A stretch of DNA of 64,000 nucleotides from positions 1 to 64,000 of IMG/VR virus record IMGVR_UViG_3300023202_000383; one strand, written 5' to 3'. The notes under the pieces were generated by a model. That model was not told the DNA's origin. It saw only the letters and a list, made by a program, of their open reading frames with translations, and did no database searches. The position numbers and the translations under genes are program-made. The stretch is from a virus. Shown here in pieces: positions 1-64,000 of this stretch. Numbering within the stretch: the first letter of the stretch is position 1; each line of letters starts with the position of its first letter.

Positions 1-255
1 ATGAATATACAGAGCGATTTAGATCACTTATTGATGACGGTGAAATCAGTAGTTCTGTACGCAATCTTGGTTAAAGACAAAGACCAAGAATTAAGCGATC
101 AAGAAATAGAAGAAAAAGTATTCAATGTGTTTATGGGAATGCTAAATAGAACATTTGGTAATAGGCCAGGCGATTATGAGTTGGTGAGAGCCGACTATGA
201 GATAATATATGAAGCCGCAGTCAAATGGTCTTATGATTATTTGTATCTTTCTTAA
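1..255 (+). CDS. Hypothetical protein, 84 aa (possibly 5'-partial)
   Basis: The frame is open from an ATG at the first base of the window, so the true start may lie upstream. The product is mixed helical and acidic in its middle part, with no recognised motif, signal peptide or membrane segment. Its 3' end overlaps the 3' end of the minus-strand methyltransferase by about 35 bases, a convergent arrangement. Function unknown. Confidence 0.6.
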   Translation: MNIQSDLDHLLMTVKSVVLYAILVKDKDQELSDQEIEEKVFNVFMGMLNRTFGNRPGDYELVRADYEIIYEAAVKWSYDYLYLS

Positions 256-997
256 AAAGCATAAAATTTTTAATAACCCATGATTCAGCGTCCGTTTTGT
301 TTTTCCAGATATCAGACCACCATTGACTAGCGGTTTGATCATATTCGAATCCATATTTTGATATTTTACCTATCCAATATTGTTTTGGTTGGCAATTTAT
401 GTGGCCTGTCCCAGGCTGCCCAGGCCTTGCGGCAGTAAAAAATATCATCCTATTAGACGCCCTACATAAATTATCAATAAACTTATTTGATAATTCCTCC
501 GGTATGTGCTCAGCTACTTCTACCGACCACGAGCAATCAAATCCGTTAACATTTATTTCAGATGTAATATCTGCTTTTTCTATATATTGCTTTATATACG
601 CAGGAATATATGGCTCAGCATTGTCGCGATTTAGCTCATAGCCCCTGATCTTGTGCGCTCCACCTTTTAAGCATCCTTCCAGGAATGAACCTACCCCGCA
701 CCCAAAATCAGCAACCGACTTTATATGATAATATTTTACGAACATTTCCGCTATATCTATTTGCCAATTTCTATATTGGTCTAAATGGCGTTTATAATAT
801 TTCTGCTTATATATGCTTTCTGGATTAGATAAATATTTTGCGGTAGTTTTATATATCTTCAGCCGCCTAGATAATTGCTTATGGTCATCGCTATCTGCTT
901 TTACAGAAGATAACTTTTTGTTTAACCTATCTATTCTATCAAATGTAAGTTGTAGGAGATATTCGTTATCCAAAATAGTGCCTCGTGGAGGAATCAT
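221..997 (-). CDS. Class I SAM-dependent methyltransferase
   Basis: About 258 aa. The SAM-binding motif I is visible as ADFGCGVGSF near residue 93, followed by an acidic strand end (GYELNRDN) and a DCSWSVEVAEHIPEE segment resembling motifs II-III of class I methyltransferases of the type found in phage sugar- or FkbM-like modification genes. The open frame extends upstream to 1312, but that part is antisense to the lipoprotein gene. I therefore place the start at the ATG at 997, which overlaps the divergent lipoprotein ATG (996) by two bases. No strong Shine-Dalgarno precedes it, so the start is uncertain. The substrate is unknown; given the glycosyltransferases elsewhere, a sugar or small molecule is more likely than DNA (inference). 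Confidence 0.75.
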   Translation of the reverse strand: MIPPRGTILDNEYLLQLTFDRIDRLNKKLSSVKADSDDHKQLSRRLKIYKTTAKYLSNPESIYKQKYYKRHLDQYRNWQIDIAEMFVKYYHIKSVADFGCGVGSFLEGCLKGGAHKIRGYELNRDNAEPYIPAYIKQYIEKADITSEINVNGFDCSWSVEVAEHIPEELSNKFIDNLCRASNRMIFFTAARPGQPGTGHINCQPKQYWIGKISKYGFEYDQTASQWWSDIWKNKTDAESWVIKNFMLFKKDTNNHKTI

Positions 998-1838
998 GGG
1001 TAGGCTTATAATAATATTAATACTTGTCGGATCTATTGTCGGTTGCAGCAGCTCTACAAAAACACCTAGTGATAAAGAAATACCTAAGAATCTAGAACAG
1101 GCAGAAAAAGTTATAAAAGAATCTGCAGAAGGAATAAGCTCATCTGCAGACAAAATCACCGAGCATACTGACAATATAAATAATGAAGTCAATGAGATAA
1201 AAAGCCAACCACCCGAGACGCCCGTAAGCAATGTTGGTGAGAATGTTAACAAGATAGAAGAAAACAGTAAGAAGATAGAAGATCTTGCCAATAAAATAAA
1301 GCTCTTGAGCAATGATTTAAATGTTGCAAGAAGCCAATTAAAAGAGGCTAGTGATAAGGCTGAGTCGCTTCAAAAAGAATTCAACGAGCTTAATGACAAA
1401 TATCAAGAACTTATAATGGAACAGACTGCAGCCAGGAATAAGATGTTGTATGGTATAGTCTTTATGGGGATCATTGGGTTTGGTATAAGTGCTGGGTTGT
1501 TGGTATTTGGTGCGGGCAAGTTGGGAGTTGCTGGTATGGTTGGTTCAATATCTGTTGCTACCGCTGCTACAATCTACCAAGACGAATGGGAAAATATTGG
1601 CACTATTGGCGGCATAGTGCTGTTGCTTATTGTTGTGTTTGCAATATATCACTTCTGGAAACAGAGACGAGCTACTCATCAAGTTGTCCAAACTGCTGAA
1701 ATAATGAAGGAAAGACTTGATCCAGAAGACAAAAAAGAATTGTTTGGTACTGAAACGGAGCCTGGCAAAATCAACATGCTCCAAGACAAAGATACTAAGA
1801 ATGTAGTTAAGAAACTCAGGAAAGTTAAAATCTGGTAG
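996..1838 (+). CDS. Lipoprotein with coiled coil and C-terminal membrane segments (possible spanin-like or envelope protein)
   Basis: 280 aa from the ATG at 996, preceded by a good GGAGG at 987-991. The N-terminus has a hydrophobic signal ending in a lipobox (IVGC, Cys17). A long Lys/Glu/Asn-rich coiled coil follows (about residues 25-150), then two or three hydrophobic stretches (GIVFMGIIGFGISAGLLVF, then GIVLLLIVVFAIYHFW) and a charged cytoplasmic-looking tail. A lipid anchor plus coiled coil plus C-terminal membrane segment resembles phage unimolecular spanins, which join inner and outer membranes at lysis, although this protein is larger than typical ones. It is followed after 8 bases by another small membrane protein, suggesting a lysis or membrane cassette. 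The spanin role is inference; a superinfection-exclusion or envelope protein is possible. Confidence 0.7.
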   Translation: MGRLIIILILVGSIVGCSSSTKTPSDKEIPKNLEQAEKVIKESAEGISSSADKITEHTDNINNEVNEIKSQPPETPVSNVGENVNKIEENSKKIEDLANKIKLLSNDLNVARSQLKEASDKAESLQKEFNELNDKYQELIMEQTAARNKMLYGIVFMGIIGFGISAGLLVFGAGKLGVAGMVGSISVATAATIYQDEWENIGTIGGIVLLLIVVFAIYHFWKQRRATHQVVQTAEIMKERLDPEDKKELFGTETEPGKINMLQDKDTKNVVKKLRKVKIW

Positions 1839-1846
1839 GAGATAAA

Positions 1847-2089
1847 ATGAAGAAATTATTTGAAAAAATCAAGAATTGGTGGAGCGTTACTGATGGCAAG
1901 AAGACCTACATCATGGTCGGCGTTATCTTGTTTTTGGTCGTCGTGGAAGTGCTTGTAGATCTTCCATTTTGGGTCTGGCTAGTTGTAGGTGCCGCAGTTG
2001 TCTATACTCTTAGACACAGCATCGAGAAGCTGCACAAAGCAATTGTCGACTCGAATAGCGAAGACAAAGCGGATTCTAACGATGAATAG
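1847..2089 (+). CDS. Small two-helix membrane protein, holin-like
   Basis: 80 aa with a basic N-terminus, two adjacent hydrophobic helices (YIMVGVILFLVVVEVLV and FWVWLVVGAAVVYTL) and a charged C-terminal tail. A GGAGA precedes the ATG. It starts 8 bases after the lipoprotein stop, so the two are probably co-transcribed. Size and topology fit a class II holin or holin accessory protein, but no family signature is visible and no endolysin gene lies beside it. Confidence 0.6.
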   Translation: MKKLFEKIKNWWSVTDGKKTYIMVGVILFLVVVEVLVDLPFWVWLVVGAAVVYTLRHSIEKLHKAIVDSNSEDKADSNDE

Positions 2090-2264
2090 ATTTGCTGACG
2101 TTCGTTAGCTGGTGTTCTTTCCAACCTTCTGCTTGACCCTTAAACATCTTTCTGGGCCATTTGTATGGCTTGTTCTTGCCGACAGCGCCGAAGTGCTCGT
2201 CGTCTTGCCATACCTTTTTGCTTGTAGCTTTGGGTTGATTGCGATGCAATATGGTCAGTTTCAT
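2076..2264 (-). CDS. Hypothetical protein, 62 aa
   Basis: Basic, Trp/Lys-rich small protein. Its ATG overlaps the TGA of the upstream membrane protein gene (ATGA at 2264-2261), a translational-coupling arrangement used all over this genome, which is the main reason to accept it. The 3' end overlaps the convergent holin-like gene by 14 bases. No domain recognised. Confidence 0.55.
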   Translation of the reverse strand: MKLTILHRNQPKATSKKVWQDDEHFGAVGKNKPYKWPRKMFKGQAEGWKEHQLTNVSKSIHR

Positions 2265-2596
2265 GGGCTAAATTCTACTAGTGTATGCCAATTTAACAAA
2301 AACATATATCCTATTAATGTAGAAAATATAAGCGCGAGAATCAACGAAACCATTAAGACTCCGGGCTTATCTTTAACCAAGTACAATGCTAATAACGCCG
2401 TAGAAGCTGCCAGAGTTTTAAATCCTACTAAGCCAAGAACGCCACAATTTGCTAAAAACCACGACGCAAGTGGGTTTAATTCATCTACGTTCTCAATATT
2501 CATGTGGGTGATTGTCATGATCAAGTCCATTATGTTGGCACAAACTAAGTATCCTATTATTATACAAACTAGGTTCGCCTTCGTTGACTCTTTCAT
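2261..2596 (-). CDS. DUF5658-like small membrane protein
   Basis: About 111 aa with three or four hydrophobic helices. The pattern of an early Asp in a helix (NIMDLIMT) followed by ELNPLASWFL resembles the D...T ... E.NP signature of DUF5658 proteins (family function unknown). I chose the ATG at 2596 because a GGAGG lies six bases upstream; an in-frame GTG at 2602 also exists. The ribosome-binding site lies inside a perfect hairpin (see 2599-2630). Confidence 0.6.
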   Translation of the reverse strand: MKESTKANLVCIIIGYLVCANIMDLIMTITHMNIENVDELNPLASWFLANCGVLGLVGFKTLAASTALLALYLVKDKPGVLMVSLILALIFSTLIGYMFLLNWHTLVEFSP

Positions 2597-2598
2597 TA

Positions 2599-2630
2599 TC
2601 ACCCTCCATTTTAGATTTGACGGAGGGTGA
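2599..2630 (-). promoter_or_regulatory. Hairpin that would sequester the ribosome-binding site
   Basis: On the minus strand, TCACCCTCC pairs perfectly with GGAGGGTGA across a 14-base loop. The 3' arm contains the GGAGG that serves the gene starting at 2596, so the folded leader would hide its Shine-Dalgarno. The pairing is seen directly; the regulatory role is inference. Confidence 0.45.
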
Positions 2631-2634
2631 TATA

Positions 2635-2952
2635 TTATTCCGGTTTTCCCGGCACATACAATTTACACCAGCCGCTAGGCTGTATGCGGCCTCTAATTTG
2701 AGAGCATATATGCTTTTTGTTTGCTAATTTAAGATATATGAATTCGCAATTGCCGCATGTATTGTCAGACCCGCTGTCGTCAACATATTGCGAATCTTCT
2801 TTTGACATCTTATATGGTGGGGTTCCACTACCAAGTATATGATATAGCAATACCTCATCTCTCTGGTCATCAGGCAATTCCCTGAATTCATTAATAACCT
2901 TCTTTACTTCTTCAGGGGCGTTCTTACCAGCGTCTGGGTACATATTATCCAT
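2635..2952 (-). CDS. Hypothetical protein with four-cysteine metal-binding pattern
   Basis: 105 aa. The C-terminal half carries CGNCEF, then IC 16 residues on, then a GWCKLY motif. This four-Cys C-x2-C...C...GWC-x-[YL] pattern recurs in small phage proteins and in high-potential iron-sulfur-like folds; zinc or Fe-S binding is likely but not provable here. The N-terminal half is helical and acidic. It lies in a minus-strand run of small genes. Confidence 0.6.
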   Translation of the reverse strand: MDNMYPDAGKNAPEEVKKVINEFRELPDDQRDEVLLYHILGSGTPPYKMSKEDSQYVDDSGSDNTCGNCEFIYLKLANKKHICSQIRGRIQPSGWCKLYVPGKPE

Positions 2953-2973
2953 AGTTTCACCTCATTTTATTTT

Positions 2974-3498
2974 TTACGGACTGTACCTATCGTAGCCTTT
3001 CTTCTCCAATTTAGATCTGAGCTTATCGATGTCTTTGATAGGATAGCCCTTTTTGCCGCCATTTAATATGTCTTTGTATGGAGGCACTTTCCCCTTTTTG
3101 CCAAATGTTCCATTATAAGTATTGAATGTAATATATCTCCCAATGTCTTCAAACACCATACATAAGGTCACAACATCGGTCTGGCCATCGAATTCTACGT
3201 CATCTCTTATCCACAATTCGCTTATGCTGTTTAAATGATTCATATCTGCGATATTGCTGCCGACATTTTGCAGCTTCTTTATCGGTTTGCGTTTTTTGAT
3301 TTTCAGATTAACAGTGTCAGTATCCTTATCGAATATTCTCTGTCTGTTTACTCTAATTTGCTTGCCCGATTCTATATGAACGGCATGGATCAGCCCTTGT
3401 TTGTCTGGCTTCATGTTATATATGGCATATCCATCCAATAAGTTTCCCATAAAGCATAATTTGACTTTTTTAAGTGGTCTCTCTTCCATTTGCTCCAT
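2974..3498 (-). CDS. Hypothetical protein, 174 aa
   Basis: No family recognised. The protein is beta-rich, with a very basic KIKKRKPIKK stretch near the middle and a Lys/Asp-rich C-terminus. The ATG at 3498 has an AAAGGA seven bases upstream and overlaps the end of the upstream HNH-like gene by 29 bases, consistent with coupled translation. Function unknown. Confidence 0.6.
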   Translation of the reverse strand: MEQMEERPLKKVKLCFMGNLLDGYAIYNMKPDKQGLIHAVHIESGKQIRVNRQRIFDKDTDTVNLKIKKRKPIKKLQNVGSNIADMNHLNSISELWIRDDVEFDGQTDVVTLCMVFEDIGRYITFNTYNGTFGKKGKVPPYKDILNGGKKGYPIKDIDKLRSKLEKKGYDRYSP

Positions 3499-3886
3499 TT
3501 TGCCATCCTTTAACTAGATCTTTAATTAAATTGCTATTCCTAAACTTCATTTGGTCGCTCAAAATTGCTCTGAATTTATCCATACTTATATATCCACATT
3601 TTACAAATTCAATGGGATCCATATTGTTTTTCCTTAGTTTACAGCCATCACATATTGGTACTATATTAGCCTGTACACAAGGACCCTTTTTGGATATAGG
3701 GAACATAAATTCTACGCTAGAAGTGTCCGAGCTGCAGTAGGCACATTTAGACTCATAAAAGTCTAAAATGTCCATTGCTTGATCAAGCGTAATGTCCGAT
3801 AGCATGCCAGATTTTTTGGCCCGATGCCTGCCTTGGCGAAGCCAACCGCCTATGCGATGTCTAATATGATTATCAGCATCTGGCAT
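3470..3886 (-). CDS. Degenerate HNH-endonuclease-like protein
   Basis: 138 aa. CAYCSS in the middle and NIVPICDGCKLRKNN later match the zinc-binding and helix parts of a CxxC...CxxC HNH nuclease (usual form: D-H...P...G....N-hhP-C..CN..K). Where the catalytic Asp-His should be, this protein reads VEFMFPISKKG, so the catalytic His appears lost. It is probably a zinc-stabilised, catalytically dead HNH fold, or a sequence-specific binding relic of a homing nuclease. The N-terminus is basic (RHRIGGWLRQGRHRAKK). Confidence 0.6.
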   Translation of the reverse strand: MPDADNHIRHRIGGWLRQGRHRAKKSGMLSDITLDQAMDILDFYESKCAYCSSDTSSVEFMFPISKKGPCVQANIVPICDGCKLRKNNMDPIEFVKCGYISMDKFRAILSDQMKFRNSNLIKDLVKGWQNGANGRETT

Positions 3887-3900
3887 TACATATAATATGC

Positions 3901-3916
3901 GCGTTATTATTTGATA
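3901..3916 (-). promoter_or_regulatory. Candidate phage promoter motif TATCAAATAATA
   Basis: Read on the minus strand, TTATCAAATAATAA lies about 15-30 bases before the ATG at 3886. It matches the TATCAAATATA motif found upstream of the genes at 15600, 25364, 61566 and 60704. Promoter function is inference from recurrence and position. Confidence 0.4.
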
Positions 3917-3920
3917 ACAA

Positions 3921-4241
3921 TTACTTAGATAATGCTGAAGACGTTATCATTCTTATTATCGATGCAACCACGTCTGCAAAATCACCACCATCAACAACAT
4001 ACCATACATTTTTGAGTTTTATTACAGGAAATGACGACATATCTAGACGCCCAGTTTCAGTGGATTCGTCTTCACCAGACTCTATTGATTCAGCAATAGT
4101 TGGCTGCAGAACAAACACGAATCCAACCCCTGCCCCAGCTTTGTCTAGAGCGTCTAGTTGATCGGACACGGATCTGTCCGGTATTTCAACAAAGCTGTCA
4201 TTTTTCCAATTATCAGCCGGTATTATTCTTATAGTATCCAT
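3921..4241 (-). CDS. Hypothetical protein, 106 aa
   Basis: Small acidic protein with an alternating hydrophobic stretch (GVGFVFVLQP) and a Ser/Glu-rich central loop. No recognised motif. It is a member of the minus-strand run 2076-6940. Function unknown. Confidence 0.55.
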   Translation of the reverse strand: MDTIRIIPADNWKNDSFVEIPDRSVSDQLDALDKAGAGVGFVFVLQPTIAESIESGEDESTETGRLDMSSFPVIKLKNVWYVVDGGDFADVVASIIRMITSSALSK

Positions 4242-4270
4242 GCCAATGAAAATACTATCTGTCTTATATA

Positions 4271-5275
4271 TTACTCTTCATCATCATATTCATATTCATC
4301 TTTATCATCACTATCGTCAGCTACCTCGTATGTCTCATATTCAGCAGCGTGATCTTCTAACATTTTAGCAGCTTTATGAACCTGCATTTCCATAGCAACA
4401 GACATAACTTCTTTGCGAGTCATCAAGTTATATCCATCATATTTTATACCTTGTAGCATTTTTGATATTTCCAATATCCTGCTCGACGATATTTGACGTA
4501 TCATGTCATTGGCTAAACTATCGTCTATATTGGCCAGTTTTATAATATTGTGCATTGCCACAATTTTTTCATTTGGTGTCATCGGTATGCGTTTATTGTT
4601 TATTACCATACCATCAGGGGTCACGGCAAGACTAAAATCTTTCTCATCACCAGGTACTATACCAACAACAACCGGCTCAGATATATTAATATCTTCTATG
4701 CCAGCCTTTCTCTTCAGATCGATAAACTGCTTTATAGCGATAGAGAATTCACCCATAATTTTTCTGATCGCTCTTCTTTCATCATGATTTAATTCGGTTC
4801 TTCTTAGGTGCAGAAGAGTGTCCTTTTCTGGGTCTACCTCTCTTACCTCAAACTCGCCTCTTGGGCTAATATCCGGATCTTTAATCTTCCCGCTTTTGTA
4901 TTGTTGGATTGCCTCTCTAGCTTCTTCTTCAGAGTCATAAAATCCACCAAATTCTGCACCGGTTTTTATAAGCGGAATTGGCTTCTGCTCTTTGTTTGAC
5001 AACTTTTCAGAAAACCTTCTTGGTGCTTTATATAATATTATCCAATGAGGTCTATTAGATGCTTTTAGGCCATTTAAATATTGGTCGACTCTTTTAGCAG
5101 CAGTCTTTGCCGGGTCTTTAATGCCATCATCGGCATATAAATCCGTCAACCCGTTTATCATCATTCTTCTAAATGATACAGTTATCCCAACTTTTTTAGC
5201 ATGTTTGTAAGCACTAGATAAGGAATTGATAAATTCCTTATCGAAATGCACAGAATCTTCATGGAGTATATTCAT
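4271..5275 (-). CDS. Hypothetical protein with acidic tail, 334 aa
   Basis: Mostly helical, charged protein ending in a strongly acidic run of Asp/Glu/Tyr (last 20 residues). A PEKDTLLHLRRTEL-type helical region and a small beta segment (VVVGIVPGDEKDFSLAV) are visible, but no family is recognised. It lies 21 bases downstream of the helicase gene, so the two may be co-transcribed. The acidic tail could mimic DNA or contact another replication protein; this is speculation. Confidence 0.6.
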   Translation of the reverse strand: MNILHEDSVHFDKEFINSLSSAYKHAKKVGITVSFRRMMINGLTDLYADDGIKDPAKTAAKRVDQYLNGLKASNRPHWIILYKAPRRFSEKLSNKEQKPIPLIKTGAEFGGFYDSEEEAREAIQQYKSGKIKDPDISPRGEFEVREVDPEKDTLLHLRRTELNHDERRAIRKIMGEFSIAIKQFIDLKRKAGIEDINISEPVVVGIVPGDEKDFSLAVTPDGMVINNKRIPMTPNEKIVAMHNIIKLANIDDSLANDMIRQISSSRILEISKMLQGIKYDGYNLMTRKEVMSVAMEMQVHKAAKMLEDHAAEYETYEVADDSDDKDEYEYDDEE

Positions 5276-5296
5276 ACCAGATTATAATATCTTTGT

Positions 5297-6940
5297 CTAA
5301 TCCGGCCATTGTATGGCCTCATTAAACCATTTAGGTAGAATATTCTTATTGCGATCATGCCACCATTTAAATGATTTGTCTAATATATAAGTGTCTGCAG
5401 AATCGGATTTGCTACGGACACTCCTGCCGCTGCTTTGGACTAGTTTTAAAGCCGTCAGCCATTCATAATAAGCTGGATCCACTTCCATTCTAGCAGCCAA
5501 CTGCTTGTCCTGATAAAAATTCGGGAACGGCACTTTGCATATTATTTGAAACCTGCTTAAGTCTTCTATTAAATCGACACCTTCATGCATCGCTGGCGCT
5601 ACTATTATGGTATTATCGCTATTTTTATGATATTCCAGCATGTCTTTCTTTGTTCTGAAATCATTCTGGAATAGCACTCTATTAGAAACTTCTTTCGGCA
5701 AATCTTCGATCAACATTTTTGATATAGAAAAATTATGAGTATGCACGATCCCTTTATTATTTGGGTATCTGTTGCATATCTCAGCCACCTTTTTTGTGAT
5801 TGGTGGGCCCCACCTGCCTTTTTGTTTGTCTCCGCCACTCACTTTTACTGTTGGCATATAATATATTGGTCTATTTTCAACTGGGAATCTGCTCCTCATG
5901 CGCTTTGCGGCCAATTGATCTTTATCTATCGACAAAGATCTGGCCATAACATTTACATCTAGGATGGTTGCGGACATCATCAGAACATAGTCCGCCATGT
6001 TAAATAGGTGGTTGTGTACTTCATTGTACACATTGACTGGCTTAAATTGAACCGTTCTAGAATTGTCTCTCTCAACTTTATGCTCTACTACCCAACGCCC
6101 AGCACTGTCAGATTGCATTTTCGCAACAAACCAATTTAACTTATCTAAAAGCCGCTTGTATTTGTCTAATTTCTTAGTGTCTTCAGCTTTCCTGGCTTGT
6201 ATGATTCTTCGGCCAACATGAGTCAATATCTTCTCATCTTCTATCCATGTAGCATATTGTTTCGCTGATTTAAATTTTGGATATTTACAATCAAAATCTC
6301 TGTCGTTGAGGCTAACAGATATAAAATCAAGCATGACGGGTTCTATATTGTGAGCCTCGTCTATAATCATTAATTTTCTGTTCTTGAAGCTCTTAGTGTA
6401 CGTAGTTTGATATAAAAAGCTAGAGAAATTCATTAAGCATATGCTTGCAGATTTAGCTTTATTAAGTTGTGTATAATACGGGCACAATCCGCGATCCACA
6501 CACTCGTCATACTTGGCTTCGTCTTTTCTTTTGCAGTGCCCATCTGCACAATCATAAAATTCCTTCTTCCACGATGCTGCCGTTGATGGCTTGATTAATT
6601 TAGAACCTACCAACCTATCAGCATTTAATTTATAATAGCTGCACTCATAGGCATTTCTGCCCTTCAAATCTACAAGGCGATGACCAAATCGACCTGATTC
6701 TCCAAATTCGTTTACTAGCTGGTCTTGAAGGACTTTTTGAACTGTTAGATAGTAGCTGTTACCAAACAATCCAGCCAATGTCAGAGCTATAGCAGATTTC
6801 CCTGCACCGGTTGGTGCTTCTAATATGACAAACTTTTTGTTGTCACTAAAGCTCTTAAGAGCGAATTTTATGGCATCTAATTGCCCTTCCCGTGGCGCAG
6901 GAAACGGGAAGTGCTTCATGATTGAAGTTTCTATGTCCAT
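5297..6940 (-). CDS. XPD/DinG-type Fe-S superfamily 2 DNA helicase
   Basis: 547 aa. The Walker A APTGAGKSAIAL lies near residue 41. Next come four cysteines spaced as in the Fe-S domain of XPD/DinG helicases (YECSYY, YDCADGHC, ECVDRGLC). The DEAH box IIDEAHN, SATILD (motif III) and QSSGRSVRS (motif VI) follow. These define a 5'-3' ATP-dependent helicase with a 4Fe-4S cluster, acting on forks, R-loops or repair intermediates. It is shorter than E. coli DinG (about 700 aa) but has all core motifs. Its start is 34 bases from the divergent SbcD-like gene, so a bidirectional promoter probably serves replication and repair genes on both sides. Confidence 0.9.
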   Translation of the reverse strand: MDIETSIMKHFPFPAPREGQLDAIKFALKSFSDNKKFVILEAPTGAGKSAIALTLAGLFGNSYYLTVQKVLQDQLVNEFGESGRFGHRLVDLKGRNAYECSYYKLNADRLVGSKLIKPSTAASWKKEFYDCADGHCKRKDEAKYDECVDRGLCPYYTQLNKAKSASICLMNFSSFLYQTTYTKSFKNRKLMIIDEAHNIEPVMLDFISVSLNDRDFDCKYPKFKSAKQYATWIEDEKILTHVGRRIIQARKAEDTKKLDKYKRLLDKLNWFVAKMQSDSAGRWVVEHKVERDNSRTVQFKPVNVYNEVHNHLFNMADYVLMMSATILDVNVMARSLSIDKDQLAAKRMRSRFPVENRPIYYMPTVKVSGGDKQKGRWGPPITKKVAEICNRYPNNKGIVHTHNFSISKMLIEDLPKEVSNRVLFQNDFRTKKDMLEYHKNSDNTIIVAPAMHEGVDLIEDLSRFQIICKVPFPNFYQDKQLAARMEVDPAYYEWLTALKLVQSSGRSVRSKSDSADTYILDKSFKWWHDRNKNILPKWFNEAIQWPD

Positions 6941-6974
6941 AACAAGTAAATACCGGCTTAGTATTCAACTACTT

Positions 6975-8051
6975 ATGAAAATCAACATATCAGCTGATAT
7001 TCATGTTGGCGTTCCCAATCGTTTAGACGATATAATGTGGGCATTGCGTAAGATGCGTCAATACAACGCCGATAATAATATAGATACATGGTTAATATTG
7101 GGAGATCTTCTGCACGACAGAGAATCATTAAATATTAAAGACTTATGTGAATTAGTGGAATTTTTAGAGGAAACCGACAATAGATATAATCAGAAAATCA
7201 TATCATTCCCAGGCAATCATGATATGTTTCTTAAAAATTCCTGGGACATAAATAGCTTAAAACCGCTAAGTAGATATATAGATTGTAAGACTACAGTATG
7301 CAAGGTAAATCTCGGTGGCATCAGATTTTGGATTCTTCCGTTTATACATTATGAATCCAAGTACATGAAGGTCTTAAATAAGATAGAAGAAAAGCACGAA
7401 GATGGCGATGTGTTGCTAACACACATAGGCGTAAAGTCAGCAACAATAAATACCTGTTTTCTGCTTCAATCATGGTCGATAGTTGACTTTTCCAACAGCC
7501 CATTTGATAGAATATATACTGGTCACTTCCATTCAAAGCAACAGGTTGGAGACAATGTTTGGTATCCAGGGAGCCCAATACCGTTTAAATTCGACGAAGG
7601 TGATGTTGATCACGGGTTCTTTGTATTCGACACAGACACTAGGACTCATGAGTTTGTGAGCATATGGCATGGTGGGAAAGATTCAGATGACCCACCACAA
7701 TTCATAACTTTAGACGACAATTTAATAAGCTCAAAAAAGAGCGATGAAATAAATGGCAATATGGTAAGGGTAGCTTTATCTAAGGATTACACCCACAATC
7801 AGCTGTCAGAAATAAAAGACCACTTGACGAAACTAGGTGCCAAAAAAGTCAGGTGGATGCATCTAGCATCTAAAGAAGACAAAGAAGGAATAAAGCTAGC
7901 CCAGAAAACAGCGTCGTCCGCATCAGAGTTATTTGAGCAATATGTTGACGCAGACGAAAAGGGAACAAAAGACCTGAATAAGTCCCTTCTAACCAAGATA
8001 AATAAAATGATTATCGCAGAAGGCGATAGAAGATACGAACTTATAGAATGA
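6975..8051 (+). CDS. SbcD/Mre11-like nuclease subunit (T4 gp47-like)
   Basis: 358 aa from the ATG at 6975; the frame runs further upstream but antisense to the helicase. All calcineurin-type phosphoesterase motifs are present: ADIHVG, ILGDLLHD, FPGNHDMF, LLTHIG and YTGHFHS. This is the manganese-dependent nuclease of the SbcCD/gp46-gp47 complex, which processes DNA ends and recombination intermediates and in T4 degrades host DNA. Its end overlaps the start of the ATPase subunit by four bases, so the two subunits are translationally coupled. Confidence 0.93.
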   Translation: MKINISADIHVGVPNRLDDIMWALRKMRQYNADNNIDTWLILGDLLHDRESLNIKDLCELVEFLEETDNRYNQKIISFPGNHDMFLKNSWDINSLKPLSRYIDCKTTVCKVNLGGIRFWILPFIHYESKYMKVLNKIEEKHEDGDVLLTHIGVKSATINTCFLLQSWSIVDFSNSPFDRIYTGHFHSKQQVGDNVWYPGSPIPFKFDEGDVDHGFFVFDTDTRTHEFVSIWHGGKDSDDPPQFITLDDNLISSKKSDEINGNMVRVALSKDYTHNQLSEIKDHLTKLGAKKVRWMHLASKEDKEGIKLAQKTASSASELFEQYVDADEKGTKDLNKSLLTKINKMIIAEGDRRYELIE

Positions 8052-9802
8052 TAGAAATAGAAAATGTTAGATTTAGGAATTTTCTAAGTTATGGGGACTC
8101 CGACACAAGCATACGTCTCGATAACCTAGGATCATGTCTGATAACCGGAGAGAACGGTGCTGGTAAGTCTACTATATCGAATGCCATATTGTGGTGTTTA
8201 TTCGGCAGGACAATGCACTCTGCTGCTCCAGGGGATAAAGTAGTAAATTTTTTCGTCGGTAAAGACTGCTTTGTAGAGCTAAATTTCAAAAATGGAGACA
8301 AACTAACTAGAACCAGAAAATCAGATAAACACAACGACCTGCTTTTAGTCAAGGATGGGCAAGATGTTTCTTTGGGCACAACCAAGATGCAACAAGCCAA
8401 CTTGAATAAAATGCTTGATCTGGATTGGGATATATTTTGCGGCTCTACATTTTCAACTCAATTTGGAAAATCGTGGATGGAAATGGGCGACACAAAAAGG
8501 AAGCAAGCCCTGGAGCGCGAATTCCACATGGATAAAATAGTGTTATATGCCACTATTGCCAAAGAAAGCAAGAAGAAATTAGAGGAAAAGCAAGAGTCTC
8601 TTAGGACGGCTATTAATCACAAAAGACTCCTAATAGATAATTTATCGACTGAGATCGAGCAGTTAAAAAAGTCATCCGAAACCTTCGAATCCGACAAAGC
8701 CAATAGGATCAAATCAGCGACAGAAACCCTAAATGATATGATAGAGAGCCGGGATTCTATCGATACATATGACATAAAGTCTCTACAATCTAAATGGGAC
8801 TCTATAAATAAGGTCGCAGATAAGTTATCAAAGAAACGACCTGATGTTGTGAAATTAGAATCGGAGTCTAGAAGAATTTCGAATGACATAGCATATCAAA
8901 AAGAGAAAGTTAAATCTTGGAAAAACAAAGATGGGAAAGTCTGCAGCGAATGCGAACAGACTATACCGCATGATCACGTCAAAGACAAAATAAAAGACCC
9001 AGCCGAAGCTATAAAGTCTCTTAATGATAAGTTACAATCGATAGATTCAGATATAAAATCTAAAAAAGACGAATTATCCAGAATCGAAAAAATCATAGAA
9101 GAAAACAAACCGTCAAAGACTGTCTCAGAAGCGAAGGCGGCTAATGATGAGCACAAAAAGCGATGCAACAGTGTAGAGAAGCACAAAAAATTTATAGATA
9201 GCATTAAATCAGAAAAGAATGAGTACAAAAGCTCAATAGACAGGATCAACACCAAAATCAAGCAAGCAAATGTGGAGGTTGACGACCTATTAAGTAAGAT
9301 CAAGAATATTGATACGGCTTTGCTGCATTATAACTATGTATATAAGGCATATAGCGACAGACGAAAGATCAAAAGCTATATGCTAGATCAGTATGTGCCT
9401 TATCTAAACGAGAGAATCAAGCATTACCTAGATAAGTTCGATCTTGATTTGGAGCTAGAGTTCACAAATGCCCTGTCAATAAAGACAAACTATTGGGGAT
9501 ATGAATTCTTTAGTGGGGGTGAGAGAAAACGAGCGGATGTTGCTATGATGCTGGCGATGTTCGATTTGCACATACTAATGTATGGCAAGCAATGTAATAT
9601 TATGATGTTCGACGAAGTAGATGGCAGGCTAGATCCGCCCGGCGTAGAAGCGTTTGCTGACATTATAAAGAACGACTTAGAGAATAAAGTAGACTCTATA
9701 TTGGTGATAAGTCAGCACAAGGATATGCGCGGAGCATTGTCATCAGAAATAAAAGTTATTATGGACAATAGAATCTCAGAAATATCAGAAATTCTAATTT
9801 AG
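8048..9802 (+). CDS. SbcC/Rad50-like ATPase subunit (T4 gp46-like)
   Basis: 584 aa. The Walker A TGENGAGKST lies near residue 34, a long two-part coiled coil surrounds a zinc-hook CSEC near residue 298, the ABC signature FSGGERKR is near residue 488, and the Walker B IMMFDEVDG is near residue 518. This is the compact phage form of the SMC-like partner of the Mre11-type nuclease. It overlaps that gene by ATGA. A D-loop-like DGRLDPPG and a terminal switch His (ISQHKD) are visible, so the enzyme looks intact. Confidence 0.93.
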   Translation: MIEIENVRFRNFLSYGDSDTSIRLDNLGSCLITGENGAGKSTISNAILWCLFGRTMHSAAPGDKVVNFFVGKDCFVELNFKNGDKLTRTRKSDKHNDLLLVKDGQDVSLGTTKMQQANLNKMLDLDWDIFCGSTFSTQFGKSWMEMGDTKRKQALEREFHMDKIVLYATIAKESKKKLEEKQESLRTAINHKRLLIDNLSTEIEQLKKSSETFESDKANRIKSATETLNDMIESRDSIDTYDIKSLQSKWDSINKVADKLSKKRPDVVKLESESRRISNDIAYQKEKVKSWKNKDGKVCSECEQTIPHDHVKDKIKDPAEAIKSLNDKLQSIDSDIKSKKDELSRIEKIIEENKPSKTVSEAKAANDEHKKRCNSVEKHKKFIDSIKSEKNEYKSSIDRINTKIKQANVEVDDLLSKIKNIDTALLHYNYVYKAYSDRRKIKSYMLDQYVPYLNERIKHYLDKFDLDLELEFTNALSIKTNYWGYEFFSGGERKRADVAMMLAMFDLHILMYGKQCNIMMFDEVDGRLDPPGVEAFADIIKNDLENKVDSILVISQHKDMRGALSSEIKVIMDNRISEISEILI

Positions 9803-9854
9803 ATAGTCTTGCTAAGAGACCCAGCTATAAGAAGTATCACACAAATCAGATCTA

Positions 9855-10394
9855 TTAATACTTTCCTCCGCCACCTTCCGGTCTAGCAGGCACATCTCTT
9901 CTGAAGAACTGCCCAGATCCGGTATCTGCTGTAGCTCTAGACGGCGACATAGATATTGTCTCGACATCAACATCCCTTATTCTACCTGCTTCCAAGCCCT
10001 TTGTCGAGTTGACCACGAATTTTATAATTTTTCTTGCTGTTAGATGATCTCTTGCTGGTGACTCTGCCAGCGTCTCTGGCCTGTTAAAATCCAAACCAGT
10101 CGCATTGGCGTGTTCTGTGTATCCTAGGAACAATTTTTTGTTGCCTAGAACGAACATATTCCATCCGAGTTTCGTATATCCAGTCGTAGGGTCTATTTCA
10201 TCGGCGTGCGGTATGACTTCTATCTTATTTATTAATTCTGGTATTTGCTCATGGATATCAGACATCAATGCCGGGTGCACAAGATTATCTACGTTCTCTA
10301 TGCCTTTGTTATAAAAATATTGCAAGAGCAATCTTCTAATAATTTCAGCGTTGAGCTGGCTAAATATACGTTTTGCTAGTGTGTTGCTTACCAT
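9855..10394 (-). CDS. Hypothetical protein, about 179 aa
   Basis: No family recognised. The protein has a helical N-terminal half, a central beta segment (WNMFVLGNKKLFLGYTEH) and a Gly-rich end (PEGGGGKY). The start is ambiguous: ATG at 10394, just after the upstream gene's stop, or ATG at 10439 overlapping it by 31 bases. I chose the former because the extra 15 residues look like an out-of-frame shadow of the upstream gene. It is presumably expressed with the sigma-like gene. Confidence 0.55.
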   Translation of the reverse strand: MVSNTLAKRIFSQLNAEIIRRLLLQYFYNKGIENVDNLVHPALMSDIHEQIPELINKIEVIPHADEIDPTTGYTKLGWNMFVLGNKKLFLGYTEHANATGLDFNRPETLAESPARDHLTARKIIKFVVNSTKGLEAGRIRDVDVETISMSPSRATADTGSGQFFRRDVPARPEGGGGKY

Positions 10395-10408
10395 TAACTT
10401 ATCTTTGC

Positions 10409-11728
10409 CTATCGATCTACGATGCCCAAGGAAAGGCATTTAGATTTTATCTCAGACTTATGGCTTTCTACTTCTTTAGCTGAAATGCCTAAGAACTTCG
10501 CTATGTGGATCTTTCTGGCCGTTTGACTCCCCCAAGATGACGAAAACTCTATCCAAGTGTTTCCTTTTTGACTCAGAATGTCGAATATTTTCTTTGTGGT
10601 TCCAGAGTCTAAATTAGACCTAATCGTATCCAGCGCTTCATTAGATATATATTCGTCTACCGACCCAGTATGATTATATTCTTTTTGGCTATTAAATTCT
10701 ACTGCATCTGACCAGTTTGAATCTTCTTGCCCACTTCCGGACCTTTTGTAAGGCGAATTCATACTAAGAACTATCACTGGATCTTCGCAATCAACCTTTG
10801 CGTCTATCATAGATATCTGTTTGCTGGTTGATGTGACGGAGATTTGTGAAAAGTCAATCCATGAAATATCAATATTGTAGTTTTTATATTCTTTTGTGAT
10901 ACCAACCATAAATGAATCGAACGCCAACGGTGTCTGCATCAAGCTTAGGTATATGTCAAGCTCGCCTCCACTAACCGCTTTTGATTCATCGTAGTAGTAT
11001 TTACACTTGTTCGATTTTAATTCATTTAATATAGAATAAAATGCTATTATATCGGCTGGACCACATACTTCCACTTTAGTGGTCTGCGTCTTTATGATGT
11101 TCTCTTTTAATATCTGTCTAAAATAATTCCAAATCCATACAGAATACCATTTCCTTCTCTGAATACTATCATCTAGGATGCTATATGGATCCTCTACTTT
11201 CGTATCGCCACCAATGGATTCTATTGGAGATTCTAATTTCCGCTCAGCCGCTTTTTTGGATCTATATGGCCCGAGATCTATACTATCCCCAGAGATAAAG
11301 TACCCTTCGTCGTCTTTGTCTATATCGACTACATTTCCGTCTATTTCGGACTTCTTGCAATTTGGGCATATTTTATATTGCCTATCAAATTGCCTGATTT
11401 TTCCTGCGCTAGTTTTGTATTCTGATGATTCACAAAGATTGCATTTGTATGTGTAATCTTTGTGATATAGCAAATGTGCAGTGGCCCGCCATATTGCTAT
11501 TATAAATTCTTGATATGCCGCATTTTGGTCAGACCTGTAATCTCCAGATATAGTAGCACCAAGTTGCTTCATAAATTCGAACTTGTCTGCTGCCAGAGAC
11601 GGGTCGTCAGCCACCTCCTTGACTATGCCTTCTATTGTCTTTCTTTGCTCTTCTGAAAGATTTGTCATCGTTTGCGTGGCTATAGATCCACGCAAGTACA
11701 ATGCCGGTAGCTGCATTAACTTAGACAA
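10409..11728 (-). CDS. Zinc-ribbon protein with sigma-like helical regions (possible phage transcription factor)
   Basis: 439 aa starting at a TTG with a strong AGGAG seven bases upstream. A helical segment (YQEFIIAIWRATAHLL) is followed by a four-cysteine zinc ribbon (CNLCESS ... CPNCKKS). A second aromatic helical segment (WYSVWIWNYFRQILKENI) resembles sigma region 2, and the C-terminal HTH-like ARKIHIAKFLGISAKEVESH could be region 4. It is divergent from another sigma-like gene at 11769. I infer a phage-encoded sigma or late transcription factor, but the similarity is structural guesswork; a structural or replication protein cannot be excluded. Confidence 0.45.
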   Translation of the reverse strand: MSKLMQLPALYLRGSIATQTMTNLSEEQRKTIEGIVKEVADDPSLAADKFEFMKQLGATISGDYRSDQNAAYQEFIIAIWRATAHLLYHKDYTYKCNLCESSEYKTSAGKIRQFDRQYKICPNCKKSEIDGNVVDIDKDDEGYFISGDSIDLGPYRSKKAAERKLESPIESIGGDTKVEDPYSILDDSIQRRKWYSVWIWNYFRQILKENIIKTQTTKVEVCGPADIIAFYSILNELKSNKCKYYYDESKAVSGGELDIYLSLMQTPLAFDSFMVGITKEYKNYNIDISWIDFSQISVTSTSKQISMIDAKVDCEDPVIVLSMNSPYKRSGSGQEDSNWSDAVEFNSQKEYNHTGSVDEYISNEALDTIRSNLDSGTTKKIFDILSQKGNTWIEFSSSWGSQTARKIHIAKFLGISAKEVESHKSEIKSKCLSLGIVDR

Positions 11729-11768
11729 TTTTATTCTCCTGGTTCCTACTTCATAGTATTTATATCAT

Positions 11769-12404
11769 ATGGCACAATATTGTAATTCACAGAAATTAGA
11801 TACCATATGGGAATCGTGGCAGCTTTCTAGAGAGACCCCTGATTTAGAATTGGTCCGTGATTCTGGGTTGTTATGGACCAGAAGATGTGGCGACGATATG
11901 CTGCTACACTGCACGGCATCAGAGAATGATTTTTGGTTTGTGTCTATTAACGGTTCGATCCATTCATCTGATATTATTTTGGCTTTTAAATCCAGTACGT
12001 TTGAACCGGATTATGATTTGATTTCTGAGCTATCAGAATCTGAATTCATATATGAGCAAGACGAAATAGAAAGTTGGAACGAATTAGTGCACATGATAAT
12101 TCCGGTAGTGACTAATATATCTAAAAAATTCAATCCTAGGAATGAAGACGAAAAGTTTGAATTGATCCAAGAAGCCCTCTACGTGATATTAGACAAAATA
12201 AATAGAGGTATTCTTAAAATGAAGAAAGGCAAAGCCCCTTCATTTAATCTACTTACTACAGCAATAATAAATGCTATGCGGTCAATTAAAAATAAAGAGA
12301 ACCGCATCAAGACCAAGGATGCTAAGATATTTCAAGGGCTGATTAATTCAAAATGGCAAAATCGATCCTCGTACCAGTGTCAGCAATCTCTGGCAAACGA
12401 GTAG
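11769..12404 (+). CDS. Possible sigma-70 region 2-like transcription factor
   Basis: 211 aa. The C-terminal half reads like sigma region 2: an acidic helix (EDEKFELIQEALYVILDKI) followed by PSFNLLTTAIINAMRSIKNK, the pattern E-hh-Q-Eh...h in which a folded helix meets a basic DNA-contacting helix. The N-terminal half is unrelated to known families. A region 4 is not evident. It could work with the divergent zinc-ribbon protein at 10409. The next gene begins inside its last 52 bases. Confidence 0.4.
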   Translation: MAQYCNSQKLDTIWESWQLSRETPDLELVRDSGLLWTRRCGDDMLLHCTASENDFWFVSINGSIHSSDIILAFKSSTFEPDYDLISELSESEFIYEQDEIESWNELVHMIIPVVTNISKKFNPRNEDEKFELIQEALYVILDKINRGILKMKKGKAPSFNLLTTAIINAMRSIKNKENRIKTKDAKIFQGLINSKWQNRSSYQCQQSLANE

Positions 12405-13279
12405 CATATAAGAAGAAGCCCAGAGTAGGGGGAAAGACGGTTTCGATAAAGTCGAAAACCCCGATTGTCTCTCATAAAAGTATAAAGCCCAAGATAGGCA
12501 AAAGAACAAGGCAGATAGCTAGCACAAAGCAAAGGCTTAAAGCTAGCATAAATACTAAAAAGGGCGTCGTAAAAAACAGTCTCAACGGTGGGTCTGATCC
12601 GAGAATAAATGACTTAAGGAACAGTTGCGCCGGGAAACTACTTGTAATCATTGGGAATGGGCCGTCGCACAAAGAAGCACCACTATACAAGTTAAAAGAT
12701 TTAGATAATGTTGAGATGATGTGTGTAAACAGGCCCGACGAGAGAATATGGCCGCCGGACTACTGGACATTCTGCGACAACAGCCAGTATAAAAGACACC
12801 TGAATTTGTGGGAAAGGTTTGCCGGAACAATATTTAATACCAAATCTGTAAAAGCGGAAAAGACAAGTAGTATAAAACTGGTCACTAAAGCCGGTAGAGG
12901 GTTTAGTAACAATTTAAATAAAGGCGTCCATGTAGGAAGATCAACTGTATATACATCTATGCAGATTGCCACTTGGTTAGGGCATGATAAAGTGTACATA
13001 TTTGGATGCGATATGGCGGCAGTAAAAGGAAAGTTGTATCCATGGGGCTCTAACCCAGATGTTGATGATCAAACCAGAATAAATAGGTTCAAGAATGAAT
13101 CGGAATACTATTCCTGGGCCGCAGAAAACATGCCACAAAGGATTATAGATAAATTTGTATTTTGTAGTGCGTACAACACGTGGCCCTTTACAAAGAAATT
13201 CAAAACTATTGACCACATGCAGGCAGTAAAAAATATTATAAAGCTTTCCAAGGAGATGAGCAATGGCCAAGAAGAATGA
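12353..13279 (+). CDS. MptE/DUF115-like protein with basic N-terminal extension
   Basis: 308 aa. Residues 1-80 are a Lys/Arg/Ser-rich, probably disordered extension. The rest has the Rossmann-like pattern of the DUF115/6-hydroxymethylpterin pyrophosphokinase MptE-like family: LLVIIGNGPSHKEAP, then STVYTSMQIATWLGHDKVYIFGCDM. In bacteria such proteins often accompany flagellin or surface glycosylation genes. A second, shorter relative lies at 59009. Its start overlaps the preceding gene by 52 bases. Substrate unknown; a role in nucleotide-sugar chemistry together with the glycosyltransferases is inference. Confidence 0.6.
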   Translation: MAKSILVPVSAISGKRVAYKKKPRVGGKTVSIKSKTPIVSHKSIKPKIGKRTRQIASTKQRLKASINTKKGVVKNSLNGGSDPRINDLRNSCAGKLLVIIGNGPSHKEAPLYKLKDLDNVEMMCVNRPDERIWPPDYWTFCDNSQYKRHLNLWERFAGTIFNTKSVKAEKTSSIKLVTKAGRGFSNNLNKGVHVGRSTVYTSMQIATWLGHDKVYIFGCDMAAVKGKLYPWGSNPDVDDQTRINRFKNESEYYSWAAENMPQRIIDKFVFCSAYNTWPFTKKFKTIDHMQAVKNIIKLSKEMSNGQEE

Positions 13280-13493
13280 TGGTAATATCCCGAAGAATAC
13301 AAAGGCGTCTGTGCCTAAAAATTCAACAACAGGAAATGCTAGCCAAAAGACCACTGCTGGCGGGCATCCTGGCGGGGAGAATAAATTCCAAGAGATGGCA
13401 CCAGGAAAAGGGTTCTTTGTCGTAGATAGCCGCCCAGGTCATACTCAGAAGAAAAATATAGAACACAAGCAAGATTATAATAAGGACAAATAA
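13263..13493 (+). CDS. Small basic, disordered protein, 76 aa
   Basis: Lys/Asn/Gly/Thr-rich low-complexity protein whose ATG lies 17 bases inside the end of the preceding gene. There is no hydrophobic core, signal or known motif. It may bind nucleic acid or be an accessory virion protein. Its 3' end overlaps the convergent gene at 13475 by 19 bases. Confidence 0.5.
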   Translation: MAKKNDGNIPKNTKASVPKNSTTGNASQKTTAGGHPGGENKFQEMAPGKGFFVVDSRPGHTQKKNIEHKQDYNKDK

Positions 13494-13786
13494 TCTTCGA
13501 TTTCGCGTTCTAGATATTCACTCTTCTTCTTACTCATACTGACGCGCGACGACATCACTATATGGTTTGTATATGTCCATCTAAATATGCCGCCAATGTA
13601 TGCTAGTTTAGTTCCAAAACCCATGCCACCCAATCTAGACGTAAATTCTACAACAACACAAACATTTGTTCCCGGTTTTTGAATATCGTCGTTAACTTTC
13701 AGCCACTCACCCTTATAAGCTGAAAGATATACTTTGATAGTTGATTTATCGATAGTTCCCGATATATCATCAGATACTTTAATCAT
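13475..13786 (-). CDS. Hypothetical protein, about 103 aa
   Basis: Small beta-rich protein with a basic C-terminal helix (SMSKKKSEYLEREIEDYL). I place the start at the ATG at 13786, because the longer frame (to 13807) would begin inside the GC-rich hairpin at 13795-13823. No family recognised. Confidence 0.5.
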   Translation of the reverse strand: MIKVSDDISGTIDKSTIKVYLSAYKGEWLKVNDDIQKPGTNVCVVVEFTSRLGGMGFGTKLAYIGGIFRWTYTNHIVMSSRVSMSKKKSEYLEREIEDYLSLL

Positions 13787-13794
13787 AACATAAA

Positions 13795-13823
13795 GCAGGC
13801 CCTGCACATAATGCAGGGCCTGC
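13795..13823 (-). terminator. Perfect 12-bp inverted repeat, probable terminator
   Basis: GCAGGCCCTGCA and TGCAGGGCCTGC form a perfect 12-bp stem with a five-base CATAA loop, very GC-rich compared with its surroundings. On the minus strand it lies 30 bases after the stop of the gene at 13853-14245 and is followed by TTTATGTTATG, a weak U-tract. It most likely terminates or attenuates that transcript before the gene starting at 13786. Confidence 0.6.
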
Positions 13824-13852
13824 TAAACGAGGGCGGGCGCGACCGAACTGGT

Positions 13853-14245
13853 TCACGCAGATTCAGCGGTTGCCTCTATCACATCAGCAACATCTACTGC
13901 TTCCGGTTTTTCTTCAGCTTTTGTTTCAGCTTTTGTTTCGGATTGTGTGTTTTGGGACTTTGCCTGCTGAGCTACTGGGCAGTCGTCGATTTTTCTCTCT
14001 GTGTAAATCTTGCACTTTTTCTCAAGCTTGTTCTTATCAATGTCGTGCGTCGTCTTTTCTGCATTCCACTTTTTGCCGGGTTTGTCATTGAATGTATTGA
14101 CGTACGTTACCTTGTTGGTATTATCGTTAATCAGCATCCAACTAACCGCTTCGATTTTAAATCCCTTTAGCGGCTTAGAAAAAACTCTGGTTGCCGGGAT
14201 CGGCTTCATTCTTTGCCCATACTTTTCTGCTAGTTGCTTATCCAT
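13853..14245 (-). CDS. Hypothetical protein with Lys/Glu/Ala tail, 130 aa
   Basis: The N-terminal 85 residues look folded (KGFKIEAVSWMLIND). The tail is low-complexity ETKAETKAEEKPEA followed by a short hydrophobic patch. Each of its two Cys lies in the middle region. No family recognised. A strong hairpin follows the stop. Confidence 0.5.
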   Translation of the reverse strand: MDKQLAEKYGQRMKPIPATRVFSKPLKGFKIEAVSWMLINDNTNKVTYVNTFNDKPGKKWNAEKTTHDIDKNKLEKKCKIYTERKIDDCPVAQQAKSQNTQSETKAETKAEEKPEAVDVADVIEATAESA

Positions 14246-14294
14246 TTTGATTCTCCAAGAGTGTATTGTTCAAATACTTGTTTAGTATCATATT

Positions 14295-14507
14295 CTAGGC
14301 TCTAGAATAATATCCACTAGATATATCTTCTAGAGCCTCCTCGATTTTCTTATCCATATAATCCCATCCTTTATTCCAATTTCTATAAAACGAGCTCGTT
14401 GATGGGTATGGATTGTATGCTCGGCTTTTTGCGTCTTGTCTGGCTATTGCGCCTTCCTCAAAATAGACCGATCCTGGCTTCGTATTGTTTTTCCGTCGTC
14501 TTTGCAT
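14295..14507 (-). CDS. Ribosome modulation factor-like protein
   Basis: 70 aa, basic. The layout EEGAIARQDAKSRAYNPYP followed by WNKGWDYM matches the RMF family pattern (A..GY.AG..G....NPY....S...W..GW). RMF dimerises and inactivates bacterial 70S ribosomes (100S particles) in stationary phase. It is longer than E. coli RMF (55 aa) because of an Arg/Lys-rich start and a C-terminal helix. A phage copy could tune host translation or stabilise ribosomes during infection (inference). It sits in a minus-strand group of small genes. Confidence 0.6.
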   Translation of the reverse strand: MQRRRKNNTKPGSVYFEEGAIARQDAKSRAYNPYPSTSSFYRNWNKGWDYMDKKIEEALEDISSGYYSRA

Positions 14508-14522
14508 CGAACTTATAATACA

Positions 14523-14756
14523 TTAGCTAGTAATTATCTTGGTCCGCCTAAGATCAACATATACCTCTCTGCGGCCCTGCCTGTCTCCGTCGCCTATAAG
14601 ATTTCTGTATCTCATTTTCCTAGCTGATGCTTTTACGAAATCCCTACTTATTTGAAGATGCTCAGCAGTCTTTTTGAGAGACATTCCACATTTAAACGCC
14701 TTTAAGATTTTATAAGACGTTGGGCCAACTTCTACAGTGCCTTCTATCTTGTTCAT
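14523..14756 (-). CDS. Small helix-turn-helix protein
   Basis: 77 aa. SLKKTAEHLQISRDFVKASARKMRYR reads as a helix-turn-helix (K.TA..L.IS...V....R) followed by a basic wing (DRQGRREVYVDLRR). It is probably a DNA-binding regulator of neighbouring early genes, but its target is unknown. It lies 15 bases upstream of the RMF-like gene. Confidence 0.5.
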   Translation of the reverse strand: MNKIEGTVEVGPTSYKILKAFKCGMSLKKTAEHLQISRDFVKASARKMRYRNLIGDGDRQGRREVYVDLRRTKIITS

Positions 14757-14801
14757 GCAACGCAGTAGAACATTCTATCTTCCAAAAGAATCAACATTTA
14801 A

Positions 14802-15539
14802 TTATTTGCTCAATCTGTCATTTATAATTTTAGTACATTCTTCGCTCAATTCGACGCCCAAGAAATTCCGAGATTCTAATTTAGCAGCCATTAAACTAGA
14901 CCCACTTCCAGCAAATGGATCAAAAACCAAGCCGCCAGGCTTGCACATTGCCTTTACCCAGATTCTGACTAACTTCACAGGCATTTGGGTTGGAACACCT
15001 TTGACTCTTTCTTTATGTGTCCCTGCTATTCTCTTAAACGAGAAAACATCGTCCGGGCATTTACCTCTAGGATCAGCTCTTTTGTCATTATATAAAAGCT
15101 GCCTATCTGATGGCGTAGCAACCGATATTGGATCAAAATAACACTTCTTGTCTTTTCCGAATCTAAGGCCATGGGTCTTGCTTCTAGTGAATTTCTTTCT
15201 GTTATCTAGCTTTCCGCTCTGTCCGAATTTATAATGCCAAATAAGCCATTCTAAGCGTTTCATCTCCAGCTTTTTCCTACATATTGTATCTATATCTGAG
15301 ATATACTCATCGCCCATAAATATTAACATATTTCCGCCGCTCTTCAACAATCTGAAAGCTTCATATATCCACTCTTCAGACCACGCTAAAAAATCATCAT
15401 CAGGTCTGTTGTCATTATATGAGTCATACTTAAAATCAATATTAAACGGCGGATCTGCTATTATTAAATCCGCAAATGGTTTGTCTATTGTTTTCATCCA
15501 CTCTAAAGAGTTTCCGTTAATGCATTTGTTGATTTCCAT
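14802..15539 (-). CDS. DNA methyltransferase, N6-adenine/N4-cytosine type (beta class)
   Basis: 245 aa. The catalytic motif IV DLIIADPPFNIDF is near the N-terminus and the SAM-binding motif I VFDPFAGSGSSLMAAK is near the C-terminus, the motif order of beta-class amino-methyltransferases of the D12/N6_N4_MTase family. DPPF suggests adenine N6 methylation, though N4-cytosine is possible. No cognate restriction enzyme is adjacent, so it is an orphan methylase, perhaps protecting phage DNA. I prefer the ATG at 15539; an in-frame GTG lies two codons upstream. If the genome contains 2-aminoadenine, its substrate would be modified too (inference). Confidence 0.85.
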   Translation of the reverse strand: MEINKCINGNSLEWMKTIDKPFADLIIADPPFNIDFKYDSYNDNRPDDDFLAWSEEWIYEAFRLLKSGGNMLIFMGDEYISDIDTICRKKLEMKRLEWLIWHYKFGQSGKLDNRKKFTRSKTHGLRFGKDKKCYFDPISVATPSDRQLLYNDKRADPRGKCPDDVFSFKRIAGTHKERVKGVPTQMPVKLVRIWVKAMCKPGGLVFDPFAGSGSSLMAAKLESRNFLGVELSEECTKIINDRLSK

Positions 15540-15573
15540 AAGCACGTATGTAACATCGATCCCTACTCAATAA

Positions 15574-15587
15574 TATCAAATATAAAA
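15574..15587 (+). promoter_or_regulatory. Candidate phage promoter motif TATCAAATATAAAA
   Basis: The motif ends 12 bases before the ATG at 15600, followed directly by a GGAGGGAG ribosome-binding site. The same string occurs upstream of the gene at 25364, with near copies before 61566 and 60704. Promoter function is inference. Confidence 0.45.
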
Positions 15588-15599
15588 AAGGAGGGAGAT

Positions 15600-15842
15600 A
15601 TGGGAGCTAAGAGGCACACGAAGTTTCCGTTTGGAAAGCATAGAGGCATGCCCATAGAACAATGCCCCACTGCATATTTAAAATGGGTGTCAGAAAATCT
15701 TATTGACACAGACATGCATGAATTCGCTGTAGTTGCTAGAGAAGTTCTGGAAGGCAGGGCAGACGATAAGAAATGCCATGATATAGAAGAAGCCGCTGAC
15801 GAATTCCTTAGAAGCCACGGCATAGATCCTCGTAATTTATAG
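15600..15842 (+). CDS. DUF3820-like small protein
   Basis: 80 aa. FPFGKHRGMPIEQCPTAYL with KWV shortly after matches the DUF3820 pattern (PFGK..G..h...P..YL.W), a small domain also found at the end of exodeoxyribonuclease X-like proteins. It probably binds nucleic acid, but the function is not established. A strong GGAGGGAG precedes the ATG. Confidence 0.65.
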   Translation: MGAKRHTKFPFGKHRGMPIEQCPTAYLKWVSENLIDTDMHEFAVVAREVLEGRADDKKCHDIEEAADEFLRSHGIDPRNL

Positions 15843-15858
15843 ACAGTATTTTATTCGC

Positions 15859-16494
15859 ATGGGAATACTGTCTCACTCCAAAGTATACTTGTGCGGCCAA
15901 GTAGAGAGCGATCTAGATAACGCTTATTCATGGCGTTCATCTATGGCCGATATATTAAAAAGTATAAATAAAGAGATAATAGTTTGGGACCCTCTTATAA
16001 CTCCGTCATGGGTCCCAGATTTCTGCCAAGATCCGAAAGCTTTCGACAAAAGTATACTACACCATAACTTGTTTAATATAGATCCTGATCACGAATCAAG
16101 AAAAAGAATAGTAAACACAAATCTGATCGTTCGAAAGGTATGCCATAAATTAGCGTCGACATGCGATTGGATGATAGCCAGGTTGAGCGACAAATTCACA
16201 TGGGGTAGTATACAGGAACTTGAAATAGCCATACAGAGAGGTATCCCGATATTTATAATATATGCCGATCGACCGCTTAGCGTATATGGATCAACTGGCA
16301 TTTTAGAAAACAGGGTAGGAGATCCAATTATAAGCCATTTAGACGACTACGTATTCAATGATGTTAATAAAATGTATGATATAATTAGGGAATTGGACTC
16401 TAAAGGACCAGCTTCCGATTTGATTAAGAATGACCCATTTAAATGGTCTTTCATAACATACACAGACGGAGAAGACTATGCTCCCATTGCATAA
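15859..16494 (+). CDS. Nucleoside 2-deoxyribosyltransferase-like protein
   Basis: 211 aa. KVYLCGQVES at the N-terminus, CDWMIARLSDKFTWGSIQELEIAIQ with a candidate catalytic Glu, and GIPIFIIYAD match the N-deoxyribosyltransferase fold (hYhAG ... D..ha.....GT..Eh..A...g.Ph). Such enzymes exchange or hydrolyse the base of deoxynucleosides or deoxynucleotides. It is followed by an aldolase-like gene with a 17-base overlap, which suggests a deoxyribose or nucleotide salvage pair. With the PurZ-like gene nearby, a role in shaping the dNTP pool is plausible inference. An insertion of about 60 aa around HHNLFNIDPDHES is unusual. Confidence 0.6.
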   Translation: MGILSHSKVYLCGQVESDLDNAYSWRSSMADILKSINKEIIVWDPLITPSWVPDFCQDPKAFDKSILHHNLFNIDPDHESRKRIVNTNLIVRKVCHKLASTCDWMIARLSDKFTWGSIQELEIAIQRGIPIFIIYADRPLSVYGSTGILENRVGDPIISHLDDYVFNDVNKMYDIIRELDSKGPASDLIKNDPFKWSFITYTDGEDYAPIA

Positions 16495-17164
16495 ATTAGA
16501 AATTGATGTAACTAATTCAAAGCAGATAAACGAAGCTGCACAAATAGCCACAGAGCATTTTTGCGCAGCAGTTGTTGTTACTCCAGAGTTAGTTCAAGAT
16601 ACATTAATAGCCAGAAACATGTATCGCGGAAAATGGAAAATAATATCTACAGTTGATACTCCAAAAGGTCTGCAATTTGCAGACAATAAATTTAGGGGTA
16701 TGCCTGTTCAGTCATTGTCAGCCGATGGATACGAGATACTCTTAACTTATGGCGAAAAGAACGACATTGCCAGAGAAATAAAATATCTAAATCAATTTTA
16801 CAAAGGTCATTTTAGTCCATTAACCGAATTTAGATATACATTGGATTTTGGCACTGACAAAAGAGACGAAAAGTTCGTTCAAAATGTGTGTGATATTATC
16901 ACCAAAATATCTATGCCATCATTTTTGAGAAACACACATTTATGCAAAGTATCAGCTACAGCTGGTAGTAAAAGTTCGCTAGAAAAACAAACTAAAATGA
17001 TATCTGACAAGTCTGTTGTGCCAGTAAAACTTAGCGGCAACATTGATGCAGACAATTATACTGATATAGTTGTCCCAAGATTTGGCGTGAACCTCAAGCA
17101 AGCTAGGTCTATTATCAGGAAGCTAAAAGAAGCCAACGAAAAATTAACAGCTAAAGGGCGGTAG
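16478..17164 (+). CDS. DeoC-like TIM-barrel protein (possible deoxyribose-phosphate aldolase)
   Basis: 228 aa. CAAVVVTPELVQ near the N-terminus, a central LCKVSATAG and a late VPVKLSGNID resemble the strand-end motifs of DeoC/aldolase barrels, where Lys residues sit on strands 6 and 7 (KhShGhG, KhsGGI). The Lys in VKLSGNID is in the expected Schiff-base position. It overlaps the deoxyribosyltransferase-like gene by 17 bases. The assignment is moderate to weak; it may be an inactive barrel. Confidence 0.4.
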   Translation: MLPLHKLEIDVTNSKQINEAAQIATEHFCAAVVVTPELVQDTLIARNMYRGKWKIISTVDTPKGLQFADNKFRGMPVQSLSADGYEILLTYGEKNDIAREIKYLNQFYKGHFSPLTEFRYTLDFGTDKRDEKFVQNVCDIITKISMPSFLRNTHLCKVSATAGSKSSLEKQTKMISDKSVVPVKLSGNIDADNYTDIVVPRFGVNLKQARSIIRKLKEANEKLTAKGR

Positions 17165-17173
17165 ATTTGAAAT

Positions 17174-17779
17174 CTACTTTAATCTAGACGCTTCTTGCTC
17201 AATGCTCTGATCACTCGTTTCTTGTTGTTCTTTCATTTCGCCTTTTTCTTTGTCGATTAGACGAACCACGTACTGAATGATATCGCGATACCACCATAAT
17301 TCATCCTCTGATACGTCATTCGACAAATGCTTGTCGATTTTCAATACTTCAGACTTGATTTCAGATAACAATCTCTTCGTTTCAATGTTCATTCTGATTC
17401 GTCCTGATTCGTCCTGTTCGTCCTGTTCGTCCTGTTCATCCTGTTCATCCTGTTCATCCTGTTCATCCTGTTCATCATCCTGTTGGTTTGTGGTCTCACG
17501 TTCGACCAATTCATCAATTTCAATTTCTTCAATGAGTTTATTAGCTCTGGCAAACCACTTTTTGACCGCAGATCGGCTTTCGGTAACAACAAAAAAATTA
17601 CCACAGGGGGTATGTATTGTTACACAATTAAAGCCAAACGGGGGGATGCAAGTGTCGCAGTCGATATGGATTTCGATTCCGTTTTCGTGAACCAACTGCA
17701 CGGTGTATAAATCGACGCGGTTTGATGTCCATCCCTTTGTTCTGGACATCAATTTCCACATCTTCGTTTCAATGTTCAT
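17174..17779 (-). CDS. Hypothetical protein with Asp-Glu-Gln tandem repeat linking two similar starts
   Basis: 201 aa from the ATG at 17779, preceded by AAGGA. A first domain with paired cysteines (HIDCDTCIPPFGFNC) is followed by seven or so DEQ tripeptides and a second helical domain. A 27-bp sequence covering the ribosome-binding-site/start region and first codons (MNIETK) is repeated exactly inside the gene at 17374-17400, so the second domain has its own potential ATG at 17392. This looks like two once-separate or duplicated genes joined in frame by a 9-bp tandem repeat. Function unknown. Confidence 0.55.
   Translation of the reverse strand: MNIETKMWKLMSRTKGWTSNRVDLYTVQLVHENGIEIHIDCDTCIPPFGFNCVTIHTPCGNFFVVTESRSAVKKWFARANKLIEEIEIDELVERETTNQQDDEQDEQDEQDEQDEQDEQDEQDESGRIRMNIETKRLLSEIKSEVLKIDKHLSNDVSEDELWWYRDIIQYVVRLIDKEKGEMKEQQETSDQSIEQEASRLK
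17374..17400. repeat. 27-bp perfect direct repeat, copy 1 (copy 2 at 17761-17787)
   Basis: The two copies are identical over 27 bases and 387 bases apart. Each covers, on the minus strand, the AATCAGA leader, an ATG and the codons for MNIETK. They imply a duplication that copied a translation-initiation region into the gene. Confidence 0.85.
17400..17481. repeat. 9-bp tandem repeat array, about 9 units
   Basis: Units of the form CGTCCTGTT, changing to CATCCTGTT in the second half, run head to tail and encode Asp-Glu-Gln on the minus strand. Each unit carries an AGGA core on the coding strand, directly upstream of the internal ATG at 17392. Such arrays are prone to copy-number change. Confidence 0.85.
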
Positions 17780-17944
17780 TCTGATTCCTTCTGATTCCTT
17801 CTTTCTTTTGATGTTACTGAATATCATTTGACTCGTCTCAAATCTTTTGCCGCCTTAATCGCCCGCTCTTTTCCGCCAAAATTGAAATTGCAGCGTTACA
17901 ATCAAGCAGTCCGTTTATTTTCTTCCCGACGTGCAGAAAAAGCT

Positions 17945-18376
17945 TTACAGAAAATTCCCAAGATACTGACGGAGAAGAATAATAACGTCATCTCCGTTAA
18001 TCGATCTCAGTTCCAGATCTTGTATATCGTCGAAATCATGCTGGTGCGAGAATACCAAACCTGACATATTAAAAGACACATCTTTTTTAGTGGCAAATCT
18101 ATGTGCCGCATTGTTCGCATATATTGTTTGGTGCTCCCGATGAAAATCTAGATCAACCGACGTAATAATTATTTCATGTGTTATCAGTACCATCGGCGTC
18201 TTTATATATGGAACGTTAGCATGTTCGCTTATATATAAATCTGCGGCGGCAATTACAGTTCTTGGGACACCGGCCAGAGTGCTGATAGGACTGGAATCAA
18301 ACAAAGATGCTAATTCGTAGCTAGGCTTTATTCTGGTCAAGTGAGTATGAGAATCTATTCTCGGGTACGGTAACAT
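17945..18376 (-). CDS. Hypothetical protein, about 143 aa
   Basis: The ATG at 18376 overlaps the upstream sulfotransferase stop (TGATG), supporting a coupled gene. The sequence has several His pairs (DSHTHL, SHQHDFDD) and a GVPRTVIAAADLYI segment, but I recognise no family. A metal-binding role is possible. The 116 bases between this gene and 17828 show nothing convincing. Confidence 0.5.
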   Translation of the reverse strand: MLPYPRIDSHTHLTRIKPSYELASLFDSSPISTLAGVPRTVIAAADLYISEHANVPYIKTPMVLITHEIIITSVDLDFHREHQTIYANNAAHRFATKKDVSFNMSGLVFSHQHDFDDIQDLELRSINGDDVIILLRQYLGNFL

Positions 18377-18951
18377 CAAGCTGGATATCCAAAGATCTCA
18401 AAATCCATGTCCAGTTTACTATAAGCCACTCGCTTTAAGTCGTCATCGTAATATTCGGACCAATGCTTGTGGTCTGTAGAATTGTGCTTATCTAATTTTA
18501 AATCAATCCCTATAGTCTTTACAATAGCGTTGAAATCCTCGTCTAGATTTTCGAATCGCCCAACAAAGTCAACGACTATTTTGCTTCTATCATCACATAT
18601 CCATCTTCTTTGTCTCCACCAATCTAGAGAATTATTTATTATAAAATCTTCGAATGTCTTGTACTTTTCCGTGAATTTAATGATATTTCTTTTATAATTG
18701 TATTCATAAGCAGACACTAAATGATCATACGGGTTCCTTACGAATGCGAATTTATAGTAATTTGCCCATTCCTCTGGAAATCTTCTCTTTATTTTCCGCC
18801 AAGTAACATGATGATAATCGTCGCTATCGATTTCGTCGTTTGGGACTATATCATTAGCTATATTGCCTTTTTTCATGGCAAATTTTATGCTAGTCCCAGC
18901 GGTCTTAGGGATATGGACAAATATGAACTTGTGTTTGTGCGAAATAATCAT
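18376..18951 (-). CDS. Sulfotransferase (PAPS-dependent, Sulfotransfer_2-like)
   Basis: 191 aa. FIFVHIPKTAGTSI is the 5'-phosphosulfate-binding loop and FAFVRNPYDHLVSAY the 3'-phosphate-binding motif of PAPS-dependent sulfotransferases. These move sulfate from PAPS to hydroxyl or amino groups, usually on carbohydrates in this subfamily. The gene overlaps PurZ by ATGA. A second, different sulfotransferase lies at 32885 next to a glycosyltransferase. Sulfation of a virion or host-surface glycan is inference. Confidence 0.85.
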   Translation of the reverse strand: MIISHKHKFIFVHIPKTAGTSIKFAMKKGNIANDIVPNDEIDSDDYHHVTWRKIKRRFPEEWANYYKFAFVRNPYDHLVSAYEYNYKRNIIKFTEKYKTFEDFIINNSLDWWRQRRWICDDRSKIVVDFVGRFENLDEDFNAIVKTIGIDLKLDKHNSTDHKHWSEYYDDDLKRVAYSKLDMDFEIFGYPA

Positions 18952-20156
18952 ACGTTTGCGAACACCACACTATCCGTACTTGGCCCGTGACTCCAGAATG
19001 ATGCCTCAACTCTATCTGGCAGGCAATCAAGATTATGATGTCTTATGAAATCTTTCATCTTTTCGTCGCCATATCTTTTAGACCCAACATAATTTAAAAA
19101 CGTGAACGCCAAGTATATCTTAAATGGGTTTGGGGGCATATTTTTTATTATAAAATCTTCTAATGCGAGTGTCGAAAATCTCATAATACGCCTAGGTAAC
19201 TTGGTAAGTGTAGTCATTTCAACAGGCACATCATAGCCAGCGATTCTCGACACCTCTTCCCAAGTCAATTCCTCACTGTCTTTAAATATATCGCCACTAT
19301 ATGAATCTACTTCTTCATATTCCTTGCCTTCCGATTCATATATCTGCACTTCATCCCAAGTTAAGAACTTTCTAGACTCTTTGTCAAGATATCTCTTGCT
19401 ATTTATTCTAATTGGCATAGTTCTATTTACTCCAATAATGTTGCCAATCAGATTCGGCGGCAGGTCCATGTCTGACATAAGCCCACCCACTGTGGTAGCT
19501 CTACTTGTGCAGTTAGGGTAGAAATTGGAATATAACGACAAGAAATGGCCTTGACTACCGTCCATAAGTGCGGTCGAGCTACTTAATTCAATTATCATAT
19601 CCAAAGGATCATATATCATATCCTTTAATTCATCATAGTCTTTAGCAACCTTCGTCTTTCTTAAGGACTTCTTGGCTCTACATGCGCCGCTTCCGGACCC
19701 AGTTGTGCCGTGCTTGCTTGTGCCCTTATATGGGTCAACTTCATTGTATGGGTCGCCCTCGAAGTTTTTTACTCCATTCTCAAAATCTATGTCATCCTGC
19801 GTGACTATCCCGGCATTGGGGTGTATATGTACGTGCGTTTTGGGGATATTTAGATCATGCATTTCTTTCAAAAGATCGTCTATGACAAACGCAGAACCGG
19901 GGCCAATAACCGCATGCGGCTCATATGGGATACCGTTTGCTAGATAACCATAATAAAACATACCAGATGGTAGTATTTTGAAGACATATTTTGTTCCGGA
20001 ATCTCTTACGGTATGGCTAGCGTTTCTGCTATTAGCAGTCAAAAGATAACGGGGGCAATTATTTTTAGCTAAATACGCTGATATTAGGCCTTTAGATTCA
20101 GATCCAAATTGTGCACCAAGACAAATATTTACTTTGCCGTTCTCGAAAAAACTCAT
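18948..20156 (-). CDS. purZ: PurZ-like adenylosuccinate synthetase homologue (2-aminoadenine pathway candidate)
   Basis: 402 aa. The PurA fold is clear: GAQFGSESKG (residues 14-23), NASHTV with His48, a LPSGMFYYG strand, GTTGSGSGACRAKK, and MDGSQGHFLSLY with TSRATT. In PurA the first motif is GxQWGDEGKG, and its Asp is the catalytic base that activates IMP. Here Ser19 replaces it. Asp-to-Ser at this position is the reported hallmark of PurZ enzymes, which condense aspartate with dGMP to give the precursor of 2-aminoadenine deoxynucleotide in Z-genome phages. The usual companions DatZ and MazZ are not seen in this window, so Z-DNA status is unproven. The gene is co-directional with the sulfotransferase and ends at the ATGA overlap. 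Confidence 0.8.
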   Translation of the reverse strand: MSFFENGKVNICLGAQFGSESKGLISAYLAKNNCPRYLLTANSRNASHTVRDSGTKYVFKILPSGMFYYGYLANGIPYEPHAVIGPGSAFVIDDLLKEMHDLNIPKTHVHIHPNAGIVTQDDIDFENGVKNFEGDPYNEVDPYKGTSKHGTTGSGSGACRAKKSLRKTKVAKDYDELKDMIYDPLDMIIELSSSTALMDGSQGHFLSLYSNFYPNCTSRATTVGGLMSDMDLPPNLIGNIIGVNRTMPIRINSKRYLDKESRKFLTWDEVQIYESEGKEYEEVDSYSGDIFKDSEELTWEEVSRIAGYDVPVEMTTLTKLPRRIMRFSTLALEDFIIKNMPPNPFKIYLAFTFLNYVGSKRYGDEKMKDFIRHHNLDCLPDRVEASFWSHGPSTDSVVFANV

Positions 20157-20203
20157 TTATGTCTCCAAACTGGTATTTTATTGCAAGGTAACGTTTTAAT
20201 ACA

Positions 20204-20593
20204 ATGATAATCCCAACATCCATAAAAGTCAACGGCGTGTCAGGTGGAGGTTCTTACTATCCAGAATCTGTAGTTAAGGAAGCCATAGATGATTTTAATA
20301 ATAACTTGAAAGTCCGTAAGTCTGAGGGCGGATTAATAAATAGGAAGCACATCCAGATTACAGATGAAGTTACTCATATTACAAAGAAATTATTTATAGA
20401 AGATGGTAGGCTATATGCTGACATAGAATTGTTAGACAACCGACACGCTGATGATATAAGGTCTAAAATAAAAGGTGGATATTCTGTTATAGCAAGACCT
20501 GTAATGGCTGTTCCGTCATATGTTTTAGATGACCCATCCAAAATAATATCAGACATCACTAAAATCATGAAAGTTCAATTAGAGATCCAATAA
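20204..20593 (+). CDS. Possible prohead core protease-like protein (S80-type), short
   Basis: 129 aa. The pattern EVTHITKKLFIEDGRLYADIELLDNR followed by IKGGYSVIARPVM resembles the gp21/S80 prohead protease core, with a catalytic His after a strand, a central extended sheet, and a G-x-S...R loop with the nucleophile Ser. It is shorter than typical proteases (about 200 aa) and may be a protease remnant or an unrelated capsid protein. Start ATG at 20204; the next gene overlaps by one base. Confidence 0.4.
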   Translation: MIIPTSIKVNGVSGGGSYYPESVVKEAIDDFNNNLKVRKSEGGLINRKHIQITDEVTHITKKLFIEDGRLYADIELLDNRHADDIRSKIKGGYSVIARPVMAVPSYVLDDPSKIISDITKIMKVQLEIQ

Positions 20594-20979
20594 TGAAAAA
20601 CAGAGAATACATTTTCGTTTTCGAAGGCAAGTTTCTTGAATCAGATTCGCTAATAGACATATTTGGTGGAGTCACTAAAGAAGAGTGGGAAGTAATAGTA
20701 AAGGGGACTATAGGGTACTACTGCTTGATGATCGCTACAGACAAGGTATCGGAGTCTCTAGACAAAAAAGACCTTAGGCTCTCTAGGAAGCTCAAAAGAA
20801 CAATTCTGCAAATGAAAAATATAGACCCTGCGTTGTTATCTGAATTCGATTTAGAAGAAATCATTGAAGCAAGAGCTGAGGAAATGAAGAAGTTTGAAGA
20901 GGCTAACCAGAAAGCATTTGAGTCCATGAGAAATAACGGCAATCTCATGAAGTATCATGTAAAAACGAGTTCTTTATGA
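20593..20979 (+). CDS. Hypothetical helical protein, 128 aa
   Basis: Highly charged helical protein rich in Glu, Lys and Met in its second half (EIIEARAEEMKKFEEANQKA). Its ATG overlaps the TAA of the preceding gene by one base, and its TGA overlaps the next ATG. It could be a scaffold-like partner of the possible protease upstream, but nothing proves this. Confidence 0.55.
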   Translation: MKNREYIFVFEGKFLESDSLIDIFGGVTKEEWEVIVKGTIGYYCLMIATDKVSESLDKKDLRLSRKLKRTILQMKNIDPALLSEFDLEEIIEARAEEMKKFEEANQKAFESMRNNGNLMKYHVKTSSL

Positions 20980-21314
20980 TAGCACAATGGAACAAATCTC
21001 CAATTGATGTATTCGGTACTCCCAACGGCTTTGATGCTTCAATATGCGGCTACTGTGAGGAGAAAAACGGAAGGTTCTATGTGTATATTGTACTTGAAAT
21101 AAACCAAAACAACTCTACATCATCGTATCTTCTTAAAGAAAATTCTAGAAAGATATTTGGACATGTTGATGTTGATAATATAGAGTCGCCGCACTTACAA
21201 AAGCAGATAGATAAGTTAAATGGAATATCTCATAAAGATTTAATAATAAAAGCCCAGCTATATGAATCAAAGGGTAAACTATTAGATGAAAATTGGAATA
21301 TTTTCAAAGTTTGA
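20976..21314 (+). CDS. Hypothetical protein, 112 aa
   Basis: Starts at an ATGA overlap. It contains CGYCEEKNG near residue 24, a Cys pair in a beta hairpin, and a C-terminal helix. No family recognised. The following glycosyltransferase start lies 29 bases inside this gene. Confidence 0.55.
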   Translation: MIAQWNKSPIDVFGTPNGFDASICGYCEEKNGRFYVYIVLEINQNNSTSSYLLKENSRKIFGHVDVDNIESPHLQKQIDKLNGISHKDLIIKAQLYESKGKLLDENWNIFKV

Positions 21315-22362
21315 TATGGCTGGCGGTTCTGAATTCAGAGCCGCTGAAATGGCCAATGCGATAGCTAAATACAGCAATCACGAGTCTCTTATTCTGGCAG
21401 AGAAGCAAGTGCCAACCAGGATAAGAGACTATGTGAATAATAGTGTTAAAATAATTGAAAACGTAGTGCTACCCCAACCAAAGAACAAAGACGTTCTTTA
21501 TGAGGTAGATTCCCTTTTAGTCATCAATACTGATTCAAAAGATTTTACAACATTAGACTATTGGCAAGGCAAATCCACTAGGCATAGTGCTGTCATAGAT
21601 GTCTCTAAAATCAAGCAGATATGTTTTTTATTTAATTGGATAGTCAGCCCGTCTAGGCATCTATTCAAGCTTAATGAACTATCTGACATAAGAATAATCA
21701 CCACAAACGAGAAATTCTTTAAAGAAATAAGCGATCAAGACAGATATGAAATGGTAAGACATCTGCCTAGAACAATATTAAGAAGCCCAATAGATAATAC
21801 CAAATTCGACGACATCACAAGAAAACCATTAATCGATAGACCAATAAGAGTTGGAATGCATTCTAAATCCGTTGGGAACAAATGGAACAAAGAATTTAAA
21901 GACTTAATTAAGTACACAACAACCAAATATGGTAACAAAGTCCATTGGAAATTCATGGGAATGTCAAGAGAGCTAACTGAGTCTTTAAAACAAACCGATG
22001 GTAATATAACGATATCAAAAGAATTCGCAGAAGAAGTACCTCAGTTCCTATCTGATTTAGATATATTTACATTTTATATATCATGGTCCAGAGAAGAACC
22101 TTGGTCTAGAGCTTGTGCTGAGGCTATGGTTAGCGGATTGCCTGTCCTGGCGACCAACAAAGGTGGTAATAAAGATCAAATAGTGCATGGTAACAATGGA
22201 TTTTTATGTAAATCGCTACAAGATTTCAAAAATCACCTGACCGTCTTGATAGAGCACCCAGGAATTATATCAGATATGGCAAGAAATTCTAGGATATTGT
22301 CAAAGCAATTCCATAGCCAAGAAATAATCAGACAGTATATAAATTTTATAGATGCTCATTGA
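21286..22362 (+). CDS. GT4-family (GT-B fold) glycosyltransferase
   Basis: 358 aa. N-terminal KIGIFSKFDMAGGSEFRAAE is the typical acceptor-domain start. The C-terminal half has SREEPWSRACAEAMVSGLPV and the E-x7-E-type sugar-nucleotide site (EPWSRACAEAM), then GGNKDQIVHGNNGF, all classical for retaining GT4/GT1-like enzymes. It is the first of four co-directional transferase genes ending at 24626, with overlapping or ATGA junctions, so the cassette probably builds one glycan. The acceptor, virion protein, DNA base or host surface, is unknown. Confidence 0.85.
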   Translation: MKIGIFSKFDMAGGSEFRAAEMANAIAKYSNHESLILAEKQVPTRIRDYVNNSVKIIENVVLPQPKNKDVLYEVDSLLVINTDSKDFTTLDYWQGKSTRHSAVIDVSKIKQICFLFNWIVSPSRHLFKLNELSDIRIITTNEKFFKEISDQDRYEMVRHLPRTILRSPIDNTKFDDITRKPLIDRPIRVGMHSKSVGNKWNKEFKDLIKYTTTKYGNKVHWKFMGMSRELTESLKQTDGNITISKEFAEEVPQFLSDLDIFTFYISWSREEPWSRACAEAMVSGLPVLATNKGGNKDQIVHGNNGFLCKSLQDFKNHLTVLIEHPGIISDMARNSRILSKQFHSQEIIRQYINFIDAH

Positions 22363-23143
22363 AAAAGAACAATATAAAGTATCCATGTGTACAACATGCA
22401 TGGATAGGCTATATACATTAAGAGAAACTCTTCCGAAGAACATAGAAGATAATGCTGACTATCCATTTGTCGAATTCGTTGTCTTAGATTACAATAGCAA
22501 AGATGGCTTGGGCGACTGGATAAAAGAAAATATGATGCCATTTATAGAATCTGGCATCGTCAGCTATTATAGAACAGAAGAGCCTCAATATTTTAGTATG
22601 TCACATTCAAGGAATATTGCTTTCAGAGTAGCATCTGGTGACATAGTAAATAATTTAGACGCTGACAACTTCACCAATCAAGGGTTTGCGTCCAGAATAA
22701 ATGAAATGGCACAACTGGGATCAAAGGATAGGGAAGTTGCATACCCAAACCCAGCAACAGAAGTAAATAAAGTCATGTTTGGTAAAGGCAAAAAGCTATT
22801 AAGAGGCAGATTGGGGTTCTTCAAGAGCGACTTCGTAAACCTTTTAGGTGGATATGACGAAGATCTGCAAGGATATGGTCACGACGATAGGGATTTGTAC
22901 AACAGAGCTATGAAACTTGAGTTTAATTTGTTGTGGTTTGGTGGCCAATATGTCGATAGAATAAAAACTTCCAGAGCCGAAAAAGTAGTAAATATGAAGA
23001 TAAAGGACTGGAAGAAGACAGAAAATATGAACAAAGAAGTAAGCAAGAAGAAAATAGACGCGGGTATATATAAAGCTAATCAGAATAGGCATTGGGGCAA
23101 AGCAACCCTAATAAAAAATTTCGATCAAGAAATACAAATATGA
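22352..23143 (+). CDS. GT-A glycosyltransferase (galactosyltransferase-like family 2)
   Basis: 263 aa. The pattern VSMCTTCMDRLYTLRETLP, FVVLDYNSKDG, a DxD-like NNLDADNF, and GYDEDLQGYGHDDRDLYNRA matches the GT2/GT7-like galactosyltransferase domain (DADN metal site and the GhDEDhxGWGxxDxD acceptor loop). It is related to the next gene, so the pair may be duplicates. It overlaps the upstream transferase by 11 bases. Confidence 0.85.
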   Translation: MLIEKEQYKVSMCTTCMDRLYTLRETLPKNIEDNADYPFVEFVVLDYNSKDGLGDWIKENMMPFIESGIVSYYRTEEPQYFSMSHSRNIAFRVASGDIVNNLDADNFTNQGFASRINEMAQLGSKDREVAYPNPATEVNKVMFGKGKKLLRGRLGFFKSDFVNLLGGYDEDLQGYGHDDRDLYNRAMKLEFNLLWFGGQYVDRIKTSRAEKVVNMKIKDWKKTENMNKEVSKKKIDAGIYKANQNRHWGKATLIKNFDQEIQI

Positions 23144-23859
23144 GCAGAAGCATATCATTTTGCACCACAACCTTCAACAGGTTGGAGCATTTAAGCAAGA
23201 CTCTGCCATATAACATCAGAGATAATCGCCTATATTCTAAATTAGAATTAGTTATTCTTGACTGCGGATCTAAAGATGATACGCATAAATTCATGAGACA
23301 GTTCGAAAACCTTATGGAAGTCGGTAAGCTATCATATTATAAATTATTGTGGCCTGAAATCGAGTTCTTTGATGCAGCAAGAATGAAAAACATATGCCAT
23401 AAATTAGCAAATGGTGAATTACTGTGCAATTTAGATGTTGACCAATACTCTACAAAAGGGTTCGCAAGAAAATTAAATATATTGTGCAAGCATAAAAAGG
23501 ACAAATTCATAATAAGCAAAAATGGAAAATTGTGGGGAAAGTTGGCTGTCCTAAAGAAAGATTTCATCAAGATGCTTGGCGGATATGATGAATCAATGGA
23601 TGGTTATTGGTCTGATGATGAGGACTTATTTAATAGAGCTATTGCACAAGATTTTGAGCCAATAAGATTTAATAATGGGTTCAAAATGATTCACCACGAC
23701 AGATCAAGCAAATACTTCACATATGATCATGACAACAAAACCAAAAACAGGATAATATCTAATAAAAACATATTAGATCATAGATATAAAGCCAATATAG
23801 ATAGACAATGGGGCTGTGGAGTATTATTAAAAAACTTTCGTGAAGAAATCAAGATATGA
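23140..23859 (+). CDS. GT-A glycosyltransferase, paralogue of the preceding gene
   Basis: 239 aa. The start is set at the ATG at 23140, giving an ATGA overlap with the upstream stop. It shares the layout of its neighbour: ISFCTTTFNRLEHLSKTLP, LVILDCGSKDD, NLDVDQYS (DxD) and GYDESMDGYWSDDEDLFNRA. The two C-termini also match (NRHWGKATLIKNF versus DRQWGCGVLLKNF), supporting a tandem duplication. Confidence 0.83.
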   Translation: MSRSISFCTTTFNRLEHLSKTLPYNIRDNRLYSKLELVILDCGSKDDTHKFMRQFENLMEVGKLSYYKLLWPEIEFFDAARMKNICHKLANGELLCNLDVDQYSTKGFARKLNILCKHKKDKFIISKNGKLWGKLAVLKKDFIKMLGGYDESMDGYWSDDEDLFNRAIAQDFEPIRFNNGFKMIHHDRSSKYFTYDHDNKTKNRIISNKNILDHRYKANIDRQWGCGVLLKNFREEIKI

Positions 23860-24626
23860 AAAATCTTTTGGTAGCAAATTTCCAGCCTCCAGCCGATAGC
23901 GGTAACGATAAAAAGAAAGGTATGGACATAAATGGCTTAAAACTATTTATAAATGCTCAGATAGACAATAGCCTTCATTTAGGGTGGGACCCTAAAGACA
24001 TAATATTAGTCACAAATTTTATGCATCATTACAACGGCATAAATGCTTTTGTGACTAATTTAAACTCTAGTTGCCTGACTGGTAGCAAAATGTTTACTAT
24101 AAAATGGCTTTATGAAAACAATATAATAGATGATACGATATGGGCTCATGATTTAGATGCATGGCAGAATGATCCATTTTACGAGCCAGAATTTAAAGAT
24201 GTAGGAGTCTCAACATATAGCAGACCCAAATTCAACGGCGGTAGTATATTCATAAAACCGTCGGCCTTGGATATTATCAATGAAATAATAAATAATATAA
24301 TTACAAATAATGAAGATAGAGAAGAACCAACTATAAATGAAATTTTAAAATCAAATAAATACAAAGACAGAGTCACTGTACTAAATAACACGTATAATGT
24401 TGGGTGTTCTGGATATAAGGAGAGATACGAAAGAAGCAGCAAACCAATAAAAGTTTGCCATTTTAATCCACTAAATAGATTAGCATGGTGGACATTTGTT
24501 GGTGATAGACACAAATTAGGTCAAGCAGCCTCTGACAGATTAGCTTCTTTGTTGACCAAAAAATTCGGCAAGTATCAAAGCTTCAGAAGCGTGCCTTATA
24601 CTATGGATGAAAGAGATTTTAAATGA
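23856..24626 (+). CDS. Glycosyltransferase-like protein with DxD motif (GT8/GT32-like)
   Basis: 256 aa. WAHDLDAWQNDPF provides a DxD, preceded by IILVTNF strands and followed by FNGGSIFIKPSALDIINE, the pattern of GT-A transferases that assess an acceptor loop. The C-terminus HFNPLNRLAWWTFVGD has the conserved His seen in GT8/GT32 proteins. It completes the four-gene transferase cassette and overlaps the following small ORF by ATGA. Confidence 0.65.
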   Translation: MKNLLVANFQPPADSGNDKKKGMDINGLKLFINAQIDNSLHLGWDPKDIILVTNFMHHYNGINAFVTNLNSSCLTGSKMFTIKWLYENNIIDDTIWAHDLDAWQNDPFYEPEFKDVGVSTYSRPKFNGGSIFIKPSALDIINEIINNIITNNEDREEPTINEILKSNKYKDRVTVLNNTYNVGCSGYKERYERSSKPIKVCHFNPLNRLAWWTFVGDRHKLGQAASDRLASLLTKKFGKYQSFRSVPYTMDERDFK

Positions 24627-24748
24627 TTATCAGTAGTATAGTGATAAAAATATTAAGAAGACATTATTTTAATAAAATAATCAAAGACTTATTAGACACA
24701 AGATATGCAGAAGAAAGTTATGAATGTATTATACTTGAAGAAAAGTAG
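24623..24748 (+). CDS. Small hypothetical ORF, 41 aa
   Basis: Starts in an ATGA overlap with the glycosyltransferase stop and encodes a short basic-then-acidic peptide (MIISSIVIKILRRHYFNKII at the start). Its stop codon is the first TAG of the 8-bp repeat array at 24742, so the array may have truncated a longer gene. Real translation is plausible but unproven. Confidence 0.4.
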   Translation: MIISSIVIKILRRHYFNKIIKDLLDTRYAEESYECIILEEK

Positions 24749-24805
24749 CAAAGTAGCAAAGTAGCAAAGTAGCAAAGTAGCAAAGTAGCAAAGTAGCAAA
24801 GTAGC
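24742..24805. repeat. 8-bp tandem repeat (AAAGTAGC) x8
   Basis: Eight perfect head-to-tail copies. Because 8 is not a multiple of 3 and each unit contains TAG, the array places stop codons in all three forward frames. It separates the glycosyltransferase cassette from the structured noncoding region. Confidence 0.9.
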
Positions 24806-24846
24806 AAAATAACACCAGAGCAAAATAACACCAGAGCAAAATAACA
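24806..24846. repeat. 16-bp tandem repeat (AAAATAACACCAGAGC) x2.6
   Basis: Two perfect copies and a partial third directly abut the 8-bp array. The unit shares the AGCAAAA junction with it. No coding potential. Confidence 0.85.
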
Positions 24847-24855
24847 AGATTTGTA

Positions 24856-25243
24856 GATGGGAATCTCATATTGTCGGATCTGGTCCAGGCGAGATATGAG
24901 ATTGACTTTCCATCAGATTAATCCAGATCCCGCAAAGGTAGAGAACTACCTTCAGCGAAAATCCGATTGCTGAGAGAGCGCCCGGTAGGCTATTTCACCG
25001 GTCTAAGCCTACCATTCACCTTGGATAACCATTGGGTTACATGGCAAAAATGCAACAAGCAAAGCACAGTAACTCCCAGGAGAACACCCGCAGTCTCCGG
25101 CTCCGGGCCTAGCTATATCGGTTGGCACCCTGGGGATTAGAAACCAGGCTCTGTCATTACTAAATACCTACGCTGCTAGAAGCAGTGGGCAAAAGGGCCG
25201 AAATCGGGAAGGTTCCTGTCCATGGCAGCGTGAGAGTCAGACG
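24856..25243 (+). ncRNA. Putative large structured noncoding RNA with 5' pseudoknot
   Basis: About 390 bases with no supported ORF, between the repeats and a terminator-like hairpin. Perfect pairings read directly: 24862-24871 with 24894-24903 (10 bp), interlocked with 24876-24883 and 24923-24930 (8 bp), which is a pseudoknot. Others are 24935-24941/24946-24952 (7 bp, AGAA loop), 24984-24991/25006-25013 (8 bp), 25129-25133/25144-25148 (5 bp) and the closing 25170-25176/25225-25231 (7 bp). The region is clearly more GC-rich than flanking genes. It does not match tmRNA, RNase P, 6S or tRNA signatures I know. Known large phage ncRNAs such as GOLLD or ROOL are candidates, but I cannot test them here. 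Confidence 0.6.
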
Positions 25244-25244
25244 T

Positions 25245-25301
25245 GATTAAAAAAGAAAAAGATGTTTCTCTCTTCGATTTTTCTTCTTCTTTTTTTTAAT
25301 C
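25245..25301 (+). terminator. Long A/T-rich hairpin, terminator-like end of the ncRNA region
   Basis: GATTAAAAAAGAA pairs with a downstream TTCTTTTTTTTAATC-like arm around a pyrimidine-rich loop. The run of T in the 3' arm resembles an intrinsic terminator, or the closing stem of the noncoding RNA. It precedes the promoter-like motif and gene at 25364. Confidence 0.45.
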
Positions 25302-25345
25302 ATCATGATCTCTCCAAGGTAAGGGAAACCGGACTATTTATAAAT

Positions 25346-25359
25346 TATCAAATATAAAA
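25346..25359 (+). promoter_or_regulatory. Candidate phage promoter motif TATCAAATATAAAA
   Basis: Identical to the motif at 15574 and only four bases before the ATG at 25364. If it is a -10 element, the transcript would start within the gene's first codons, so the true arrangement may be a leaderless mRNA or an A/T-rich initiation enhancer instead. Function inferred only from recurrence. Confidence 0.4.
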
Positions 25360-25363
25360 CGAC

Positions 25364-25585
25364 ATGTTTAAATGGCTTTTCGGCAGCAAGAAGCAAGAAA
25401 TGCATATCCATGTACATGTGGATGGTATTTTGAATGTTCAAGGTCAGGATTTAAAGCTTGGCATAAATTCGGATGCAGATATAAGCAACAATAAACAGGA
25501 TCCAAAAGAATCACACATACCTGAAATGGACCCGACAATTGGAGAAATTGACTTACCGCAGGTAGAATTTGGCGAAGAGGACTAA
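25364..25585 (+). CDS. Hypothetical protein, 73 aa
   Basis: A short N-terminal amphipathic segment (MFKWLFGSKKQEMHIHVHVDG) followed by an acidic tail. The first codons are immediately downstream of a TATCAAATATAAAA motif. It ends two bases before the actin-like gene start and is probably co-expressed with it, perhaps as a partner or adaptor. No family recognised. Confidence 0.5.
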   Translation: MFKWLFGSKKQEMHIHVHVDGILNVQGQDLKLGINSDADISNNKQDPKESHIPEMDPTIGEIDLPQVEFGEED

Positions 25586-25586
25586 A

Positions 25587-26615
25587 ATGATTAAAATAGG
25601 ATTAGATCTTGGCACAAAGACAATCGTTTCTGCTAAAAGAGGCGAAGAAAACAAGCCTATATTCAAGCATGAAATAAATGGGTTTTATGAATTCCCGACA
25701 CCAGATAGCTTTACAAAAAAGCTGTTGGTTGGTCAGAAAATACCATTTGTTGAGAAGGATGGCAAGATATATGCTCTTGGCCGGAAGGCTGAGCAGTTTG
25801 CATATGCTGTCAATTCTACTCTTCGTAGACCGATGGCTGATGGTACAGTTAGCAAAGAGGAAGAAGCCATTAATATTATGGCATCGATTGTCCATGCTAT
25901 AATTGGCAAGTTAGATGATGATGCAATATTGTACTATTGTATCCCAGCAGACGCTATAAATAAGAGCACAAATGTGCAGTTCCACCAGAAGATTGCACAG
26001 ATGATAATTGATCGGTATCAAAGAAGTAAAGTAACTGTCAAGGGTTATCCTATCAATGAAGCCAGAGCGTTAGCTATAGGTTCTGGTGAGCCGGTTTGTA
26101 TTGCTGTGTCATTTGGTGCTGGTATGGTCAATGTTTGTTATTGCATGTACGGCATGTCAGTGTTTGAATTCAGTTTAGTTGGTAGCGGAGACCGGGTTGA
26201 TGCGGAGGCTGCTAGGCAGTTTGGATATGATCCAGAAAATCCAAATAAGAGCAGTCGCGAAACGCCGACAACCATGTGTAAGAGAAAGCACCAAATAGAT
26301 CTGACAAAATCTAAAGATGAAGTAGATAGAAAAGACCAGGCGATAATGATTTCGTATCAGATTCTGATAGAGAATGTTGTTGACGGTATTATAAAGGGTT
26401 TCAACGAAAACGAAGAAAAAGCCAAGATAGATCAGGCAATCCCTGTTGTAATAGCTGGTGGTACTTCATCTCCTCCGGGGTTCGGCGAATATTTTGAGGA
26501 GATTATGAAGTCTAAAGAACCCCCGTTTGAAATATCCACTATAACGGTACATCCTAGACCATTATATGCTGTTGCGGAAGGTTGTCTTATCGCTTCTGAG
26601 AGTCATGAGGAATAA
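25587..26615 (+). CDS. Actin-like ATPase (MreB/ParM/Hsp70 superfamily)
   Basis: 342 aa from the ATG at 25587. IGLDLGTKTIVSAK (phosphate 1), VSFGAGMVNVCYC (phosphate 2) and VVIAGGTSSPPGF (adenosine motif) are the three signatures of the actin/Hsp70 ATPase fold. Length fits MreB/ParM-like filament proteins. In jumbo phages, tubulin-like or actin-like filaments position DNA or segregate genomes. Here the gene stands directly ahead of virion-like genes rather than beside an obvious adaptor-centromere pair. Role in the cell is inference. Confidence 0.85.
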   Translation: MIKIGLDLGTKTIVSAKRGEENKPIFKHEINGFYEFPTPDSFTKKLLVGQKIPFVEKDGKIYALGRKAEQFAYAVNSTLRRPMADGTVSKEEEAINIMASIVHAIIGKLDDDAILYYCIPADAINKSTNVQFHQKIAQMIIDRYQRSKVTVKGYPINEARALAIGSGEPVCIAVSFGAGMVNVCYCMYGMSVFEFSLVGSGDRVDAEAARQFGYDPENPNKSSRETPTTMCKRKHQIDLTKSKDEVDRKDQAIMISYQILIENVVDGIIKGFNENEEKAKIDQAIPVVIAGGTSSPPGFGEYFEEIMKSKEPPFEISTITVHPRPLYAVAEGCLIASESHEE

Positions 26616-26640
26616 AATCAAAATTAAGTAGGAGGCAATT

Positions 26641-26883
26641 ATGGCACATCATGTAGTAGGTATAGGTCTATTTTCAGTTGCCAGAGATGGCACTGTTATG
26701 CCTGGAAAAGAAGGTACGATAGCTCAGGTTGCTACTTCTAATCTAGAAAGAAGAATTGTACCAACTAAAGGTGTAGATAGCTCAATGAATTATCCCACAA
26801 TAGTTGAATATCTAGATTTAGAAGAAGATGCTGGCTTTGATCTGGTTCATATAGACCAATATACTATAATAACTAAGGGCTAA
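26641..26883 (+). CDS. Hypothetical protein, 80 aa
   Basis: Preceded by a strong TAGGAGG. Compact beta-rich protein (HHVVGIGLFSVARDGTVMPG). It lies one base before the next gene, so it forms an operon with 26885-28238. Possibly a small virion or decoration protein; no family recognised. Confidence 0.55.
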   Translation: MAHHVVGIGLFSVARDGTVMPGKEGTIAQVATSNLERRIVPTKGVDSSMNYPTIVEYLDLEEDAGFDLVHIDQYTIITKG

Positions 26884-26884
26884 A

Positions 26885-27310
26885 ATGCCGAGAAAGAGCC
26901 TAGAAGACAGGCTATGTGAAGCGTTATTAAGTCATTCGTCAAAAGACAATGACCAGTTTGATGAATATGTTGAAGATATCAAAGATCTCATGGGGTCATC
27001 TGGAGTTCTAGAAGAAGGCAAAAAGATAACTGTTACTACTATAATAGATACTGATGAAGATGAAGAAAAGATAGATCCTCAGGTAAAATTAAATATCCCA
27101 GATGAAGCAAAAAACAATTTCATGAACAAGGCTCAGGAATTGGGAAATTTTGATAGTCCTGCTTGGGTTGAGCAAGTTGTCAATGGTCTAAAGCAAGCGG
27201 GGGTTCAAGGAATGAACCCTATTGAGGATGATGAAAAGCCTGTAACTAAGAAAGAGATCATGTATCTAATATCTATGCTGATTGATCTCATAAAAACAGG
27301 AAAAGTATAA
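26885..27310 (+). CDS. Hypothetical acidic protein, 141 aa
   Basis: Acidic and helical with an extended Asp/Glu segment (IDTDEDEEKIDP) and a C-terminal amphipathic helix. Its last base overlaps the next ATG. Context suggests a morphogenesis accessory or chaperone; no motif supports a specific role. Confidence 0.5.
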   Translation: MPRKSLEDRLCEALLSHSSKDNDQFDEYVEDIKDLMGSSGVLEEGKKITVTTIIDTDEDEEKIDPQVKLNIPDEAKNNFMNKAQELGNFDSPAWVEQVVNGLKQAGVQGMNPIEDDEKPVTKKEIMYLISMLIDLIKTGKV

Positions 27311-27915
27311 TGGCGCTAGAAGGTAAGGGACTAAACCTTAAAGGCGACAACACTTTCAAACCAGTTACCCCAGGCGTTAGAGTCACAGATATAGTTGTTA
27401 GAGGTGGCGGGGGAACGGTAACATTCTCTGATGGTGTTACTGTAGAATATTTATTTCAATTTATACAAGATCCCAGTATACCGTCTGGCGGTATCTTCGA
27501 TGTCACTCTGCAGGGCGATAGAGCTAAGAGAACGTATGAAAATGTGATATCTCAAGCTGTTTGTGATATGGTTGATTGGGTGACTCAGTGTTCCAGTCTC
27601 AATAGGCGAGTTTCTGAATTAGAAAAGTTACTTGGTAGAGGTGTTGAATTTACGTTCGAGATTGAGGATTGGGACGATCTTGGTGTAAAGAATCAGATCC
27701 ACATTATAAATGAAGGAACTCCTGGGCCTGGAGAAATTGGTCCACATGAATTAGGTACTTCTAGATCATTCCATATATCTGTTTGGAAAAGGGATGGGTC
27801 CCCTGCGATATTCGGCGTAGATACTGAATTCGAAATCAATTTAGATACTGGATTAATCAAACTTATTAAAGCTCCTTTAGGTAAGCCATTTGCTGGCAGG
27901 GTTATTGTAAGTTGA
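27310..27915 (+). CDS. Virion-like protein with GEIGPHxL C-terminal domain
   Basis: 201 aa. The N-terminal part is Gly-rich (VVRGGGGTVTFSDGVTVEYL), the middle is helical, and the C-terminal 70 residues contain PGPGEIGPHELG ... TGLIKLIK ... FAGRVIVS. The same C-terminal module recurs in the gene at 28294 (PGAGEIGPHGLA ... TGDITLTK ... FDGRVIVV), so a shared tail or fibre-type beta domain is likely. Its stop overlaps the TTG start of the next gene. Confidence 0.55.
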   Translation: MALEGKGLNLKGDNTFKPVTPGVRVTDIVVRGGGGTVTFSDGVTVEYLFQFIQDPSIPSGGIFDVTLQGDRAKRTYENVISQAVCDMVDWVTQCSSLNRRVSELEKLLGRGVEFTFEIEDWDDLGVKNQIHIINEGTPGPGEIGPHELGTSRSFHISVWKRDGSPAIFGVDTEFEINLDTGLIKLIKAPLGKPFAGRVIVS

Positions 27916-28238
27916 TTAGGCTGAAAGCTATAGAACTCGTTGAAGCAAGAAATGCTTTTGAACCATATTTAAGTAGGCAATTGCCGTATGGTTTGTCTAA
28001 AAGAATGGGCAATATTGTAGCTGAACTTGACAAGCATATTTTAAGGTTAAAATCGCATCGCCTTGCTATGGCCGATAAATATAAAGAACTTGACGACCCT
28101 GAAGGATTTAATAAGAAGTCAATAGAATTAATGATGTCAGACGTAAAATTAGACGTTGATAAGATTCCTGAAGAACTTATTGATAAAGTAGAAGTCAGAC
28201 CATCAGATATGAAATATCTTTCGCTGTTTGTTGAATGA
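27912..28238 (+). CDS. Hypothetical helical protein, 108 aa (TTG start)
   Basis: The frame begins at a TTG (27912) overlapping the preceding TGA. Helical and charged, with LPYGLSKRMGNIVAELDKHIL, which resembles the small helical tail-accessory proteins of DUF1617 type, though this is weak. It closes the 26641-28238 operon. Confidence 0.45.
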   Translation: MIRLKAIELVEARNAFEPYLSRQLPYGLSKRMGNIVAELDKHILRLKSHRLAMADKYKELDDPEGFNKKSIELMMSDVKLDVDKIPEELIDKVEVRPSDMKYLSLFVE

Positions 28239-28246
28239 TTAATTCT

Positions 28247-28260
28247 TTAACAAATATATT
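28247..28260 (+). promoter_or_regulatory. Variant of the TATCAAATATA motif (TTAACAAATATATT)
   Basis: One mismatch to the recurring motif, located 34 bases before the ATG at 28294, a normal promoter distance. Weak on its own; recorded because the position fits. Confidence 0.25.
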
Positions 28261-28293
28261 ATGAAAGATTAACTCTAATGAAAGAGATATCTG

Positions 28294-28992
28294 ATGTCTA
28301 AAACTTTTTATGAAGCAATTATCGCGCAGGGTGGCTTTGCTGGGCAGGTATTTGATGTTGCTGCTGGTCCTGCCAACACCGATGTGATTGATGCTCTTTT
28401 GAGTGCCAGCGATGGTGTTCTTACGGAGAATGCTCCAGTCAATATGATATCAACCGGTGCTCTCTCTGCTGGAGCTGGTACTGATGGTATTGTTGACCTT
28501 GATATTACTGCGTTGGAGCAGGAAGGTCGCTGGTTCTGGCTTTCTGTTAGAAACAGTGATATCGGAACAATTAGCTTAACTGTTACTTCTACCACAGATA
28601 TTAATGGTGGCGGTGCCACCTTAACTATCAGTAGTGCTCAGGACCTGTTGTTTGTTCATGAATCTGGAGGCACTTGGAGAGCTTATCGCCAAGAACTTAG
28701 CACAGCCCCAACAAATGCTAAGATTTTCCGCGATACATTTGCTGCTAGTGATTGGTCTGGTGGGCCTACTAACTCTATTACAGTAATACAAACTGGCGCT
28801 CCTGGTGCTGGTGAAATCGGGCCTCATGGATTAGCTATTGCTAGTTCTTATGCTGTTCAGGTATATCGAGATTCAGACGATGAGCTTGTGGATCTTGGTA
28901 CAGTAGTAGATGGTGGCACCGGTGATATCACCTTGACTAAAACTGGCCTTGGTACTAATTTTGATGGTCGTGTGATTGTCGTTGGTGACTAA
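28294..28992 (+). CDS. Virion/tail-fibre-like protein with GEIGPHxL C-terminal domain
   Basis: 232 aa, Gly/Thr/Ala-rich and beta-rich with almost no Lys, typical of tail-fibre or decoration proteins. The C-terminal module PGAGEIGPHGLA...GDITLTK...FDGRVIVVGD is shared with the gene at 27310. The N-terminus (MSKTFYEAIIAQGGFAGQVF) resembles that of the gene at 29233 (MAREFFDTVATKAGLAGEYE), hinting at a common attachment domain. Confidence 0.6.
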   Translation: MSKTFYEAIIAQGGFAGQVFDVAAGPANTDVIDALLSASDGVLTENAPVNMISTGALSAGAGTDGIVDLDITALEQEGRWFWLSVRNSDIGTISLTVTSTTDINGGGATLTISSAQDLLFVHESGGTWRAYRQELSTAPTNAKIFRDTFAASDWSGGPTNSITVIQTGAPGAGEIGPHGLAIASSYAVQVYRDSDDELVDLGTVVDGGTGDITLTKTGLGTNFDGRVIVVGD

Positions 28993-29013
28993 AACTTATG
29001 AGGGGGGCTGGCG

Positions 29014-29205
29014 ATGGACGCCGACAAAGTATATAAAGATCTAAAGGATGAAGCTAATGCTCTCATTGGTCGCGAGAGAGAGCTGGAGAGTAGGATAGAA
29101 GCTGTCAAAACTTTGAGAAGCAATAACAGAGATCGAAGAGTTAGGATTGAGAAGCTTGAGGCTCAGCTTGCGGAATTAATGGATGACGTTCTTGATAACA
29201 AATAA
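29014..29205 (+). CDS. Small coiled-coil protein, 63 aa
   Basis: Starts after GAGGGGGG. Almost entirely helical with heptad-like Leu/Ile spacing (RERELESRIEAVKTLR, RIEKLEAQLAELM). Probably an oligomerisation or chaperone protein for the neighbouring fibre genes; function inferred only from context. Confidence 0.55.
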   Translation: MDADKVYKDLKDEANALIGRERELESRIEAVKTLRSNNRDRRVRIEKLEAQLAELMDDVLDNK

Positions 29206-29232
29206 GAAATAAACGCTGGTTTATAAAGTGGT

Positions 29233-29991
29233 ATGGCTAGAGAGTTCTTTGATACTGTTGCTACTAAAGCTGGTTTGGCTGGCGAATATGAAGAACTAAT
29301 TGAGTCTGAATTCGCCGCCTCGGCTGGACCAGCGTATACGCCCGGCGAAGATGGAATTTTTAGGGTAGTTGCCTCTAGGACAATTCAGTTATTGAAGGGT
29401 AGTCCAATCTATGTGGAGACTTTTCAGGACTCTGCTGCCACCCTACGAGTTCCGTCTGGGCTAATAGCAAGCAATGATGCCAACGATGGTAGATTTTATT
29501 TTGTCAAGAACAGCGGAATTGGGAATGTTGCATTACAAGATCACTTAGGTGGATCTTTGGCGGCAATCCGTAAAGGTCAATTTGTTGTTGCCCTACATGG
29601 AGATGATGATAATTGGGATGCTTCTGGGTTGCTTAGTTCCGACGCCGTCGTCGAAGTCAAGAACACGTTGACGACCACGGACACACTGCTGAACACGATC
29701 GCCACGATCGACGTCGACCCCAGCACCGTACACCATCTGGACGTGACGATCACGGCGCGGGAGGGCGACAATAATAGAGGGTCGTTCGTGCGTAAGGCCA
29801 CGATTTACCGTAATTCGACGGGCGGGGCAGCAATCGAGAATAACGTAATCGTGGTATTTGACGAGAGCAGCAGCGGTAACTTTAAGATAGCTGTCGTGGC
29901 GAGCGGCAACAGCATACTCATTCAGGTTCAGGATGAGCAGGGGCAAACGGTGAACTGGACCAGTTGGCACAAACTCTACTCACAGGCGTGA
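29233..29991 (+). CDS. Chimeric fibre-like protein (AT-rich 5' part, GC-rich 3' part)
   Basis: 252 aa. The N-terminal 136 residues are encoded in AT-rich DNA like the rest of the genome. From about 29640, in the middle of the gene, composition and codon choice switch abruptly to GC-rich with C/G third positions, and stay so to about 32110. The N-terminus resembles that of the 28294 gene, while the C-terminus is a fibre-like beta domain. This is what recombination that swaps fibre tips would leave: own base-plate attachment end, foreign distal end. The reading frame is intact. Confidence 0.7.
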   Translation: MAREFFDTVATKAGLAGEYEELIESEFAASAGPAYTPGEDGIFRVVASRTIQLLKGSPIYVETFQDSAATLRVPSGLIASNDANDGRFYFVKNSGIGNVALQDHLGGSLAAIRKGQFVVALHGDDDNWDASGLLSSDAVVEVKNTLTTTDTLLNTIATIDVDPSTVHHLDVTITAREGDNNRGSFVRKATIYRNSTGGAAIENNVIVVFDESSSGNFKIAVVASGNSILIQVQDEQGQTVNWTSWHKLYSQA

Positions 29992-29992
29992 C

Positions 29993-30634
29993 ATGATTAC
30001 CGGCATCACACAATTCGGGTTGGAGGGGCGTGTAGCAACGGTGGATCACGACCCGGCTATCGTGTCGACCGATGTCCCCGCAGGTTCGATTATCCTGTCG
30101 ACCTCCACAGGATTGCTCTACCGAAAACTCACCGGCGGCAGCAACACGGATGTGTTGCCGATGACCGCTTCCAGTCAGCCGTTCGATTGGGACAGCGGGG
30201 CGTCGGCGGTCGCGGCGGTCGTCGCGGCCGGGATGCTGTCGCTCGAATTGCTTGCCGATACCGACTCGAAGGTAGTCGGCGGCGACGTTGCCCCGCTGCA
30301 CGTCGACCTCGATCAGGCGTTGGAGCTTGACGTCAAGATCGTCACCCTCAGCTTGGGCGACGCGTCGGCCGACGCGCACCTGCGGCTGACGGCCCGCTAC
30401 GTGGGGTTGGGCGAGGCGGCGGACAAGACGCCCGACGAGACGATCGACCACATCTTTGAAGTCGCCAACGTAGATAAGTGCGTGCACGCCGTGACGTTCA
30501 CACTGGACCCGTCGCTTATCTCCCCCGAAGACCTGCTAAACCTGGAGCTGTCGCGGCTGGGCACGTCAGCGAGTGACGTGTTTACCGGCTCCATCGGCGT
30601 TGCCGAGAGGTCGCTGCTGAGGTTCTTTAACTGA
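29993..30634 (+). CDS. Tail-fibre/virion-like protein (GC-rich module)
   Basis: 213 aa. GC-rich, Asp/Ala/Leu-rich, with beta-strand repeats (VHAVTFTLDPSLISPEDLL) typical of phage fibre or decoration proteins. Starts one base after the preceding stop; the next gene begins in the last base of its stop. No specific receptor-binding fold recognised. Confidence 0.6.
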   Translation: MITGITQFGLEGRVATVDHDPAIVSTDVPAGSIILSTSTGLLYRKLTGGSNTDVLPMTASSQPFDWDSGASAVAAVVAAGMLSLELLADTDSKVVGGDVAPLHVDLDQALELDVKIVTLSLGDASADAHLRLTARYVGLGEAADKTPDETIDHIFEVANVDKCVHAVTFTLDPSLISPEDLLNLELSRLGTSASDVFTGSIGVAERSLLRFFN

Positions 30635-31164
30635 TGGCAAGCACGTACGAACTGATACTGTTCCGCGAGGAGACCCGAGACGACGGGAAGGTGGCGTTGC
30701 TGCGTATCCCGTTGGTGGCCGGTGCGGGGATCGACCTCGACGCGGTGATCGGGGAGGTATCCGCCGGTAGCGGTGTGAGCGTGCAGGAGGGATACGCCGA
30801 GAGCGAAGGGACCAGTTCGACGACCAGCACCAACTTTCAGCAAAAGCTCCGCGCCAGCTTGACGGGTCTAGACGCCGGTACGTATGAGGTGGCGTGGTCT
30901 TGTGAGGTGTTGCCCGGCAAAAACAATCTGGCTGCCCGCGTGCGGGTTCAAGTGGATGACACGACGACGCTAAACAGCCCTGACCCGGTCCTCAATCGAG
31001 ACAATAGCGGGGGCAACGTGAAGGGCTGGATGCCTCTCAGTGGGTTCCGTCAATTGGCATTGAGCGCCGGGGATCATGACTTCGACATCGACTTTGCTTC
31101 ACCTCAGAACGGAAAGTCAGTAGATATCCGGTTTGCGCGTATCAAAATAGCGAGGACAAATTAA
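30634..31164 (+). CDS. Tail-fibre distal/virion-like protein (GC-rich module)
   Basis: 176 aa. Serine/threonine-rich start, then a beta-sandwich-like sequence (AGTYEVAWSCEVLPG, DHDFDIDFASP, VDIRFARIKIA) of the kind seen in small carbohydrate-binding fibre heads. Overlaps the preceding gene by one base and is followed immediately by a GTG-start gene. Confidence 0.55.
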   Translation: MASTYELILFREETRDDGKVALLRIPLVAGAGIDLDAVIGEVSAGSGVSVQEGYAESEGTSSTTSTNFQQKLRASLTGLDAGTYEVAWSCEVLPGKNNLAARVRVQVDDTTTLNSPDPVLNRDNSGGNVKGWMPLSGFRQLALSAGDHDFDIDFASPQNGKSVDIRFARIKIARTN

Positions 31165-32106
31165 GTGGCCGAGCAAGCATACACGTACAGCATCGCCAGC
31201 GACTTCCCGTCGGGCGCGGTCAACACGCAGAAGCTGCACGACGAGGTCGTGGCCGACACGGCGATCACGACGCAGCTCGACCGCATCGACACCGACGGCG
31301 ACGGCTTGTCAATCGTGTTTCAGGCGGCGCTGTCGGCGGCGGAGAAGACGGCGCTGGACGGCGACACGACCGGACCGGCCGGGGGGCTGATCGCGCAGCA
31401 CGACAACAGCGCGTCCGCCCCCGACTACGGGAAGATGCAGATCGACGGGATCTCCCCGGACGCCAACGGCTCGCTGCCGCAGGCCCCGATCATCTCCACG
31501 CCGGGCCACCGGCTCAACGACCGCGACGTGCTGGTGCGGGTGGGCGAGTTCGACAACCCGTTCGAGGACCTGCGGGTCAACCCCGACGACAACAAGGAAG
31601 TGGCGTGGGGCGAGGTCACGTGCGACCCGGCCGACACCGATCCGGCGAACAAGACCGGGGTATTCAAGCTCGACGGCAACGGCGACTGGGTCCGCTGCAC
31701 CGACCAGACCGACGCGGCCGCCAACGCCGGGCTCACGGTCCTGGAGTACCAGGCCCGGCAGGGCGGCGTGGCCGGGGGCGATGCGCTCAAGTACGACGTG
31801 CGGGGCGGGACGCTGTGGGTCGACTCCAACGTGCCGGACGACGGCGACCGCTGGTCGCACCGCGTCTATTCGGTCGGTGCCCCGGACCTGTCGGCCGTCC
31901 TCGGCGGCCGGGTGCCGTTCTTCGACGGTTACCTGTTTCCCTATCGCAACAACTGGATGCAGACGCTCAATCCCGTGGCGTTCCCGATGGATCCGTCGGC
32001 GTCGGCGGCGGCGAGCATCGTCCGCGTGTGGTTCTATTACAAGGCGGGCACGGCGTACGAGCACGTGCTGCGGTTCCACCTGTACCGACCGACCGGAAGC
32101 TGGTAG
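31165..32106 (+). CDS. Tail-fibre-like protein (GC-rich module, GTG start)
   Basis: 313 aa from a GTG directly after the preceding stop. YTYSIASDFPSGAVNTQKLHDEV at the start resembles the virion-attachment repeat found in fibre proteins of siphoviruses and myoviruses, and the C-terminus is a jelly-roll-like beta domain. The most GC-rich gene in the window. It probably determines host binding (inference). Confidence 0.6.
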   Translation: MAEQAYTYSIASDFPSGAVNTQKLHDEVVADTAITTQLDRIDTDGDGLSIVFQAALSAAEKTALDGDTTGPAGGLIAQHDNSASAPDYGKMQIDGISPDANGSLPQAPIISTPGHRLNDRDVLVRVGEFDNPFEDLRVNPDDNKEVAWGEVTCDPADTDPANKTGVFKLDGNGDWVRCTDQTDAAANAGLTVLEYQARQGGVAGGDALKYDVRGGTLWVDSNVPDDGDRWSHRVYSVGAPDLSAVLGGRVPFFDGYLFPYRNNWMQTLNPVAFPMDPSASAAASIVRVWFYYKAGTAYEHVLRFHLYRPTGSW

Positions 32107-32118
32107 GGTTTCCCATTC

Positions 32119-32190
32119 ATGAAGCTAATATTCTGCCCAGACTGCCGGGACGTGTTTAAGCTAGTCCGCGATGAGCCCCGTAAATGCTGA
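32119..32190 (+). pseudogene. Truncated zinc-ribbon ORF remnant at island edge
   Basis: Encodes MKLIFCPDCRDVFKLV then RDEPRKC and a stop (23 aa). Full-length phage relatives of this CPDC-start family continue with a second CxCG-type knuckle; here the frame ends right after the third Cys, where composition falls back to AT-rich. It looks like a gene from the GC-rich donor cut by the recombination junction. Confidence 0.45.
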
Positions 32191-32237
32191 GATTCTTGCT
32201 ATATCGAGACCCATCTGCTTAGTATTTGGATTAAGCT

Positions 32238-32888
32238 ATGGCTGACAAGATCAGTGTGCTTATGCCAACATATAATCGTGCGCACTTGATAGGTGTGTCT
32301 ATAAAGTCTATATTGTCCCAGACCCATAAAAATGTTGTTTTGTGCATCTATGATGATGGGTCTACTGACAATACAGAAGATGTCGTAAAATCATTTGGCG
32401 ATAACAGAATCATATATCATAAATCCGGAAAGAATTCTGGGTGTCCAGTTGCTAGAAATAAACTTCTTGAGATGGCCAATACTAGGTATGCTTGTTGGCA
32501 AGATAGTGATGATATCTCAAATAAGCATAGAATAAGAGAACAATTGAAGGCTATAAAGAAGTCGAAGGCGGCTATGGTTTGGTCTACGTTTAGGTGGTTT
32601 GACAAAGATATTGGCGATTCTTGGATGGAAGAACCAAAATCGCATAGTGGTACGGCTGCCCATGCTAGCATAATGTTTGAAGTATCTAAGGCCGTGCCAT
32701 TTAGATTGGTAAAAACTTTGGGTGGAGAAGATGCTAAGTGGCGTAGAGAAATAGAATCAGTTTATGGCAGGACGTTAAAAATCCCCAAAATATTGTATTA
32801 TGTAAGAAAGCACAATGATAGGATTGGGGTATGGAAGAAGAATCCTAAAGCCAATAAAGACTGGTACAACAGGATGGTCAAAAGATGA
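32238..32888 (+). CDS. GT2-family glycosyltransferase
   Basis: 216 aa. ISVLMPTYNRAHLIGVSIKSIL, IYDDGSTDNTEDVVKSF and WQDSDD (DxSDD-type metal site) are hallmark GT2 motifs. The C-terminal part is shorter than in full-length GT2 enzymes but includes the acceptor-loop region. It overlaps the sulfotransferase by four bases, so a sulfated sugar product is plausible. Confidence 0.85.
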   Translation: MADKISVLMPTYNRAHLIGVSIKSILSQTHKNVVLCIYDDGSTDNTEDVVKSFGDNRIIYHKSGKNSGCPVARNKLLEMANTRYACWQDSDDISNKHRIREQLKAIKKSKAAMVWSTFRWFDKDIGDSWMEEPKSHSGTAAHASIMFEVSKAVPFRLVKTLGGEDAKWRREIESVYGRTLKIPKILYYVRKHNDRIGVWKKNPKANKDWYNRMVKR

Positions 32889-33529
32889 CACTAAAATATT
32901 TAGTGGTTGGGACTGGCAGATGTGGTACTGGCTATATATCAAAATCGTTTGATAAAATTGGCATCCCATGTGGGCATGAAGAAATATTTAGCTTAACTAG
33001 AGTTAAACGCATAGATAACTTAAGAGTCAAAGAAAATCTAAATAAGTCCAAAAAAGAAGCCGAGTCAAGTTGGCTAGCCGTTCCGTGGTTAGATAATTAT
33101 GTGATAATACCGGAAGATTGTAAGATCATTCATATAACTAGACATCCAAAGGATACCATAGAATCACTTTTAGACACTGGAATGTTATCTAGATATGACA
33201 ATAAATATACACAATTTGCGTTTAGAAATATGCCGAGGATGAGGCCGGAGTATGACCCTATTATAAATTGTGCTATTTGGTACGTTTGGTGGAACAGGAA
33301 AATAGAAAACACAACCAGAAATGTAATAAGGCATAAAGTAGAAGACGATATAACTAATTTGTTTGATAGAATAGGACTGCCACACAATAATAAGCTATTT
33401 AATAACACTAAATATAATAGCAGGGTATCTAAAAAGAGAAGACAAGTAGATCTCAAGGAAGAACTTAGCGGGAAACCGATATTAAAATATTTATTGAGCA
33501 TGGCAAGCGAATATGGATATGAAATGTGA
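32885..33529 (+). CDS. Sulfotransferase-family protein
   Basis: 214 aa. KYLVVGTGRCGTGYISKSF is the PAPS 5'-phosphosulfate loop in its G.GR.GT.Y variant, and KIIHITRHPKDTIESLL is the 3'-phosphate-binding RHP motif. It differs from the sulfotransferase at 18376, so this phage has two independent ones. Coupled by ATGA to the GT2 gene. Confidence 0.75.
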   Translation: MTLKYLVVGTGRCGTGYISKSFDKIGIPCGHEEIFSLTRVKRIDNLRVKENLNKSKKEAESSWLAVPWLDNYVIIPEDCKIIHITRHPKDTIESLLDTGMLSRYDNKYTQFAFRNMPRMRPEYDPIINCAIWYVWWNRKIENTTRNVIRHKVEDDITNLFDRIGLPHNNKLFNNTKYNSRVSKKRRQVDLKEELSGKPILKYLLSMASEYGYEM

Positions 33530-33702
33530 AAGACGTCGGCAAAGCCAAACTGGAATCAGAGAAAGCTTTAACTGAGTATCTAAAATGCCAGCAAGAACTG
33601 CTGGTAATGATCAATAAACAAATGGATCTGGGAAGAATCTACGCTGAGAAGAGAGCCGAATATTTGGCTTTGAAAGAAGATAATGAGCCAGGAATTGATT
33701 AA
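33526..33702 (+). CDS. Small helical protein, 58 aa (GTG start)
   Basis: A GTG at 33526 overlaps the upstream TGA (GTGA). The frame runs 58 codons: a charged amphipathic helix rich in Lys, Glu and Leu (KAKLESEKALTEYLKCQQE). It ends overlapping the convergent endonuclease stop by four bases. No family recognised, but coupling and codon usage support it. Confidence 0.5.
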   Translation: MKDVGKAKLESEKALTEYLKCQQELLVMINKQMDLGRIYAEKRAEYLALKEDNEPGID

Positions 33703-35327
33703 GGTTTCAATATAAATTTATAATGTCCAGCATCCCACAGTCTTCTATATTTATTATTAAACATATTTTCGGCCTCGGTAAGACGCGAGTCGAAATTTTC
33801 TAGTAATTTTGATAATTTGTGTTTTTGAAAGTGTTGGCGAGAATACAATATCGATGTGTTGCCGTCTTTATAATATTTATAATTTGGCTTAGTTAAACCG
33901 CATGGTTTGAATCCTAATTTTTTATATAAATTTCCTGTCGAATATCTTGCGTCTGCATATGTTAAAATTGATTTTGGGTCATGTAATGCTATAAAATGAT
34001 TTAGTAGTTTTCCTGCTCCCCCGATAGCTGTTGAACCTATAGCTTGTGCGTATCTTATTATTTCCCATTTATATTTATGGTGCTTGGCAAAAGACATGCA
34101 TGCGACTAATTCTCCATTATATGTTAATCCAATTCTTACCGATGCATCCCGCGATCCATATATATGGTTTTCAGTCATAAATGAATCGTAATCTTTTGTG
34201 TTCAACGATATTATTTTACATTTTCTGGCGTATAATTTTGATGAATACCCAAGTTTATGATTTATTATTGATTTGACTATATTTTGTTTGTTTGACCATT
34301 CGTCCTCGTTTATTTGCAGAAGTTGTATATTGTTTTCTACGCATCTAGTATGTTTAGCTTGATGTTTAAATCTTTCGTCTTTTGATTCAGTATGGTTGTA
34401 TGAATGGTAATATAACCCATTATATTCGATAGCTACGTTATGATTTGGCAGATAGATATCGATTTCTAATGGATATATTGTCTTTCTATCGTTAATAATA
34501 TATTCAGTATTTATCGATTTTATATATTCTATTATTTCTTGGTGTGGTTTAGAAATCGAGTTAGAGCATTTAGGGCATCCGTGTCCGTTTAAATGATTAC
34601 TTACTGTTTGGGAAAAATTGCCGTGTATGATACATGTTATTGTGATTGGTTCCATGTACCCGCTGTAATTGGATTTGTCATATGAATATTTGTCGCCGTG
34701 GATCGATATTGCTCTATTTATTATATCTTCTGTTGTAGGTGTGTTTATTGCACATTTAGGGCAACCGTGGCCTTCGAGGTGCCTTCTGGTTAATTGTTTA
34801 AATTTGCCATGTTTCGGGCATTTTATTATTATGTGACTTCGATATGATTTATATATCGAATCGCTATAATCATATTTGTTATTGTGTAATTTTGATGATT
34901 TATTTATAAAATCGTCAATTGTATTACTTAAATTTTTTATTCCGCATAATTTGCACCCATACTTTCCGTAGATGTGTGATTTTGGTGTTTGTTCGAATTC
35001 GCCGTGTTCTGGGCATATTATTGTGATTTTTGTATAGCTATTGACATACTCAGATTTACTATAATCATACTTATCGCCGTGCACTAATGTTGCTTTTTCT
35101 ATAAATTTATTTAGTGGCAATTTAAGATTTTGTTTTTGTTGTTGCCTAAAACATTTTTTGCATCTTGCGCCTTTTTTGTGATTTCTAGCGCGTTGTCTAA
35201 ACTCTCCGTGTTCCGGGCATATTATTGTGACGCGTCCGCTCAATTCAATTTCTGTAACCTTTGAATAGTCATACTTGTTATTGTGTATCAGGGATGATTC
35301 ATGTATAAAGCGTTGTAATTTATTCAT
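33699..35327 (-). CDS. Hef-like homing endonuclease (DUF723 repeats, EDxHD/Vsr-like nuclease, acyltransferase-like C-terminus)
   Basis: About 542 aa from the ATG at 35327. Four or five tandem DUF723-type units (HGDKYDYSK ... CPEHGEF ... H..G.GCPKC) form the DNA-binding half. LEIDIYLPNHNVAIEYNGLYYH is an EDxHD/Vsr-like nuclease core. The C-terminal 150 residues (SFMTENHIYG ... TYADARYSTGNLYKKLGF) are an acyltransferase-like domain, ending with the signature FQKHKLSKLL ... WDAGHYKF tail. It is convergent with small genes and divergent from the polymerase gene, consistent with a free-standing mobile nuclease next to its target. Confidence 0.85.
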   Translation of the reverse strand: MNKLQRFIHESSLIHNNKYDYSKVTEIELSGRVTIICPEHGEFRQRARNHKKGARCKKCFRQQQKQNLKLPLNKFIEKATLVHGDKYDYSKSEYVNSYTKITIICPEHGEFEQTPKSHIYGKYGCKLCGIKNLSNTIDDFINKSSKLHNNKYDYSDSIYKSYRSHIIIKCPKHGKFKQLTRRHLEGHGCPKCAINTPTTEDIINRAISIHGDKYSYDKSNYSGYMEPITITCIIHGNFSQTVSNHLNGHGCPKCSNSISKPHQEIIEYIKSINTEYIINDRKTIYPLEIDIYLPNHNVAIEYNGLYYHSYNHTESKDERFKHQAKHTRCVENNIQLLQINEDEWSNKQNIVKSIINHKLGYSSKLYARKCKIISLNTKDYDSFMTENHIYGSRDASVRIGLTYNGELVACMSFAKHHKYKWEIIRYAQAIGSTAIGGAGKLLNHFIALHDPKSILTYADARYSTGNLYKKLGFKPCGLTKPNYKYYKDGNTSILYSRQHFQKHKLSKLLENFDSRLTEAENMFNNKYRRLWDAGHYKFILKP

Positions 35328-35385
35328 AATAAAATATCTTTGATTACAGATAGATCCTCTGCATTGCGTGTTGTATTTTATATAC

Positions 35386-36747
35386 ATGGTTGACATAATG
35401 AAATATAATGGTCCTACAGACTTTGCTCATCTTCATGTCCATACTTTATATAGTACGCTTGATGGGGTTCAATCTCCAGAAGAATTGTTTTCTACGTGCA
35501 AAGAAAGAGGATGGAGTGCGTTAGCCGTAACCGAGCATGGGACATTGGCATCAGTCCCAGACAATTATGCGGCTGCAAAAGAATACGGCGTAAAGTATAT
35601 AGTTGCTTGCGAAATTTATTACAATGATTATGAACCGACTAGGCAAGATCTTGTTAAAGAAGATGTTAAAATTCGCAAGCTAAAAGAAACCGACCCTAAT
35701 TTTTATTATAAAATGTCTAGAAATAGGCATTTAACAGTCCTTGCTAAAAACGATAAGGGTGTGGAGAACATAATAAAATTGACCACTCAAGCGTGGGAGA
35801 CTGGATTTTATTATAGGCCGAGGATATGGTTTGATAAATTAGATGAATATAGAGAGGGTTTATTGGTATTGAGTGGATGTTTAAATGGGCCTGTTTCTCA
35901 TGAGTTAAGACATGGGAATTTAAGGTCTGATGATATGAGAGGTGCATTAGACTATATACATAAATTCAAAGAAGTATTTGGCGATGATTATTTTGTAGAA
36001 TTGCAGATGCCTTGTCTTCCTGATTTTCCTGACCACAAAGTCTTCCGTGCATTAAATCATATAGCTAACAAGTACAATATACCGAAAGTTCTTACAAATG
36101 ACGCACATTATCTAAATCGTGAAGACTTTGAAATCCAGAAATTAATGATGGCTATATCCCAGGGTTTAACTGTTGATGATCCGAATCTGTTCCATGTAAA
36201 TAGTGATGAGCAATATCTTAAAACCAGAGCAGATCTATGGCACACATTTAAGACTGGGAAAGACGGCAAATATTGTGAATATGTGACTGATAGCGAATTT
36301 GAAGATATGTGCAACAACACATTGGTAGTTGCCGGTAAATGTGATAATTTCGAACCTGATTTGTCGTCGAAGGTTCCTACATTAGATAATGACGAGCAGA
36401 TCTTAAGAACCCTTGTGTACGATAGGCTTAAGCAAGAGGGATTCGATAAAGATGAAACTAAGTACAATATAGACAATAAAGAAGTTACTTATAGAGAACA
36501 AGCCGACATAGAATTGAATAGGTTTATTGAGAAGAATTTCGCCAGCTATTTCTTGATAACCAGAGATTTGGTGCAGTATAGTTTAGATAACGGTTGGCCT
36601 GTTGGACCGCGAGGTTCAGTTGGCGGCAGTCTAGTGTGTTATTTATTGGGCATAACCGAGTTGGATCCAATAAAATGGAATTTATCGTTTAACAGGTTTT
36701 TAAGCCCCTCGCGCGGAGGAAAGATGCTAAACATTAAGGCAGAATAG
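35386..36747 (+). CDS. dnaE: DNA polymerase III alpha, N-terminal piece (PHP domain plus start of palm)
   Basis: 453 aa. HLHVHTLYSTLDG, VTEHGT, VLSGCLNG and LTNDAHYL are intact PHP metal-binding motifs, suggesting proofreading-type or pyrophosphatase activity. The C-terminus reaches GPRGSVGGSLVCYLLG and SFNRFLSPSRGGKM, where normal DnaE continues directly into the catalytic PDxDxD. Here it reads LNIKAE and stops. An ATG at 35398 is an alternative start. The catalytic Asp pair lies in a separate gene at 39423, so polymerase activity needs assembly of the pieces. Confidence 0.88.
   Translation: MVDIMKYNGPTDFAHLHVHTLYSTLDGVQSPEELFSTCKERGWSALAVTEHGTLASVPDNYAAAKEYGVKYIVACEIYYNDYEPTRQDLVKEDVKIRKLKETDPNFYYKMSRNRHLTVLAKNDKGVENIIKLTTQAWETGFYYRPRIWFDKLDEYREGLLVLSGCLNGPVSHELRHGNLRSDDMRGALDYIHKFKEVFGDDYFVELQMPCLPDFPDHKVFRALNHIANKYNIPKVLTNDAHYLNREDFEIQKLMMAISQGLTVDDPNLFHVNSDEQYLKTRADLWHTFKTGKDGKYCEYVTDSEFEDMCNNTLVVAGKCDNFEPDLSSKVPTLDNDEQILRTLVYDRLKQEGFDKDETKYNIDNKEVTYREQADIELNRFIEKNFASYFLITRDLVQYSLDNGWPVGPRGSVGGSLVCYLLGITELDPIKWNLSFNRFLSPSRGGKMLNIKAE
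36733..36746. repeat. 14-bp direct repeat flanking the homing endonuclease, copy 1 (copy 2 at 38615-38628)
   Basis: ATTAAGGCAGAATA occurs at the end of the polymerase N-terminal gene and again just before the gene at 38629. An extended TAAACATTAAG segment is shared too (36728-36738 and 38604-38614). Removing the interval would place the ATG at 38629 immediately after the polymerase stop, as expected if the endonuclease gene is an insertion. Confidence 0.8.
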
Positions 36748-36777
36748 GTCTAATTCAGTTATAAGCAAATATATAAT

Positions 36778-38613
36778 ATGATAAATGTACAACGAAGCAA
36801 AGAAGTGTTTGGATTAAAAAGCATCAATAGGATTCCTAAAAAACAGAAAGTTATATGTAATTGTGATGTTTGTGGGGTTGAATCACGTATTACTAAGCAG
36901 CACCATTATATATGCAGCAAACGTGCTGGTTTATATAGATGTAAAGATTGTGGTAGAAAAGCCATGGCATCTAAAGTATCAAAAGCCATGATATCAAAAT
37001 GGCAAAACGACAAATACAAATCCAAGCAGATTGGCAGGACTCATAGCGATGAATTAAAGGAATATGCTAGGCAGAGAGCTATCAAATTGTGGAAAGATAA
37101 AGAATATGTGGCAAAGTATAATGCTGGGTTTGACCCGGCCAAGGCTAGAAAGAATCTAAAGGCCACCAGATCGGTTGCCAATAAAGCTGCATCGCTTGCT
37201 ATGGCTGATAAATGGCAGGAAAAAGAATATCGCAGTAAAATGTCAGATCAATCAGCTAAGCTATGGAGTAACGATTGTTATAGAAACAAAGTAATAAGTA
37301 GCCTCAAAAAACATTATTCGTCATTAGAAGTTTTAGATAGATGTTCAAATAGAGCGAAAAAATTGTGGAAGAATAATGATTATAGGGATAGGTGGTTCAA
37401 ATCATTTATGCAATCATTTGGCAATGAAAGGTTACACGAAATTTCATTACAAAGTGCCAAGAATTGGGGAGACCGAGAATATAGAGATAAAATAGAATCA
37501 CAATGGGACGATCAAAAACGTGCAGAAATGTCCGAAATATGTAAAGAATGGTGGACTGATGATAGGAGAGCTGAAGTTTCTGAGATTATGATAAGTAGGT
37601 GGTCGGACCCTAATTTTAGAAAGAAAACAATAAAAGCATTTATTGATTCATGGACTGAAGAACGCAGGCAGGCTGCTAAAGATTCATGGACTGAAGAACG
37701 CAGGCAGGCTGCGTCTGATAGATCCAGGAATTTGTGGAAAGATCCGAAATATGTTAGCAAGATGGTTGATATGATCGGGAGGCCGTCGTCTTTAGAAATT
37801 CAATTCGCCAGCTTATTGGATGATTATGGCATCGAGTACACGCAACAGTTCCATTTAGGGCCATATTTATTTGATTTTAAGGTCAACGATGTCTTAATAG
37901 AAATTAATGGCGATTATTGGCATAGATTGCCGAAGACAATATCAAAAGACAAGGCTAAAGCTACTTATGTTGAAAAACATTATCAGCAATATCAGCTTAA
38001 GTATTTATGGGAGCATGAATTTTATCAATTAGAAAAGATTAATAAATTTATTGAATTCAGTTTTGTTGGTTCTGACGTAGAAGAGGTTGATTTTTCAGAA
38101 TTAAAATTTGTTACTGATATAGATTATGATTCAATAAAATCGTTAATTGAGAAATATCATTATAAAGGAAGTATTGGTCGGGGTGGGGTGTATTATGGTG
38201 TTATATATCGTGGTAATTTGATCGCTGGGTCTGTTGTTGGGTCACCAACTAGGAATGTTGTTGGTGGCGAGTTGTTACGATTTGTTATACACCCACAGTA
38301 TCAGGTCAAGAATCTTGCATCGTGGTTTTTGAGTAGAATCTCAAAGCATGCTTTGAGAGATTATGATTTATTGTTTACATTTGCTGATCCGAATTTTAAC
38401 AATTACGGCACAATATATGAGGCTAGCGGCTGGGAATTTGCTGGCGAAACAAAATCAGATTATTGGTATGTTAGCGAAGACGGTTGGGTTATGCATAAAA
38501 AGACTTTATGGAATAGAGCAAAGAATTTATGTATGTCAGAAAGGTATTTTGCTGAGGTTTTTGGATATAATCGGGTATATGGGTTGCCAAAGAGAAAGTA
38601 TATTAAACATTAA
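36778..38613 (+). CDS. Free-standing EDxHD/Vsr-like homing endonuclease inserted in the fractured polymerase
   Basis: 611 aa. An N-terminal Cys/His zinc finger (CNCDVCG ... YRCKDCG) is followed by seven or more NUMOD-like repeats (KLWKDKEYV, KLWSNDCYR, NLWKDPKYV). The nuclease core LEIQFASLLDD ... LFDFKVNDVLIEINGDYWH is the EDxHD/Vsr-like family described for fractured phage genes. A C-terminal acyltransferase-like domain follows. It lies between the first and second polymerase pieces and is flanked by 14-bp direct repeats. It contains an internal 30-bp tandem duplication (DSWTEERRQAA twice). Confidence 0.85.
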   Translation: MINVQRSKEVFGLKSINRIPKKQKVICNCDVCGVESRITKQHHYICSKRAGLYRCKDCGRKAMASKVSKAMISKWQNDKYKSKQIGRTHSDELKEYARQRAIKLWKDKEYVAKYNAGFDPAKARKNLKATRSVANKAASLAMADKWQEKEYRSKMSDQSAKLWSNDCYRNKVISSLKKHYSSLEVLDRCSNRAKKLWKNNDYRDRWFKSFMQSFGNERLHEISLQSAKNWGDREYRDKIESQWDDQKRAEMSEICKEWWTDDRRAEVSEIMISRWSDPNFRKKTIKAFIDSWTEERRQAAKDSWTEERRQAASDRSRNLWKDPKYVSKMVDMIGRPSSLEIQFASLLDDYGIEYTQQFHLGPYLFDFKVNDVLIEINGDYWHRLPKTISKDKAKATYVEKHYQQYQLKYLWEHEFYQLEKINKFIEFSFVGSDVEEVDFSELKFVTDIDYDSIKSLIEKYHYKGSIGRGGVYYGVIYRGNLIAGSVVGSPTRNVVGGELLRFVIHPQYQVKNLASWFLSRISKHALRDYDLLFTFADPNFNNYGTIYEASGWEFAGETKSDYWYVSEDGWVMHKKTLWNRAKNLCMSERYFAEVFGYNRVYGLPKRKYIKH

Positions 38614-38628
38614 GATTAAGGCAGAATA

Positions 38629-39015
38629 ATGGATAAGAATCAGATTAAGTTAGGAATAACATCTATACAGCGATCCGTTGTTGTGTGCAATAGGTTGGGG
38701 CTGTTTGAAGCAGCGTCGGCTGCTGTTTACAGTATGATAGATGCTATAAACGCTTTGGTAGAAGGCAACGAAGAAACTGCTGCTGAAGATTGTTTCAAAT
38801 CATCGTTTCTGATATATAAGGTTTTGTACGAATCATTTTCTGAAAAGTTTGAGAAGAGATCCAGTCTAGCGGAAGACGCGGAGAAAATTCTGAAAGAATC
38901 CAATGATTGGAATGCATTTGCAAAAGCGTCCAGTAATTATATGGATGCAATAGCAGAGGTTGTACATGGAACGGAATTCGAGGCCGAATTCTTGAAATTT
39001 AAAGTTGGCTCCTGA
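38629..39015 (+). CDS. Hypothetical helical protein, 128 aa
   Basis: All-helical, Ala/Ser/Glu-rich. No family recognised. Its ATG lies directly after the second 14-bp repeat, so before the endonuclease inserted it would have followed the polymerase N-terminal gene without a gap. It overlaps the next gene by 11 bases. Possibly a polymerase accessory. Confidence 0.55.
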   Translation: MDKNQIKLGITSIQRSVVVCNRLGLFEAASAAVYSMIDAINALVEGNEETAAEDCFKSSFLIYKVLYESFSEKFEKRSSLAEDAEKILKESNDWNAFAKASSNYMDAIAEVVHGTEFEAEFLKFKVGS

Positions 39016-39496
39016 TAAAATAGACATATATTGCTTTGCTAGAGGCAAGGATAGTCCATACGCATATGGCATCCTTGTGGTCGCACATTATGGCGAAGAG
39101 TGTAAAGAGCACGAGAAATTTGGTTTCGTAGATGCGAAAACGCCTACTGAGGCCAATATCAAGATAATATTGATGGCGTTGAAGTCCGTTAAAGATGACT
39201 TTAAGGACCTCGATATCACTCTTCATGTAAGAAAATCTGCATTTTATTGTGTTGATAGAACATCTTGGGGAACCTATAGAACAAAGCCAACCAGACATCA
39301 TAAACTGATAGGTGCGGTGAGAAGTTTGTTTGACGAGCTTCCTAATGCAAGATCAAAGATGATATTCTCCAAATACCAAAAGTATGCTAAAAGATGTATA
39401 AAAAAGTCTAGGAGCATGTTTCATGCGAAACGACGCGAGTTGGGACGATATAAAGGTGATAGCGGTCAAGGAGCTCGTCCAGAAAAAGCTACCTAA
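39005..39496 (+). CDS. Possible RNase H-fold protein, 163 aa (TTG start)
   Basis: A TTG start overlaps the preceding gene. IDIYCFARGKDSPYAYGILVVAHYG ... DAKTPTEANIKIILMALKSV ... ITLHVRKSAF follows the strand-strand-helix-strand order of RNase HI, but the usual Asp and Glu catalytic residues are not in place (first Asp replaced in CFARGKD). It is probably an inactive or divergent RNase H-like fold, perhaps a polymerase partner. It overlaps the polymerase catalytic piece by 74 bases. Weak assignment. Confidence 0.4.
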   Translation: MAPDKIDIYCFARGKDSPYAYGILVVAHYGEECKEHEKFGFVDAKTPTEANIKIILMALKSVKDDFKDLDITLHVRKSAFYCVDRTSWGTYRTKPTRHHKLIGAVRSLFDELPNARSKMIFSKYQKYAKRCIKKSRSMFHAKRRELGRYKGDSGQGARPEKAT

Positions 39497-41192
39497 CGAG
39501 TATAAGTCTAGATTTAAGACAGAAATAAAAGAGATCGAAAAGCAAGGTGCCAATGCCTATTGGCAGCAGCTATATAACGAAGATCACAAATACGACACGA
39601 ATAACAATGGTTTGGTCTTGCCCTGGATATTAGGCATGACCGATGTTGATCCTTTAAAATCAGACCATCAATATACAAGGTCGACGGACTGGCCTGACAT
39701 AGATGTTGACTGCTTACCGACAGCCAGAGATAGGATCAAAGAATATGCTGCAGAGAAATATGGCAAAGACAAAGTCTGTAGCGTAGGGTTGTGGCAGACA
39801 TATAAATTTAGGTCAGCATTACAAGACTCTGTTAGAGGTGTTGGTGGTAATGTCAAAGAAATCATGGACATCACTAAGCAGTTGCCGGATGATGTTGACG
39901 ATCTGAAAGATGGTGGTTTTGCAAAGTGCACTGAATGTAAAACGAAGCATAATGAGCATAAATGCCCAGAATGTGGATCAACAGAAATAGATGGGATCAC
40001 ATTTGGGAAGGTGATAGAAGATCATGAAGAATTAAAGAAATATTATGGAGAGCATCCTAAAGAAGTCAATCTAGCCGTTAGAATGATAGGAAAAATAAAA
40101 GCGCTGGGTAAACACGCTGGCGGCCTTATTATATCTGATAGAGTGCTATTCGGAAATGTCCCTATGGGCGTTTCAAATGGCCATTGGACAAGTTTGTGGA
40201 CTGAAGGCAGGAGTACTCAATTATCTAAATTCGGGTATATTAAGTGGGATATGCTTGGCCTTAAAACTTTGCAGTATATTCATGAGTGCTGCAAATTAAT
40301 CAATAAAACCAGAAATTACAAGTTTAATGTTATTCCATGGAAAGGAATGGACCCATGGGAAAACTGTCTTGGATACTATTGGGATAATAATGGCGTAAAA
40401 CACAAAGTGAGGATGGATGACGAAAAAACCTTTGAGATGATGAACGCCATAAGGACCGATACAGTATTCCAATTCGACACGGCACTGCAGAAGAAGATTT
40501 TAGAAAATGGCGTAAACAGCTTTTATGATTTACAGATATTTAATGCAATGGGCCACCCAGGTCCGTTGCCAATGATCGATGAGTATGTAGCTCGACGTGA
40601 CAATGAGGACTACGATTGGAAGAGCGAGGAGCATCCTGATGTTGCATCGTTGCTTAAAGACACAAAGGGTATCATAGTATATCAGGAGCAATTGCAGAAG
40701 ATCTGGCAACATTTGGCTAAATTCACGGCTCCCGAAGCTGAATCTGCGAGGAAGGCTGTTGCTAAGAAATGGACGGAAAAACTAAAGCCTGTTGAGGAGA
40801 AGTGGGTAAGGGGCGCATCTAAGATAATGGGCGAGCGGCGGGCTAAAGATTACTGGGGGAAGATGAAAACTTTCGGTAGGTATGCCTTCAATAAATGCCT
40901 GGACAAAGATACTATATTAGAAGATCCTACAAATGGCAATACTATAACTGTTGAAGAGCTTTTTGAATCTAAATCGAGCTTTAAATTAGAATCTTATTGT
41001 GATGATGGATTTGTGGTCGATGACGTTGATGAGATAATCGAATGCGGTGAACAAGATATTTATGAAATAGAATTAGATAATGGGGCGATTCAGAAAGTCA
41101 CTTTGAATCATAAGTTTAGGTGCGATGATGGAAAATACTGGACAGTCAAAGAAATCATCGAAGGCAATTATTCCATCGTGGTTCGACCATAA
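39423..41192 (+). CDS. dnaE: DNA polymerase III alpha, catalytic piece fused to split-intein N-fragment
   Basis: 589 aa. Residues 91-96 are PDIDVD, the catalytic Asp pair of C-family polymerases, and KWDMLGL near residue 274 supplies the third Asp. A four-Cys zinc ribbon (CTECKTKHNEHKCPECG), unusual for DnaE, lies near residue 165. The N-terminal 80 residues (ILGMTDVDPL) repeat in degenerate form a region already encoded at the end of the first piece. The extein ends at FGRYAFNK. From Cys at 40896 the sequence is an intein N-fragment. A stop at 41190 ends the protein, so trans-splicing with the piece at 41923 is needed. Confidence 0.85.
   Translation: MRNDASWDDIKVIAVKELVQKKLPNEYKSRFKTEIKEIEKQGANAYWQQLYNEDHKYDTNNNGLVLPWILGMTDVDPLKSDHQYTRSTDWPDIDVDCLPTARDRIKEYAAEKYGKDKVCSVGLWQTYKFRSALQDSVRGVGGNVKEIMDITKQLPDDVDDLKDGGFAKCTECKTKHNEHKCPECGSTEIDGITFGKVIEDHEELKKYYGEHPKEVNLAVRMIGKIKALGKHAGGLIISDRVLFGNVPMGVSNGHWTSLWTEGRSTQLSKFGYIKWDMLGLKTLQYIHECCKLINKTRNYKFNVIPWKGMDPWENCLGYYWDNNGVKHKVRMDDEKTFEMMNAIRTDTVFQFDTALQKKILENGVNSFYDLQIFNAMGHPGPLPMIDEYVARRDNEDYDWKSEEHPDVASLLKDTKGIIVYQEQLQKIWQHLAKFTAPEAESARKAVAKKWTEKLKPVEEKWVRGASKIMGERRAKDYWGKMKTFGRYAFNKCLDKDTILEDPTNGNTITVEELFESKSSFKLESYCDDGFVVDDVDEIIECGEQDIYEIELDNGAIQKVTLNHKFRCDDGKYWTVKEIIEGNYSIVVRP
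40896..41189 (+). other. Split-intein N-fragment in DnaE (site FNK|S)
   Basis: 98 codons beginning with Cys1 (CLDKDTILED), with block B-like IYEIELDNG and VTLNHKFRCDDGKYW (TxxH form) and ending ..GNYSIVVRP before a stop. Size and ending match natural split inteins such as the gp41/NrdJ type. Its C-partner lies at 41923-42054, 730 bases downstream. Confidence 0.75.
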
Positions 41193-41942
41193 AATTATAA
41201 GCTACAATGATAATATAAAAAGTAATGATACAATAAAATCAATATGTTCAATATGCGGCGATAAAACAAGTAGAAAATTTATCGAACATAAAAGGCTGTG
41301 CAATAGGCAATCAAGATATGTTAGCTCATATCGGTGCCGGTCTTGCCTGACAAAGTCAGATGATTACAAAATCAAAATAAAAAAAGCTGAATTCGACACA
41401 GATGCTATGAGTAAGAGGTCAAAAAAGCATTGGGCTAATTTATCAAAGCACGATCGTAAGGCATTAACTAGCAAGATAACAGCCAAATTAAGAACTGATG
41501 CTGTAAGAGAAAAAATTAGCAAGTCTATAAAAGAAAAATTTGACGATCCAGATTATATTCGTAAAGTTTCGGAGGCGAGAAAGAAATATTGGGAAAATTA
41601 TGAATATAGGAAAAATAGGACGTTATCGATAGATGAATTTATAGAGAGATCTAAGTCAGTTCATGGCGATAAGTATGATTATTCGAAAGTTCAATTCGAT
41701 TCTGCCAGGAATTCTAAAGTTGATATTATATGTCCAGATCATGGTGTCTTCCGACAAAGACCGTTATGGCATTATTTGTATGGTAATGGGTGCCCAGATT
41801 GTTAGACAAGAATTCCAAAAGCACAAACTTAGCGGTAAATTAGACAATTTTGATAGTAATTTGACTGAACTACAGAATATGTTCAATAATGGATATAGGG
41901 TGGGATGCTGGACACAATAAATATGAATGGAAACGTAGCTAA
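41125..41942 (+). pseudogene. Decayed homing endonuclease between split-intein halves
   Basis: The frame 41125-41805 keeps an N-terminal zinc finger (CSICGDKT ... YRCRSC), a NUMOD-like helix array and one DUF723 unit (VHGDKYDYSK ... CPDHGVF ... GNGCPDC). It then stops. A different frame resumes with QEFQKHKLSGKLDNFDSNL, and a third with GWDAGHNKYEW, which are the C-terminal tail of the endonucleases at 33699 and 63349. The nuclease and acyltransferase domains are deleted, so this is a remnant that marks a former homing insertion in the intein. Confidence 0.7.
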
Positions 41943-42054
41943 AATAAAGTCTATAAAATATGTCGGTAAAAGAAGATCATACAACATATGTATGGAATCT
42001 AGCCAACATAATTATTTAATAAAACCATCTAGCGGGCAACCTATTCATAAAAAT
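41923..42054 (+). other. Split-intein C-fragment in DnaE
   Basis: 44 codons ending in ..PIHKN before Ser. Block F is HNYLI. Together with the N-fragment at 40896 it would total about 142 residues, a mini-intein size. The combined interval is not a multiple of three, which excludes a single contiguous intein gene. Confidence 0.72.
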
Positions 42055-43071
42055 TCCCATAGCATAGGCTATATAACGGAGGCATATTGGTGTGCATGGT
42101 TAAAGGCTCACTTTCCGCCAGAATGGTGGGCGTCTGTTATGAGTTATTGCCACCATGTGAGACTCAAGAGATACATGAATGTGGCAAGGTCTGAGGGCGT
42201 TAAATTTGGTCCTATAAATATAGAGGACCTGTCACCATATTATTCAGTCGACCCAGAGACGCATAAAGTCACTCCTGGTCTTATAAGCATAAAGGGGATC
42301 GGCCAGAAAGCTGCAGACAAACTGTCTGGTAAAGGAAAGTATGATAATATAGATGATTTCGTGGATAAATTTGGAAAAGACAAAAGGGTGATGGAAAGAT
42401 TGATACTTCTTGGTGCTTTTCAGAAATACCACCCAAATATAAAAGCCACTTGGATTTGGTACCAATATAAATATTGTAGTGGCGCTGCCTCTAGAGAAAT
42501 CAAGAAGCACATTAAGTCTGAACTGCTGGCTGACTGGACCGATGAGAGAATTGAACAAGAACGCAAAAGACAGGCGGATGAATATTTTAAATTGTATCCA
42601 AATAGGCGTAAGCTTCCGAATAAGATAGCCAACTGGAATCCTAAGCCTGATGATACAAGAGAAAATGTTATGGCATTGATAGAAGACGATTATGCTAATG
42701 CCGAAAAATTCAATTTTGAAAAGGAATATCTAGGGTACTATTGGAGGAATCCAATAGAATATTTTAAGACTGATTCAGATAATACAATTATAAATGCCAA
42801 GAAGAATGGTGGGGGGTTCATAGATGTAGTGATAGAGTCTTTCGAAATAGCGGAGACTCGCAAAGGAGGATTATTCGGCAGGTTGGCAGTAATGGATGGC
42901 AGCACAGCCTGTAACGTATACATGTGGGAAGGCGAGCTCGATGCCTCTGAGAGCTTCATCGATGACGGGATAGGTATTAGACTAAATGTTGATTATAACG
43001 ACGGAAGAAGGACATTCTCAGTCAAGAGAGGATCAGTTCCTGTGATACTTGAGATGTCTGAGGACCAGTAG
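41923..43071 (+). CDS. dnaE: DNA polymerase III alpha, C-terminal piece with split-intein C-fragment
   Basis: 382 aa from ATG 41923 (ATG 41905 also possible). Residues 1-44 are an intein C-fragment: KIKSIKYVGKRRSYNICMES, the block F QHNYLI and a terminal PIHKN, then extein Ser42055. The extein SHSIGYITEAYW ... WLKAHFPPEWWASVM matches DnaE after the canonical FNK|SH site. A helix-hairpin-helix (ISIKGIGQKAADKL) and an OB-type region (FGRLAVMDGSTACNVYMWEG) follow. The DnaE is short and lacks a tau-binding tail. Penultimate Lys in HKN instead of the usual HN is unusual. Confidence 0.85.
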   Translation: MNGNVAKIKSIKYVGKRRSYNICMESSQHNYLIKPSSGQPIHKNSHSIGYITEAYWCAWLKAHFPPEWWASVMSYCHHVRLKRYMNVARSEGVKFGPINIEDLSPYYSVDPETHKVTPGLISIKGIGQKAADKLSGKGKYDNIDDFVDKFGKDKRVMERLILLGAFQKYHPNIKATWIWYQYKYCSGAASREIKKHIKSELLADWTDERIEQERKRQADEYFKLYPNRRKLPNKIANWNPKPDDTRENVMALIEDDYANAEKFNFEKEYLGYYWRNPIEYFKTDSDNTIINAKKNGGGFIDVVIESFEIAETRKGGLFGRLAVMDGSTACNVYMWEGELDASESFIDDGIGIRLNVDYNDGRRTFSVKRGSVPVILEMSEDQ

Positions 43072-43593
43072 ATGTTAATTGATACAGACAAACTATGCTG
43101 TGATTATTGCGGGGAGATATTAGATGGGGATTTCTATTATTATTCGTTTGATTTTAAGGAAATAAATGTCCAAAACATGGCTGTGTCTGTAAAGGATGGC
43201 ATATTTAGTGCTGATGTATGCAATGATTGTATGGAATCCTACAAACAACGAGTAAAGCAAGCATATAAGCCACCTGACAAAGACGCAATATATTGTGACA
43301 TATCGGGCGAAAAATTGTCTGGCAATATATTATACTATTTGTGTATCATAACGCGCGTTGATGTGCGTTTTAGCGGAAAACTATATTACTGTGAAGTATG
43401 TAAACAAAATAAGAAAGTAAGTAACATCCCCTGTGAAGAATGCCCAGAAAATCACCAATTAACAAGAAATGCAGATGTCAAAAAAGATGAAGAGCATTTT
43501 GAATTTAATTTTAGCAAACAAATGTATGATTTGTTTGTAAATCATGTCGACATCATTAAGAAAAGAGGAATAGAAGAATGGGCGAAGATATGA
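43072..43593 (+). CDS. Hypothetical Cys-pair zinc-binding protein, 173 aa
   Basis: Several CxxC pairs: CCDYCGEIL, VCNDCMES, CEVCKQN and CEECPE, consistent with two or more zinc knuckles separated by beta segments. The ATG follows the polymerase stop directly and its 3' end overlaps the next gene by 16 bases. Possible nucleic-acid-binding partner of the replisome; function unknown. Confidence 0.6.
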   Translation: MLIDTDKLCCDYCGEILDGDFYYYSFDFKEINVQNMAVSVKDGIFSADVCNDCMESYKQRVKQAYKPPDKDAIYCDISGEKLSGNILYYLCIITRVDVRFSGKLYYCEVCKQNKKVSNIPCEECPENHQLTRNADVKKDEEHFEFNFSKQMYDLFVNHVDIIKKRGIEEWAKI

Positions 43594-44075
43594 ATCCATA
43601 TAATATGTCTGAAATTAAAATAGAAGACGAGATCGTTCTAGGCAGGCCGGTCGAATGGGACTCCGAACCAGACAATGCAGACGGATCAAAATCTGATGGT
43701 ACCTATATTGAGCCAATTAAGTATGAGACTACATGTCCATATTGTGGGAGCTTAATTAGCTATGAGTCGAAATTTTTATCCGTGCAGTGCCAAGAATGTG
43801 GTAAGGGCGAGTTTGAAGAAAGAGATCCTGTTGACCACGAATCGCCAGTCGATCTAGATATTGAATTAACGGACATTGAAGGCGAAGAAGATGAAATCGA
43901 CACAGAAATTGATGGACAAGAAGAGAGCGAAGAGAATGAGGAAGAGGGAGGGTCAGAAGAGAAAGAAAATGCTGAAGATGAGAATGATCAAGAGATCGAT
44001 AAAAAGGGCGACGAAAGAGAGAATAATGAGGAAGATGGAGAAGAAATAGATATCGATAAGCTTTTAGAAGATTGA
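43578..44075 (+). CDS. Zinc-ribbon protein with acidic tail, 165 aa
   Basis: CPYCGSL ... CQECGKG is a four-Cys zinc ribbon near the middle, after a short helical start. From about residue 85 on the protein is an extended Asp/Glu-rich tail. Acidic-tailed zinc ribbons in phages often bind polymerase or RNA polymerase, but no specific homologue is recognised. Overlaps the next gene by one base. Confidence 0.6.
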   Translation: MGEDMNPYNMSEIKIEDEIVLGRPVEWDSEPDNADGSKSDGTYIEPIKYETTCPYCGSLISYESKFLSVQCQECGKGEFEERDPVDHESPVDLDIELTDIEGEEDEIDTEIDGQEESEENEEEGGSEEKENAEDENDQEIDKKGDERENNEEDGEEIDIDKLLED

Positions 44076-45001
44076 TGAATTATATTATTGGTGGTGGATT
44101 CGTTGGGCTGTTGGCTAGGGACATATTGGGTCCTGGGTATTCTATTATACCGATTGGCAAATCAAGATTTTATTCTCATAAGCCGCCAGTGGCCGATGAT
44201 TTTATAATTCGGGATGAAGCCATTGATGATTATATGAATCAGTTCGCATTCATGCCAGTATATCATAAAATAGGATACTCTATAGCCGGTCAGATAACTT
44301 ACAACCATGACCTGGCGTTGGACGCATGGTTGCATAAAAAATTCGGGGACGATATCCCATCTCATGCCGATCAATATATGAGATCCCATACTGAATTTTT
44401 TGTGTACGGTGATTGCTCTGAGATATACACTAGATTGAAGAACAGATATAAAGAAGAGATGATAAGTAATCATCAGAAATATGGTGTAGTTACTTCAATC
44501 TCCAATCATGTCATTAAGACTGAAACCGGTGCTAGCATCGAGTATGACAATGTTGTGTCTACAGTTCCATTGAATGTTATCACCGGTTGGCTTGGCAAAG
44601 AAACTAAGTTGCCAGTTTCTGATGTGTGGTGTTATCATTTAAAAACCGATAAGCTGGATTTTGAAGGCGCAAACGGCCTTTTAGTCTGTGACCCTGAGAT
44701 AGAAGGCATATATTATGCCAATAAGATTAGTAACGACAATTATATTTTATATTCTAATAAAAAGATAGAATACCCAGGCCAGCTGTTCCATAGCTTGGTT
44801 GGAGACTTTGTGCTGATAGGCGAAATAAATATCCCGGAAGCGATGCCGCGTGGCGATAAGCCGAAGCCAGCTTCATTTAGTGACGGCTATCTGATGGCAA
44901 TGCTAGAGGATAATGGTGTTACTCCCGTTGGGTCGTGTGCTGAATGGGATGACTGTTTGGATATTGGGTCCGTGATTAAAAAACTGATTCGAATGAAATA
45001 A
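44075..45001 (+). CDS. FAD/NAD(P)-binding oxidoreductase-like protein (UDP-galactopyranose mutase/amine oxidase-like)
   Basis: 308 aa. NYIIGGGFVGLLARDI at the extreme N-terminus is a Rossmann dinucleotide-binding GxGxxG-type loop. A later YDNVVSTVPLNVITGWLG is the strand-turn typical of UGM/protoporphyrinogen-oxidase-like flavoproteins. Substrate domain weakly conserved. A UGM-type role would supply galactofuranose to the glycosyltransferases (inference). Starts at an ATG overlapping the upstream TGA. Confidence 0.6.
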   Translation: MNYIIGGGFVGLLARDILGPGYSIIPIGKSRFYSHKPPVADDFIIRDEAIDDYMNQFAFMPVYHKIGYSIAGQITYNHDLALDAWLHKKFGDDIPSHADQYMRSHTEFFVYGDCSEIYTRLKNRYKEEMISNHQKYGVVTSISNHVIKTETGASIEYDNVVSTVPLNVITGWLGKETKLPVSDVWCYHLKTDKLDFEGANGLLVCDPEIEGIYYANKISNDNYILYSNKKIEYPGQLFHSLVGDFVLIGEINIPEAMPRGDKPKPASFSDGYLMAMLEDNGVTPVGSCAEWDDCLDIGSVIKKLIRMK

Positions 45002-45621
45002 TGTCAGAAAAACCAGACAAAATGGAAATGCTATGCAGCCTCAAAGAGGCATGTATGAATTGTGGCATGTGCGACTTAGGTTGGCAAACCGGCGATGATG
45101 TTGAACAATACAATCCGCATGTCTTTAGCAACTTTGATCCAGCTGTAAGACTCCCTGAGATAATGGTTGTTGGGCAGAATCCAGGATGGAATGAAGTGTG
45201 CCAAAAACAGCCTTTTGTTGGAGATGCCGGTAAAAATTTTGACAATGAGCTTTTTAAACATGATGTAGACAGAAAGCACTTATATATAACAAATGCTGTA
45301 AAATGTTTTAGTAAGGGAAACAAAAAACCATATGAAGAGCAAGTCAACGCTTGTGAGCCGTTCCTTCGTATGGAGATCAATATTATAAAGCCGCAATTTA
45401 TAGTTGCGCTTGGGGCGTTGGCGTTTAATTTATTGTGCCCTGGAGAAGATTATCGCAGCAACCTTGGTAAAATAACCAAGAGCAAAAAATTCAATCAGAA
45501 GGTGTTTGCAATATATCACCCTTCTCCGCTCAATTTATCTAATGCTGATAGGCGTAGTAAATACGAAAAAGACATTAGAAAGCTCTGCAAACTCATGCAA
45601 CATTTCTTGACACCATTTTAA
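45001..45621 (+). CDS. Family 4 uracil-DNA glycosylase
   Basis: 206 aa. MVVGQNPG, QPFVGDAGKNFD, ITNAVKCFSKGNKKP, IKPQFIVALGALAF and IYHPSPLN are the family 4 (Fe-S) UDG motifs. The N-terminal cysteine cluster CMNCGMC plus later Cys can hold the 4Fe-4S cluster. It removes uracil from DNA. A phage-encoded UDG protects against cytosine deamination and would argue against a uracil-containing genome. It overlaps the flavoprotein gene by one base. Confidence 0.88.
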   Translation: MSEKPDKMEMLCSLKEACMNCGMCDLGWQTGDDVEQYNPHVFSNFDPAVRLPEIMVVGQNPGWNEVCQKQPFVGDAGKNFDNELFKHDVDRKHLYITNAVKCFSKGNKKPYEEQVNACEPFLRMEINIIKPQFIVALGALAFNLLCPGEDYRSNLGKITKSKKFNQKVFAIYHPSPLNLSNADRRSKYEKDIRKLCKLMQHFLTPF

Positions 45622-45990
45622 TTATCTTATGGGGTCTAGGTAATAATATGTAATTTTATTCCTCTTGCGCTTCTTTAATGTATATAAATTTTGTTTTTTT
45701 AGGTAGTTCTTGATGCGAATAACTATCGAGGAAAGGTTTTCTGTGTCAGAAGCCAGCAAGAGTTCTTGCTTTGTTAGCCCAGGTGGTGATTCCAATAACG
45801 CGACAATTGCGTTTTGGGTTTCTCGTATCGCGAGCATTTTCTCTTTTGATTTAGCGTCTTTTACTTCTTTTGCTTCTTTAGCATTTTTTAATATTTCCGA
45901 TCTAATGTCCTGGACTTTATCGGATATATCTGCATCCAAATTTATAGTTGGATGTTCTTCTAGATTTACTGTTATTTCTTCTGAGGACAT
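45622..45990 (-). CDS. Winged-helix-like DNA-binding protein, 122 aa
   Basis: The C-terminal half (LTKQELLLASDTENLSSIVIRIKNYLKKQ then LYTLKKRKRNKITYYYLDP) fits a winged helix: recognition helix followed by a basic beta wing. The N-terminal part is a charged coiled coil. Convergent with the UDG, divergent from the PQQ-repeat gene. Possible regulator. Confidence 0.55.
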   Translation of the reverse strand: MSSEEITVNLEEHPTINLDADISDKVQDIRSEILKNAKEAKEVKDAKSKEKMLAIRETQNAIVALLESPPGLTKQELLLASDTENLSSIVIRIKNYLKKQNLYTLKKRKRNKITYYYLDPIR

Positions 45991-45993
45991 ATG

Positions 45994-46803
45994 ATGGAAA
46001 AAAGATGCATATTTAGTGGTAGCACTGAGAATTTAAATACTTCTATGAACATAATTGTTGATGGTGAAACAGTGACGTGTTTTATATCTGATGAATATGC
46101 AGAAGACGCTACAATAAAGAGTGTCAAGGAGGCATACGCAGCCAGGCAGCATAAAATAGAAGAGCTCAAAAGACAAGCCGAGGAATTGGGCATTGTTATA
46201 GGTGATGATGCTGCACAGAAGCAAGCTGGTATGCAGCCACAGCAGCCACAGCAGCCACAGCAGCCACAGCAGCCACAGCAGCCACAGCAGTCACAGCAGT
46301 CACAGCAGCCACAGCAGCCACAGCAGCCACAGCAGCCACAGCAGCCAGAAGTCGATCAAACAGGTATGGTCGATGCGAAGGTGGCCGATGGTAATTTAAT
46401 TGATCTATCTAAAGTAAAATCCACATCAAATGTTGGTGGCCCGCAATCTCAATATGCCATAGAGTCTATAACAGAAGCGTCTGAAGATTTAAAAGAAGGC
46501 GAGAAGGCTAGGATTCAGAATGTTGAAGCTCGGAAGGGGTTAAATGTCCCGATACCAGTGGAGAGAGTTGGCAAGACTGGCACTACTAGAGTTAAGATTT
46601 CTAAATATTCAGATGCTGAATTGCAGAATAGATTTAAAAAGATGGCAGATGCTACTCAGAGCGATCAATTTGAAGGATATAGCAGATCATATGAGGTCAG
46701 GCTATCTAAGTGCCCATTGTGTAGAGGTAGTGGGACGGTTAAGAATAGCCAGGTGTGCCCAAAATGTGGCGGTGCTGGCGAGATAGAAGTGCATCAATTT
46801 TAA
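45994..46803 (+). CDS. PQQ-repeat protein with DnaJ-type zinc finger
   Basis: 269 aa. The start is at ATG 45994, since GAGG lies about nine bases upstream; ATG 45991 is possible. A coiled-coil region is followed by a Pro-Gln-Gln tandem repeat (residues about 82-117), then a linker and a C-terminal CPLCRGSGTV ... CPKCGGAGEI zinc finger like one half of the DnaJ cysteine-rich domain. It may be a chaperone-like adaptor or virion protein. The repeat length probably varies between isolates. Confidence 0.65.
   Translation: MEKRCIFSGSTENLNTSMNIIVDGETVTCFISDEYAEDATIKSVKEAYAARQHKIEELKRQAEELGIVIGDDAAQKQAGMQPQQPQQPQQPQQPQQPQQSQQSQQPQQPQQPQQPQQPEVDQTGMVDAKVADGNLIDLSKVKSTSNVGGPQSQYAIESITEASEDLKEGEKARIQNVEARKGLNVPIPVERVGKTGTTRVKISKYSDAELQNRFKKMADATQSDQFEGYSRSYEVRLSKCPLCRGSGTVKNSQVCPKCGGAGEIEVHQF
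46237..46346. repeat. 9-bp tandem repeat CCACAGCAG, about 12 units
   Basis: In-frame repeat encoding Pro-Gln-Gln; two central units read TCACAGCAG (Ser-Gln-Gln). Third example of a short, frame-preserving tandem array in this window besides 17400 and the non-coding 24742 array. Confidence 0.9.
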
Positions 46804-47072
46804 TATGGCGTGCCTGGGTTATTTAGGCCGAAATATTTTCTATATCTTGGGTTTTTGATAACTGGAGATGTCAAAACTCCTGACCCGCCTTTTGTCTTTC
46901 TTAATTCTGGGACCCCAGGCCCGGAGCCTATTAGAGACTTCTTTCTTCTTTGCCTTCTCTTAGCATCATATGCTTTCATGCGCATAGCTTTCGCTATGGT
47001 CTTGCCCAAACCCCAAGCCGTCTTTAGACCAATTCCGATAGTAGTTTCTTCATATAGGTCATTAAGCTTCAT
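46800..47072 (-). CDS. Hypothetical basic protein, 90 aa
   Basis: A basic helix (KAYDAKRRQRRKKSLIGSG) is flanked by Gly/Pro-rich sequence. The start overlaps the end of the upstream gene by 11 bases, supporting coupled translation. Convergent with the PQQ protein (four-base overlap). Function unknown; the basic core may bind nucleic acid. Confidence 0.5.
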   Translation of the reverse strand: MKLNDLYEETTIGIGLKTAWGLGKTIAKAMRMKAYDAKRRQRRKKSLIGSGPGVPELRKTKGGSGVLTSPVIKNPRYRKYFGLNNPGTPY

Positions 47073-47487
47073 ATTGAGCTGGCTGCGAAGCGTCGACTAT
47101 TTCATCCATATCTGGATTGTTTCCGGCGTCCTTTTCGGCCCCATCAAGGCCTTCTACTATTTCGGAGAGGGCTTTATGGGCAACTTCCCTCTCTTCATCA
47201 GGGACCGCCATTGCGGTCATCTCTTTCTCGAACGCTAGGCCAAATGATGGGTCGTCCACATATTTATATGAATGGACTCTGTTAAAAGCCGAAGCCACTC
47301 CATCATGGTATTCTAAATCTATGACTTTGAGCCTAAACGATTGCTCGATGTTTTCGTGCAAGTATGTAAATGTATTAGCACGCTCTTCGGGCTGCGGATC
47401 GTGATATGCCAGTCCTAATTTGGCTTTACCACTTAGCATAGACTCAACGGCTTCCAGCAATTTCTGTTGATCTTTATTGAGTGTCAT
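47062..47487 (-). CDS. Hypothetical protein, 141 aa
   Basis: Helical acidic protein (EEREVAHKALSEIVEGLDG) with a beta region near the middle. No recognised motif. First gene of the short minus-strand pair ahead of the recA gene, so the region 47488-47590 must hold divergent promoters; I see no clear match to the TATCAAATATA motif there. Confidence 0.5.
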   Translation of the reverse strand: MTLNKDQQKLLEAVESMLSGKAKLGLAYHDPQPEERANTFTYLHENIEQSFRLKVIDLEYHDGVASAFNRVHSYKYVDDPSFGLAFEKEMTAMAVPDEEREVAHKALSEIVEGLDGAEKDAGNNPDMDEIVDASQPAQYEA

Positions 47488-47590
47488 TAGACTCCCTCAT
47501 ATGGAAATTTCTAAAATTATTTTTGATAACGGTCTAAAAATATTTACTCACAATGTGCTATTTAAGCAGTATTAGATGTCAGGAGGCAAC

Positions 47591-49741
47591 ATGGCTAAAG
47601 GCAAAAAAGAAAGCAAGACAGACTATTCGAACATGGACATAGACAGTCTGATGAGTAGTCTTAACAAGAAATATGGTGAGGGGTCTGTGCAGAAGTATGA
47701 TAGGGCCGCAATAGTGTCGTGCGATACTATAAGCACTGGCGTGGCCACTTTAGATGATGCTTTGCATATTGGCGGAGTACCTAAAGGGCGGGTAATAGAA
47801 ATCTATGGCCCCGAATCTGGCGGCAAGACTACTCTATCTCTGTCTATCGTAGCCGAATGCCAGGCTGCCGGTGGGACAGCGGCATTTATTGATGCTGAGC
47901 ACGCGTTGGATGTTCAGTGGGCGCACGACATTGGTGTTGATGTAGAATCATTGCTGATAAGCCAGCCGGATTCTGGCGAGCAGGCGTTGGAAATCTGCGA
48001 AGCTATGGTTAGATCGAACAAGTTTGGTATTATAGTGGTTGATTCGGTTGCAGCCCTTGTTCCTAAAGCCGAAATTGATGGTGAAATGGGCGATGCCCAT
48101 GTTGGTCTGCAGGCCAGGATGATTAGTCAGGGTATGAGAAAGCTATCTGGTGCAGTTAAGACCAGCAATACATGCTTGGTATTTATTAATCAGCTTCGCG
48201 AGAAGATCGGCGTGATGTTTGGGTGTTTACATGCTGACAATCTTATAAATTTTTCGGATGGCAAGTCGGCCACAATAAAAGACGTTGTTGATAATAAAAT
48301 CAAAGGATCAGTATGGTCTTATGATGAGGAATTAGACGAATTTTGTGAATGCCAGATTACTGATTGGCATTTCAATGGTGAAGTCAGTAATCCAGAGGAT
48401 TATTTATCTATTTCAATAAAAGGATCTGGTAATAAAAATGGGCGAATGAATATAATTGTGACGCCCGACCACGATGTGCTTACTGATTATGGCTGGGTTC
48501 GGGCAACCGATCTGGATATCGGAGACAAATTAATAACCAAGCAGCAAGATGTTATGTGTGGTGATTTAGGAAATTTTCTTAGAGGGACATTGTCTGGCGA
48601 TTCGCATATATCTCAAGCGGATGGGCACCTGTGTGCAAGTTTGAAAATCAGGGATAATATTGATATTAATTATGCAAAATGGAAGGCAAATAAGTTGTCT
48701 GCAATCAGTATGACCAAAAAGACTTATGGTAAATATGATATATATACTTCTGGGCAATTTTCTCAATTTGTTGACATAAAAGAAGATTTCCCAAACAGGG
48801 ACCCTATGCTTTTGTTGAGTAGTTTTAGTTGGCTTGGTTTTGCTATATGGATAATGGATGATGCTTGTTATAATAGAAGTAGATATGTTTTGTCTATTAA
48901 AAGGCTAAAAGGCGACCATAAAAAGATCGATGAAATTAGTAAGACACTAGACGACCTAGGCTTATATCATCATTCTAGTTATGGCGGGAAAATCACGTTC
49001 GACAAAGACATATCTGATATGATTGCCCATAAGATAGCCAAATATGTTCCTATATGTATGCGTCATAAATTACCAAATGACGTTGAATTAGATAATTATT
49101 GCGAATTTGAATTGAAGAATTCAACGAAGCAGTGCAAGACTTATGCAGAGGTTGTTGATATACGTACCGCAAGCAATAGACAAATGAAAAATGTCGGAAA
49201 ATATGATATTTCAGTGGACAGATGCCACAATTATTCCGTTGGTGGGAGACATAATGGCGTTATTGTGCACAATTCGCCCGAAACAACGCCTGGCGGTAGG
49301 GCACTGAAATTCTATGCATCAGTTAGGCTAGATGTTAGACGTACTGGAATAGAAAAAGACGGCGATACGCCGATTGGAAGTAAGGTTAGGGTAAAAGTTG
49401 TTAAGAACAAAGTGGCTCCGCCATTCTCGCAGGCTGAATTTGTTATATACTATGGCAAAGACGAGATGCCAGTATATGGTCCTGATAAGTTCGGATCCAT
49501 CTTAGATATGGCGGTAGATAAGGATATTGTTGGTAAAAGCGGGTCGTGGTATGAGTATAATGGCGATAAAATAGGGAATGGTAGGACTAACGCTGTAAGA
49601 TTCTTACAGGATTCTGATTCAGTGTCTGAGGAAATCAAAGCTAAATTGGCCGATCTTAGGAAAGCGCGTGTTGCTGAGGTCAATGAGGCCGATGAAGTTG
49701 ATGAAATCAAAGACGAAGACACAGAATCGGAAGGTGATTGA
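47591..49741 (+). CDS. recA: RecA recombinase interrupted by an intein
   Basis: 716 aa precursor from ATG 47591, preceded by [23 protein letters not shown] (Walker A), a DSVAALVPK strand and [14 protein letters not shown] are RecA core motifs. The protein continues after the intein with [20 protein letters not shown]. The extein is about 366 aa, ending in an acidic tail, close to bacterial RecA length. T4-like phages usually use UvsX; a bacterial-type RecA here is notable. The intein is in frame, so cis-splicing should restore the enzyme. Confidence 0.92.
48224..49273 (+). other. RecA intein with LAGLIDADG endonuclease domain
   Basis: 350 codons. Begins with Cys1 ([13 protein letters not shown]) after ..GVMFG, has [13 protein letters not shown] (TxxH block B), [12 protein letters not shown] and [12 protein letters not shown] as the two LAGLIDADG-like helices, [15 protein letters not shown] (block F) and ends GVIVHN before Ser. 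All canonical splicing residues (Cys1, His, terminal HN, Ser+1) are present, so it looks active. Confidence 0.9.
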
Positions 49742-50091
49742 TGGCACCATTTAGGCCACGATTTTCAGTTGGAGATATTGTATATCTCGTTGAATCTGCT
49801 AAGTTAGGATCACTAGAATCTTATACAATAGCTGAAGTGCGGCAGGATTTAAGGGGCCAGGCGATTTATAGAATTGGAATTCCTGCGAGGCCACCTACTG
49901 CTTTGCAAACGGTTGGCGACAGAATTACTTTAAAGAGAAGCTTCGATTTTGAGCTTAGTGAGTCTGAATTAACAGATTTATGTAGTGCTATTGAATTCGC
50001 AAAGGCTGCTTTGGAGCGGCAGCTCGCTAGAATTAATGATATTTCCGATAAGTTCTGCAGCGATGAGACTGATGGGACAGGTACTGAATGA
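49741..50091 (+). CDS. Hypothetical small beta-barrel-like protein, 116 aa
   Basis: PRFSVGDIVYLVESAKLGSLESYTI resembles an SH3/KOW-like strand set (FSVGDhVhhh), followed by a helical C-terminus. It overlaps RecA by one base and the helicase gene by four, so it belongs to the recA-dnaB operon and may be a recombination or helicase accessory. Weak assignment. Confidence 0.5.
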   Translation: MAPFRPRFSVGDIVYLVESAKLGSLESYTIAEVRQDLRGQAIYRIGIPARPPTALQTVGDRITLKRSFDFELSESELTDLCSAIEFAKAALERQLARINDISDKFCSDETDGTGTE

Positions 50092-50921
50092 GCTTAAAGG
50101 CTCTTGAAAATGATGAGCCGAACGACTCGCCGTTTGGTAATTATGAAGAAGAAGCAATAGCTTCCTTGATTTTAGACCATCCTGAATTTTTCACCCATAT
50201 TGCCAAATTTATAACATATAAACTTTTCAAAAGACCTGAAGTACAGTATATTATTGCAAATATTGTTGAATACCATGACAAGTACAATGAATTCCCTACT
50301 AGGGGAATATTGAAAGACACTATAGCCAAACAGTTGACCGTTGATGATGAATATGTAGACGATATATTATCTATCGTAGACAGGCCATCGAATCCCAGAG
50401 AAATACCAGCAATAAAAGACAGATTGTTAGAATGGGCAAAGACTCAAGCATATAGTTTGCTTTGGGACAAAGAAACAATTGATAGGTACAAGCAAGGCGA
50501 TTATGACTATATAGAACAGGTAGTGAATGAAGCGAAGCTGATACAGGACGTTAGTTCTACGGGACTGTGGTTCTTTGATGAACTGGAAAGTTTATTCTAT
50601 AGAGACGAGAAAGAAAGATTCACAACTGGGATTTATGAATTAGATCAATTGCTAGACGAAGGCGGACCATCCAGAGGCGATGAAGTAGTATGGATGGCAC
50701 CGACGGGTGTCGGCAAATGCCATACTCTAGAATCAAAGATGATTGAAGAAAATTTGTCAGGAATCTTTGAAATAGAGCTAGACAATGGCAAGACTCTCAA
50801 ACTCGCAGGATTTAGAGAAGTTCAAACAGCACGTGGGCCAGTAAAGGTCTGCGATCTTACCGAAGAAGACGATATTGTCGAGATACCAAATATCAGAGAT
50901 GGGGGGGATATATCTGTGTAA
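50088..50921 (+). CDS. dnaB: DnaB-like replicative helicase, N-terminal piece ending in a split-intein N-fragment
   Basis: 277 aa. A helical DnaB/gp41-type N-terminal domain leads to TTGIYELDQLLDEGGPSRGDE and WMAPTGVGK. Directly after the GK of the Walker A motif comes Cys and intein sequence, then a stop at 50919. The Ser that completes GK[ST] is at 51424 in the next gene. A run of seven G (50901-50907) just before the stop could allow slippage, but all frames hit stops before 51010, so two proteins joined by trans-splicing is the simpler reading. Confidence 0.85.
   Translation: MSLKALENDEPNDSPFGNYEEEAIASLILDHPEFFTHIAKFITYKLFKRPEVQYIIANIVEYHDKYNEFPTRGILKDTIAKQLTVDDEYVDDILSIVDRPSNPREIPAIKDRLLEWAKTQAYSLLWDKETIDRYKQGDYDYIEQVVNEAKLIQDVSSTGLWFFDELESLFYRDEKERFTTGIYELDQLLDEGGPSRGDEVVWMAPTGVGKCHTLESKMIEENLSGIFEIELDNGKTLKLAGFREVQTARGPVKVCDLTEEDDIVEIPNIRDGGDISV
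50718..50918 (+). other. Split-intein N-fragment in DnaB (Walker A site GVGK|S)
   Basis: 67 codons beginning CHTLESKMIEENLSG, then FEIELDNGKTLKLAGF and GPVKVCDLTEEDDIVEIP, the strands typical of an intein N-terminal half, although the block B His is missing here and appears in the downstream fragment (CDPNHK). This unusual division distinguishes it from the DnaE intein. Confidence 0.6.
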
Positions 50922-51009
50922 GCATTGCGAATTCTCTACGATCTCATCGATTTTAATCATATAAGCTCCAAACATGGAAGGCTGAACGACAATCTAAGGA
51001 AATTTATAC

Positions 51010-51423
51010 GTGAAAATAAAATCAATTAATAAGACTAACCAATATAAGCATGTGGACTTCGGGATGCTTGCTGAACGATGGAATAAGTCTAGGGTTCTTA
51101 CGCCAACTGGATTTGAAGAGGTAAAAGCATTCGATTTAATAAAACGAGATGCCCCCACTTTATTGCTTAGCATAGATAATGGTATGGAGATTAAGTGTGA
51201 TCCAAATCATAAAATTGTCTGTGAATCATACAAATCGGACAGTGAGACCAGTGAAATAATAGAGAAGTTCGTTAAAGACTTAGACCCAGGCACAGACAAG
51301 CTGATAGGATATGGTGGTCAACGTAGGTCATTCGAAGTGCGTGATGGTGGTACGCACGATCTATATGATATCGAAATTTGTTCGCCACATTTGTATTATA
51401 CAGCTGGCGTTTTGAGCCATAAT
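51010..51423 (+). other. Split-intein C-fragment in DnaB (138 residues)
   Basis: Contains RVLTPTGFEEVKAFDL and SIDNGMEIKCDPNHKIV, normally part of intein N-halves, then ..HDLYDIEICSPHLYYTAG (block F) and VLSHN before Ser. A long C-fragment with a short N-fragment is reminiscent of atypically split inteins. Splicing residues HN|S are intact. Confidence 0.65.
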
Positions 51424-52110
51424 AGCATTATGCTAGTCAATAATGCGATTGCTAACTCAAAAAAGAGCAAGAATGTTTTATATATAACTTTGGAATTGTC
51501 CCATTTAAAATCTGCGTTGAGAGGCTTAGGCGCATTGTCAAATAAATCGATAGTTGGAGAGAGCAGATTTGACAATAAAGATGATATGATAGATGTTGCC
51601 AGAAAGGTAAAAGCGAGTGGTGCTGGCGATATCGTTTTTTATCAGTACCCACCGGAAGAAATAGATGTTGATACAATATATGCATTGATAGACACTCTTA
51701 GAAAAAACGAGAAATGGCACCCAGATGTTGTAATAATTGATTATCTCGAATTAATGCTCAGTCGAAGAGACTCAGATAACTCCGAAGATTACATTAGACA
51801 AAAGAATGTTTCTACTCAGATAAGAGGCTTGGCTATTAATGAGAATGTTTGTGTCTTTACAGCCACACAAACCAATAGAAGTGGCAATGATGATAGCAAA
51901 ATGATAGATGTCACCAAGATATCTGAAAGCTATGGAAAATCTATGGCGATGGATTATTTGATAAGTATTAACCAATCACCAGATGAGTATTCGTCAACGC
52001 CAGCACAAGCCAGGTTATATGTTGCTAAAAACCGTAATGGCCCTAAATTCATAAGTATTCCAATCAAGATAAACTACAAAACAATGTCCGTTAAGGAGAT
52101 AGACCAATGA
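51010..52110 (+). CDS. dnaB: DnaB-like replicative helicase, C-terminal piece beginning with split-intein C-fragment
   Basis: 366 aa from a GTG at 51010 with an AAGGA nine bases upstream. Residues 1-138 are intein; the extein begins SIMLVNNAIANSKKSKNVL, restoring the Walker A. WHPDVVIIDYLELM is Walker B, QIRGLAINENVCVFTATQTNRSG is motif H3-like, and ..ARLYVAKNRNGPKF is the C-terminal RecA-fold arginine region. Thus the hexameric 5'-3' fork helicase is complete once spliced. Confidence 0.85.
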   Translation: MKIKSINKTNQYKHVDFGMLAERWNKSRVLTPTGFEEVKAFDLIKRDAPTLLLSIDNGMEIKCDPNHKIVCESYKSDSETSEIIEKFVKDLDPGTDKLIGYGGQRRSFEVRDGGTHDLYDIEICSPHLYYTAGVLSHNSIMLVNNAIANSKKSKNVLYITLELSHLKSALRGLGALSNKSIVGESRFDNKDDMIDVARKVKASGAGDIVFYQYPPEEIDVDTIYALIDTLRKNEKWHPDVVIIDYLELMLSRRDSDNSEDYIRQKNVSTQIRGLAINENVCVFTATQTNRSGNDDSKMIDVTKISESYGKSMAMDYLISINQSPDEYSSTPAQARLYVAKNRNGPKFISIPIKINYKTMSVKEIDQ

Positions 52111-52433
52111 AGCTGAAGCAACTGGATGCAAAGAATGATTACCTCGCAATATACGTATCACCTATTTCTGAGGATCTTTATGTCGATGACAAGTCGCAAT
52201 ATAACAATGAAGGGGTTGTTGTTGGCAAAGGCCCGAAAGTGAGCGATTCTGATCTAGACCTGGGCGATAAAGTTATATTTCTTAATAAGAACTATAGTAC
52301 CATTACTCCAGAAAGTGGCGGATATAATGGCAATACTATAGTGATTATTAGGGAAAGCGATATATTAATCAAACATCGTGGGAGTTCGGAAGTTCATGAA
52401 GTAGTACATTGGGATGAATGGTCTGAAGAATGA
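52107..52433 (+). CDS. GroES-like co-chaperonin
   Basis: 108 aa. GVVVGKGPKVSD, LGDKVIFLNKNY and GNTIVIIRESDILI match the Cpn10 layout (G.VV..G......GD.VhF......h..h.E.DIL). A mobile loop would be YVDDKSQYNNE. No GroEL is encoded here, so it would act with host GroEL, as T4 gp31 does for capsid folding. Overlaps the helicase stop by ATGA, an unusual place in a replication operon. Confidence 0.75.
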   Translation: MKLKQLDAKNDYLAIYVSPISEDLYVDDKSQYNNEGVVVGKGPKVSDSDLDLGDKVIFLNKNYSTITPESGGYNGNTIVIIRESDILIKHRGSSEVHEVVHWDEWSEE

Positions 52434-52813
52434 TATACGAATACACATGTATAGATTGCGTAGAGAGGGCTGCTGGGAAGAAAGTATCTGAGTTGTCTGT
52501 TGCTGACCATAATATATTGTCTAATCGATATAAGATATTGGTCAAGCATAGGCTTTCTGAATCTCCAACAGTTGTGTGCCCTATTTGTGATGGCAATAAC
52601 ACTTGCAAGTTGTTGCAGATGGAGACTTCATATGTTAGAGGGTATGGGTATCTCGACAAAAAAGGTGTATATAACGATATGGACTTACACAAGATGGCTT
52701 CGGGGAATGACCCATATGCCGGGTCTAGAGCTGAGGGCGAAGCCAAAGATGTGATTGATAAATTAAGAAAGAATAAGAAACGAAATGTACGATCTAAGAA
52801 TGTATATATGTAA
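52430..52813 (+). CDS. Zinc-ribbon protein, 127 aa
   Basis: MIYEYTCIDC at the start and CPICDGNNTC in the middle suggest a FmdB-like zinc ribbon; the C-terminus is very basic (RKNKKRNVRSK). Coupled by ATGA to the GroES-like gene and by a one-base overlap to the polymerase gene. Probably nucleic-acid-binding. Confidence 0.55.
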   Translation: MIYEYTCIDCVERAAGKKVSELSVADHNILSNRYKILVKHRLSESPTVVCPICDGNNTCKLLQMETSYVRGYGYLDKKGVYNDMDLHKMASGNDPYAGSRAEGEAKDVIDKLRKNKKRNVRSKNVYM

Positions 52814-53985
52814 TGCTTGGTGTTTATACAGTATTTAGTGAAAAAGACAGGTCCAAGCCGTTAGCAACCGCTATTTCTAACGGCTTGGAAACCAGAGTAG
52901 TAAGCCTATTCGGATCAAAATCCGGCAAAACCATATATGACATAAACCAAGATGTTTGTAAGATAAAGAGTGTACTTACGTCTGGTAAAGAGATCTTAAT
53001 CAATAATCTTAAAGATCATATTATAGGGTTCGGTGTCGACAATAGTATATCTGATTCCATTAATGCCTATGAGATTCTAGAAGTAGATGGTCAACGCGAT
53101 CATAATATAGATTCCGCTAGAGCGAAAGCCAAAAAGCGGTGTCAGATGATGGTAAGTGCTAAAAAGATGGATTGGCATAAGGTAAAAGCCGGTGCGTCTA
53201 AGGTATACGCTCATTTAGAAAAGAAGGGAATCCTGTACAACTATAGTCCAACGTATCCGGCGTGGGACACCAAATTGTTCTCTGGCAGATCTAGAACCAG
53301 TGGATTTAGTATACATGGTGCTAGTAAAGATGATATGATTGCCAATATAAATGGCGACGATTTATATATAAACTTCGACTGGGTTGCAGCAGATATTAGG
53401 ATAGTGTCATACTTGAGCAAGGACAAAGTATTGTTAGAATCATTTGAAGATGGAGACCCATATAGTTATATAGCAAAAATGCTGAATGCGGATTCTGATT
53501 CTGACGAAATATCTAGAGATGAGAGCAAACGAGCATTGTTGGCCACTATCTATTCTATGGACATAGACAATCCGCTTTTAAATCTCTTCGAAAGTTTAAG
53601 GCCCTGGATGGTTGAATCATTGAAGAGATTTGACAAGGATGGATATTTGTCTAGTGTACTGGGTCGTAGATTTAGAATATCTAAAGATAGGACAAAAAAG
53701 TCAGTATTTAATGCGGTCATCCAAGGGTCTGTTGCGCACGCCATGCAGAATGTTATGTACAAAGCGTGGTTAAAATATCCAAACAAGATATTGACCGAAA
53801 ATCACGATTCGTTAGTTGTAACATGTAAAGAAAACAATAGCCAGATGCGTAAGATAATAGAGTATGTGAGTGCAATAATGTTAAGGCCATTTGATGGTAT
53901 TTTAGAAGATGAGATGATATTCCCAGTTAGTATAAGTATTGGTAAAAAATATAAGAGATGGAAATTTTATAAGAGATTGCAATGA
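52813..53985 (+). CDS. Compact family A DNA polymerase-like protein
   Basis: 390 aa. NFDWVAADIRIVSYLS is a divergent motif A (usual DYSxIELR), SRDESKRALLATIYSMD is the fingers motif B with R...K...Y, and ILTENHDSLVV is motif C with HDS for HDE. There is no 3'-5' exonuclease domain, and the N-terminal 130 residues are unlike Pol I. Together with the fractured DnaE this phage has two polymerases. Family A polymerases (DpoZ) accompany PurZ in Z-genome phages, so it is the best local candidate to use a modified dNTP, but no sequence marker of DpoZ is demonstrated here. Confidence 0.7.
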   Translation: MLGVYTVFSEKDRSKPLATAISNGLETRVVSLFGSKSGKTIYDINQDVCKIKSVLTSGKEILINNLKDHIIGFGVDNSISDSINAYEILEVDGQRDHNIDSARAKAKKRCQMMVSAKKMDWHKVKAGASKVYAHLEKKGILYNYSPTYPAWDTKLFSGRSRTSGFSIHGASKDDMIANINGDDLYINFDWVAADIRIVSYLSKDKVLLESFEDGDPYSYIAKMLNADSDSDEISRDESKRALLATIYSMDIDNPLLNLFESLRPWMVESLKRFDKDGYLSSVLGRRFRISKDRTKKSVFNAVIQGSVAHAMQNVMYKAWLKYPNKILTENHDSLVVTCKENNSQMRKIIEYVSAIMLRPFDGILEDEMIFPVSISIGKKYKRWKFYKRLQ

Positions 53986-54185
53986 TTAGTAGAAGAAAAA
54001 GAAAAGAACTTAGAAGAAAGAGAAGAAAAGACAAGAAGAAGACAACAGAACAAAAAGACACAAAGAGCACAAAAGCAACAGAGCAAAAAGCAAAAGAGCA
54101 AAAGAGCAAAAGAACAAAAGAGCAAAAGAGCAACTTCGACAAAAGAGCATGGGGCGTAAAAAATGGCAAAGAGGCAGATACCTAA
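53982..54185 (+). CDS. Lys-rich low-complexity protein, 67 aa
   Basis: Starts in an ATGA overlap with the polymerase stop. Nearly all Lys/Arg/Glu/Thr/Gln, encoded by degenerate AGCAAAAG repeats (about 54060-54130), reminiscent of the array at 24742. May be translated and bind nucleic acid, or may be an expanding spacer that keeps the reading frame. Overlaps the next gene by 23 bases. Confidence 0.4.
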   Translation: MISRRKRKELRRKRRKDKKKTTEQKDTKSTKATEQKAKEQKSKRTKEQKSNFDKRAWGVKNGKEADT

Positions 54186-54663
54186 GTGGTTTAAAGAGAA
54201 TATCCCATCAGAAGTTTCCGATAGTTCCCTTTTCAAATTCAAAATATTGGTCAGGAAAGACCAGGTCGTCGAAGTAGATATGCGATCTGATCTAGATGTT
54301 GATTATGTGAATATTCAGCAGGAGCTAGAGGAATCCCCGTCTGTTTTTGCATATTGGGCTTCTATCTATAGCGAATTAAAAATGCAATGTACTAAAATCG
54401 AAAGACAAATAAAGACAAGGCGTGGCAGATTAGTAGAGGAAATAATAAATGATGCCACTCAAAATGGAGTAAGGCTTACTGACAAACAAGTAGGCTTAAT
54501 AATAGAAGCAGATGAAGTATTAAATGGTCTAGAAACAAAGCACATGATACTGCAGAAGCACACTGGCAAAATGTGGTTTATGGTTGAAGCAATCAGAATG
54601 AAAGCTGACAACTTAAGATCATTGTCTGGATTCGCAAAAATGGAATTTAGCCAACAGCAATAA
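54163..54663 (+). CDS. Possible recombination-mediator-like protein, 166 aa
   Basis: Helical second half: FAYWASIYSELKMQCTKIERQ ... MILQKHTGKMWFMVEAIRMKADNL. It lies immediately before the gp32-like SSB, the same place where small UvsY-like mediators occur in many T4-type phages, and its length (UvsY is 137 aa) fits. No diagnostic motif confirms it. Confidence 0.45.
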   Translation: MAKRQIPKWFKENIPSEVSDSSLFKFKILVRKDQVVEVDMRSDLDVDYVNIQQELEESPSVFAYWASIYSELKMQCTKIERQIKTRRGRLVEEIINDATQNGVRLTDKQVGLIIEADEVLNGLETKHMILQKHTGKMWFMVEAIRMKADNLRSLSGFAKMEFSQQQ

Positions 54664-54683
54664 TAGAAAGGAGCGATGGCAAA

Positions 54684-55724
54684 ATGTCCAAGTACGATTT
54701 GAAGAAAATTAGGAAGAAGATCAAAGAGAAGCAAGGTGGGAGGTCTAGGGACCCGAATGAGTTTAAGACCCCGCAGCCCAAATCTGACTCTGAGCCGATA
54801 AAGATTAGGTTCTTTATTCTGCCGCCACTCAAGAAGGGCGATACATGTGCAGACGGCGTAGCTAGTCAGGATATGGATCTGTTTTATGTGGCCAATGGCT
54901 CGCACTGGGTTAACAACAGACCATATCCTTGTCCAAGAGTGCATGACGATGAGAATTGCACGATGTGTGATTTCGCTTTTGAGTTGATGAGCGAAACGCA
55001 GGACAAGGATGAGCGTAGAGCGATAGCTAGACAGTATCTGCCGCAGACAAAATATGCTGTCAATGTTTTGTTCTTAAATAGCGAGACGAACCCAGAGGAT
55101 GTTCGCGGCAAGGTCATGTGGTATAATGTTTCGAAGCAGGTGTTTGATAAGTTTGAAGCTTGCATCTGCAGGGACAATGCTGGCGATGACGCTGATCCTC
55201 AAGCTTATGGTGTATTCTTTGATGAAGAGAATGCTTACGCATTCCAGCTTGAGATTCTTAAGTCAGGTCAATATCCTAGCTACAAGACTTCGAAGTTCCT
55301 CGCTGGATCTGGGACAATGCCAATAGCCGCGAAGAAGGTCGACGGTAAGGTTGTTCCTGATAGCAATAAGATCAAGAAGATTCTTGACCAGAGGCACGAC
55401 TTGTTCACTAAATTCGAAACCAGAGATCAAGACAAGATCTCCGAGTTGGTGACGATGGTGACGAGTGAATCTCCTGGGTCTGGGTTTGACGAGGATGATA
55501 CTAATGAATCAGACTCGTCTAGTAGCTCGGATGATGAGGTCAACGCCAGCGAACTTGGCATAAGTGAGGAGATTTCCGGCGAAGAGCCGGTCTCCGAGAC
55601 TGCTGATGAATCTAAAGCTGAAGAGAAAGCCGAAGACAAGCCCAAGGAAACGGCAGAAGTTAGCAGCAATGATGAAGAAGAGGAAGAGATCGCTGCTCTC
55701 CTCAATGACTTGAATGACGACTAA
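54684..55724 (+). CDS. Single-stranded DNA-binding protein, T4 gp32-like
   Basis: 346 aa. A Lys/Arg-rich N-terminal cooperativity segment (DLKKIRKKIKEKQGG) is followed by an OB-type core that contains the zinc site CPRVHDDENCTMC (Cys, His, two Cys as in gp32), and a long acidic C-terminal tail ending in DLNDD for partner binding. It coats ssDNA at forks and during recombination. Preceded by GAAAGGAG. A strong terminator follows the stop, ending the replication operon segment. Confidence 0.85.
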   Translation: MSKYDLKKIRKKIKEKQGGRSRDPNEFKTPQPKSDSEPIKIRFFILPPLKKGDTCADGVASQDMDLFYVANGSHWVNNRPYPCPRVHDDENCTMCDFAFELMSETQDKDERRAIARQYLPQTKYAVNVLFLNSETNPEDVRGKVMWYNVSKQVFDKFEACICRDNAGDDADPQAYGVFFDEENAYAFQLEILKSGQYPSYKTSKFLAGSGTMPIAAKKVDGKVVPDSNKIKKILDQRHDLFTKFETRDQDKISELVTMVTSESPGSGFDEDDTNESDSSSSSDDEVNASELGISEEISGEEPVSETADESKAEEKAEDKPKETAEVSSNDEEEEEIAALLNDLNDD

Positions 55725-55732
55725 GCGATTAG

Positions 55733-55766
55733 AGGGCACTGGCATAGCAGCCAGTGCCCTTTTTAT
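55733..55766 (+). terminator. Rho-independent terminator after the ssb gene
   Basis: AGGGCACTGG and CCAGTGCCCT form a perfect 10-bp stem with an 8-base loop, followed by TTTTTATA. It lies nine bases after the SSB stop. Read-through into the nuclease gene, whose ATG begins four bases after the U-tract, may still occur. Confidence 0.9.
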
Positions 55767-55769
55767 ATT

Positions 55770-56615
55770 ATGGGTCCACTGTTATTAATAGATGGTAGAA
55801 ATGCAGCGTACCGCACGCTGTTTGCTGGATTGGGCGACCAAAGATTCGCCAAAAGCGGATACCATATGTTCGTTATATGGATGAGGTTTGCTCACACTTG
55901 GCTCGAGAAGTTCAATCCGCAGTCAATTCATGTGTTTTGGGATTGTCCGGGGCACCATGTATGGCGGAATAAGATATTTAATGAGTATAAAGACGGCAGA
56001 GGATATGATCATCCTGAAGTAAATATTCCGGATGAAATAAATAAGATCTGCAGCACTGCAGATGCTTTATTGAAGTACATGAATCATAGGACCTATATCA
56101 AAGACAATCAAGAAGCGGACGACTTGATTTATTCGTTTTGTCGCGTCACTTATCCGCAGGAATCAATTATAATATCTAGCGATACCGACATGTCTCAGAT
56201 TTCTTGGTGGATGCCAAATGTAAAGTGCTTTGACCCACGAAAGAAAAAGTTTATAGAGCATGATGGATGCAACCCTGCTGTTCAAAAGGCATTGGTTGGC
56301 GACAAATCAGACAATATTGAAGGCTATAGGGGAATAGGTCCAGTTAAAGGTAAGAAGCTCGCTAGCGACCTATGCAAATTATCTAAATTTTTAGACGAAA
56401 ATGGCAGCGGTGCATTTAAGAAGAATTTAAGTCTCATAGACTTGTCGCACAATCCATATAAAGTGTCTAATGACATGTATATTGTAAAACAGCTTAGCGA
56501 AGAACCGATTTTTGATAAGTCTAAAATTATGAGTTCTATTTTAGAGCATAAGGTTAGAGGCCTTCAAGCTGAATACCCTAGAATTGTCAGTCCATTTAAA
56601 CAGGTGACTGCTTAA
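55770..56615 (+). CDS. 5'-3' exonuclease / flap endonuclease (FEN, RNase H-like of T4)
   Basis: 281 aa. LLLIDGRNAAYRT, the EADDLI metal site, SSDTDMSQI and VGDKSDNIEGYRGIGPVKGKKL (H3TH/helix-hairpin region) are all FEN-family signatures. It removes RNA primers and 5' flaps during lagging-strand maturation. Free-standing because the family A polymerase lacks this domain. Preceded by the ssb terminator and convergent with an HNH gene (four-base overlap). Confidence 0.9.
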   Translation: MGPLLLIDGRNAAYRTLFAGLGDQRFAKSGYHMFVIWMRFAHTWLEKFNPQSIHVFWDCPGHHVWRNKIFNEYKDGRGYDHPEVNIPDEINKICSTADALLKYMNHRTYIKDNQEADDLIYSFCRVTYPQESIIISSDTDMSQISWWMPNVKCFDPRKKKFIEHDGCNPAVQKALVGDKSDNIEGYRGIGPVKGKKLASDLCKLSKFLDENGSGAFKKNLSLIDLSHNPYKVSNDMYIVKQLSEEPIFDKSKIMSSILEHKVRGLQAEYPRIVSPFKQVTA

Positions 56616-57034
56616 TCTTCTTCCTCTGTTATCATGCTGTCTAATTTTGTTGTTGATTCTTTATACGTAAGGTCGCATTTTCTGGACGGTGTCTGTGATG
56701 ACACCCATTCCCAAATATCTTCGTGCTCTTTCATAAGCCAAGTTATAAATGCTATGGGTGCTTTGTGTGGCGATATTTCGAATGAATATTTGTGATGGCT
56801 AGCACACAGCAGGATTCCGTTTTTTACGACATGTCTGTGGGATTTCATTTCCCTTGGTATTAAATGGTGCGCCTGTACATACTCTGTCGCCCCACATATT
56901 GCGCATTTATTATTCCACTTCGCTGCTACTAGTGATCTCCATAATTTGTCGGCTTTATTTCTCCATAATGTACTATTTGGGTTGTCTTTTCGCTTTTGGA
57001 GCTTGCTTTTCTTTTTTCTCTTTTTTCGTGCCAT
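56612..57034 (-). CDS. HNH endonuclease
   Basis: 140 aa from ATG 57034. A basic tail (ARKKRKKKSKLQKRK) precedes CAICGATEYVQAHHLIPREMK and GILLCASHH, which is a full HNH with the catalytic AHH and zinc cysteines. No intron or intein is adjacent, so it is a free-standing homing-type or packaging-associated nuclease. Confidence 0.85.
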   Translation of the reverse strand: MARKKRKKKSKLQKRKDNPNSTLWRNKADKLWRSLVAAKWNNKCAICGATEYVQAHHLIPREMKSHRHVVKNGILLCASHHKYSFEISPHKAPIAFITWLMKEHEDIWEWVSSQTPSRKCDLTYKESTTKLDSMITEEED

Positions 57035-57115
57035 ATAGTAAATTTTGATCAAGTATTATAATTATTAAATACAATATCCTATATAAGCGAAGATACTGTA
57101 AGAGAGGATGTCATT

Positions 57116-57379
57116 ATGGGATGTTGTGGTAAATCAAAGAGCACGAAACCTAAAAAACGCAAAGTAAGAATAAAAACAACGGCTTCTAGTCGCAAAAGAG
57201 CTCAGAAGACCGCTGCTATATCTTCTATATCTAAGAGGAACAATATTATTTCGGATGTATCTAATAAGTGTCCAAAATGCAATAGTAAAGTGGTGGTTGT
57301 TAATCGTATGTTGAACGGTAAGCAGCACAAAATGGTGCAGTGCACGAATATTGGTTGCGGGCATATAGCTAGGAGATGA
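57116..57379 (+). CDS. Small basic zinc-ribbon protein, 87 aa
   Basis: N-terminal GCCGKSKSTKPKKRK is very basic; the C-terminal CPKCNSKVVVVNRML ... CTNIGCGH is a zinc ribbon. A good GAGAGGA precedes the ATG. Probably nucleic-acid-binding; followed by a GTG-start gene one base later. Confidence 0.6.
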   Translation: MGCCGKSKSTKPKKRKVRIKTTASSRKRAQKTAAISSISKRNNIISDVSNKCPKCNSKVVVVNRMLNGKQHKMVQCTNIGCGHIARR

Positions 57380-57380
57380 C

Positions 57381-57800
57381 GTGGATTTAGATAACCAAGG
57401 CAGAGTAATAATAAGGACAGTATATGATATCAAAGAGGCCATTTCTGAGTTTTTAAAAGAAGATGATGCTACGGAAATGCAAACTGTAATTATGTCTGGC
57501 GGCAAAAAGTACGCTGTCAAGGCTGAGTCTAGCTGTAGTTATAGTCGCATGTTTATTGAAGGATTTGATATATTAAAGAGACGAAAGGAAGCAGCTGAGA
57601 ATATCAAAGTCAAGGATGGGTGTTCTCCTATAATGTTAGAGGGAAGAATGTGGTTGGATGATCTAATAGAACGGAGACTTGGTGGCGTAAGAGATGATCT
57701 TAGGGTTAGATGGGACTTGGATGACGGAACATACTATTACGATCCGTTCGCTAAAAAACTCACAAAGGCTATAGATGATGGAACGTCAAGTATCGACTGA
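57381..57800 (+). CDS. Hypothetical protein, 139 aa (GTG start)
   Basis: GTG at 57381 directly after the preceding stop. Mixed alpha/beta, no motif. Its last 26 bases overlap the following gene. Member of a small operon 57116-59025 that ends with a glycosyltransferase. Confidence 0.5.
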   Translation: MDLDNQGRVIIRTVYDIKEAISEFLKEDDATEMQTVIMSGGKKYAVKAESSCSYSRMFIEGFDILKRRKEAAENIKVKDGCSPIMLEGRMWLDDLIERRLGGVRDDLRVRWDLDDGTYYYDPFAKKLTKAIDDGTSSID

Positions 57801-58095
57801 ATTAGTTAGATATCTAGATATCAGAAATTATAATCCAGAAGTTGGCGATATAATAATAGAACACGGGTGGTTTAAAAGAACTCGGTGGTTTGGGGTGGTT
57901 AACTATATCACCGAGAATGGTGTGTTGCAGGTAATATGTGAAGGATCTATGAGGTTATTGGTTACAACTACACCAGACGCTGTTGAATCTAAAACCAAGT
58001 TAATCAGGCCTTCAGACATCGTCAATAGCTGGCCAGGAAAATACTCGATCATGCAGTCTGACCCTAAAACAAACACGCCTATATGGTATATCTAG
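57775..58095 (+). CDS. Hypothetical beta-rich protein, 106 aa
   Basis: EVGDIIIEHGWFKRTRWFGVVNYI resembles an SH3-like or KOW-like barrel start. Two adjacent ATG codons (57775 and 57778) could be used. Overlaps the upstream gene by 26 bases. Function unknown. Confidence 0.5.
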   Translation: MMERQVSTELVRYLDIRNYNPEVGDIIIEHGWFKRTRWFGVVNYITENGVLQVICEGSMRLLVTTTPDAVESKTKLIRPSDIVNSWPGKYSIMQSDPKTNTPIWYI

Positions 58096-58110
58096 ATCAA
58101 AAGTCATTAG

Positions 58111-59025
58111 ATGCTTCAATGGTCATCAGCAAAATCAGTGGCAACACACGGCGTGGTTACTGGCTGTGATAGAAGAATGGAATGGATGCTGCCGTGGTGG
58201 TACGGCCATTACCAAAAGCATAATAATTATAAAGTGTGTTTTGCTGATTTCGGGATGTCTGGTGAAGCGCAGAAGTGGTGCGAGAGTCGTGGGATTTTGG
58301 TCAATGTCAGACAAAAAGCCAGAAAGACATGGTTCAAAAAGCCTCTTTCTATGCTCAGAACCCCGTTTGACAATATCATATGGGTTGATCTTGATTGTGA
58401 AATAAGGAAGTCGCTGTCTCCGCTAATGGCATACTGTCAGAATGGTGTTGGGGTCACTCTTGATCCGCACAACCCGCATAACAAAGATGAGTCTGGCACA
58501 AAAATAGAAGACGCTGTTGCTACTGGCGTGGTCGCGTCTTATAGATTTAATCAGTTGATTCTTGAATGGGCAAATGCATGTCTAGATGCCAACAAGATGC
58601 GAGGCGACCAAGAAGTATTCAACCAGCTTATAATAAACAATAGGAAGCAAATAAACATAATGCCGCCTGAATATCAGTGGCTGAGGTTAGATGGCGAAAA
58701 TGATGACGCCATAATGATGCATTGGACTGGTTCTAAGGGCAAAATAAAAATCGCAAATGATCTCGGTTTCAGATCCACTCCTAAAGGCAATATAAGTGCT
58801 AGATCAGCTAGGATTAAACAGATTAATTCCAATGGCAGCAAATATGCGAAGCTAGCAAAACGAGCGGCCAGAAGACCTGCACGTTCGGTAGCTAGTCATA
58901 TAGGTAGCAAAGAACCAAAAACTATCAGCAGGAGAGTCGGCACTCCGCTCCAGCCATACTCTAACTCGCTTAAACAAAAAGTTAAAGATAAGTATAATTC
59001 CGGCAGAATCAAACCACCGAGTTGA
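58111..59025 (+). CDS. Glycosyltransferase-like protein (GT-A, DxD) with basic C-terminal tail
   Basis: 304 aa. VVTGCDRRMEWMLPWWYGHY, NIIWVDLDCEIRKSL (DxD), and DQEVFNQL ... MMHWTGSKGK resemble GT8-like or nucleotide-diphospho-sugar transferase folds. The last 85 residues are a basic, Ser/Arg-rich low-complexity tail. Separate from the cassette at 21286-24626 but likely the same glycan system. Convergent overlap of 17 bases with the gene at 59009. Confidence 0.65.
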   Translation: MLQWSSAKSVATHGVVTGCDRRMEWMLPWWYGHYQKHNNYKVCFADFGMSGEAQKWCESRGILVNVRQKARKTWFKKPLSMLRTPFDNIIWVDLDCEIRKSLSPLMAYCQNGVGVTLDPHNPHNKDESGTKIEDAVATGVVASYRFNQLILEWANACLDANKMRGDQEVFNQLIINNRKQINIMPPEYQWLRLDGENDDAIMMHWTGSKGKIKIANDLGFRSTPKGNISARSARIKQINSNGSKYAKLAKRAARRPARSVASHIGSKEPKTISRRVGTPLQPYSNSLKQKVKDKYNSGRIKPPS

Positions 59026-59668
59026 TATCTTGATACTTAATGAATTTATTCAGGTAGCCGTTCTTAGAACACGATATGATTTCTGTGTTTGGGAATACTG
59101 ATTTATAATTTATCACTGCGTCTTTAAAATATCCTCTAAAGTTATCCATGAATCTTGAAAATTTTTTGGAATTTACTTTATATCTGTTGTGATAGTGAGT
59201 ATCTTTAGAGTCATTTAGATCTATTCCGCATAAATAAATCTTTTTGTATCCGAGTATCAACGCCAATTGCATAGCGCAGTATCCGCTGTTATCTCCGGTT
59301 CTGAAATCATTAAATGATTTGCCTAAACCATCTTTTCTGTTGCTTTTGATCACTTTATCGAACCTATCTAGCATGTTGTATTTTAAGCCTATCTTAGTAT
59401 CTGTTATTGTGCCGTCTATTTCCTTAAGCCTGCCGGTGGCGCAATTGGCGACGAATATTTTAGTTGACTTGCATTGATTAAATAGTAGGTCTTTTTTCTT
59501 TTTGGTCATTCTGTCTACCCAACTATAATCTATTGTCATAAAATAATTGGATGTTCTTATATCAAAGATTGCTTCGTTGGTCGCTATAGTGTCTTTATTG
59601 GTAAATTTCTTAAAGTTGAAGCCCTTTAGACTTGGGCCTCCACCAATTATAAATATCCTATTGTTCAT
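59009..59668 (-). CDS. MptE/DUF115-like protein, short form
   Basis: 219 aa. IFIIGGGPSLKGFNFKKF, NEAIFDIRTSNYF, GYCAMQLALILGYKKIYLCGIDL match the same core as the 12353 gene (GNGPS, GCDM) without its basic extension. The late LCGIDLNDSKDTH loop is conserved. Probably a nucleotide-sugar or pyrophosphate-transfer-like enzyme in surface-glycan synthesis; substrate unknown. Confidence 0.6.
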   Translation of the reverse strand: MNNRIFIIGGGPSLKGFNFKKFTNKDTIATNEAIFDIRTSNYFMTIDYSWVDRMTKKKKDLLFNQCKSTKIFVANCATGRLKEIDGTITDTKIGLKYNMLDRFDKVIKSNRKDGLGKSFNDFRTGDNSGYCAMQLALILGYKKIYLCGIDLNDSKDTHYHNRYKVNSKKFSRFMDNFRGYFKDAVINYKSVFPNTEIISCSKNGYLNKFIKYQDINSVV

Positions 59669-59695
59669 AATTCAAAAATACTTTGGAGAAAAATT

Positions 59696-59998
59696 ATGTC
59701 ATTTGAAACAATCCAAATCTTTCGTAAGATTCCGATCGTCAATGGTTTCGTAAGGCCGCATGATGCGTTGGAAAAAGATAGGAATGCTGTTGATGTTGAC
59801 AGTGTTTTGAATTCTGTTCCAGATGCTAATCTTAAAAAGCTTGAGCCACGCACTGGCAATGGTCATAGAGTCGCGGGACTGAAGTTTGGGGCACAAGAAT
59901 TTATAGAGACTCCAGGTGTTCCTATAGTAGATTCCAATGGCAATGTTAATTCTGGCACGATTAGCGATACTTATAGCGACGTAAGAAATCTGTTCTAA
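59696..59998 (+). CDS. Small virion-like protein, 100 aa
   Basis: ATG at 59696 after TTTGGAG. Pro/Gly/Asp-containing extended sequence (RKIPIVNGFVRPHDALEKD) without a hydrophobic core; small structural or head-decoration proteins often look like this, and its N-terminus (QIFRKIPIVNG) slightly resembles the protein at 60806 (NVFRRVRTF). Followed by a strong bidirectional terminator. Confidence 0.5.
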   Translation: MSFETIQIFRKIPIVNGFVRPHDALEKDRNAVDVDSVLNSVPDANLKKLEPRTGNGHRVAGLKFGAQEFIETPGVPIVDSNGNVNSGTISDTYSDVRNLF

Positions 59999-60008
59999 TT
60001 ATATAAAA

Positions 60009-60040
60009 ATGCCGCCGTCCAGGGGTCTGAACGGCGGCAT
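60009..60040. terminator. Bidirectional terminator
   Basis: ATGCCGCCGT and ACGGCGGCAT form a perfect 10-bp GC-rich stem. On the minus strand the stem is followed by TTTTTATAT, so it best terminates the gene at 60072; it also lies 11 bases after the plus-strand stop at 59998. Confidence 0.85.
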
Positions 60041-60071
60041 TTGCCTGCCTGACCATTAATGGTCTGGTAAC

Positions 60072-60704
60072 TCATTCTCCCGATTGCAGTGCTTGTAATT
60101 CTAGAGCGGAAAGCTCTTCGTGCATCCTATACTGCACTAAATCACGCAGAGCTTCTGTAAATTTCATTCCGCTTTCCCTGCTCTTTTGCATCACCATTGC
60201 CTGCGTTATGCCCAAAGCCCTGGACATTGGTGTGGCACCAGCGAAGTCTAGATTAACGTGTGAGGTCATGTTGTTAGTGGCTCGCACGCCTTTTGTAACA
60301 GCCAAGCCGTATCCAGTTGGCAGGCCTCTGTCTCTTTTCTCCGCCATGGTAAGTCCAAATTTAGAGAAATCGAGAGTTGCGCCGGACATCCTCAATCTGC
60401 GTACTTCTTCAACCGAGGCGTTTCTAGGAACAACCACTTTCCTATCCCCTATTTTGGTTTTCCAATATTTGCGCAGCCTAGTTTTCTCTGTGACTAGGGA
60501 ATCCAGGGCGTTTTGGTGCTTCTGGATGCTTGTTGCAGTTCTCTTTAGTACTTCTTCATATTGATCGTCCCAGGCTTCTTGGCCCAAAACTTTATCAACA
60601 ATGGAAATTGCCCTTTTGGCAGAGTCCTTGTCAACAGCAAATGTTGGCGATGCTATTAGTAGCGCTACTAGCGCCATCAACGGTATTAGGTGCGTCCTCC
60701 TCAT
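60072..60704 (-). CDS. Secreted protein with signal peptide, 210 aa
   Basis: MRRTHLIPLMALVALLIASP then TFAVDK is a classical Sec signal peptide (cleavage near TFA|V). The mature part is helical and charged with no lipobox and no recognised enzyme domain. A strong AGGAGGATACC precedes the ATG and a TATCAAATATATTAAT motif lies about 30-45 bases upstream. A periplasmic or secreted phage protein is uncommon and may affect the host envelope. Confidence 0.7.
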   Translation of the reverse strand: MRRTHLIPLMALVALLIASPTFAVDKDSAKRAISIVDKVLGQEAWDDQYEEVLKRTATSIQKHQNALDSLVTEKTRLRKYWKTKIGDRKVVVPRNASVEEVRRLRMSGATLDFSKFGLTMAEKRDRGLPTGYGLAVTKGVRATNNMTSHVNLDFAGATPMSRALGITQAMVMQKSRESGMKFTEALRDLVQYRMHEELSALELQALQSGE

Positions 60705-60733
60705 GGTATCCTCCTGTGCTAAAGAATCTGCAC

Positions 60734-60749
60734 ATTAATATATTTGATA
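60734..60749 (-). promoter_or_regulatory. Candidate phage promoter motif TATCAAATATATTAAT
   Basis: Read on the minus strand, 30 bases before the ATG at 60704; distance and orientation fit a -10-like element better than the copies at 15574 and 25346. Confidence 0.45.
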
Positions 60750-60805
60750 GGTAATTTCTATTCAAAAATAATTAGGATTCAACGTTGGACTAAGGAGGTA
60801 TTACT

Positions 60806-61192
60806 ATGGCAAGTCAGCCTGCAAATCAAACAATCAACGTTTTTCGTAGGGTCCGTACGTTTCGTGAGGATCTCCGTCATGAGTCTGTCAAGAACATCAC
60901 TTCTTGGCTGCGTGGTTTAGTATTCTCGGTACCATCCGAGGAAGTAAGAACTGTCAATGGTGATCTGGATACATCTGTAAGCGATCTCAGTGTCTTCGCT
61001 AAGGATGGATTCCCAATTACTGTTGGTGTCCGTGCTGCTAAGGACTTCAGCACTGTTGAAGCCCTCGGTGCCCTTGCTGGTTCGCCAGCTGGTGCACAGG
61101 TCAGGGTCATTGAAATCGGTCACGACAAGTTTGTCGAGCACCGTGAGCAGAACTTGGATCGCGATCTGCACCAAGATCTCCGCGACGCCTGA
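60806..61192 (+). CDS. Probable abundant virion or DNA-associated protein, 128 aa
   Basis: Strong AAGGAGG before ATG 60806. Codon choice (CGT, CTC, GGT) differs from the AT-rich average and looks optimised for high expression. The beginning FRRVRTFREDLRHESVKNI is basic; the end is a helical DKFVEHREQNLDRDLHQDL. An immediate strong terminator follows. Likely a highly expressed structural protein (inference), family not recognised. Confidence 0.55.
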   Translation: MASQPANQTINVFRRVRTFREDLRHESVKNITSWLRGLVFSVPSEEVRTVNGDLDTSVSDLSVFAKDGFPITVGVRAAKDFSTVEALGALAGSPAGAQVRVIEIGHDKFVEHREQNLDRDLHQDLRDA

Positions 61193-61228
61193 TCAAAATT
61201 TTCACAACCAATTCCAACCTGAATCCAG

Positions 61229-61256
61229 CAGAGGGCCGCAAGGCCCTCTGTTTTTG
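61229..61256 (+). terminator. Rho-independent terminator
   Basis: CAGAGGGCC and GGCCCTCTG with a GCAA tetraloop form a perfect 9-bp stem followed by TTTTTG. It lies 37 bases after the stop of the 60806 gene. Confidence 0.92.
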
Positions 61257-61288
61257 TATATGAATTCTATGGATGAGGTCTGATTTAG

Positions 61289-61512
61289 TCGGGGGCAATT
61301 TTTGCATTTGCTGACACTGTACATCATTTGTGGCATGGCGAAAGGGCTTTGCGGAAGTATGATGACAGGATAGATACTTTAGATCAGTTTAGGTTCAATC
61401 TTGATTCTGACATTAGAAAAAACGCTCATGGTGCTGGGAGTGGACTGGGCGTAACCCAGAATTGGAAGATGCTGTAGCTGAGTATATGTACCAAAGGAAA
61501 GAAGATGGATAA
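61289..61512 (+). pseudogene. Frameshifted glycosyltransferase C-terminal remnant
   Basis: Reading from 61289 gives ..FAFADTVHHLWHGERALRKYDDRIDTL ... FNLDSDIRKNAHG; after a frame change near 61441 it continues WTGRNPELEDAVAEYMYQRK and ends at 61512. The HxWHG...RxYxxR...DxDI..N.xG order matches the C-terminal end of phage GT-A glycosyltransferases. No start codon or N-terminal domain remains. This explains the apparently empty interval 61193-61565. Confidence 0.5.
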
Positions 61513-61532
61513 TGAGTTTAGTTATATGTAAT

Positions 61533-61547
61533 TATCAAATATATAAA
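61533..61547 (+). promoter_or_regulatory. Candidate phage promoter motif TATCAAATATATAAA
   Basis: Lies 19 bases upstream of ATG 61566, which also has a CAGGAG ribosome-binding site. Same core as the motifs at 15574, 25346, 60734 and 3901. Confidence 0.45.
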
Positions 61548-61565
61548 TGAAACAGGAGAAATAGA

Positions 61566-62144
61566 ATGGTTAGAATACCGTTTACTGCATATATGAAGAT
61601 CATTCCTGATCGTGGCAGTGGTAAGCGATTTGAAGCTTGGCGAAGCTTGCAACAGATCGCACACCTTATCCATAGAGATCTCAATGAGAACCTATCTACA
61701 GCTAATATAGCTGAGCCAGGTGGCAGCGGAGAAAATTGGGGTCTTGCGCCTGGAATAGGTACCGATGATGCCAGCGAGGAAGCGGCACGCGGCAGCATGT
61801 CTAAGCTCATAGAAATAGTTGCGGTTAAGCCATCTTTTGGCGATCAGCCAGATATGGTAACTATTGTTGGGTTTAATAATGTTGCAGATTCTGCAGCTAA
61901 TAGGGCGAAGCCATACCCAGAGAAAACTATCATACATGCTGGTGAAACCGTATCGGGTCACGCTGCGGGAGCACCTGGGTGGAGAAGAGATAATTCTCTG
62001 AATCCTACGGCTAATACTGATAGCCTTGTGAAGACTTTTAAGTCTGATCTTGAAGCCGCTATTACTAATGTTAGTGCTGAGACTATTAAAATGAACTATT
62101 CTGGTATCCTTTATGGTAGAGGCGGGCATAACTTCCCGGTTTAA
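61566..62144 (+). CDS. Hypothetical virion-like protein, 192 aa
   Basis: Beta- and Gly/Ala-rich central part (AGETVSGHAAGAPGWRRDNS) after a helical N-terminus. CAGGAG precedes the ATG. Begins an operon with the next gene, one base after its stop. Function unknown. Confidence 0.55.
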   Translation: MVRIPFTAYMKIIPDRGSGKRFEAWRSLQQIAHLIHRDLNENLSTANIAEPGGSGENWGLAPGIGTDDASEEAARGSMSKLIEIVAVKPSFGDQPDMVTIVGFNNVADSAANRAKPYPEKTIIHAGETVSGHAAGAPGWRRDNSLNPTANTDSLVKTFKSDLEAAITNVSAETIKMNYSGILYGRGGHNFPV

Positions 62145-62145
62145 T

Positions 62146-62424
62146 ATGCGACGATATACTCCACAAGACATTGTTAACTTGATTGAAGAGGATTTGGGGA
62201 AATCTTCAACTCCTAATTATTTCCGAATAGTTCAAGACTATTTAAGCAGGAGAGTCAAAGAGCTTCAGGAGGAAGGTGAGGATAATCCTTATCCTTATGC
62301 ATTGGGCGAAGCGGGTGCACATATGTCAAATCTGCTCTATGCTTTGGATCGCATAAAGATCTATGTGGATGACGAGCATGTTATTGACATAATCGATCAG
62401 GCGATCGAAAAGTACACTAAATAA
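62146..62424 (+). CDS. Hypothetical helical protein, 92 aa
   Basis: ATG at 62146, one base after the preceding stop. Helical, charged, with acid/Tyr-rich loop EEGEDNPYPYALGEAGAHM. No recognised family. Confidence 0.5.
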   Translation: MRRYTPQDIVNLIEEDLGKSSTPNYFRIVQDYLSRRVKELQEEGEDNPYPYALGEAGAHMSNLLYALDRIKIYVDDEHVIDIIDQAIEKYTK

Positions 62425-62437
62425 GTTATAATTTAGA

Positions 62438-63324
62438 ATGAGATTGGGCTATTTATATTCTGTGACTCTCATGGAAGCCGACCTCATGGTCGGATTTGGT
62501 CCACAAATCCAAAAAACATCCAAAGAACTAGGATTGCTCCAGAAGAGTTAGCTGGGTTTATTCAATCAATAAAAGATGAAACAAAAGTATATATCCCATG
62601 GCTTATCAAACAGATTTCTCCATCAAAAGCGGGCAGTCAAAGATTGCGTCTTCCAGAAGACATACCAAGAATAATCAATGTCTTGCGGTCATTTAATAAA
62701 TTAAAGACCAAACTGCCACATAAAGACATCAATAAATACACTTTTAGAGATTTAGAAGCGCAAGTAGATAAATTGAGCGGTACCGCTATAAAATCTAAAC
62801 GCCAAAAAGCGAAAGATATAAAAGCTGAAGGAGTAGAGGATTACAGGGAAAATGCTTCATGGAAGATAATTAAAGTGACTACCGCTAAAGCAGCTTGTAT
62901 TTTGTCTAAGAACACTAAGTGGTGCACAAGCGATGAAGGTGTAGCGGCAGGATATCTCCCGCTATATATCGTGTTTAAGAAAAGTGGCAGCAAGTTGATC
63001 AAAGTTGCACAGTATGATGCTGATTTTGATCAGGTTATGGATGTAAAAGATAATCCGATAGATCAAGTACCAAAATCATTGGCTGAATTGATGAAACCTC
63101 AATCGCCTAGTCCTGAACAAGCATATCGCTATGCTAAAGATGTCATCAAGGGAAGATGGCCCGATGGAGAAGAAACGATAAAGAAAGATCCTAAATGGGC
63201 TTATCACTATGCTCTCGATGTCATCAAGGGAAGATGGCCTGAGGCTGAGGAAACGATAAAGAATGATCCTGAATGGGCTTATCACTATGCTCTCGATGTC
63301 ATCAAGGGAAGATGGCCTGAGTGA
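62438..63324 (+). pseudogene. Frameshifted repeat protein truncated at its 3' end
   Basis: An ATG at 62438 opens MRLGYLYSVTLMEADLMVGF, but that frame stops at about 62551. A second frame is open over the same interval and continues RIAPEELAGFIQSIKDE ... TKWCTSDEG, then three 26-residue repeats (DVIKGRWPEAEETIKNDPEW type). The two frames appear to be one gene broken by a frameshift between about 62520 and 62560. The C-terminus stops abruptly after RWPE in the third repeat, next to the homing endonuclease gene. The second-frame part (TTG at 62644) may still be translated. Its family recurs in phages, function unknown. Confidence 0.6.
63133..63324. repeat. 78-bp tandem repeats (3 units, last partial)
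   Basis: Units begin at 63133, 63211 and 63289, encoding YAxDVIKGRWP-E/D-x-EETIK repeats of 26 aa. The third is cut after about 36 bases by a stop. Confidence 0.85.
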
Positions 63325-63348
63325 CAACATTAAGTTTTATGAAGTAGA

Positions 63349-64000
63349 TTACTTACTCCAGATAAATTTGAAATGGCCAGCGTCCCATAATCTGCGATAT
63401 CTATTATTGAACATATTTTCAGATTCAGTAAGAGACGGATCGAAATTATCTAATTTGTCCAATAATTTATGTTTTTGAAATTGATGTCTATTAAAGACCA
63501 TATTGTCTTTGACATAACAATATCCAGGCTGTGTTATTGAATCAAGTTTGAATCCCAGTGCTTTATATAAATTTCCAGCAGAGAATCTTCTGTCGCAGTA
63601 TGTCATTATTGTTTTTGGGCCATGCGATCTGGTAAAATGTCTAAGCAATTTACTTGCGCCGCCAATAACGTTGTTGTTTATTTTGTTGGCAAATCTTGAT
63701 ACTTCCCATTCGTATTTTTTGTGTTTGTTGAATCCCATACAACAAACGATTTCATTATCATATGTAAGAGCATATTTAACCCTTGAATTTATATGTCCTT
63801 GCATATGGTTGGTGCTCATAAAATCACTGAAGTTGTTATTGTCGAGTTCTACAATGTCACATTTTCTGGCATATATCTTGTTACTCAACCCCATCTTGTT
63901 TTTTATTATCGACTTGATTATGTCAGTTTTGTCTTTCCATTCGTTCTCATAGATTTGATATACTAGATAGTTATTGCTAAGAGCTAGATCCGCTTTATAA
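63349..64000 (-). CDS. Hef-like homing endonuclease, C-terminal part (5'-partial at window end)
   Basis: The frame stays open to base 64000, so the N-terminal part lies outside the window. It has the acyltransferase-like domain of the 33699 enzyme (FMSTNHMQGHINSRVKYALT, TYCDRRFSAGNLYKALGF) and the same tail (FQKHKLLDKLDNFDPSL ... WDAGHFKF). The nuclease core is probably just outside the window. It points into the truncated repeat gene, suggesting insertion at its 3' end. Confidence 0.8.
   Translation of the reverse strand, partial: YKADLALSNNYLVYQIYENEWKDKTDIIKSIIKNKMGLSNKIYARKCDIVELDNNNFSDFMSTNHMQGHINSRVKYALTYDNEIVCCMGFNKHKKYEWEVSRFANKINNNVIGGASKLLRHFTRSHGPKTIMTYCDRRFSAGNLYKALGFKLDSITQPGYCYVKDNMVFNRHQFQKHKLLDKLDNFDPSLTESENMFNNRYRRLWDAGHFKFIWSK

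Follow-up and report, generated by a model that had tools for sequence, protein, structure and literature searches.

The window analysed here covers the opening 64 kb of an IMG/VR record of 256,507 bases, the sequence of a 257-kb phage. The following features are referred to below.

12353-13279, plus strand: MptE-like neighbour, a landmark that related phages also keep upstream of their NDT/DERA-fold pair, for which no pathway role is claimed
15859-16494, plus strand: P0004, assigned to the NDT superfamily (nucleoside deoxyribosyltransferase / dNMP N-glycosidase fold), long type
16478-17164, plus strand: P0005, protein with a predicted DERA fold, whose frame overlaps that of P0004 by 17 bases, so that the pair spans 15859-17164
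18948-20156, minus strand: P0001, PurZ-type adenylosuccinate synthetase of 402 aa with the Asp-to-Ser change at the catalytic position (Ser19), from database matches, tree and residue map
35368-36747, plus strand: DnaE part 1 of a split gene, with PHP and the beginning of the polymerase domain
39423-41192, plus strand: DnaE part 2, polymerase and finger domains, with a C-terminal end that by eye resembles an intein start
41905-43071, plus strand: DnaE part 3, helix-hairpin-helix part
52813-53985, plus strand: mini-PolA, a 390-aa family-A DNA polymerase (PF00476, E = 1e-12), lineage marker and candidate Z polymerase

The initial annotation had reported a PurA homologue with an Asp-to-Ser change at 18948-20156, and this was borne out on the minus strand (20156-18948, 402 codons), the plus strand of the same coordinates being full of stops. 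The four motifs named there (GAQFGSESKG, NASHTV, GTTGSGSGA and MDGSQG) were all found in the translation of P0001. The protein matched Pfam PF00709 (E = 4e-20) and PHROG 1211, '2-aminooxy adenylosuccinate synthetase' (E = 4.5e-36), and its best PDB match was the phiVC8 PurZ 6fko (E = 4e-28), from which it is clear that the frame is real and no chance ORF. The NCBIfam PurZ model NF038379 was the top model of its library at 147.6 bits; since the curated cut-off of 300 was not reached, P0001 is regarded as a divergent member of PurZ. A sulfotransferase-like gene passing Pfam PF03567 (18376-18951, minus strand) shares 4 bases with the end of purZ. Sulfotransferase-like genes were also present at positions 120180, 139415 and 150698 of the record, with BLAST likeness to a phage sulfotransferase homologue.

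A phylogenetic tree of 63 rows was generated from phage PurZ, PurZ0, Ser-type bacterial and archaeal paralogs, and Asp-type PurA including that of E. coli. All the Ser-forms formed a single group (100/99). The comparison with PurA and PurZ0 suggested in the initial annotation placed P0001 outside the cellular PurA clades and within the phage PurZ superclade, a PurZ-side group of 43 rows (100/99) with PurZ0 and Asp-type PurA outside; an earlier tree agreed. The clade of P0001 was shared with the PurZ of Flavobacterium phage MaF61, L025 and L261 (100/99). This placement, like the make-up of the catalytic site, was observed directly.

The residue map showed that Ser19, Asn45, His48, Arg250 and the TT-T loop of P0001 agree with PurZ. 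In S-2L PurZ numbering, the residues kept were S23 (= Ser19), N49, A50, H52, T132, R146, Q190, C204, T205, R240, the TT-T loop and R280. The donor pocket was of the adenine type (Phe and Asn/Gln in place of the Lys and Asp of PurA), with Phe353/Asn355 corresponding to F295/N297 of phiVC8, whereas both PurA and PurZ0 have an Asp at the second site; the roles of residues in the PurZ active site and donor pocket have been described (PMC8342488). Departures from S-2L were found at Ser21 (G25), Ser47 (G51), Ile251 (V241) and Thr352 (N305), and a Gly replaces the Asp upstream of QFGS. The P-loop residue equivalent to Gly15 of PurA was also altered, giving GSE-S-KG in P0001 as compared to GSE-A-KG in PurZ0 and GST-G-KG in classical PurZ. 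Tree, motifs and pocket residues together back the PurZ identity, and the reading of P0001 as a divergent PurZ and no cellular PurA is well supported by its sequence. As a PurZ, P0001 would convert dGMP, Asp and (d)ATP to dSMP.

The step from the Asp-to-Ser change to a Z (2-aminoadenine) pathway, also proposed initially, held in part: the PurZ assignment is backed, but the substitution alone is no proof of a Z genome, because bacterial chromosomes and an archaeal MAG also carry Ser-type paralogs. Two such PurA/PurZ paralogs with the motif GQAGSCGKG were found in Clostridia MAGs (L108:6001-7098 and L122:5533-7065) and appear to be chromosomal, near recA or gapA/pgk. A NUDIX gene adjoins the paralog in L108, and a NUDIX domain is fused to it in L122.

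DatZ and MazZ had been noted as missing from the window, and this was found to extend over all 256,507 bases of the record. Neither DatZ nor MazZ/DUF550, PurB, a full-length or classical DpoZ, nor a family-B polymerase was found in the whole record, results that are provisional because the record may be incomplete, its ends included. The combination of DatZ with MazZ or DUF550 in one genome, which marks the classical Z-cluster, was accordingly not detected in this record. A DutZ-like signature was sought in the dUTPase of the record, in which the hairpin looks ordinary, this feature not being diagnostic.

Compared with the purZ-mazZ-datZ cluster of S-2L, phiVC8 and SH-Ab 15497, P0001 shares the PurZ fold, the Ser at the Asp13 position, the ATP-type donor pocket and the PurZ-side clade, but at an identity of about 26-30%. 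Their genomes are 39-46 kb with PolA/DpoZ or PrimPol, whereas the phage studied here is a 257-kb DnaE phage in which no DatZ/MazZ was found. With the PurZ0 system of Arthrobacter and Gordonia phages (PurZ0, DutZ and DmtZ) it has in common a putative NDT-superfamily enzyme and the P-loop form GSE-[A/S]-KG. It differs in that P0001 lies outside the PurZ0 clade and lacks the PurZ0 donor-pocket Asp, that the dUTPase gene is 150 kb away, and that a partner with a predicted DERA fold is present. The nearest annotated PurZ is that of MaF61 (35.8% identity, same clade), but MaF61 is a T4-like phage with a family-B polymerase, its own PurB and no P0005. The PurB-like lyase of MaF61 (L003:26673-28028) lies 10 kb from purZ; as in Gordonia phage Frizzle, the second pathway step is phage-borne.

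No match to PF05014 was found in the whole record, and P0004 itself stayed below the Pfam cut-offs and was not matched by a short-NDT profile. A long-type relative of P0004 passes both Pfam NDT cut-offs, and the NDT membership of P0004 was assigned solely via the long-type relatives in records G029, G037, G043 and G046. Tyr10 and Glu120, the catalytic Tyr and Glu of the NDT signature, were invariant in the family alignment (A7), and the predicted model of P0004 matched NDT and DNPH1 structures. Family alignment and model thus both indicate an NDT-superfamily protein. By analogy with DmtZ, P0004 might hydrolyse dAMP and transfer its dR5P to the Z base.

DERA structures topped the match list of the predicted P0005 model (pLDDT 68); the models of the pair were built on 3 and 5 sequences, with pLDDT of 68 and 60. 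Lys184 of P0005 is placed as Lys201 of DeoC, but the position of the Schiff-base Lys of DERA (strand 6) carries an invariant Arg151 and no conserved Lys, an equivalence taken from a weak sequence alignment. At the sequence level, hhalign of the P0005 family against E. coli DeoC was not significant, and hmmsearch against the PDB found nothing. The possibility that P0005 is an active DERA aldolase was dropped on account of this Arg, and P0005 is treated as a protein with a predicted DERA-type TIM-barrel fold and not filed as an aldolase. The pair adjoins dCTP-deaminase/dUTPase-like genes in G037 and G043, which fits a role of the pair in the nucleotide pool.

Scans of IMG/VR with P0001, MaF61 PurZ or P0004 as single proteins found no relatives, so alignment queries were needed, and tblastn of P0004, P0005 and mini-PolA against the phage collection gave no match. 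The alignment-based search of IMG/VR revealed PurZ in several large records. Two of these (356 kb and 275 kb) also have a split DnaE and a mini-PolA and share the gene order of the window, with an NDT-type gene and a P0005 homologue followed by purZ. A scan with the P0005 family gave 10 loci, with PurZ within the fetched flank in 9 and at the end of the contig in the tenth; the mini-PolA scan gave 55 loci. PurZ was present in 17 of the 23 large mini-PolA records and P0005 in exactly the same 17, and no record had one without the other. As some of the 23 had originally been met via PurZ or P0005, the 16 met first via mini-PolA were counted separately: 10 had both PurZ and P0005 and 6 had neither (chance about 1 in 8,000, with records treated as independent). 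The 6 records without PurZ and P0005 were also without the MptE-like neighbour, one weak match excepted, and are for this reason probably fragments and little informative, true absence being unsampled. All 10 records of at least 157 kb had both genes.

An NDT-type gene lies immediately 5′ of P0005 in 17 of 17 records, 12 of the short type and 5 of the long type including P0004. Both PurZ and the pair were still present where the distance between them was about 174 kb (G037) or about 25 kb (G043). PurZ with the NDT/DERA-fold pair is thus a lineage-wide set of large phages and no one-off. Neither PurZ with this gene pair nor PurZ in a giant DnaE phage was found described in the open-access literature searched, of which the coverage is incomplete. 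In 11 of the 17 records, purZ is followed by a gene for a TIM-barrel protein with a weak AP_endonuc_2 match (for example L251:821-1495, L253:713-1498 and L264:2268-3065), which is missing in this record. In one mini-PolA phage of 137 kb, the PurZ frame is 1212 aa long (L187:11714-15352) and apparently interrupted by an intein.

The PurZ proteins of this phage and of G043 group with MaF61 and L025, apart from the main mini-PolA PurZ clade. Forcing the two into that clade alone was rejected by the AU test (p = 2e-4), whereas a larger clade also taking in MaF61 and L025 was not rejected (p = 0.33); both tests take in g_L105, itself a nested member of the clade. The PurZ copy of G044 grouped elsewhere in the 63-row tree. 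By these placements purZ has been exchanged between lineages yet retained, and its replacement by distant homologues suggests that PurZ activity is needed by these phages.

The reading that we prefer, and to which we give about an even chance, is a variant of the Z pathway in which PurZ acts with the NDT/DERA-fold pair, the pair replacing DatZ/MazZ in the handling of dAMP and deoxyribose phosphate. In favour of this reading, PurZ and the pair are co-present even when far apart. Using ATP or dATP as the phosphate donor, P0001 would couple dGMP with aspartate to give dSMP, which host PurB and kinases would bring to dZTP. In PurZ0 phages, DutZ and DmtZ act as helpers, and DmtZ, an NDT enzyme, hydrolyses dAMP and can move its deoxyribose phosphate to the Z base (PMC12884076). 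Like DmtZ, the NDT protein (P0004 or its shorter counterparts) may split dAMP or exchange its base; splitting would drain dA from the pool and free deoxyribose 5-phosphate, and alternatively the protein may load the Z base. P0005 may bind or process the released sugar phosphate, and DnaE and/or mini-PolA would build DNA with A wholly or partly replaced by Z. All the reactions proposed for this lineage are inferred, as are the direction in which the sugar phosphate is handled and the presence of Z in the DNA. Counting against the preferred reading are the dATP/dGTP hydrolases of the reference Z-clusters, which were not found here, the lack of P0005 in MaF61 and L025, the nearest phages by PurZ, the unusual P-loop changes Ser21 and Ser47 together with the Gly upstream of QFGS, the occurrence of Ser-type paralogs in bacterial chromosomes, and the Arg at the Schiff-base site of P0005.

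That P0001 is a PurA which raises AMP synthesis during infection is highly improbable: the likeness to PurA is at the level of the family, P0001 falls outside PurA with strong support, the catalytic Asp of PurA is missing and the donor pocket is without PurA's Asp. As a replacement of host AMP synthesis by PurA, it was rejected on the tree and residues. More weight, though still small, is given to P0001 and the pair making another modified purine nucleotide than 2-aminoadenine, through an acceptor other than dGMP or a base-exchange product. NDT enzymes do exchange bases, Ser-type paralogs without an assigned function occur in bacteria, and P0001 carries Ser21, Ser47, a Gly for Asp, and Ile251 in place of the ribose-selecting valine, but the rest of the dGMP pocket is retained and the tree puts P0001 among phage PurZ.

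It is rather unlikely, but less so, that P0001 is a working PurZ with Z merely partial or at trace level and the pair a general nucleotide-scavenging module conserved in the same region. Neither DatZ nor a classical DpoZ was found, and if dATP is not removed, a polymerase that does not discriminate would yield mixed DNA; the dCTP-deaminase/dUTPase-like neighbours of the pair in G037 and G043 would also fit. Against scavenging stands the co-presence of PurZ and the pair at a distance. The preferred variant of the Z pathway may be taken further: the uncultured, widespread giant-phage lineage with DnaE and a minimal family-A polymerase might make Z genomes by a third accessory route, in which PurZ acts with a coupled pair, an NDT-type dNMP glycosidase/transferase with its DERA-fold partner, and deoxyribose 5-phosphate is moved or destroyed so as to exclude dA or load the Z base. 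This extended form is put forward as a tentative possibility that we hold somewhat doubtful.

The large mini-PolA phages with PurZ and the pair are a previously undescribed lineage, and their gene content points to a different route to full or partial Z DNA. The Z-DNA phages compared are about 38-55 kb, with DatZ/MazZ or DutZ/DmtZ helpers and a PolA- or PrimPol-type polymerase. If the giant phages carry Z, the modification extends to large DnaE phages, a further set of pool-controlling proteins exists, and the minimal PolA is a candidate Z polymerase. With MaF61, an isolate is available within the PurZ clade of P0001, and part of the question is directly testable.

The DnaE-type replisome that had been noted at the outset was confirmed, with DnaE split in three parts. 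The other replication genes of the window are RecA, DnaB and a gp32-like SSB, and RNR, ThyA, DHFR and dUTPase are found elsewhere in the record. Intein domains are present in RecA (window 47576-49741) and in RNR (record 158340-161150), while the frame of the dUTPase continues into a LAGLIDADG endonuclease (record 169824-171014). Between the DnaE halves lies a protein of 611 aa (window 36778-38613) in which a Mom-family domain (PF25680) was matched; by eye it resembles an insertion of the homing-endonuclease type, one end of which is a Mom-like acetyltransferase.

Follow-up and report, generated by a model that had tools for sequence, protein, structure and literature searches.

A candidate structured noncoding RNA gene upstream of a volactin gene in a huge-phage genome

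Genes and features at the locus

The DNA analyzed here, called the window, is a 64,000-nucleotide stretch of a 256,507-base virus record (G000), and the genes and features of the locus itself lie on its plus strand. A volactin-family actin-like gene occupies positions 25587-26615 (Pfam PF25216, E = 5.6e-49). Upstream of it, at 25364-25585, is a gene encoding a small protein of 73 aa (MFKWLF...) that occurs with volactin in several relatives. Copies of the small protein lie directly or nearly upstream of volactin on contigs L124 (5762-5980), L302 (18217-18480, minus strand), and L304 (13242-13547). The N terminus is hydrophobic and basic (MFKWLF, MLQLLKKWLK, MINWLRK), and the window protein has no Pfam or PHROG match. 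Farther upstream, tandem repeats span 24739-24847, consisting of an array of the 8-nt unit AGCAAAGT followed by copies of the 16-nt unit AGCAAAATAACACCAG. The structured element that is our subject, about 480 nt in size, lies between the repeats and the small-protein gene. A promoter-like TATAAAT 3' of the element was discounted as too frequent in the AT-rich window.

Several other regions of the window deserve mention in their own right. The segment at 30001-32000 has 63-66% G+C, compared with mostly 33-46% elsewhere in the window, and was perhaps recently acquired. DnaE-like pieces are flanked by ORFs, at 33699-35396 and 36778-38613, that match DUF723 and the Mom family and resemble mobile genes. 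Finally, a RecA-like ORF of 721 aa (47576-49741) appears, judging from its translation, to carry an intein in mid-ORF.

The first-pass annotation had described a noncoding block at 24856-25301, distinct in composition, free of supported ORFs, containing perfect stems that include an interlocked pair, and finishing in a terminator-like end. The composition shift is real: G+C is 0.44-0.52 within the element versus 0.27-0.42 in the flanks. Likewise, the longest ORF overlapping the element is 57 aa, and the window RNA and its homologs share no conserved protein frame beyond short, chance-level matches. Folding of the element is more stable than expected (z = -2.44), its minimum free energy beating 99 of 100 shuffles, with 1 equally good. 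The named stems are all present in the sequence. They include a 10-bp hairpin, AAUCUCAUAU/AUAUGAGAUU (24862-24871/24894-24903), interlocked with an 8-bp helix, GGAUCUGG/CCAGAUCC (24876-24883/24923-24930); an 8-bp stem (24984-24991/25006-25013); and a 7-bp helix, ACGCUGC/GCAGCGU (25170-25176/25225-25231), which closes a variable domain and, like the interlocked pair, is read from the window sequence only. When the element was dinucleotide-shuffled 300 times, 2 of the shuffles had interlocked helices of at least 10 bp and at least 8 bp.

The G+C-rich, ORF-poor block thus stands as described, but its end and the nature of that end do not. The supposed terminator is an AU-rich internal hairpin (25244-25302, within 25232-25314) recognized by folding, and a terminator scan makes no call there of an intrinsic terminator, that is, of a G+C-rich stem and T run beyond which conservation ceases. 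Two long-range strands follow the hairpin: the 3' strand of a helix that we call P_long (25313-25320) and the conserved 3' end AAGGGAAACCGGACUAUU (25321-25338), which pairs back to the loop of a hairpin designated A. Therefore, the element reaches about 25338, past 25301. We place the structured noncoding RNA at 24857-25338 on the evidence of nhmmer and covariance-model homologs with compensatory changes; its 3' boundary is set by conservation, and its 5' boundary is uncertain.

Homologs and helices kept by compensatory change

Relatives of the locus were sought from several directions. A search of viral contigs with a volactin alignment yielded 80 loci, relatives being present in hundreds of viral stretches, and a search with a DnaE alignment yielded 53. 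The closest volactins are those of L124 (62% identity) and G056 (66%), and both contigs carry homologs of the RNA. The L124 homolog was detected by nhmmer with E = 4e-6, and just upstream of it a 16-nt array (CAGCAATTACGAAACT, 3945-4012) matches the position of the window repeats. The G056 homolog (E = 0.048 with a two-sequence profile) lies on the volactin strand, with the small protein and volactin immediately following it. A covariance model, R2, was built from these three sequences. Among 59 records searched with R2, the single record G052 gives E = 0.0044, a match that is weak alone and near the detection limit; its hairpin loop additionally matches the strand next to and after AAAGGG by 10 bp. 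We tentatively include G052 as the fourth member of the family. The core match and the pairing of loop A with the 3' end are found in all four members, the window, L124, and G056 matching R2 by construction.

The other 55 of the 59 records have no convincing match to R2, those in G004 and G005 being rejected because they look coding. A search of 48 further records, which held no positive control, likewise returned no convincing match. Descriptor matches in G002 were rejected since their sequence context lacks the conserved core, and short DNA pattern matches in viral and GTDB contigs beyond L124 and G056 were, judged by context, chance only, as were the short matches found by blastn against phages and plasmids. 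In the nearest other volactin neighborhoods (G002, G003, G005, and G058), the small protein lies upstream of volactin with no recognizable copy of the RNA. In the huge-phage record LR756511.1, which also has volactin and a small protein, no gap is present that could accommodate the RNA.

The most conserved stretch, AAAAUCC...CUGAGAGAGCGCCCGG, spans 24958-24985 in the alignment of the window, L124, and G056. Around it are hairpins whose letters change while their pairing persists. P0 (24937-24950) reads GGUAG-AGAA-CUACC in the window and CGUC-CAGAA-GAUG and GAUG-AGAA-CAUC in homologs. Hairpin A (24984-25013) is GGUAGG/CCUACC in the window and is compared across four phages; hairpin B (25079-25098), GGAG/CUCC, shows compensatory change in three. 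Downstream of hairpin B is the conserved CCGGGCCUA (25103-25111), which is AACGGGCCUA in L124 and G056. Hairpin C (25129-25148) reads CCUGG-GGAUUAGAAA-CCAGG in the window and CCUAA-GGAUUAGAAA-UUAGG in L124, that is, with two compensatory pairs around an invariant loop.

Two long-range helices are predicted to tie this core to the 3' end. The first is a pseudoknot (PK) in which the loop A strand CCGGU (24998-25002) pairs with ACCGG (25328-25332) in the conserved 3' end. The corresponding strands are CAGGU/ACCUG in L124, GAGACUAU/AUAGUCUC in G056, and UACACUGUCU/AGACAGUGUA in G052, giving PK lengths of 5, 5, 8, and 10 bp (window, L124, G056, and G052) with a different sequence in each phage. In shuffled strands, such pairing arises with probability 0.0005 for G056 and in 0 of 4000 trials for G052; the 5-bp matches of the window (0.19) and L124 (0.21) are, each alone, not significant (p about 0.2). 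The other long-range helix, P_long, joins ACCUUGGA (25018-25025) to UCCAAGGU (25313-25320) by 8 bp in the window. Among the three phages counted, its strands are ACCUUGGA/UCCAAGGU, GCGCAGG/CCUGCGC, and UGCAUC/GAUGCA, with chance expectations of 0.005, 0.007, and 0.09, respectively; the pairing is unclear in G052.

With strands chosen by hand for both the counts and the swap test, pairs changed on both sides number 4 of 5 in PK, 6 of 6 in P_long, 3 of 3 in P0, 4 of 4 in B, 3 of 5 in A, and 2 of 5 in C, and every counted cell of all six helices is paired; in the swap test, where strands from different phages are combined, only about half of the cells or fewer still pair in PK (9.0/20), P_long (8.5/18), P0 (3.0/9), and B (3.5/12), and the values are 14.7/20 for A and 8.0/10 for C. 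The compensatory changes thus tabulated support hairpin A with its PK, P_long, and three smaller hairpins. Two extra candidate helices, AGAGN/NCUCU and GCCC/GGGC, were dropped as unproven because their letters can pair locally instead and because 4-bp matches are expected by chance.

On this comparison, the conserved lock is the long-range pairing of loop 24998-25002 with 25328-25332, distinct from the 10-bp/8-bp pseudoknot. The latter has no visible counterpart in L124 or G056; it therefore belongs to the variable 5' domain of this particular phage.

A second RNA family in related huge phages

When ORF-free gaps in relatives were surveyed, G051, G055, and G032 were each seen to carry, upstream of volactin, another intergenic RNA of larger size. 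Extension by nhmmer gave nine members, whose alignment was folded. Of its 38 pairs, 30 are changed on both sides in some member; 93.5% of cells pair, versus 74.3% in shuffles, and the covariation score drops from 0.69 to 0.14 or less when the alignment is slid by 1 to 3 columns. The family has no Rfam match. Its covariance model, R3, finds 13 of 61 records at E of 2e-11 or better, namely, L305, L306, L308, L309, L311, L312, L313, L316, and L318, together with G028, G037, G053, and G054. When R3 and volactin positions are compared, the distance upstream of volactin is about 4-10 kb for 10 of the 13 and about 22-23 kb for those in G037 and G054; the G028 RNA is on the opposite strand, at a distance of about 20 kb. 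The genes downstream of the second-family RNAs are various.

R3 does not match the RNAs of the window, L124, G056, or G052, and no record carries both families. The two nonetheless share a plan. Each is intergenic, each has the UGAUAGAG core with CGG a few bases downstream, and in each, a hairpin loop pairs with a 3' strand preceded by an AU-rich stretch and a linker of AGG type. In several second-family members, the loop and 3' strand pairs are CUCCACC/GGUGGAG, CCUUCCCC/GGGGAAGG, and CUCCCCC/GGGGGAG. The second family differs in being larger and in having a clear three-way junction, which is not seen in the window RNA. The shared UGAUAGAG...CGG and the loop-to-3'-end lock suggest a common origin of the two families. 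We tentatively entertain the possibility that both belong to one fast-evolving superfamily of a huge-phage clade, defined by that lock, and that the partner of the loop may reside in another copy, building an RNA-only particle.

Possible roles and comparison with known large RNAs

The reading that we consider probable is that the element constitutes a free-standing gene, about 480 nt long, for a noncoding RNA of a huge phage. The notion is that it would be made as its own transcript and would act in trans in the infected cell, serving as scaffold or as RNA-protein particle, being neither a single-gene leader nor the source of a peptide. What the comparison shows is a fast-evolving fold: the loop of hairpin A pairs with the 3' terminal strand and P_long sits just inside, so that the core is closed into a compact, pseudoknotted body from which variable domains protrude. 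We infer the trans role solely from the varied downstream neighbors: the small protein and volactin follow the RNA in the window and in G056, a ClpP-like ORF follows it in L124, and no gene is visible after it in G052. Such differences among homologs favor a free-standing, trans-acting RNA over a cis-acting leader.

The leader is the strongest competitor, since RNA and small-protein gene are closely spaced in the window (25 nt from the RNA end to the small-protein start) and in G056, where the RNA is again directly upstream; the RNA would then be a 5' UTR controlling the small-protein and volactin genes. We regard this reading as unlikely given that ClpP-like and sulfotransferase-like ORFs separate the RNA from the small protein in L124, that no volactin was found on the G052 contig, and that the small protein and volactin are both retained in the nearest volactin neighborhoods lacking the RNA. 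The tandem repeats upstream of an actin-like gene in both the window and L124 bring to mind a centromere-like DNA site for the actin-like protein, as parC is next to parM, with the iteron-like repeats as its key part. Paired changes that preserve RNA helices, including a pseudoknot, are unexpected for double-stranded DNA, however, and no comparable array was seen in the sequence upstream in G056, making a DNA site quite improbable. Least probable of all is that the element is a remnant of an intron, or a coding region that has decayed or is very short: the 57-aa ORF does overlap the element, but no frame is conserved among homologs, no Rfam intron family matches, and the compensatory changes argue against it.

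Two RNA families from huge phages come out of this comparison: a new one, represented by the window RNA and backed by compensatory changes, and another whose covariation is strong. The structure model specifies exact base pairs for experimental test. If such RNAs are common in huge phages, they would provide a comparative handle on the roles of large phage RNAs.

To our knowledge, very few large, elaborately folded phage RNAs have been described, mainly GOLLD and ROOL, and none has a settled function. GOLLD RNAs, carried by phages and prophages, often lie near tRNA genes, and many members exceed 800 nt. ROOL RNAs occur in phages and prophages with a tRNA island; the solved example is 659 nt, with several pseudoknots and variable linkers. 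OLE RNA, a large and ornate RNA of about 600 nt, is encoded in bacterial chromosomes and is thought to work as an RNP.

The first-pass annotation had offered two labels, a new large phage RNA or a divergent GOLLD/ROOL-like one, and had proposed an Infernal search against Rfam and a covariation analysis. Rfam 15 has nothing above gathering threshold in the window, including group I and II introns, RNase P, tmRNA, and riboswitches; at E up to 10, the best, chance-level match is E = 0.26, and at E up to 5, nothing is significant for the L124 and G056 homologs. The GOLLD and ROOL covariance models are unmatched by the RNAs of the window, L124, and G056, and there are no tRNA genes in the window or around the homologs. 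With no significant Rfam family at E up to 10, the RNA is not recognizable as GOLLD or ROOL. At about 480 nt, it is shorter than either and, unlike them, has no tRNA genes or tRNA island nearby. It shares with OLE a large, ornate form and perhaps the RNP role, and differs in its phage setting and, again, in matching no Rfam family. The first label thus fares well, being backed by compensatory changes in three other phage contigs, the lack of an Rfam match, and the lack of coding signal.

The second label retains value as a description of likeness. The window RNA, like GOLLD and ROOL, is a large, pseudoknotted phage RNA that evolves rapidly. Its variable parts recall the linkers of ROOL, and its better conserved 3' part and variable 5' part resemble those of GOLLD (PMC12286853). 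Actual membership in the GOLLD or ROOL families is, given the Rfam results, the shorter length, and the absence of nearby tRNAs, very improbable. A related idea is that the loop-to-3'-end helix is intermolecular and links copies head to tail into a homo-oligomer, which would be a special form of the free-standing RNA. Covariation cannot separate intra- from intermolecular pairing, and P_long next to PK is easily accounted for within one chain; we rate the oligomer as unlikely, below the cis-acting leader. The analogy is drawn from the closed 14-mer cage of GOLLD and the eight-chain cage of ROOL, the latter with a conserved quaternary kissing loop, both of which form via covarying kissing loops between chains (PMC12286853).

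Follow-up and report, generated by a model that had tools for sequence, protein, structure and literature searches.

A GC-rich block of adhesin-type genes apparently joined in frame inside a gene of a fibre-like array in a low-GC jumbo myophage

Exchange of adhesion genes among tailed phages

Transfer of tail fibre genes among unrelated phages, including recombination inside fibre genes that replaces their distal part, was reportedly described by Haggard-Ljungquist et al. in 1992, and the joints in those cases are said to lie in conserved sequence. A search at the joints of the locus described here, in contrast, turned up neither repeats nor a shared segment. For fibres and spikes, domain mosaicism has been well documented (PMC10684548, 2023). 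As in those cases, adhesion-type proteins here have one fragment in common and differ in what is attached to it, whereas the present locus has a steep GC step inside one gene and three further genes that appear to have moved along with it. Distantly related Alteromonas phages have a whole recognition module in common (PMC10579305), and there too several adjacent adhesion genes travel as a group from one tailed phage to an unrelated one, their synteny kept; in that case the sharing phages are known and their fibres were tested, whereas the evidence here consists of domain matches derived from sequence. Cassette swapping for altered binding is already known, and the present case is a clean new example of a well-established principle.

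Fibre swaps are for the most part deduced from alignments of related phages. In the present case a single genome is enough, as the incoming DNA keeps its own base composition, and the joint is thereby located with a precision of a few codons, close to where a domain ends. In the excerpts of the literature on fibre swaps and GC content that were covered, we found no study devoted to a GC step within a single fibre gene, and we make no claim of absence. The locus offers a recent-looking, testable instance of adhesion genes passing between phages that differ strongly in GC content, within a jumbo group that has an actin-like gene.

The GC-rich island and its joint inside an open reading frame

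The window, that is the whole stretch of 64,000 bases analyzed, comprises bases 1-64000 of an IMG/VR record (IMGVR_UViG_3300023202_000383) of 256,507 bases and 41.1% GC. The record encodes a Tail_P2_I-type protein, a 1015-aa protein similar to phage large terminases and a tail sheath at 72,642-75,455, to which the fibre-like gene array is not adjacent. ARAGORN made 34 tRNA calls in the record, none of them within the window; one is a 'stop' tRNA with anticodon tta on the minus strand (L005:8690-8764, record 132690-132764), either a false positive or a suppressor. Within a 732-aa ORF (96,623-98,821), record positions 97349-98086 (L003) resemble residues 192-436 of the terminase-like protein (32%, E 2e-26), perhaps through a common intein or endonuclease insert.

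A GC and codon-usage scan at the level of single genes, which the preliminary description had called for, recovered both an island and a step inside a gene. Two-state segmentation placed the island at 29639-32180, with 62.9% GC against 41.1% for the record and window flanks of 38.3 and 37.0% GC; other settings shift its left edge to 29615. It is the longest GC-rich segment in all 256,507 bases and has the highest GC among segments of more than 400 bases. The top 2.5-kb window of the record coincides with it (GC 0.628, z 6.0), and the highest such windows in four relatives (788,841 bases summed) reach 0.465, 0.558, 0.543 and 0.527. The GC3 of the island ORF 31165-32106 is 0.94, compared with a mean of 0.40 (sd 0.09) over 294 mechanically chosen ORFs. 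Two lesser GC-rich segments (59%) occur in the same record, at L010:12163-13420 and L011:1491-2850, with ORF GC3 of 0.77 and 0.68. No terminators were found, and promoter-like sites numbered 10 against 6.0 expected, with none inside the island.

The left edge falls inside a continuous forward-strand ORF of 252 aa (29233-29991). Its first 135 codons (29233-29637) have a GC3 of 0.33 and the following 117 codons (29638-29991) a GC3 of 0.75; the best change point falls at codon 135 (base 29638), with a profile interval of 29623-29644, and not one of 2000 permutations was as strong. A switch at about codon 136 of a continuous ORF, as noted at the outset, is therefore right within error. The GC-rich part is open in the fused frame only, the remaining forward frames being interrupted by 6 and 9 stops. 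Residues 1-130 weakly resemble residues 1-130 of the low-GC paralogue immediately upstream, ORF 28294-28992, also on the forward strand (blastp: 24%, 144 columns, E=0.001; phmmer: E 0.03 only), and the similarity stops at residue 130, where the composition changes. The homology search of the two halves that had been proposed thus gave a weak paralogue match for the N-terminal half and no homologue for the C-terminal half. A single-sequence AlphaFold2 model of the whole protein had a mean pLDDT of 34 and was set aside.

The same array has been shuffled before. The paralogue 28294 combines an N domain like that of 29233 with a GPGEIGPH-type C domain in common with the low-GC forward ORF 27310-27915 (43% over 86 columns, E 3e-14), and this common C domain points to earlier low-GC exchange of C domains in the array. 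One N domain, matched only over those 130 weakly similar residues, is accordingly found with unrelated C domains. Taken together, these observations support the conclusion that foreign GC-rich DNA entered a gene of a virion-type array with the reading frame kept, and that the joint lies where a weakly shared domain ends; judged by composition, the exchanged part of 29233 is foreign.

Three complete forward ORFs follow the chimeric gene: a 213-aa ORF (29993-30634, GC3 0.81), a 176-aa ORF (30634-31164, GC3 0.70) and a 313-aa ORF with a GTG start (31165-32106). Composition is uneven along the island, with GC3 of 0.78 at 29638-31090, 0.43 at 31093-31177 (28 counted codons) and 0.95 at 31180-32083, and the GC3 of ORFs 30634 and 31165 differs with p 6e-12. 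This pattern is compatible with two donor pieces, 29638-31090 and 31180-32083, and equally with a single donor whose genes are uneven. Since the block looks like at least two pieces, it may not represent one simple tip swap.

The right composition edge (32180) lies inside a 23-codon forward ORF with a CPDC motif (32119-32190), which agrees with the preliminary description as to where the block ends. That this ORF is truncated was not confirmed: the pattern CPDCxDVFKL had 0 matches in IMG/VR, no second copy was present in 161 sequences (1.91 Mb), and the best match among phage records had E=6 only. A comparison of the two 301-base edge stretches gave no repeats. Repeats within 3.7 kb belong to short families, mostly GC-driven, and a 16-base pair of 88% identity at 29048 and 32119 was regarded as chance.

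Homologues and predicted fold of the island proteins

Searches of PHROGs and Pfam assigned no significant family, and no tail-fibre family, to any island protein; matches to phrog_9563, phrog_11672 and Gp18_dom_I (E 0.09-0.2) were too weak and were discounted. Sequence searches of the PDB with the other island pieces returned chance-level matches only. Distant domain homologues of two proteins were nevertheless found in phage contigs. The C domain of 30634 (residues 67-174) matches the C-terminal domain of fibre-like proteins in other phages. One is a 577-aa protein of L138, of which L136 has a shortened copy (33%, E 2e-10); another, of 301 aa, is encoded in L137 (26%; tblastn E 0.005, phmmer E 1.5e-7). 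The L138 contig has about 56% GC and carries a tail sheath, and its 30634-type gene is followed by an 83-codon ORF with a partial A4 profile match (E 0.005). The N domain of 31165 (residues 6-65) matches the N-terminal domains of two phage proteins, in L089 (43%, E 2e-9) and L137 (38%, E 2e-6); a 172-aa gene upstream of the L089 homologue had no similarity to 30634. In L137 the 30634- and 31165-type genes are adjacent, in the same order as in the island. The L137 copies of both domains have a GC3 of 0.34-0.36, so these domains are not intrinsically GC-rich. Profile comparisons for the two proteins covered 24 terminase relatives together with L089, L136-L138, L091 and the window's own record (G000).

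An AlphaFold2 model of 30634 built from three sequences averaged a pLDDT of 71, and most of its C domain scored 65-93. In Foldseek and VIA-align comparisons the C-domain model grouped with TNF/C1q-like jelly rolls. It matched ExsF, the TNF-like lectins PLTL and BC2L-C (Z 9.9, rmsd 3.7-3.8 A, 121 residues), PGP3 (Z 10.2, 2.9 A, 115 residues) and, in a viral structure library, phage fibre proteins. Because many unrelated families score alike, we label 30634 a knob-like jelly roll and assign no function from the fold. The predicted knob and the homologues among phage structural genes make 30634 a putative adhesin, and adhesin-type phage content is supported for two island genes, 30634 and 31165. 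The C part of 29233 and ORF 29993 lack a homologue, and an adhesin nature is suggested for them by their position.

A search for the donor gave negative results throughout. With tblastn, 31165 found nothing in 50,697 phage records even at E 10; among phage records the C part of 29233 had no match at E 0.01 (best E 9 at a limit of 10), 29993 had none at E 0.01, and the best match of 30634 had E 6. Pattern searches used residues of the window's proteins with motifs and spacings taken partly from relatives, and reported exact motif matches only. In IMG/VR such scans yielded distant domains only for the island proteins and no relative of the C part of 29233; one of two loci from the pattern searches (L090) was a chance match. 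The preliminary description spoke of tail-fibre tip exchange between phages with hosts of differing GC. The foreign in-frame DNA and the adhesin-type content of two genes bear out part of that statement; a tip role, as opposed to that of other virion surface proteins, the host GC and the donor go beyond these results.

Origin of the block and related cassettes

The island sits in a variable stretch between two anchors. On the left is an actin-like gene of the volactin family (25569-26615, forward; PF25216, E 5.9e-49) and on the right the N-terminal part of a DNA polymerase III alpha gene (PHP and NTPase domains; 35368-36747, forward). The gap between them is 8,753 bases here compared with 694 in L087 and L088, which are close kin, and 743 in L084; in L086 the polymerase gene lies 4,206 bases past volactin, and the fetched stretches of L083 and L085 had no polymerase match. 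In L083 volactin is followed by 779- and 911-aa proteins without meaningful family matches. Just right of the island is a low-GC family 2 glycosyltransferase gene (32238-32888, forward; PF00535, E 3.2e-29), and farther right a homing/HNH endonuclease gene on the reverse strand (33699-35396; phrog_559, E 6.7e-131); glycosyltransferase matches weaker than 1e-8 were left out of the comparison of relatives.

Volactin is known as an actin of the archaeon Haloferax volcanii (PMC10869688), and the words 'phage' and 'virus' are absent from the main text of that paper. Homologues in the jumbo-phage group were seen in the window, in L077-L082 and at L094:17261-18352, in several of them beside DNA polymerase III. 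At 35368-43071 of the window the polymerase III alpha sequence is divided among three ORFs (PHP/NTPase, NTPase/finger and HHH). The first two are separated by a homing endonuclease that carries a fused Mom-like domain; by eye, the N-terminus of the third ORF resembles an intein C-half.

The conserved neighbourhood bears on whether the contig might be an assembly chimera, with reads of another phage joined into it. The record is a single metagenomic contig, no other record was found with either junction, and L012, the sole additional record of this phage (2 mismatches in 7,158 bases), comes from elsewhere in the genome. A chimera, however, needs two independent false joins; both flanks derive from one genome, since the volactin and DnaE genes are neighbours in three relatives; and the left joint keeps one open frame, at a domain boundary. 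We consider a chimera unlikely.

The searches covered 44 of 65 terminase relatives, namely those whose contigs reach about 14 kb, one search adding L089 and L091, and six of the 44 carried a volactin gene. The chimeric protein had no match in these 44, whose records may be fragments. Among 1,787 ORFs of the fetched loci, which may likewise be fragments, 27310, 28294, 29993 and 30634 had no match, and 31165 matched the L089 protein and re-fetched copies only. Because the island genes were not found in the searched DNA of these relatives, the island is not an old feature of all members.

One volactin phage does hold a comparable cassette. L094 (G045), the 18.7-kb contig of L089, has a volactin gene (PF25216, E 1.1e-69) that is 31% identical to the one in the window. 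Three of its genes, at 689-3515, have a GC3 of 0.57, 0.58 and 0.71 against 0.26-0.41 (about 0.3) in the other listed ORFs. The last of the three has a 31165-type N domain, and patatin and glycosyltransferase/methyltransferase genes come after the cassette. The L094 case points to GC-raised adhesin cassettes as a repeated occurrence among volactin phages, and a single, isolated and recent event is harder to claim in view of it. It also favours the idea that the island consists of old resident genes made GC-rich by selection or codon use and not by import. Against that idea stand the absence of the chimeric protein and the island genes from the relatives' searched DNA, the low GC3 of the L137 domains, the sharpness of the composition change, which falls within a few codons inside one gene, and the fact that the L094 cassette has only about 60 residues in common with the window's, those within 31165. 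An old resident origin therefore seems quite improbable. Derivation of the block from host adhesin genes on a bacterial chromosome or plasmid, to which the lack of a donor and the occurrence of the jelly-roll fold in bacterial lectins and spore coat proteins would lend some colour, is very improbable, as the relatives found sit in phage contigs, one of them beside a tail sheath, plasmids gave no match for 30634, and scans of genome contigs, which are insensitive, gave no relative of 31165.

We think it probable that the island is a block of phage virion-adhesin genes recombined from a GC-rich phage into the fibre-like gene array of a low-GC jumbo myophage. The left crossover would lie at the linker behind the N-terminal domain of 29233, and the resident N-terminal part, presumably docked to the particle, would gain a foreign C-terminal domain. 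Three whole foreign genes would follow, at least one with a knob-like jelly roll, and the donor pieces, to judge from composition, may have been two. The block most probably arrived during co-infection by recombination that was illegitimate or aided by an endonuclease, with selection for joints at domain linkers; given the homing endonuclease gene 1.5 kb to the right of the exchanged DNA, we mention break-induced exchange as a possibility. What we infer from this arrangement is that the recombination took place and which way it went, that the proteins sit on the virion and bind a receptor, and that the host range changed.

More tentatively, volactin jumbo phages might keep an exchange site near their actin and replication genes, which would receive GC-rich adhesin cassettes from a pool common to them and to unrelated tailed phages. 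The window's record and L094 would then represent two independent uptakes, and the glycosyltransferase and homing endonuclease genes would be part of the site. In a further phage record of 45% GC (L157, G047 at about 101-114 kb), which also holds 30634/31165 homologues, about 12 kb are mostly 61-66% GC.

What the first reader, a model, noticed from the sequence alone, without database searches (positions are those of the whole stretch)
35386..43071. DNA polymerase III alpha fractured into three genes with a split intein
The catalytic PDIDVD lies 2.7 kb away from the PHP domain in a different gene, and the C-terminal part sits behind a split intein at the FNK|SH site. The intein halves are separated by a decayed homing endonuclease and cannot be read as one frame (interval not a multiple of three). 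This matches the known fractured-gene arrangement in phages, but here one DnaE has both an intein split and a non-intein break.
Basis: partly seen in the sequence, partly recalled or inferred. Interest (0 to 1): 0.85.

Follow-up and report, generated by a model that had tools for sequence, protein, structure and literature searches.

The report
Two-gene DNA polymerase, further intein-split
This giant phage, like about a dozen related giant phages, makes its main-type DNA polymerase from two separately encoded proteins whose shared catalytic domain is divided between them, and in this phage a split self-splicing element has broken the second protein in two again.

Summary
The three-piece DnaE (DNA polymerase III alpha) is real. 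The two breaks are different things.

(1) mid|C: a genuine split intein at FNK|SHS, its halves around a gutted homing endonuclease (HEN) in another frame. Among the relatives only L024 has an intein there, so it is recent. It is an ordinary fractured gene.

(2) N|mid: not an accident. All 13 relatives found (contigs up to 408 kb, 45-67% identical) have the same break inside the palm domain. DnaE-N ends just after the dNTP-binding GS motif; DnaE-C starts before the catalytic PDIDVD. Small genes lie between, with no intein or recognised intron at this break. The genes keep complementary active-site residues and evolve together. DnaE-C opens with a conserved second copy of the palm-entry segment (~60 aa) lacking exactly the GS motif.

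Best reading: a stable two-subunit DnaE, assembled non-covalently, with the second subunit restored here by protein trans-splicing. Neither assembly nor splicing is shown. A palm-split Pol III alpha is already described in other jumbo phages (Iyer 2021: minimal, no PHP, beside a family B polymerase), so this is a new variant of a known kind. I found no description of the PHP-bearing form, the overlapping GS-less repeat or the stacked intein breaks.

The parts
35386..36747 (+). dnaE-N: PHP domain plus first half of palm with GS motif (RGSVGGS); ends ..RFLSPSRGGKMLNIKAE
   Evidence: PF02811 1.8e-40 and PF07733 positions 8-98; structure model aligns residues 11-449 to Pol III alpha, Z 35.6
36448..36723 (+). 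palm-entry segment in dnaE-N, GS motif intact
   Evidence: N tail scores 89.9 bits against the single-gene palm-entry profile
36778..38613 (+). free-standing homing endonuclease (PD-(D/E)xK/Vsr-like by eye, C-terminal Mom-like domain), inserted right after the dnaE-N stop; absent at this place in L015
   Evidence: phrog_3339 1.9e-13, PF25680 6.1e-12
36730..36746 (+). direct repeat, copy 1 (3' end of dnaE-N)
   Evidence: families D3/D7
38612..38628 (+). direct repeat, copy 2, restoring the TAATG junction to the next gene
38629..39015 (+). small helical ORF; weak match (29%) to an ORF of L015
39005..39496 (+). degenerate RNase H-like ORF; weakly similar ORFs lie between dnaE-N and dnaE-C in the other clade members examined
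   Evidence: sub-cut-off PF13456 19.8 and PF00075 17.5 bits in relatives
39423..40895 (+). dnaE-C, first extein: GS-less palm-entry repeat, catalytic PDIDVD, thumb/fingers, ends YAFNK
   Evidence: PF07733 and PF17657; start codon fixed by alignment of 12 relatives
39480..39680 (+). head repeat: second copy of palm-entry segment without GS motif
   Evidence: HMM 19.4 bits vs best of 180 shuffles 3.0; hhalign 96.7%
39693..39710 (+). catalytic motif PDIDVD
   Evidence: alignment
40896..41192 (+). intein N-half (98 aa, Cys1, TLNH block B) with stop
   Evidence: TIGR01445 above cut-off
41125..41920 (+). decayed homing endonuclease between intein halves (N-terminal part plus last ~40 aa, frames broken)
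   Evidence: phrog_681 2.7e-10; ORFs
41905..42054 (+). intein C-half (50 aa), ends HKN|SHS
   Evidence: joined halves match 7qil 6.7e-8
42055..43071 (+). dnaE-C, second extein (HhH, OB-like C-terminus)
   Evidence: PF14579 2.8e-9; contiguous with the first extein in L015-L020 and L023

Best explanation
The locus encodes one DnaE-type polymerase made of two stably separate subunits. DnaE-N carries PHP and the dNTP-triphosphate-binding GS half of the palm. DnaE-C carries the catalytic aspartates, fingers, HhH and OB regions. They pair non-covalently to complete the palm. The split arose once in this jumbo-phage clade, probably through a partial tandem duplication of dnaE followed by complementary loss: the N copy kept the GS motif and the C copy kept the catalytic strand. 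In this phage DnaE-C has in addition been invaded by an intein whose HEN decayed, leaving a split intein that should trans-splice FNK to SHS. Shown: the sequence anatomy, conservation, co-inheritance and absence of another DnaE in the record. Inferred: assembly, polymerase activity, trans-splicing and the duplication route.
For: All 13 relatives found (L015-L027) have the break at the same place and the same N-terminal end of DnaE-C. By contrast, 71 of 78 DnaE loci outside the clade are one ORF. DnaE-N keeps R409/G410/S411 and R437 as invariant columns; DnaE-C keeps D93/D95/D97, with K280/D282 nearly invariant (L015 numbering). The C head is a GS-less palm-entry repeat: 9 of 9 heads score 13.6-25.1 bits vs 3.0 for the best shuffle, hhalign 96.7%, and an N tail hits the C profile at 22.8 bits. 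The head is as conserved as the core palm (50.4% vs 52.2% mean identity). N and C trees agree and join the same single-gene lineage. The N model aligns to the PHP and palm of Pol III alpha at Z 35.6. In the isolated C model the PDIDVD loop, residues 83-99, is the main badly modelled stretch inside the protein, pLDDT under 50. Intein; contiguous inteins at the same FNK|S site exist in Rhodococcus phages NiceHouse and Trina. Precedent for split phage enzymes that work: NrdA of Aeh1 and gp43A/B of phage 25 (PMC2988022).
Against: No expression, binding or activity data. No complex could be modelled. The N and C palm-entry copies cannot both occupy the same canonical site; how the head packs is unknown (all DnaE-C alignments start at residue 90 or later). 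Penultimate intein residue is Lys instead of His (Ala in L024), which may slow splicing. A small PolA-like protein (52813-53985) is present in all relatives searched, so DnaE need not be the sole replicase.
Confidence: 0.78

Rival explanations
1. DnaE-C alone is a complete, altered polymerase whose GS-less head replaces the usual dNTP-binding loop, and DnaE-N is a separate PHP nuclease or regulator.
For: The head sits where the palm entry should be in sequence and is strongly conserved.
Against: GS motif absent from every head but kept in every intact DnaE-N tail; palm-specific residues in N would have no reason to stay invariant; PDIDVD loop poorly modelled in isolated C.
Confidence: 0.12
2. 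The pieces are a decaying, non-functional dnaE displaced by the small PolA-like protein or the host polymerase.
For: Three pieces, HEN invasions, PolA-like gene in all relatives.
Against: Same architecture and active-site residues retained across at least 10 diverged phages at 45-67% identity.
Confidence: 0.04
3. N and C come from two different dnaE lineages (a chimera) rather than from one split gene.
For: N has its best phage hits to human-gut and Streptomyces phages, the mid piece to LR756511.
Against: In trees both N (0.889) and C (0.986) group with the same LR756511/L014 lineage and have congruent branching.
Confidence: 0.05
4. N and C are joined at RNA or protein level by an unrecognised splicing element.
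For: None beyond the break itself; inteins are common in this operon.
Against: Intervening genes vary (e.g. MazG in L015), no Rfam match, natural conserved termini on both proteins.
Confidence: 0.03

Closest known systems
Split minimal Pol III alpha of group 2.2 jumbo phages (Iyer et al. 2021, PMC7824862; N unit = PHROG 11127 in GAP32, 121Q, Atu_ph07)
   Same: Palm split between the GS/NTP-binding N unit and the Mg/template-binding C unit; the N unit ends at the same point
   Different: No PHP, distantly located genes, accompanied by a family B polymerase. Here PHP is present, the genes share one cluster, the DnaE is long, and PolB is absent. Whether their C unit has a head repeat could not be tested
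Fractured genes with split inteins and a HEN between (Dassa et al. 2009, NAR 37:2560, known to me and cited in PMC6892783; the paper itself is not held)
   Same: mid|C break: intein halves around a HEN, conserved insertion point, Ser+1
   Different: HEN is gutted; the N|mid break has no intein
Cyanobacterial split DnaE intein (Npu/Ssp)
   Same: Same host protein; halves match 7qil
   Different: Inserted after FNK instead of before CFN (cyanobacterial site from own knowledge)
Cellulophaga phage phiST dnaE (L009)
   Same: Two genes broken between RFLN and PDIDTD
   Different: No GS-less head; the break lies in a small inserted beta module; distant lineage
Split gp43 and split NrdA of Aeromonas phages (PMC2988022)
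   Same: Essential replication enzyme working as two polypeptides
   Different: Different enzyme families; NrdA was split by HEN insertion (gp43 origin unclear)

Membership tests
Pol III alpha / DnaE | PHP domain and C-family palm with GS motif and three Asp | tested here: met
   spread over two genes
Pol III alpha / DnaE | Active DNA polymerase | not testable with these tools
   needs biochemistry
Split intein / fractured gene | Intein N- and C-halves at a conserved extein site, separate frames | tested here: met
   phases 0 and 1
Split intein / fractured gene | Cys/Ser1, TxxH, C-terminal Asn, Cys/Ser/Thr+1 | tested here: met
   C1, TLNH, N50, S+1; penultimate Lys is atypical
Split intein / fractured gene | HEN gene between halves | tested here: met
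   Present but decayed
Split intein / fractured gene | Trans-splicing | not testable with these tools
   no expression data
Split intein / fractured gene (for the N|mid break) | Intein halves at the break | tested here: not met
   Intact relatives have conserved native termini
Iyer group 2.2 split minimal Pol III alpha | Palm split after GS motif into two proteins | tested here: met
Iyer group 2.2 split minimal Pol III alpha | Only minimal palm and template-binding domains, no PHP | tested here: not met
   PHP 1.8e-40
Iyer group 2.2 split minimal Pol III alpha | Family B polymerase in the same phage | tested here: not met
   No PF00136 match in G000 or 8 relatives; GAP32, Atu_ph07 and 121Q positive

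The most novel reading that the evidence does not exclude
A replicative-type DnaE whose palm is completed in trans by two subunits that each keep an overlapping, reciprocally degenerate copy of the palm entry. The GS-less head of DnaE-C would be a dedicated docking element, evolved after gene duplication with complementary loss.
Probability: 0.4. Interest if true: 0.75.

Novelty: new variant of a known kind. Interest (0 to 1): 0.62.

Why it matters
It offers a natural C-family DNA polymerase with dNTP-binding and catalytic halves on different proteins. That gives a ready split polymerase for biochemistry and a test of how an essential enzyme survives being cut through its active site. The overlapping GS-less repeat suggests a route (duplication then complementary loss) by which one enzyme becomes a two-subunit one. 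The clade also shows successive mobile-element fractures (two, three or four pieces) on top of the stable split.

Tried and rejected
Chimeric origin of N and C: rejected by trees. Group I/II intron or other known RNA at the breaks: no Rfam match. HEN insertion as the cause of the N|mid split: rejected, L015 lacks the HEN and has the split. Close relatives through exact peptide patterns of the window proteins: nothing; one DNA pattern for the catalytic motif: nothing. The C unit of group 2.2 phages: too divergent to be found, so comparison of heads is inconclusive. An N-only PHROG (7513) also ends at this point, but I could not identify its source phages. Plasmid search with the mid head gave only ordinary dnaE.

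Full report
WHAT IS THERE. The window is positions 1-64000 of a 256,507-bp virus record. PF07733 matches only twice in the whole record, at the two palm halves, so no intact DnaE is present in what is held. The record is linear and may be incomplete.

THE INTEIN BREAK. The N-half (98 aa, Cys1, TLNH) passes the NCBIfam intein N-terminal model (29.4 bits, cut-off 24.5). The joined halves match Npu-type DnaE inteins in the PDB (7qil, E 6.7e-8). The C-half ends HKN|SHS. Splicing would restore YAFNKSHSIGY, the conserved DnaE motif. The halves lie in different frames, separated by a HEN of which only the zinc-finger N-terminus and the last ~40 residues remain, so the HEN has probably lost its catalytic part. 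Contiguous inteins occupy the same FNK|S site in Rhodococcus phages NiceHouse and Trina. In relative L024 the same site holds an intein inside an open 1261-aa frame that overlaps a LAGLIDADG-type HEN in another frame (HEN type by eye). L015-L020, L023 and L027 have no intein there. This break is therefore recent and of the known fractured-gene kind.

THE OTHER BREAK. A profile search with the N piece found 13 relatives, L015-L027, on IMG/VR contigs of 19 to 408 kb, 45-67% identical up to the last residues of DnaE-N (L018, L019 and L022 are nearly one phage). In every one DnaE-N ends right after the GS motif and the RFL segment (..SRGGxMLNVKM), and DnaE-C starts with MxxWxELxx..YxxRLxFEIKEIEKQGAxxYW. 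Between them lie one to five small genes that vary (a MazG in L015), often including a weak RNase H-like ORF. Of 78 DnaE loci outside the clade, 71 are one ORF. The break is thus inherited. The intact HEN at 36778-38613, flanked by a 17-bp repeat of the end of dnaE-N, is a later visitor.

THE OVERLAP. DnaE-N aligns to single-gene DnaE up to the RFL segment, and DnaE-C starts again ~60-90 residues earlier (Taq DnaE 359-461 against L015 residues 5-93; N reaches Taq 458). The head of DnaE-C is therefore a second copy of the palm entry. It lacks exactly the GPGRGSAAG stretch (hhalign 96.7%, P 4e-10). Nine of nine heads score 13.6-25.1 bits against a profile of single-gene palm entries, while the best of 180 shuffles scores 3.0. 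Independently, the N tail of the L020 phage hits the DnaE-C profile at 22.8 bits. The head is as conserved as the catalytic palm (50.4% vs 52.2% mean pairwise identity) and 22-35% identical to the N tail of the same phage, so the duplication is old.

ORIGIN. Trees of N and of C each recover the split clade with full support, have congruent inner branching, and join it to the single-gene DnaE of LR756511 (595 kb) and L014 (341 kb), with 0.889 (N) and 0.986 (C) support. That argues for one lineage that split, not two lineages combined. Tandem duplication with complementary loss is my inference from the overlap.

HOW IT LIKELY WORKS. Active-site residues are shared out: GS-motif Arg/Gly/Ser and the RFL arginine in DnaE-N, the PDIDVD aspartates and the K/D of the third motif in DnaE-C. 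The AlphaFold model of DnaE-N (pLDDT 87.4) aligns over residues 11-449 with Pol III alpha, Z 35.6, rmsd 8.4, 389 residues. The DnaE-C model of L015 (pLDDT 83.1) aligns from residue 90 or later onward with Pol III alpha, Z up to 21.5. Its catalytic loop 83-99 is below pLDDT 50, consistent with, though not proof of, a need for the N subunit. No complex could be modelled here. Split phage enzymes that reassemble are known: NrdA of Aeh1 and gp43A/B of phage 25 (PMC2988022).

WHAT IS KNOWN. Iyer et al. 2021 (PMC7824862) described a minimal Pol III alpha in group 2.2 jumbo phages, split into NTP-binding and Mg/template-binding proteins encoded far apart, next to a family B polymerase. PHROG 11127 recovers their N unit in GAP32, 121Q and Atu_ph07, ending at the same point. 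Those phages have PolB; the window's phage and eight relatives do not, though all carry a small PolA-like protein. The present form has PHP, is encoded in one gene cluster and carries the head repeat. It fails two defining features of that minimal form and is filed as a new variant. Clean PHP|palm splits in Trina and LilyPad and the phiST split before PDIDTD show that dnaE tolerates breaks elsewhere.

FURTHER FRACTURES IN THE CLADE. L021 has four pieces: both genes carry intein halves, one in the GS motif and one in the fingers region. In L025, L026 and L140 the head is a separate ORF ending in a Hint-like half. The next ORF ends ..DLPDI-UAG, and the catalytic D(I/V)D continues two bases on, after a conserved CCGGAYATATAGAT (three contigs, ~70% DNA identity). 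This looks like recoding at the catalytic motif and deserves its own study.

LIMITS. Everything is sequence inference from metagenomic contigs. Pairing of the subunits, activity and splicing remain untested.

Noticed in passing
L025:12682-12830, L026:12726-13740, L140:1500-1680: dnaE-C has its catalytic motif across a frame change: ..CTTCCGGAYATATAGAT.., ORF stops at PDI-UAG and D(I/V)D continues 2 bases on; conserved in three contigs at ~70% DNA identity. Candidate +2 shift or short hop (AUA take-off and landing next to a stop).
   Followed up: partly
L021:9893-21267: dnaE in four pieces: dnaE-N split by intein halves inside the GS motif with a HEN between, dnaE-C split by intein halves at HPGPM|..HN|SIPDV with several ORFs between.
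   Followed up: partly
window 50088-52110: DnaB-like helicase split by an intein at P-loop GVGK|S; piece 2 also holds an extra Hint N-like segment before its C-half, an overlap resembling that of DnaE.
   Followed up: no
window 47576-49741: RecA with an in-frame contiguous intein at [11 protein letters not shown].
   Followed up: no
window 52813-53985: Small PolA-like protein (390 aa, motif C reads HDS), homologues in all relatives searched.
   Followed up: partly
window 36778-38613 and 33699-35396: HENs with a C-terminal Mom/GNAT-like domain; a remnant with the same C-terminus is at 63349-63894.
   Followed up: no
window 36730-36746 / 38612-38628: HEN insertion flanked by a repeat of the end of dnaE-N that restores the TAATG overlap with the next gene.
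   Followed up: partly
L106 (record G006, 86927-87589): The L020 phage has an additional divergent PHP-less DnaE-like ORF (561 aa) with GS motif and PDIDLD in one chain.
   Followed up: partly
window 30000-32000: GC-rich island (64% vs ~38% around it).
   Followed up: no
window 39005-39496: Degenerate RNase H-like ORF; weakly similar ORFs lie between dnaE-N and dnaE-C across the clade.
   Followed up: partly
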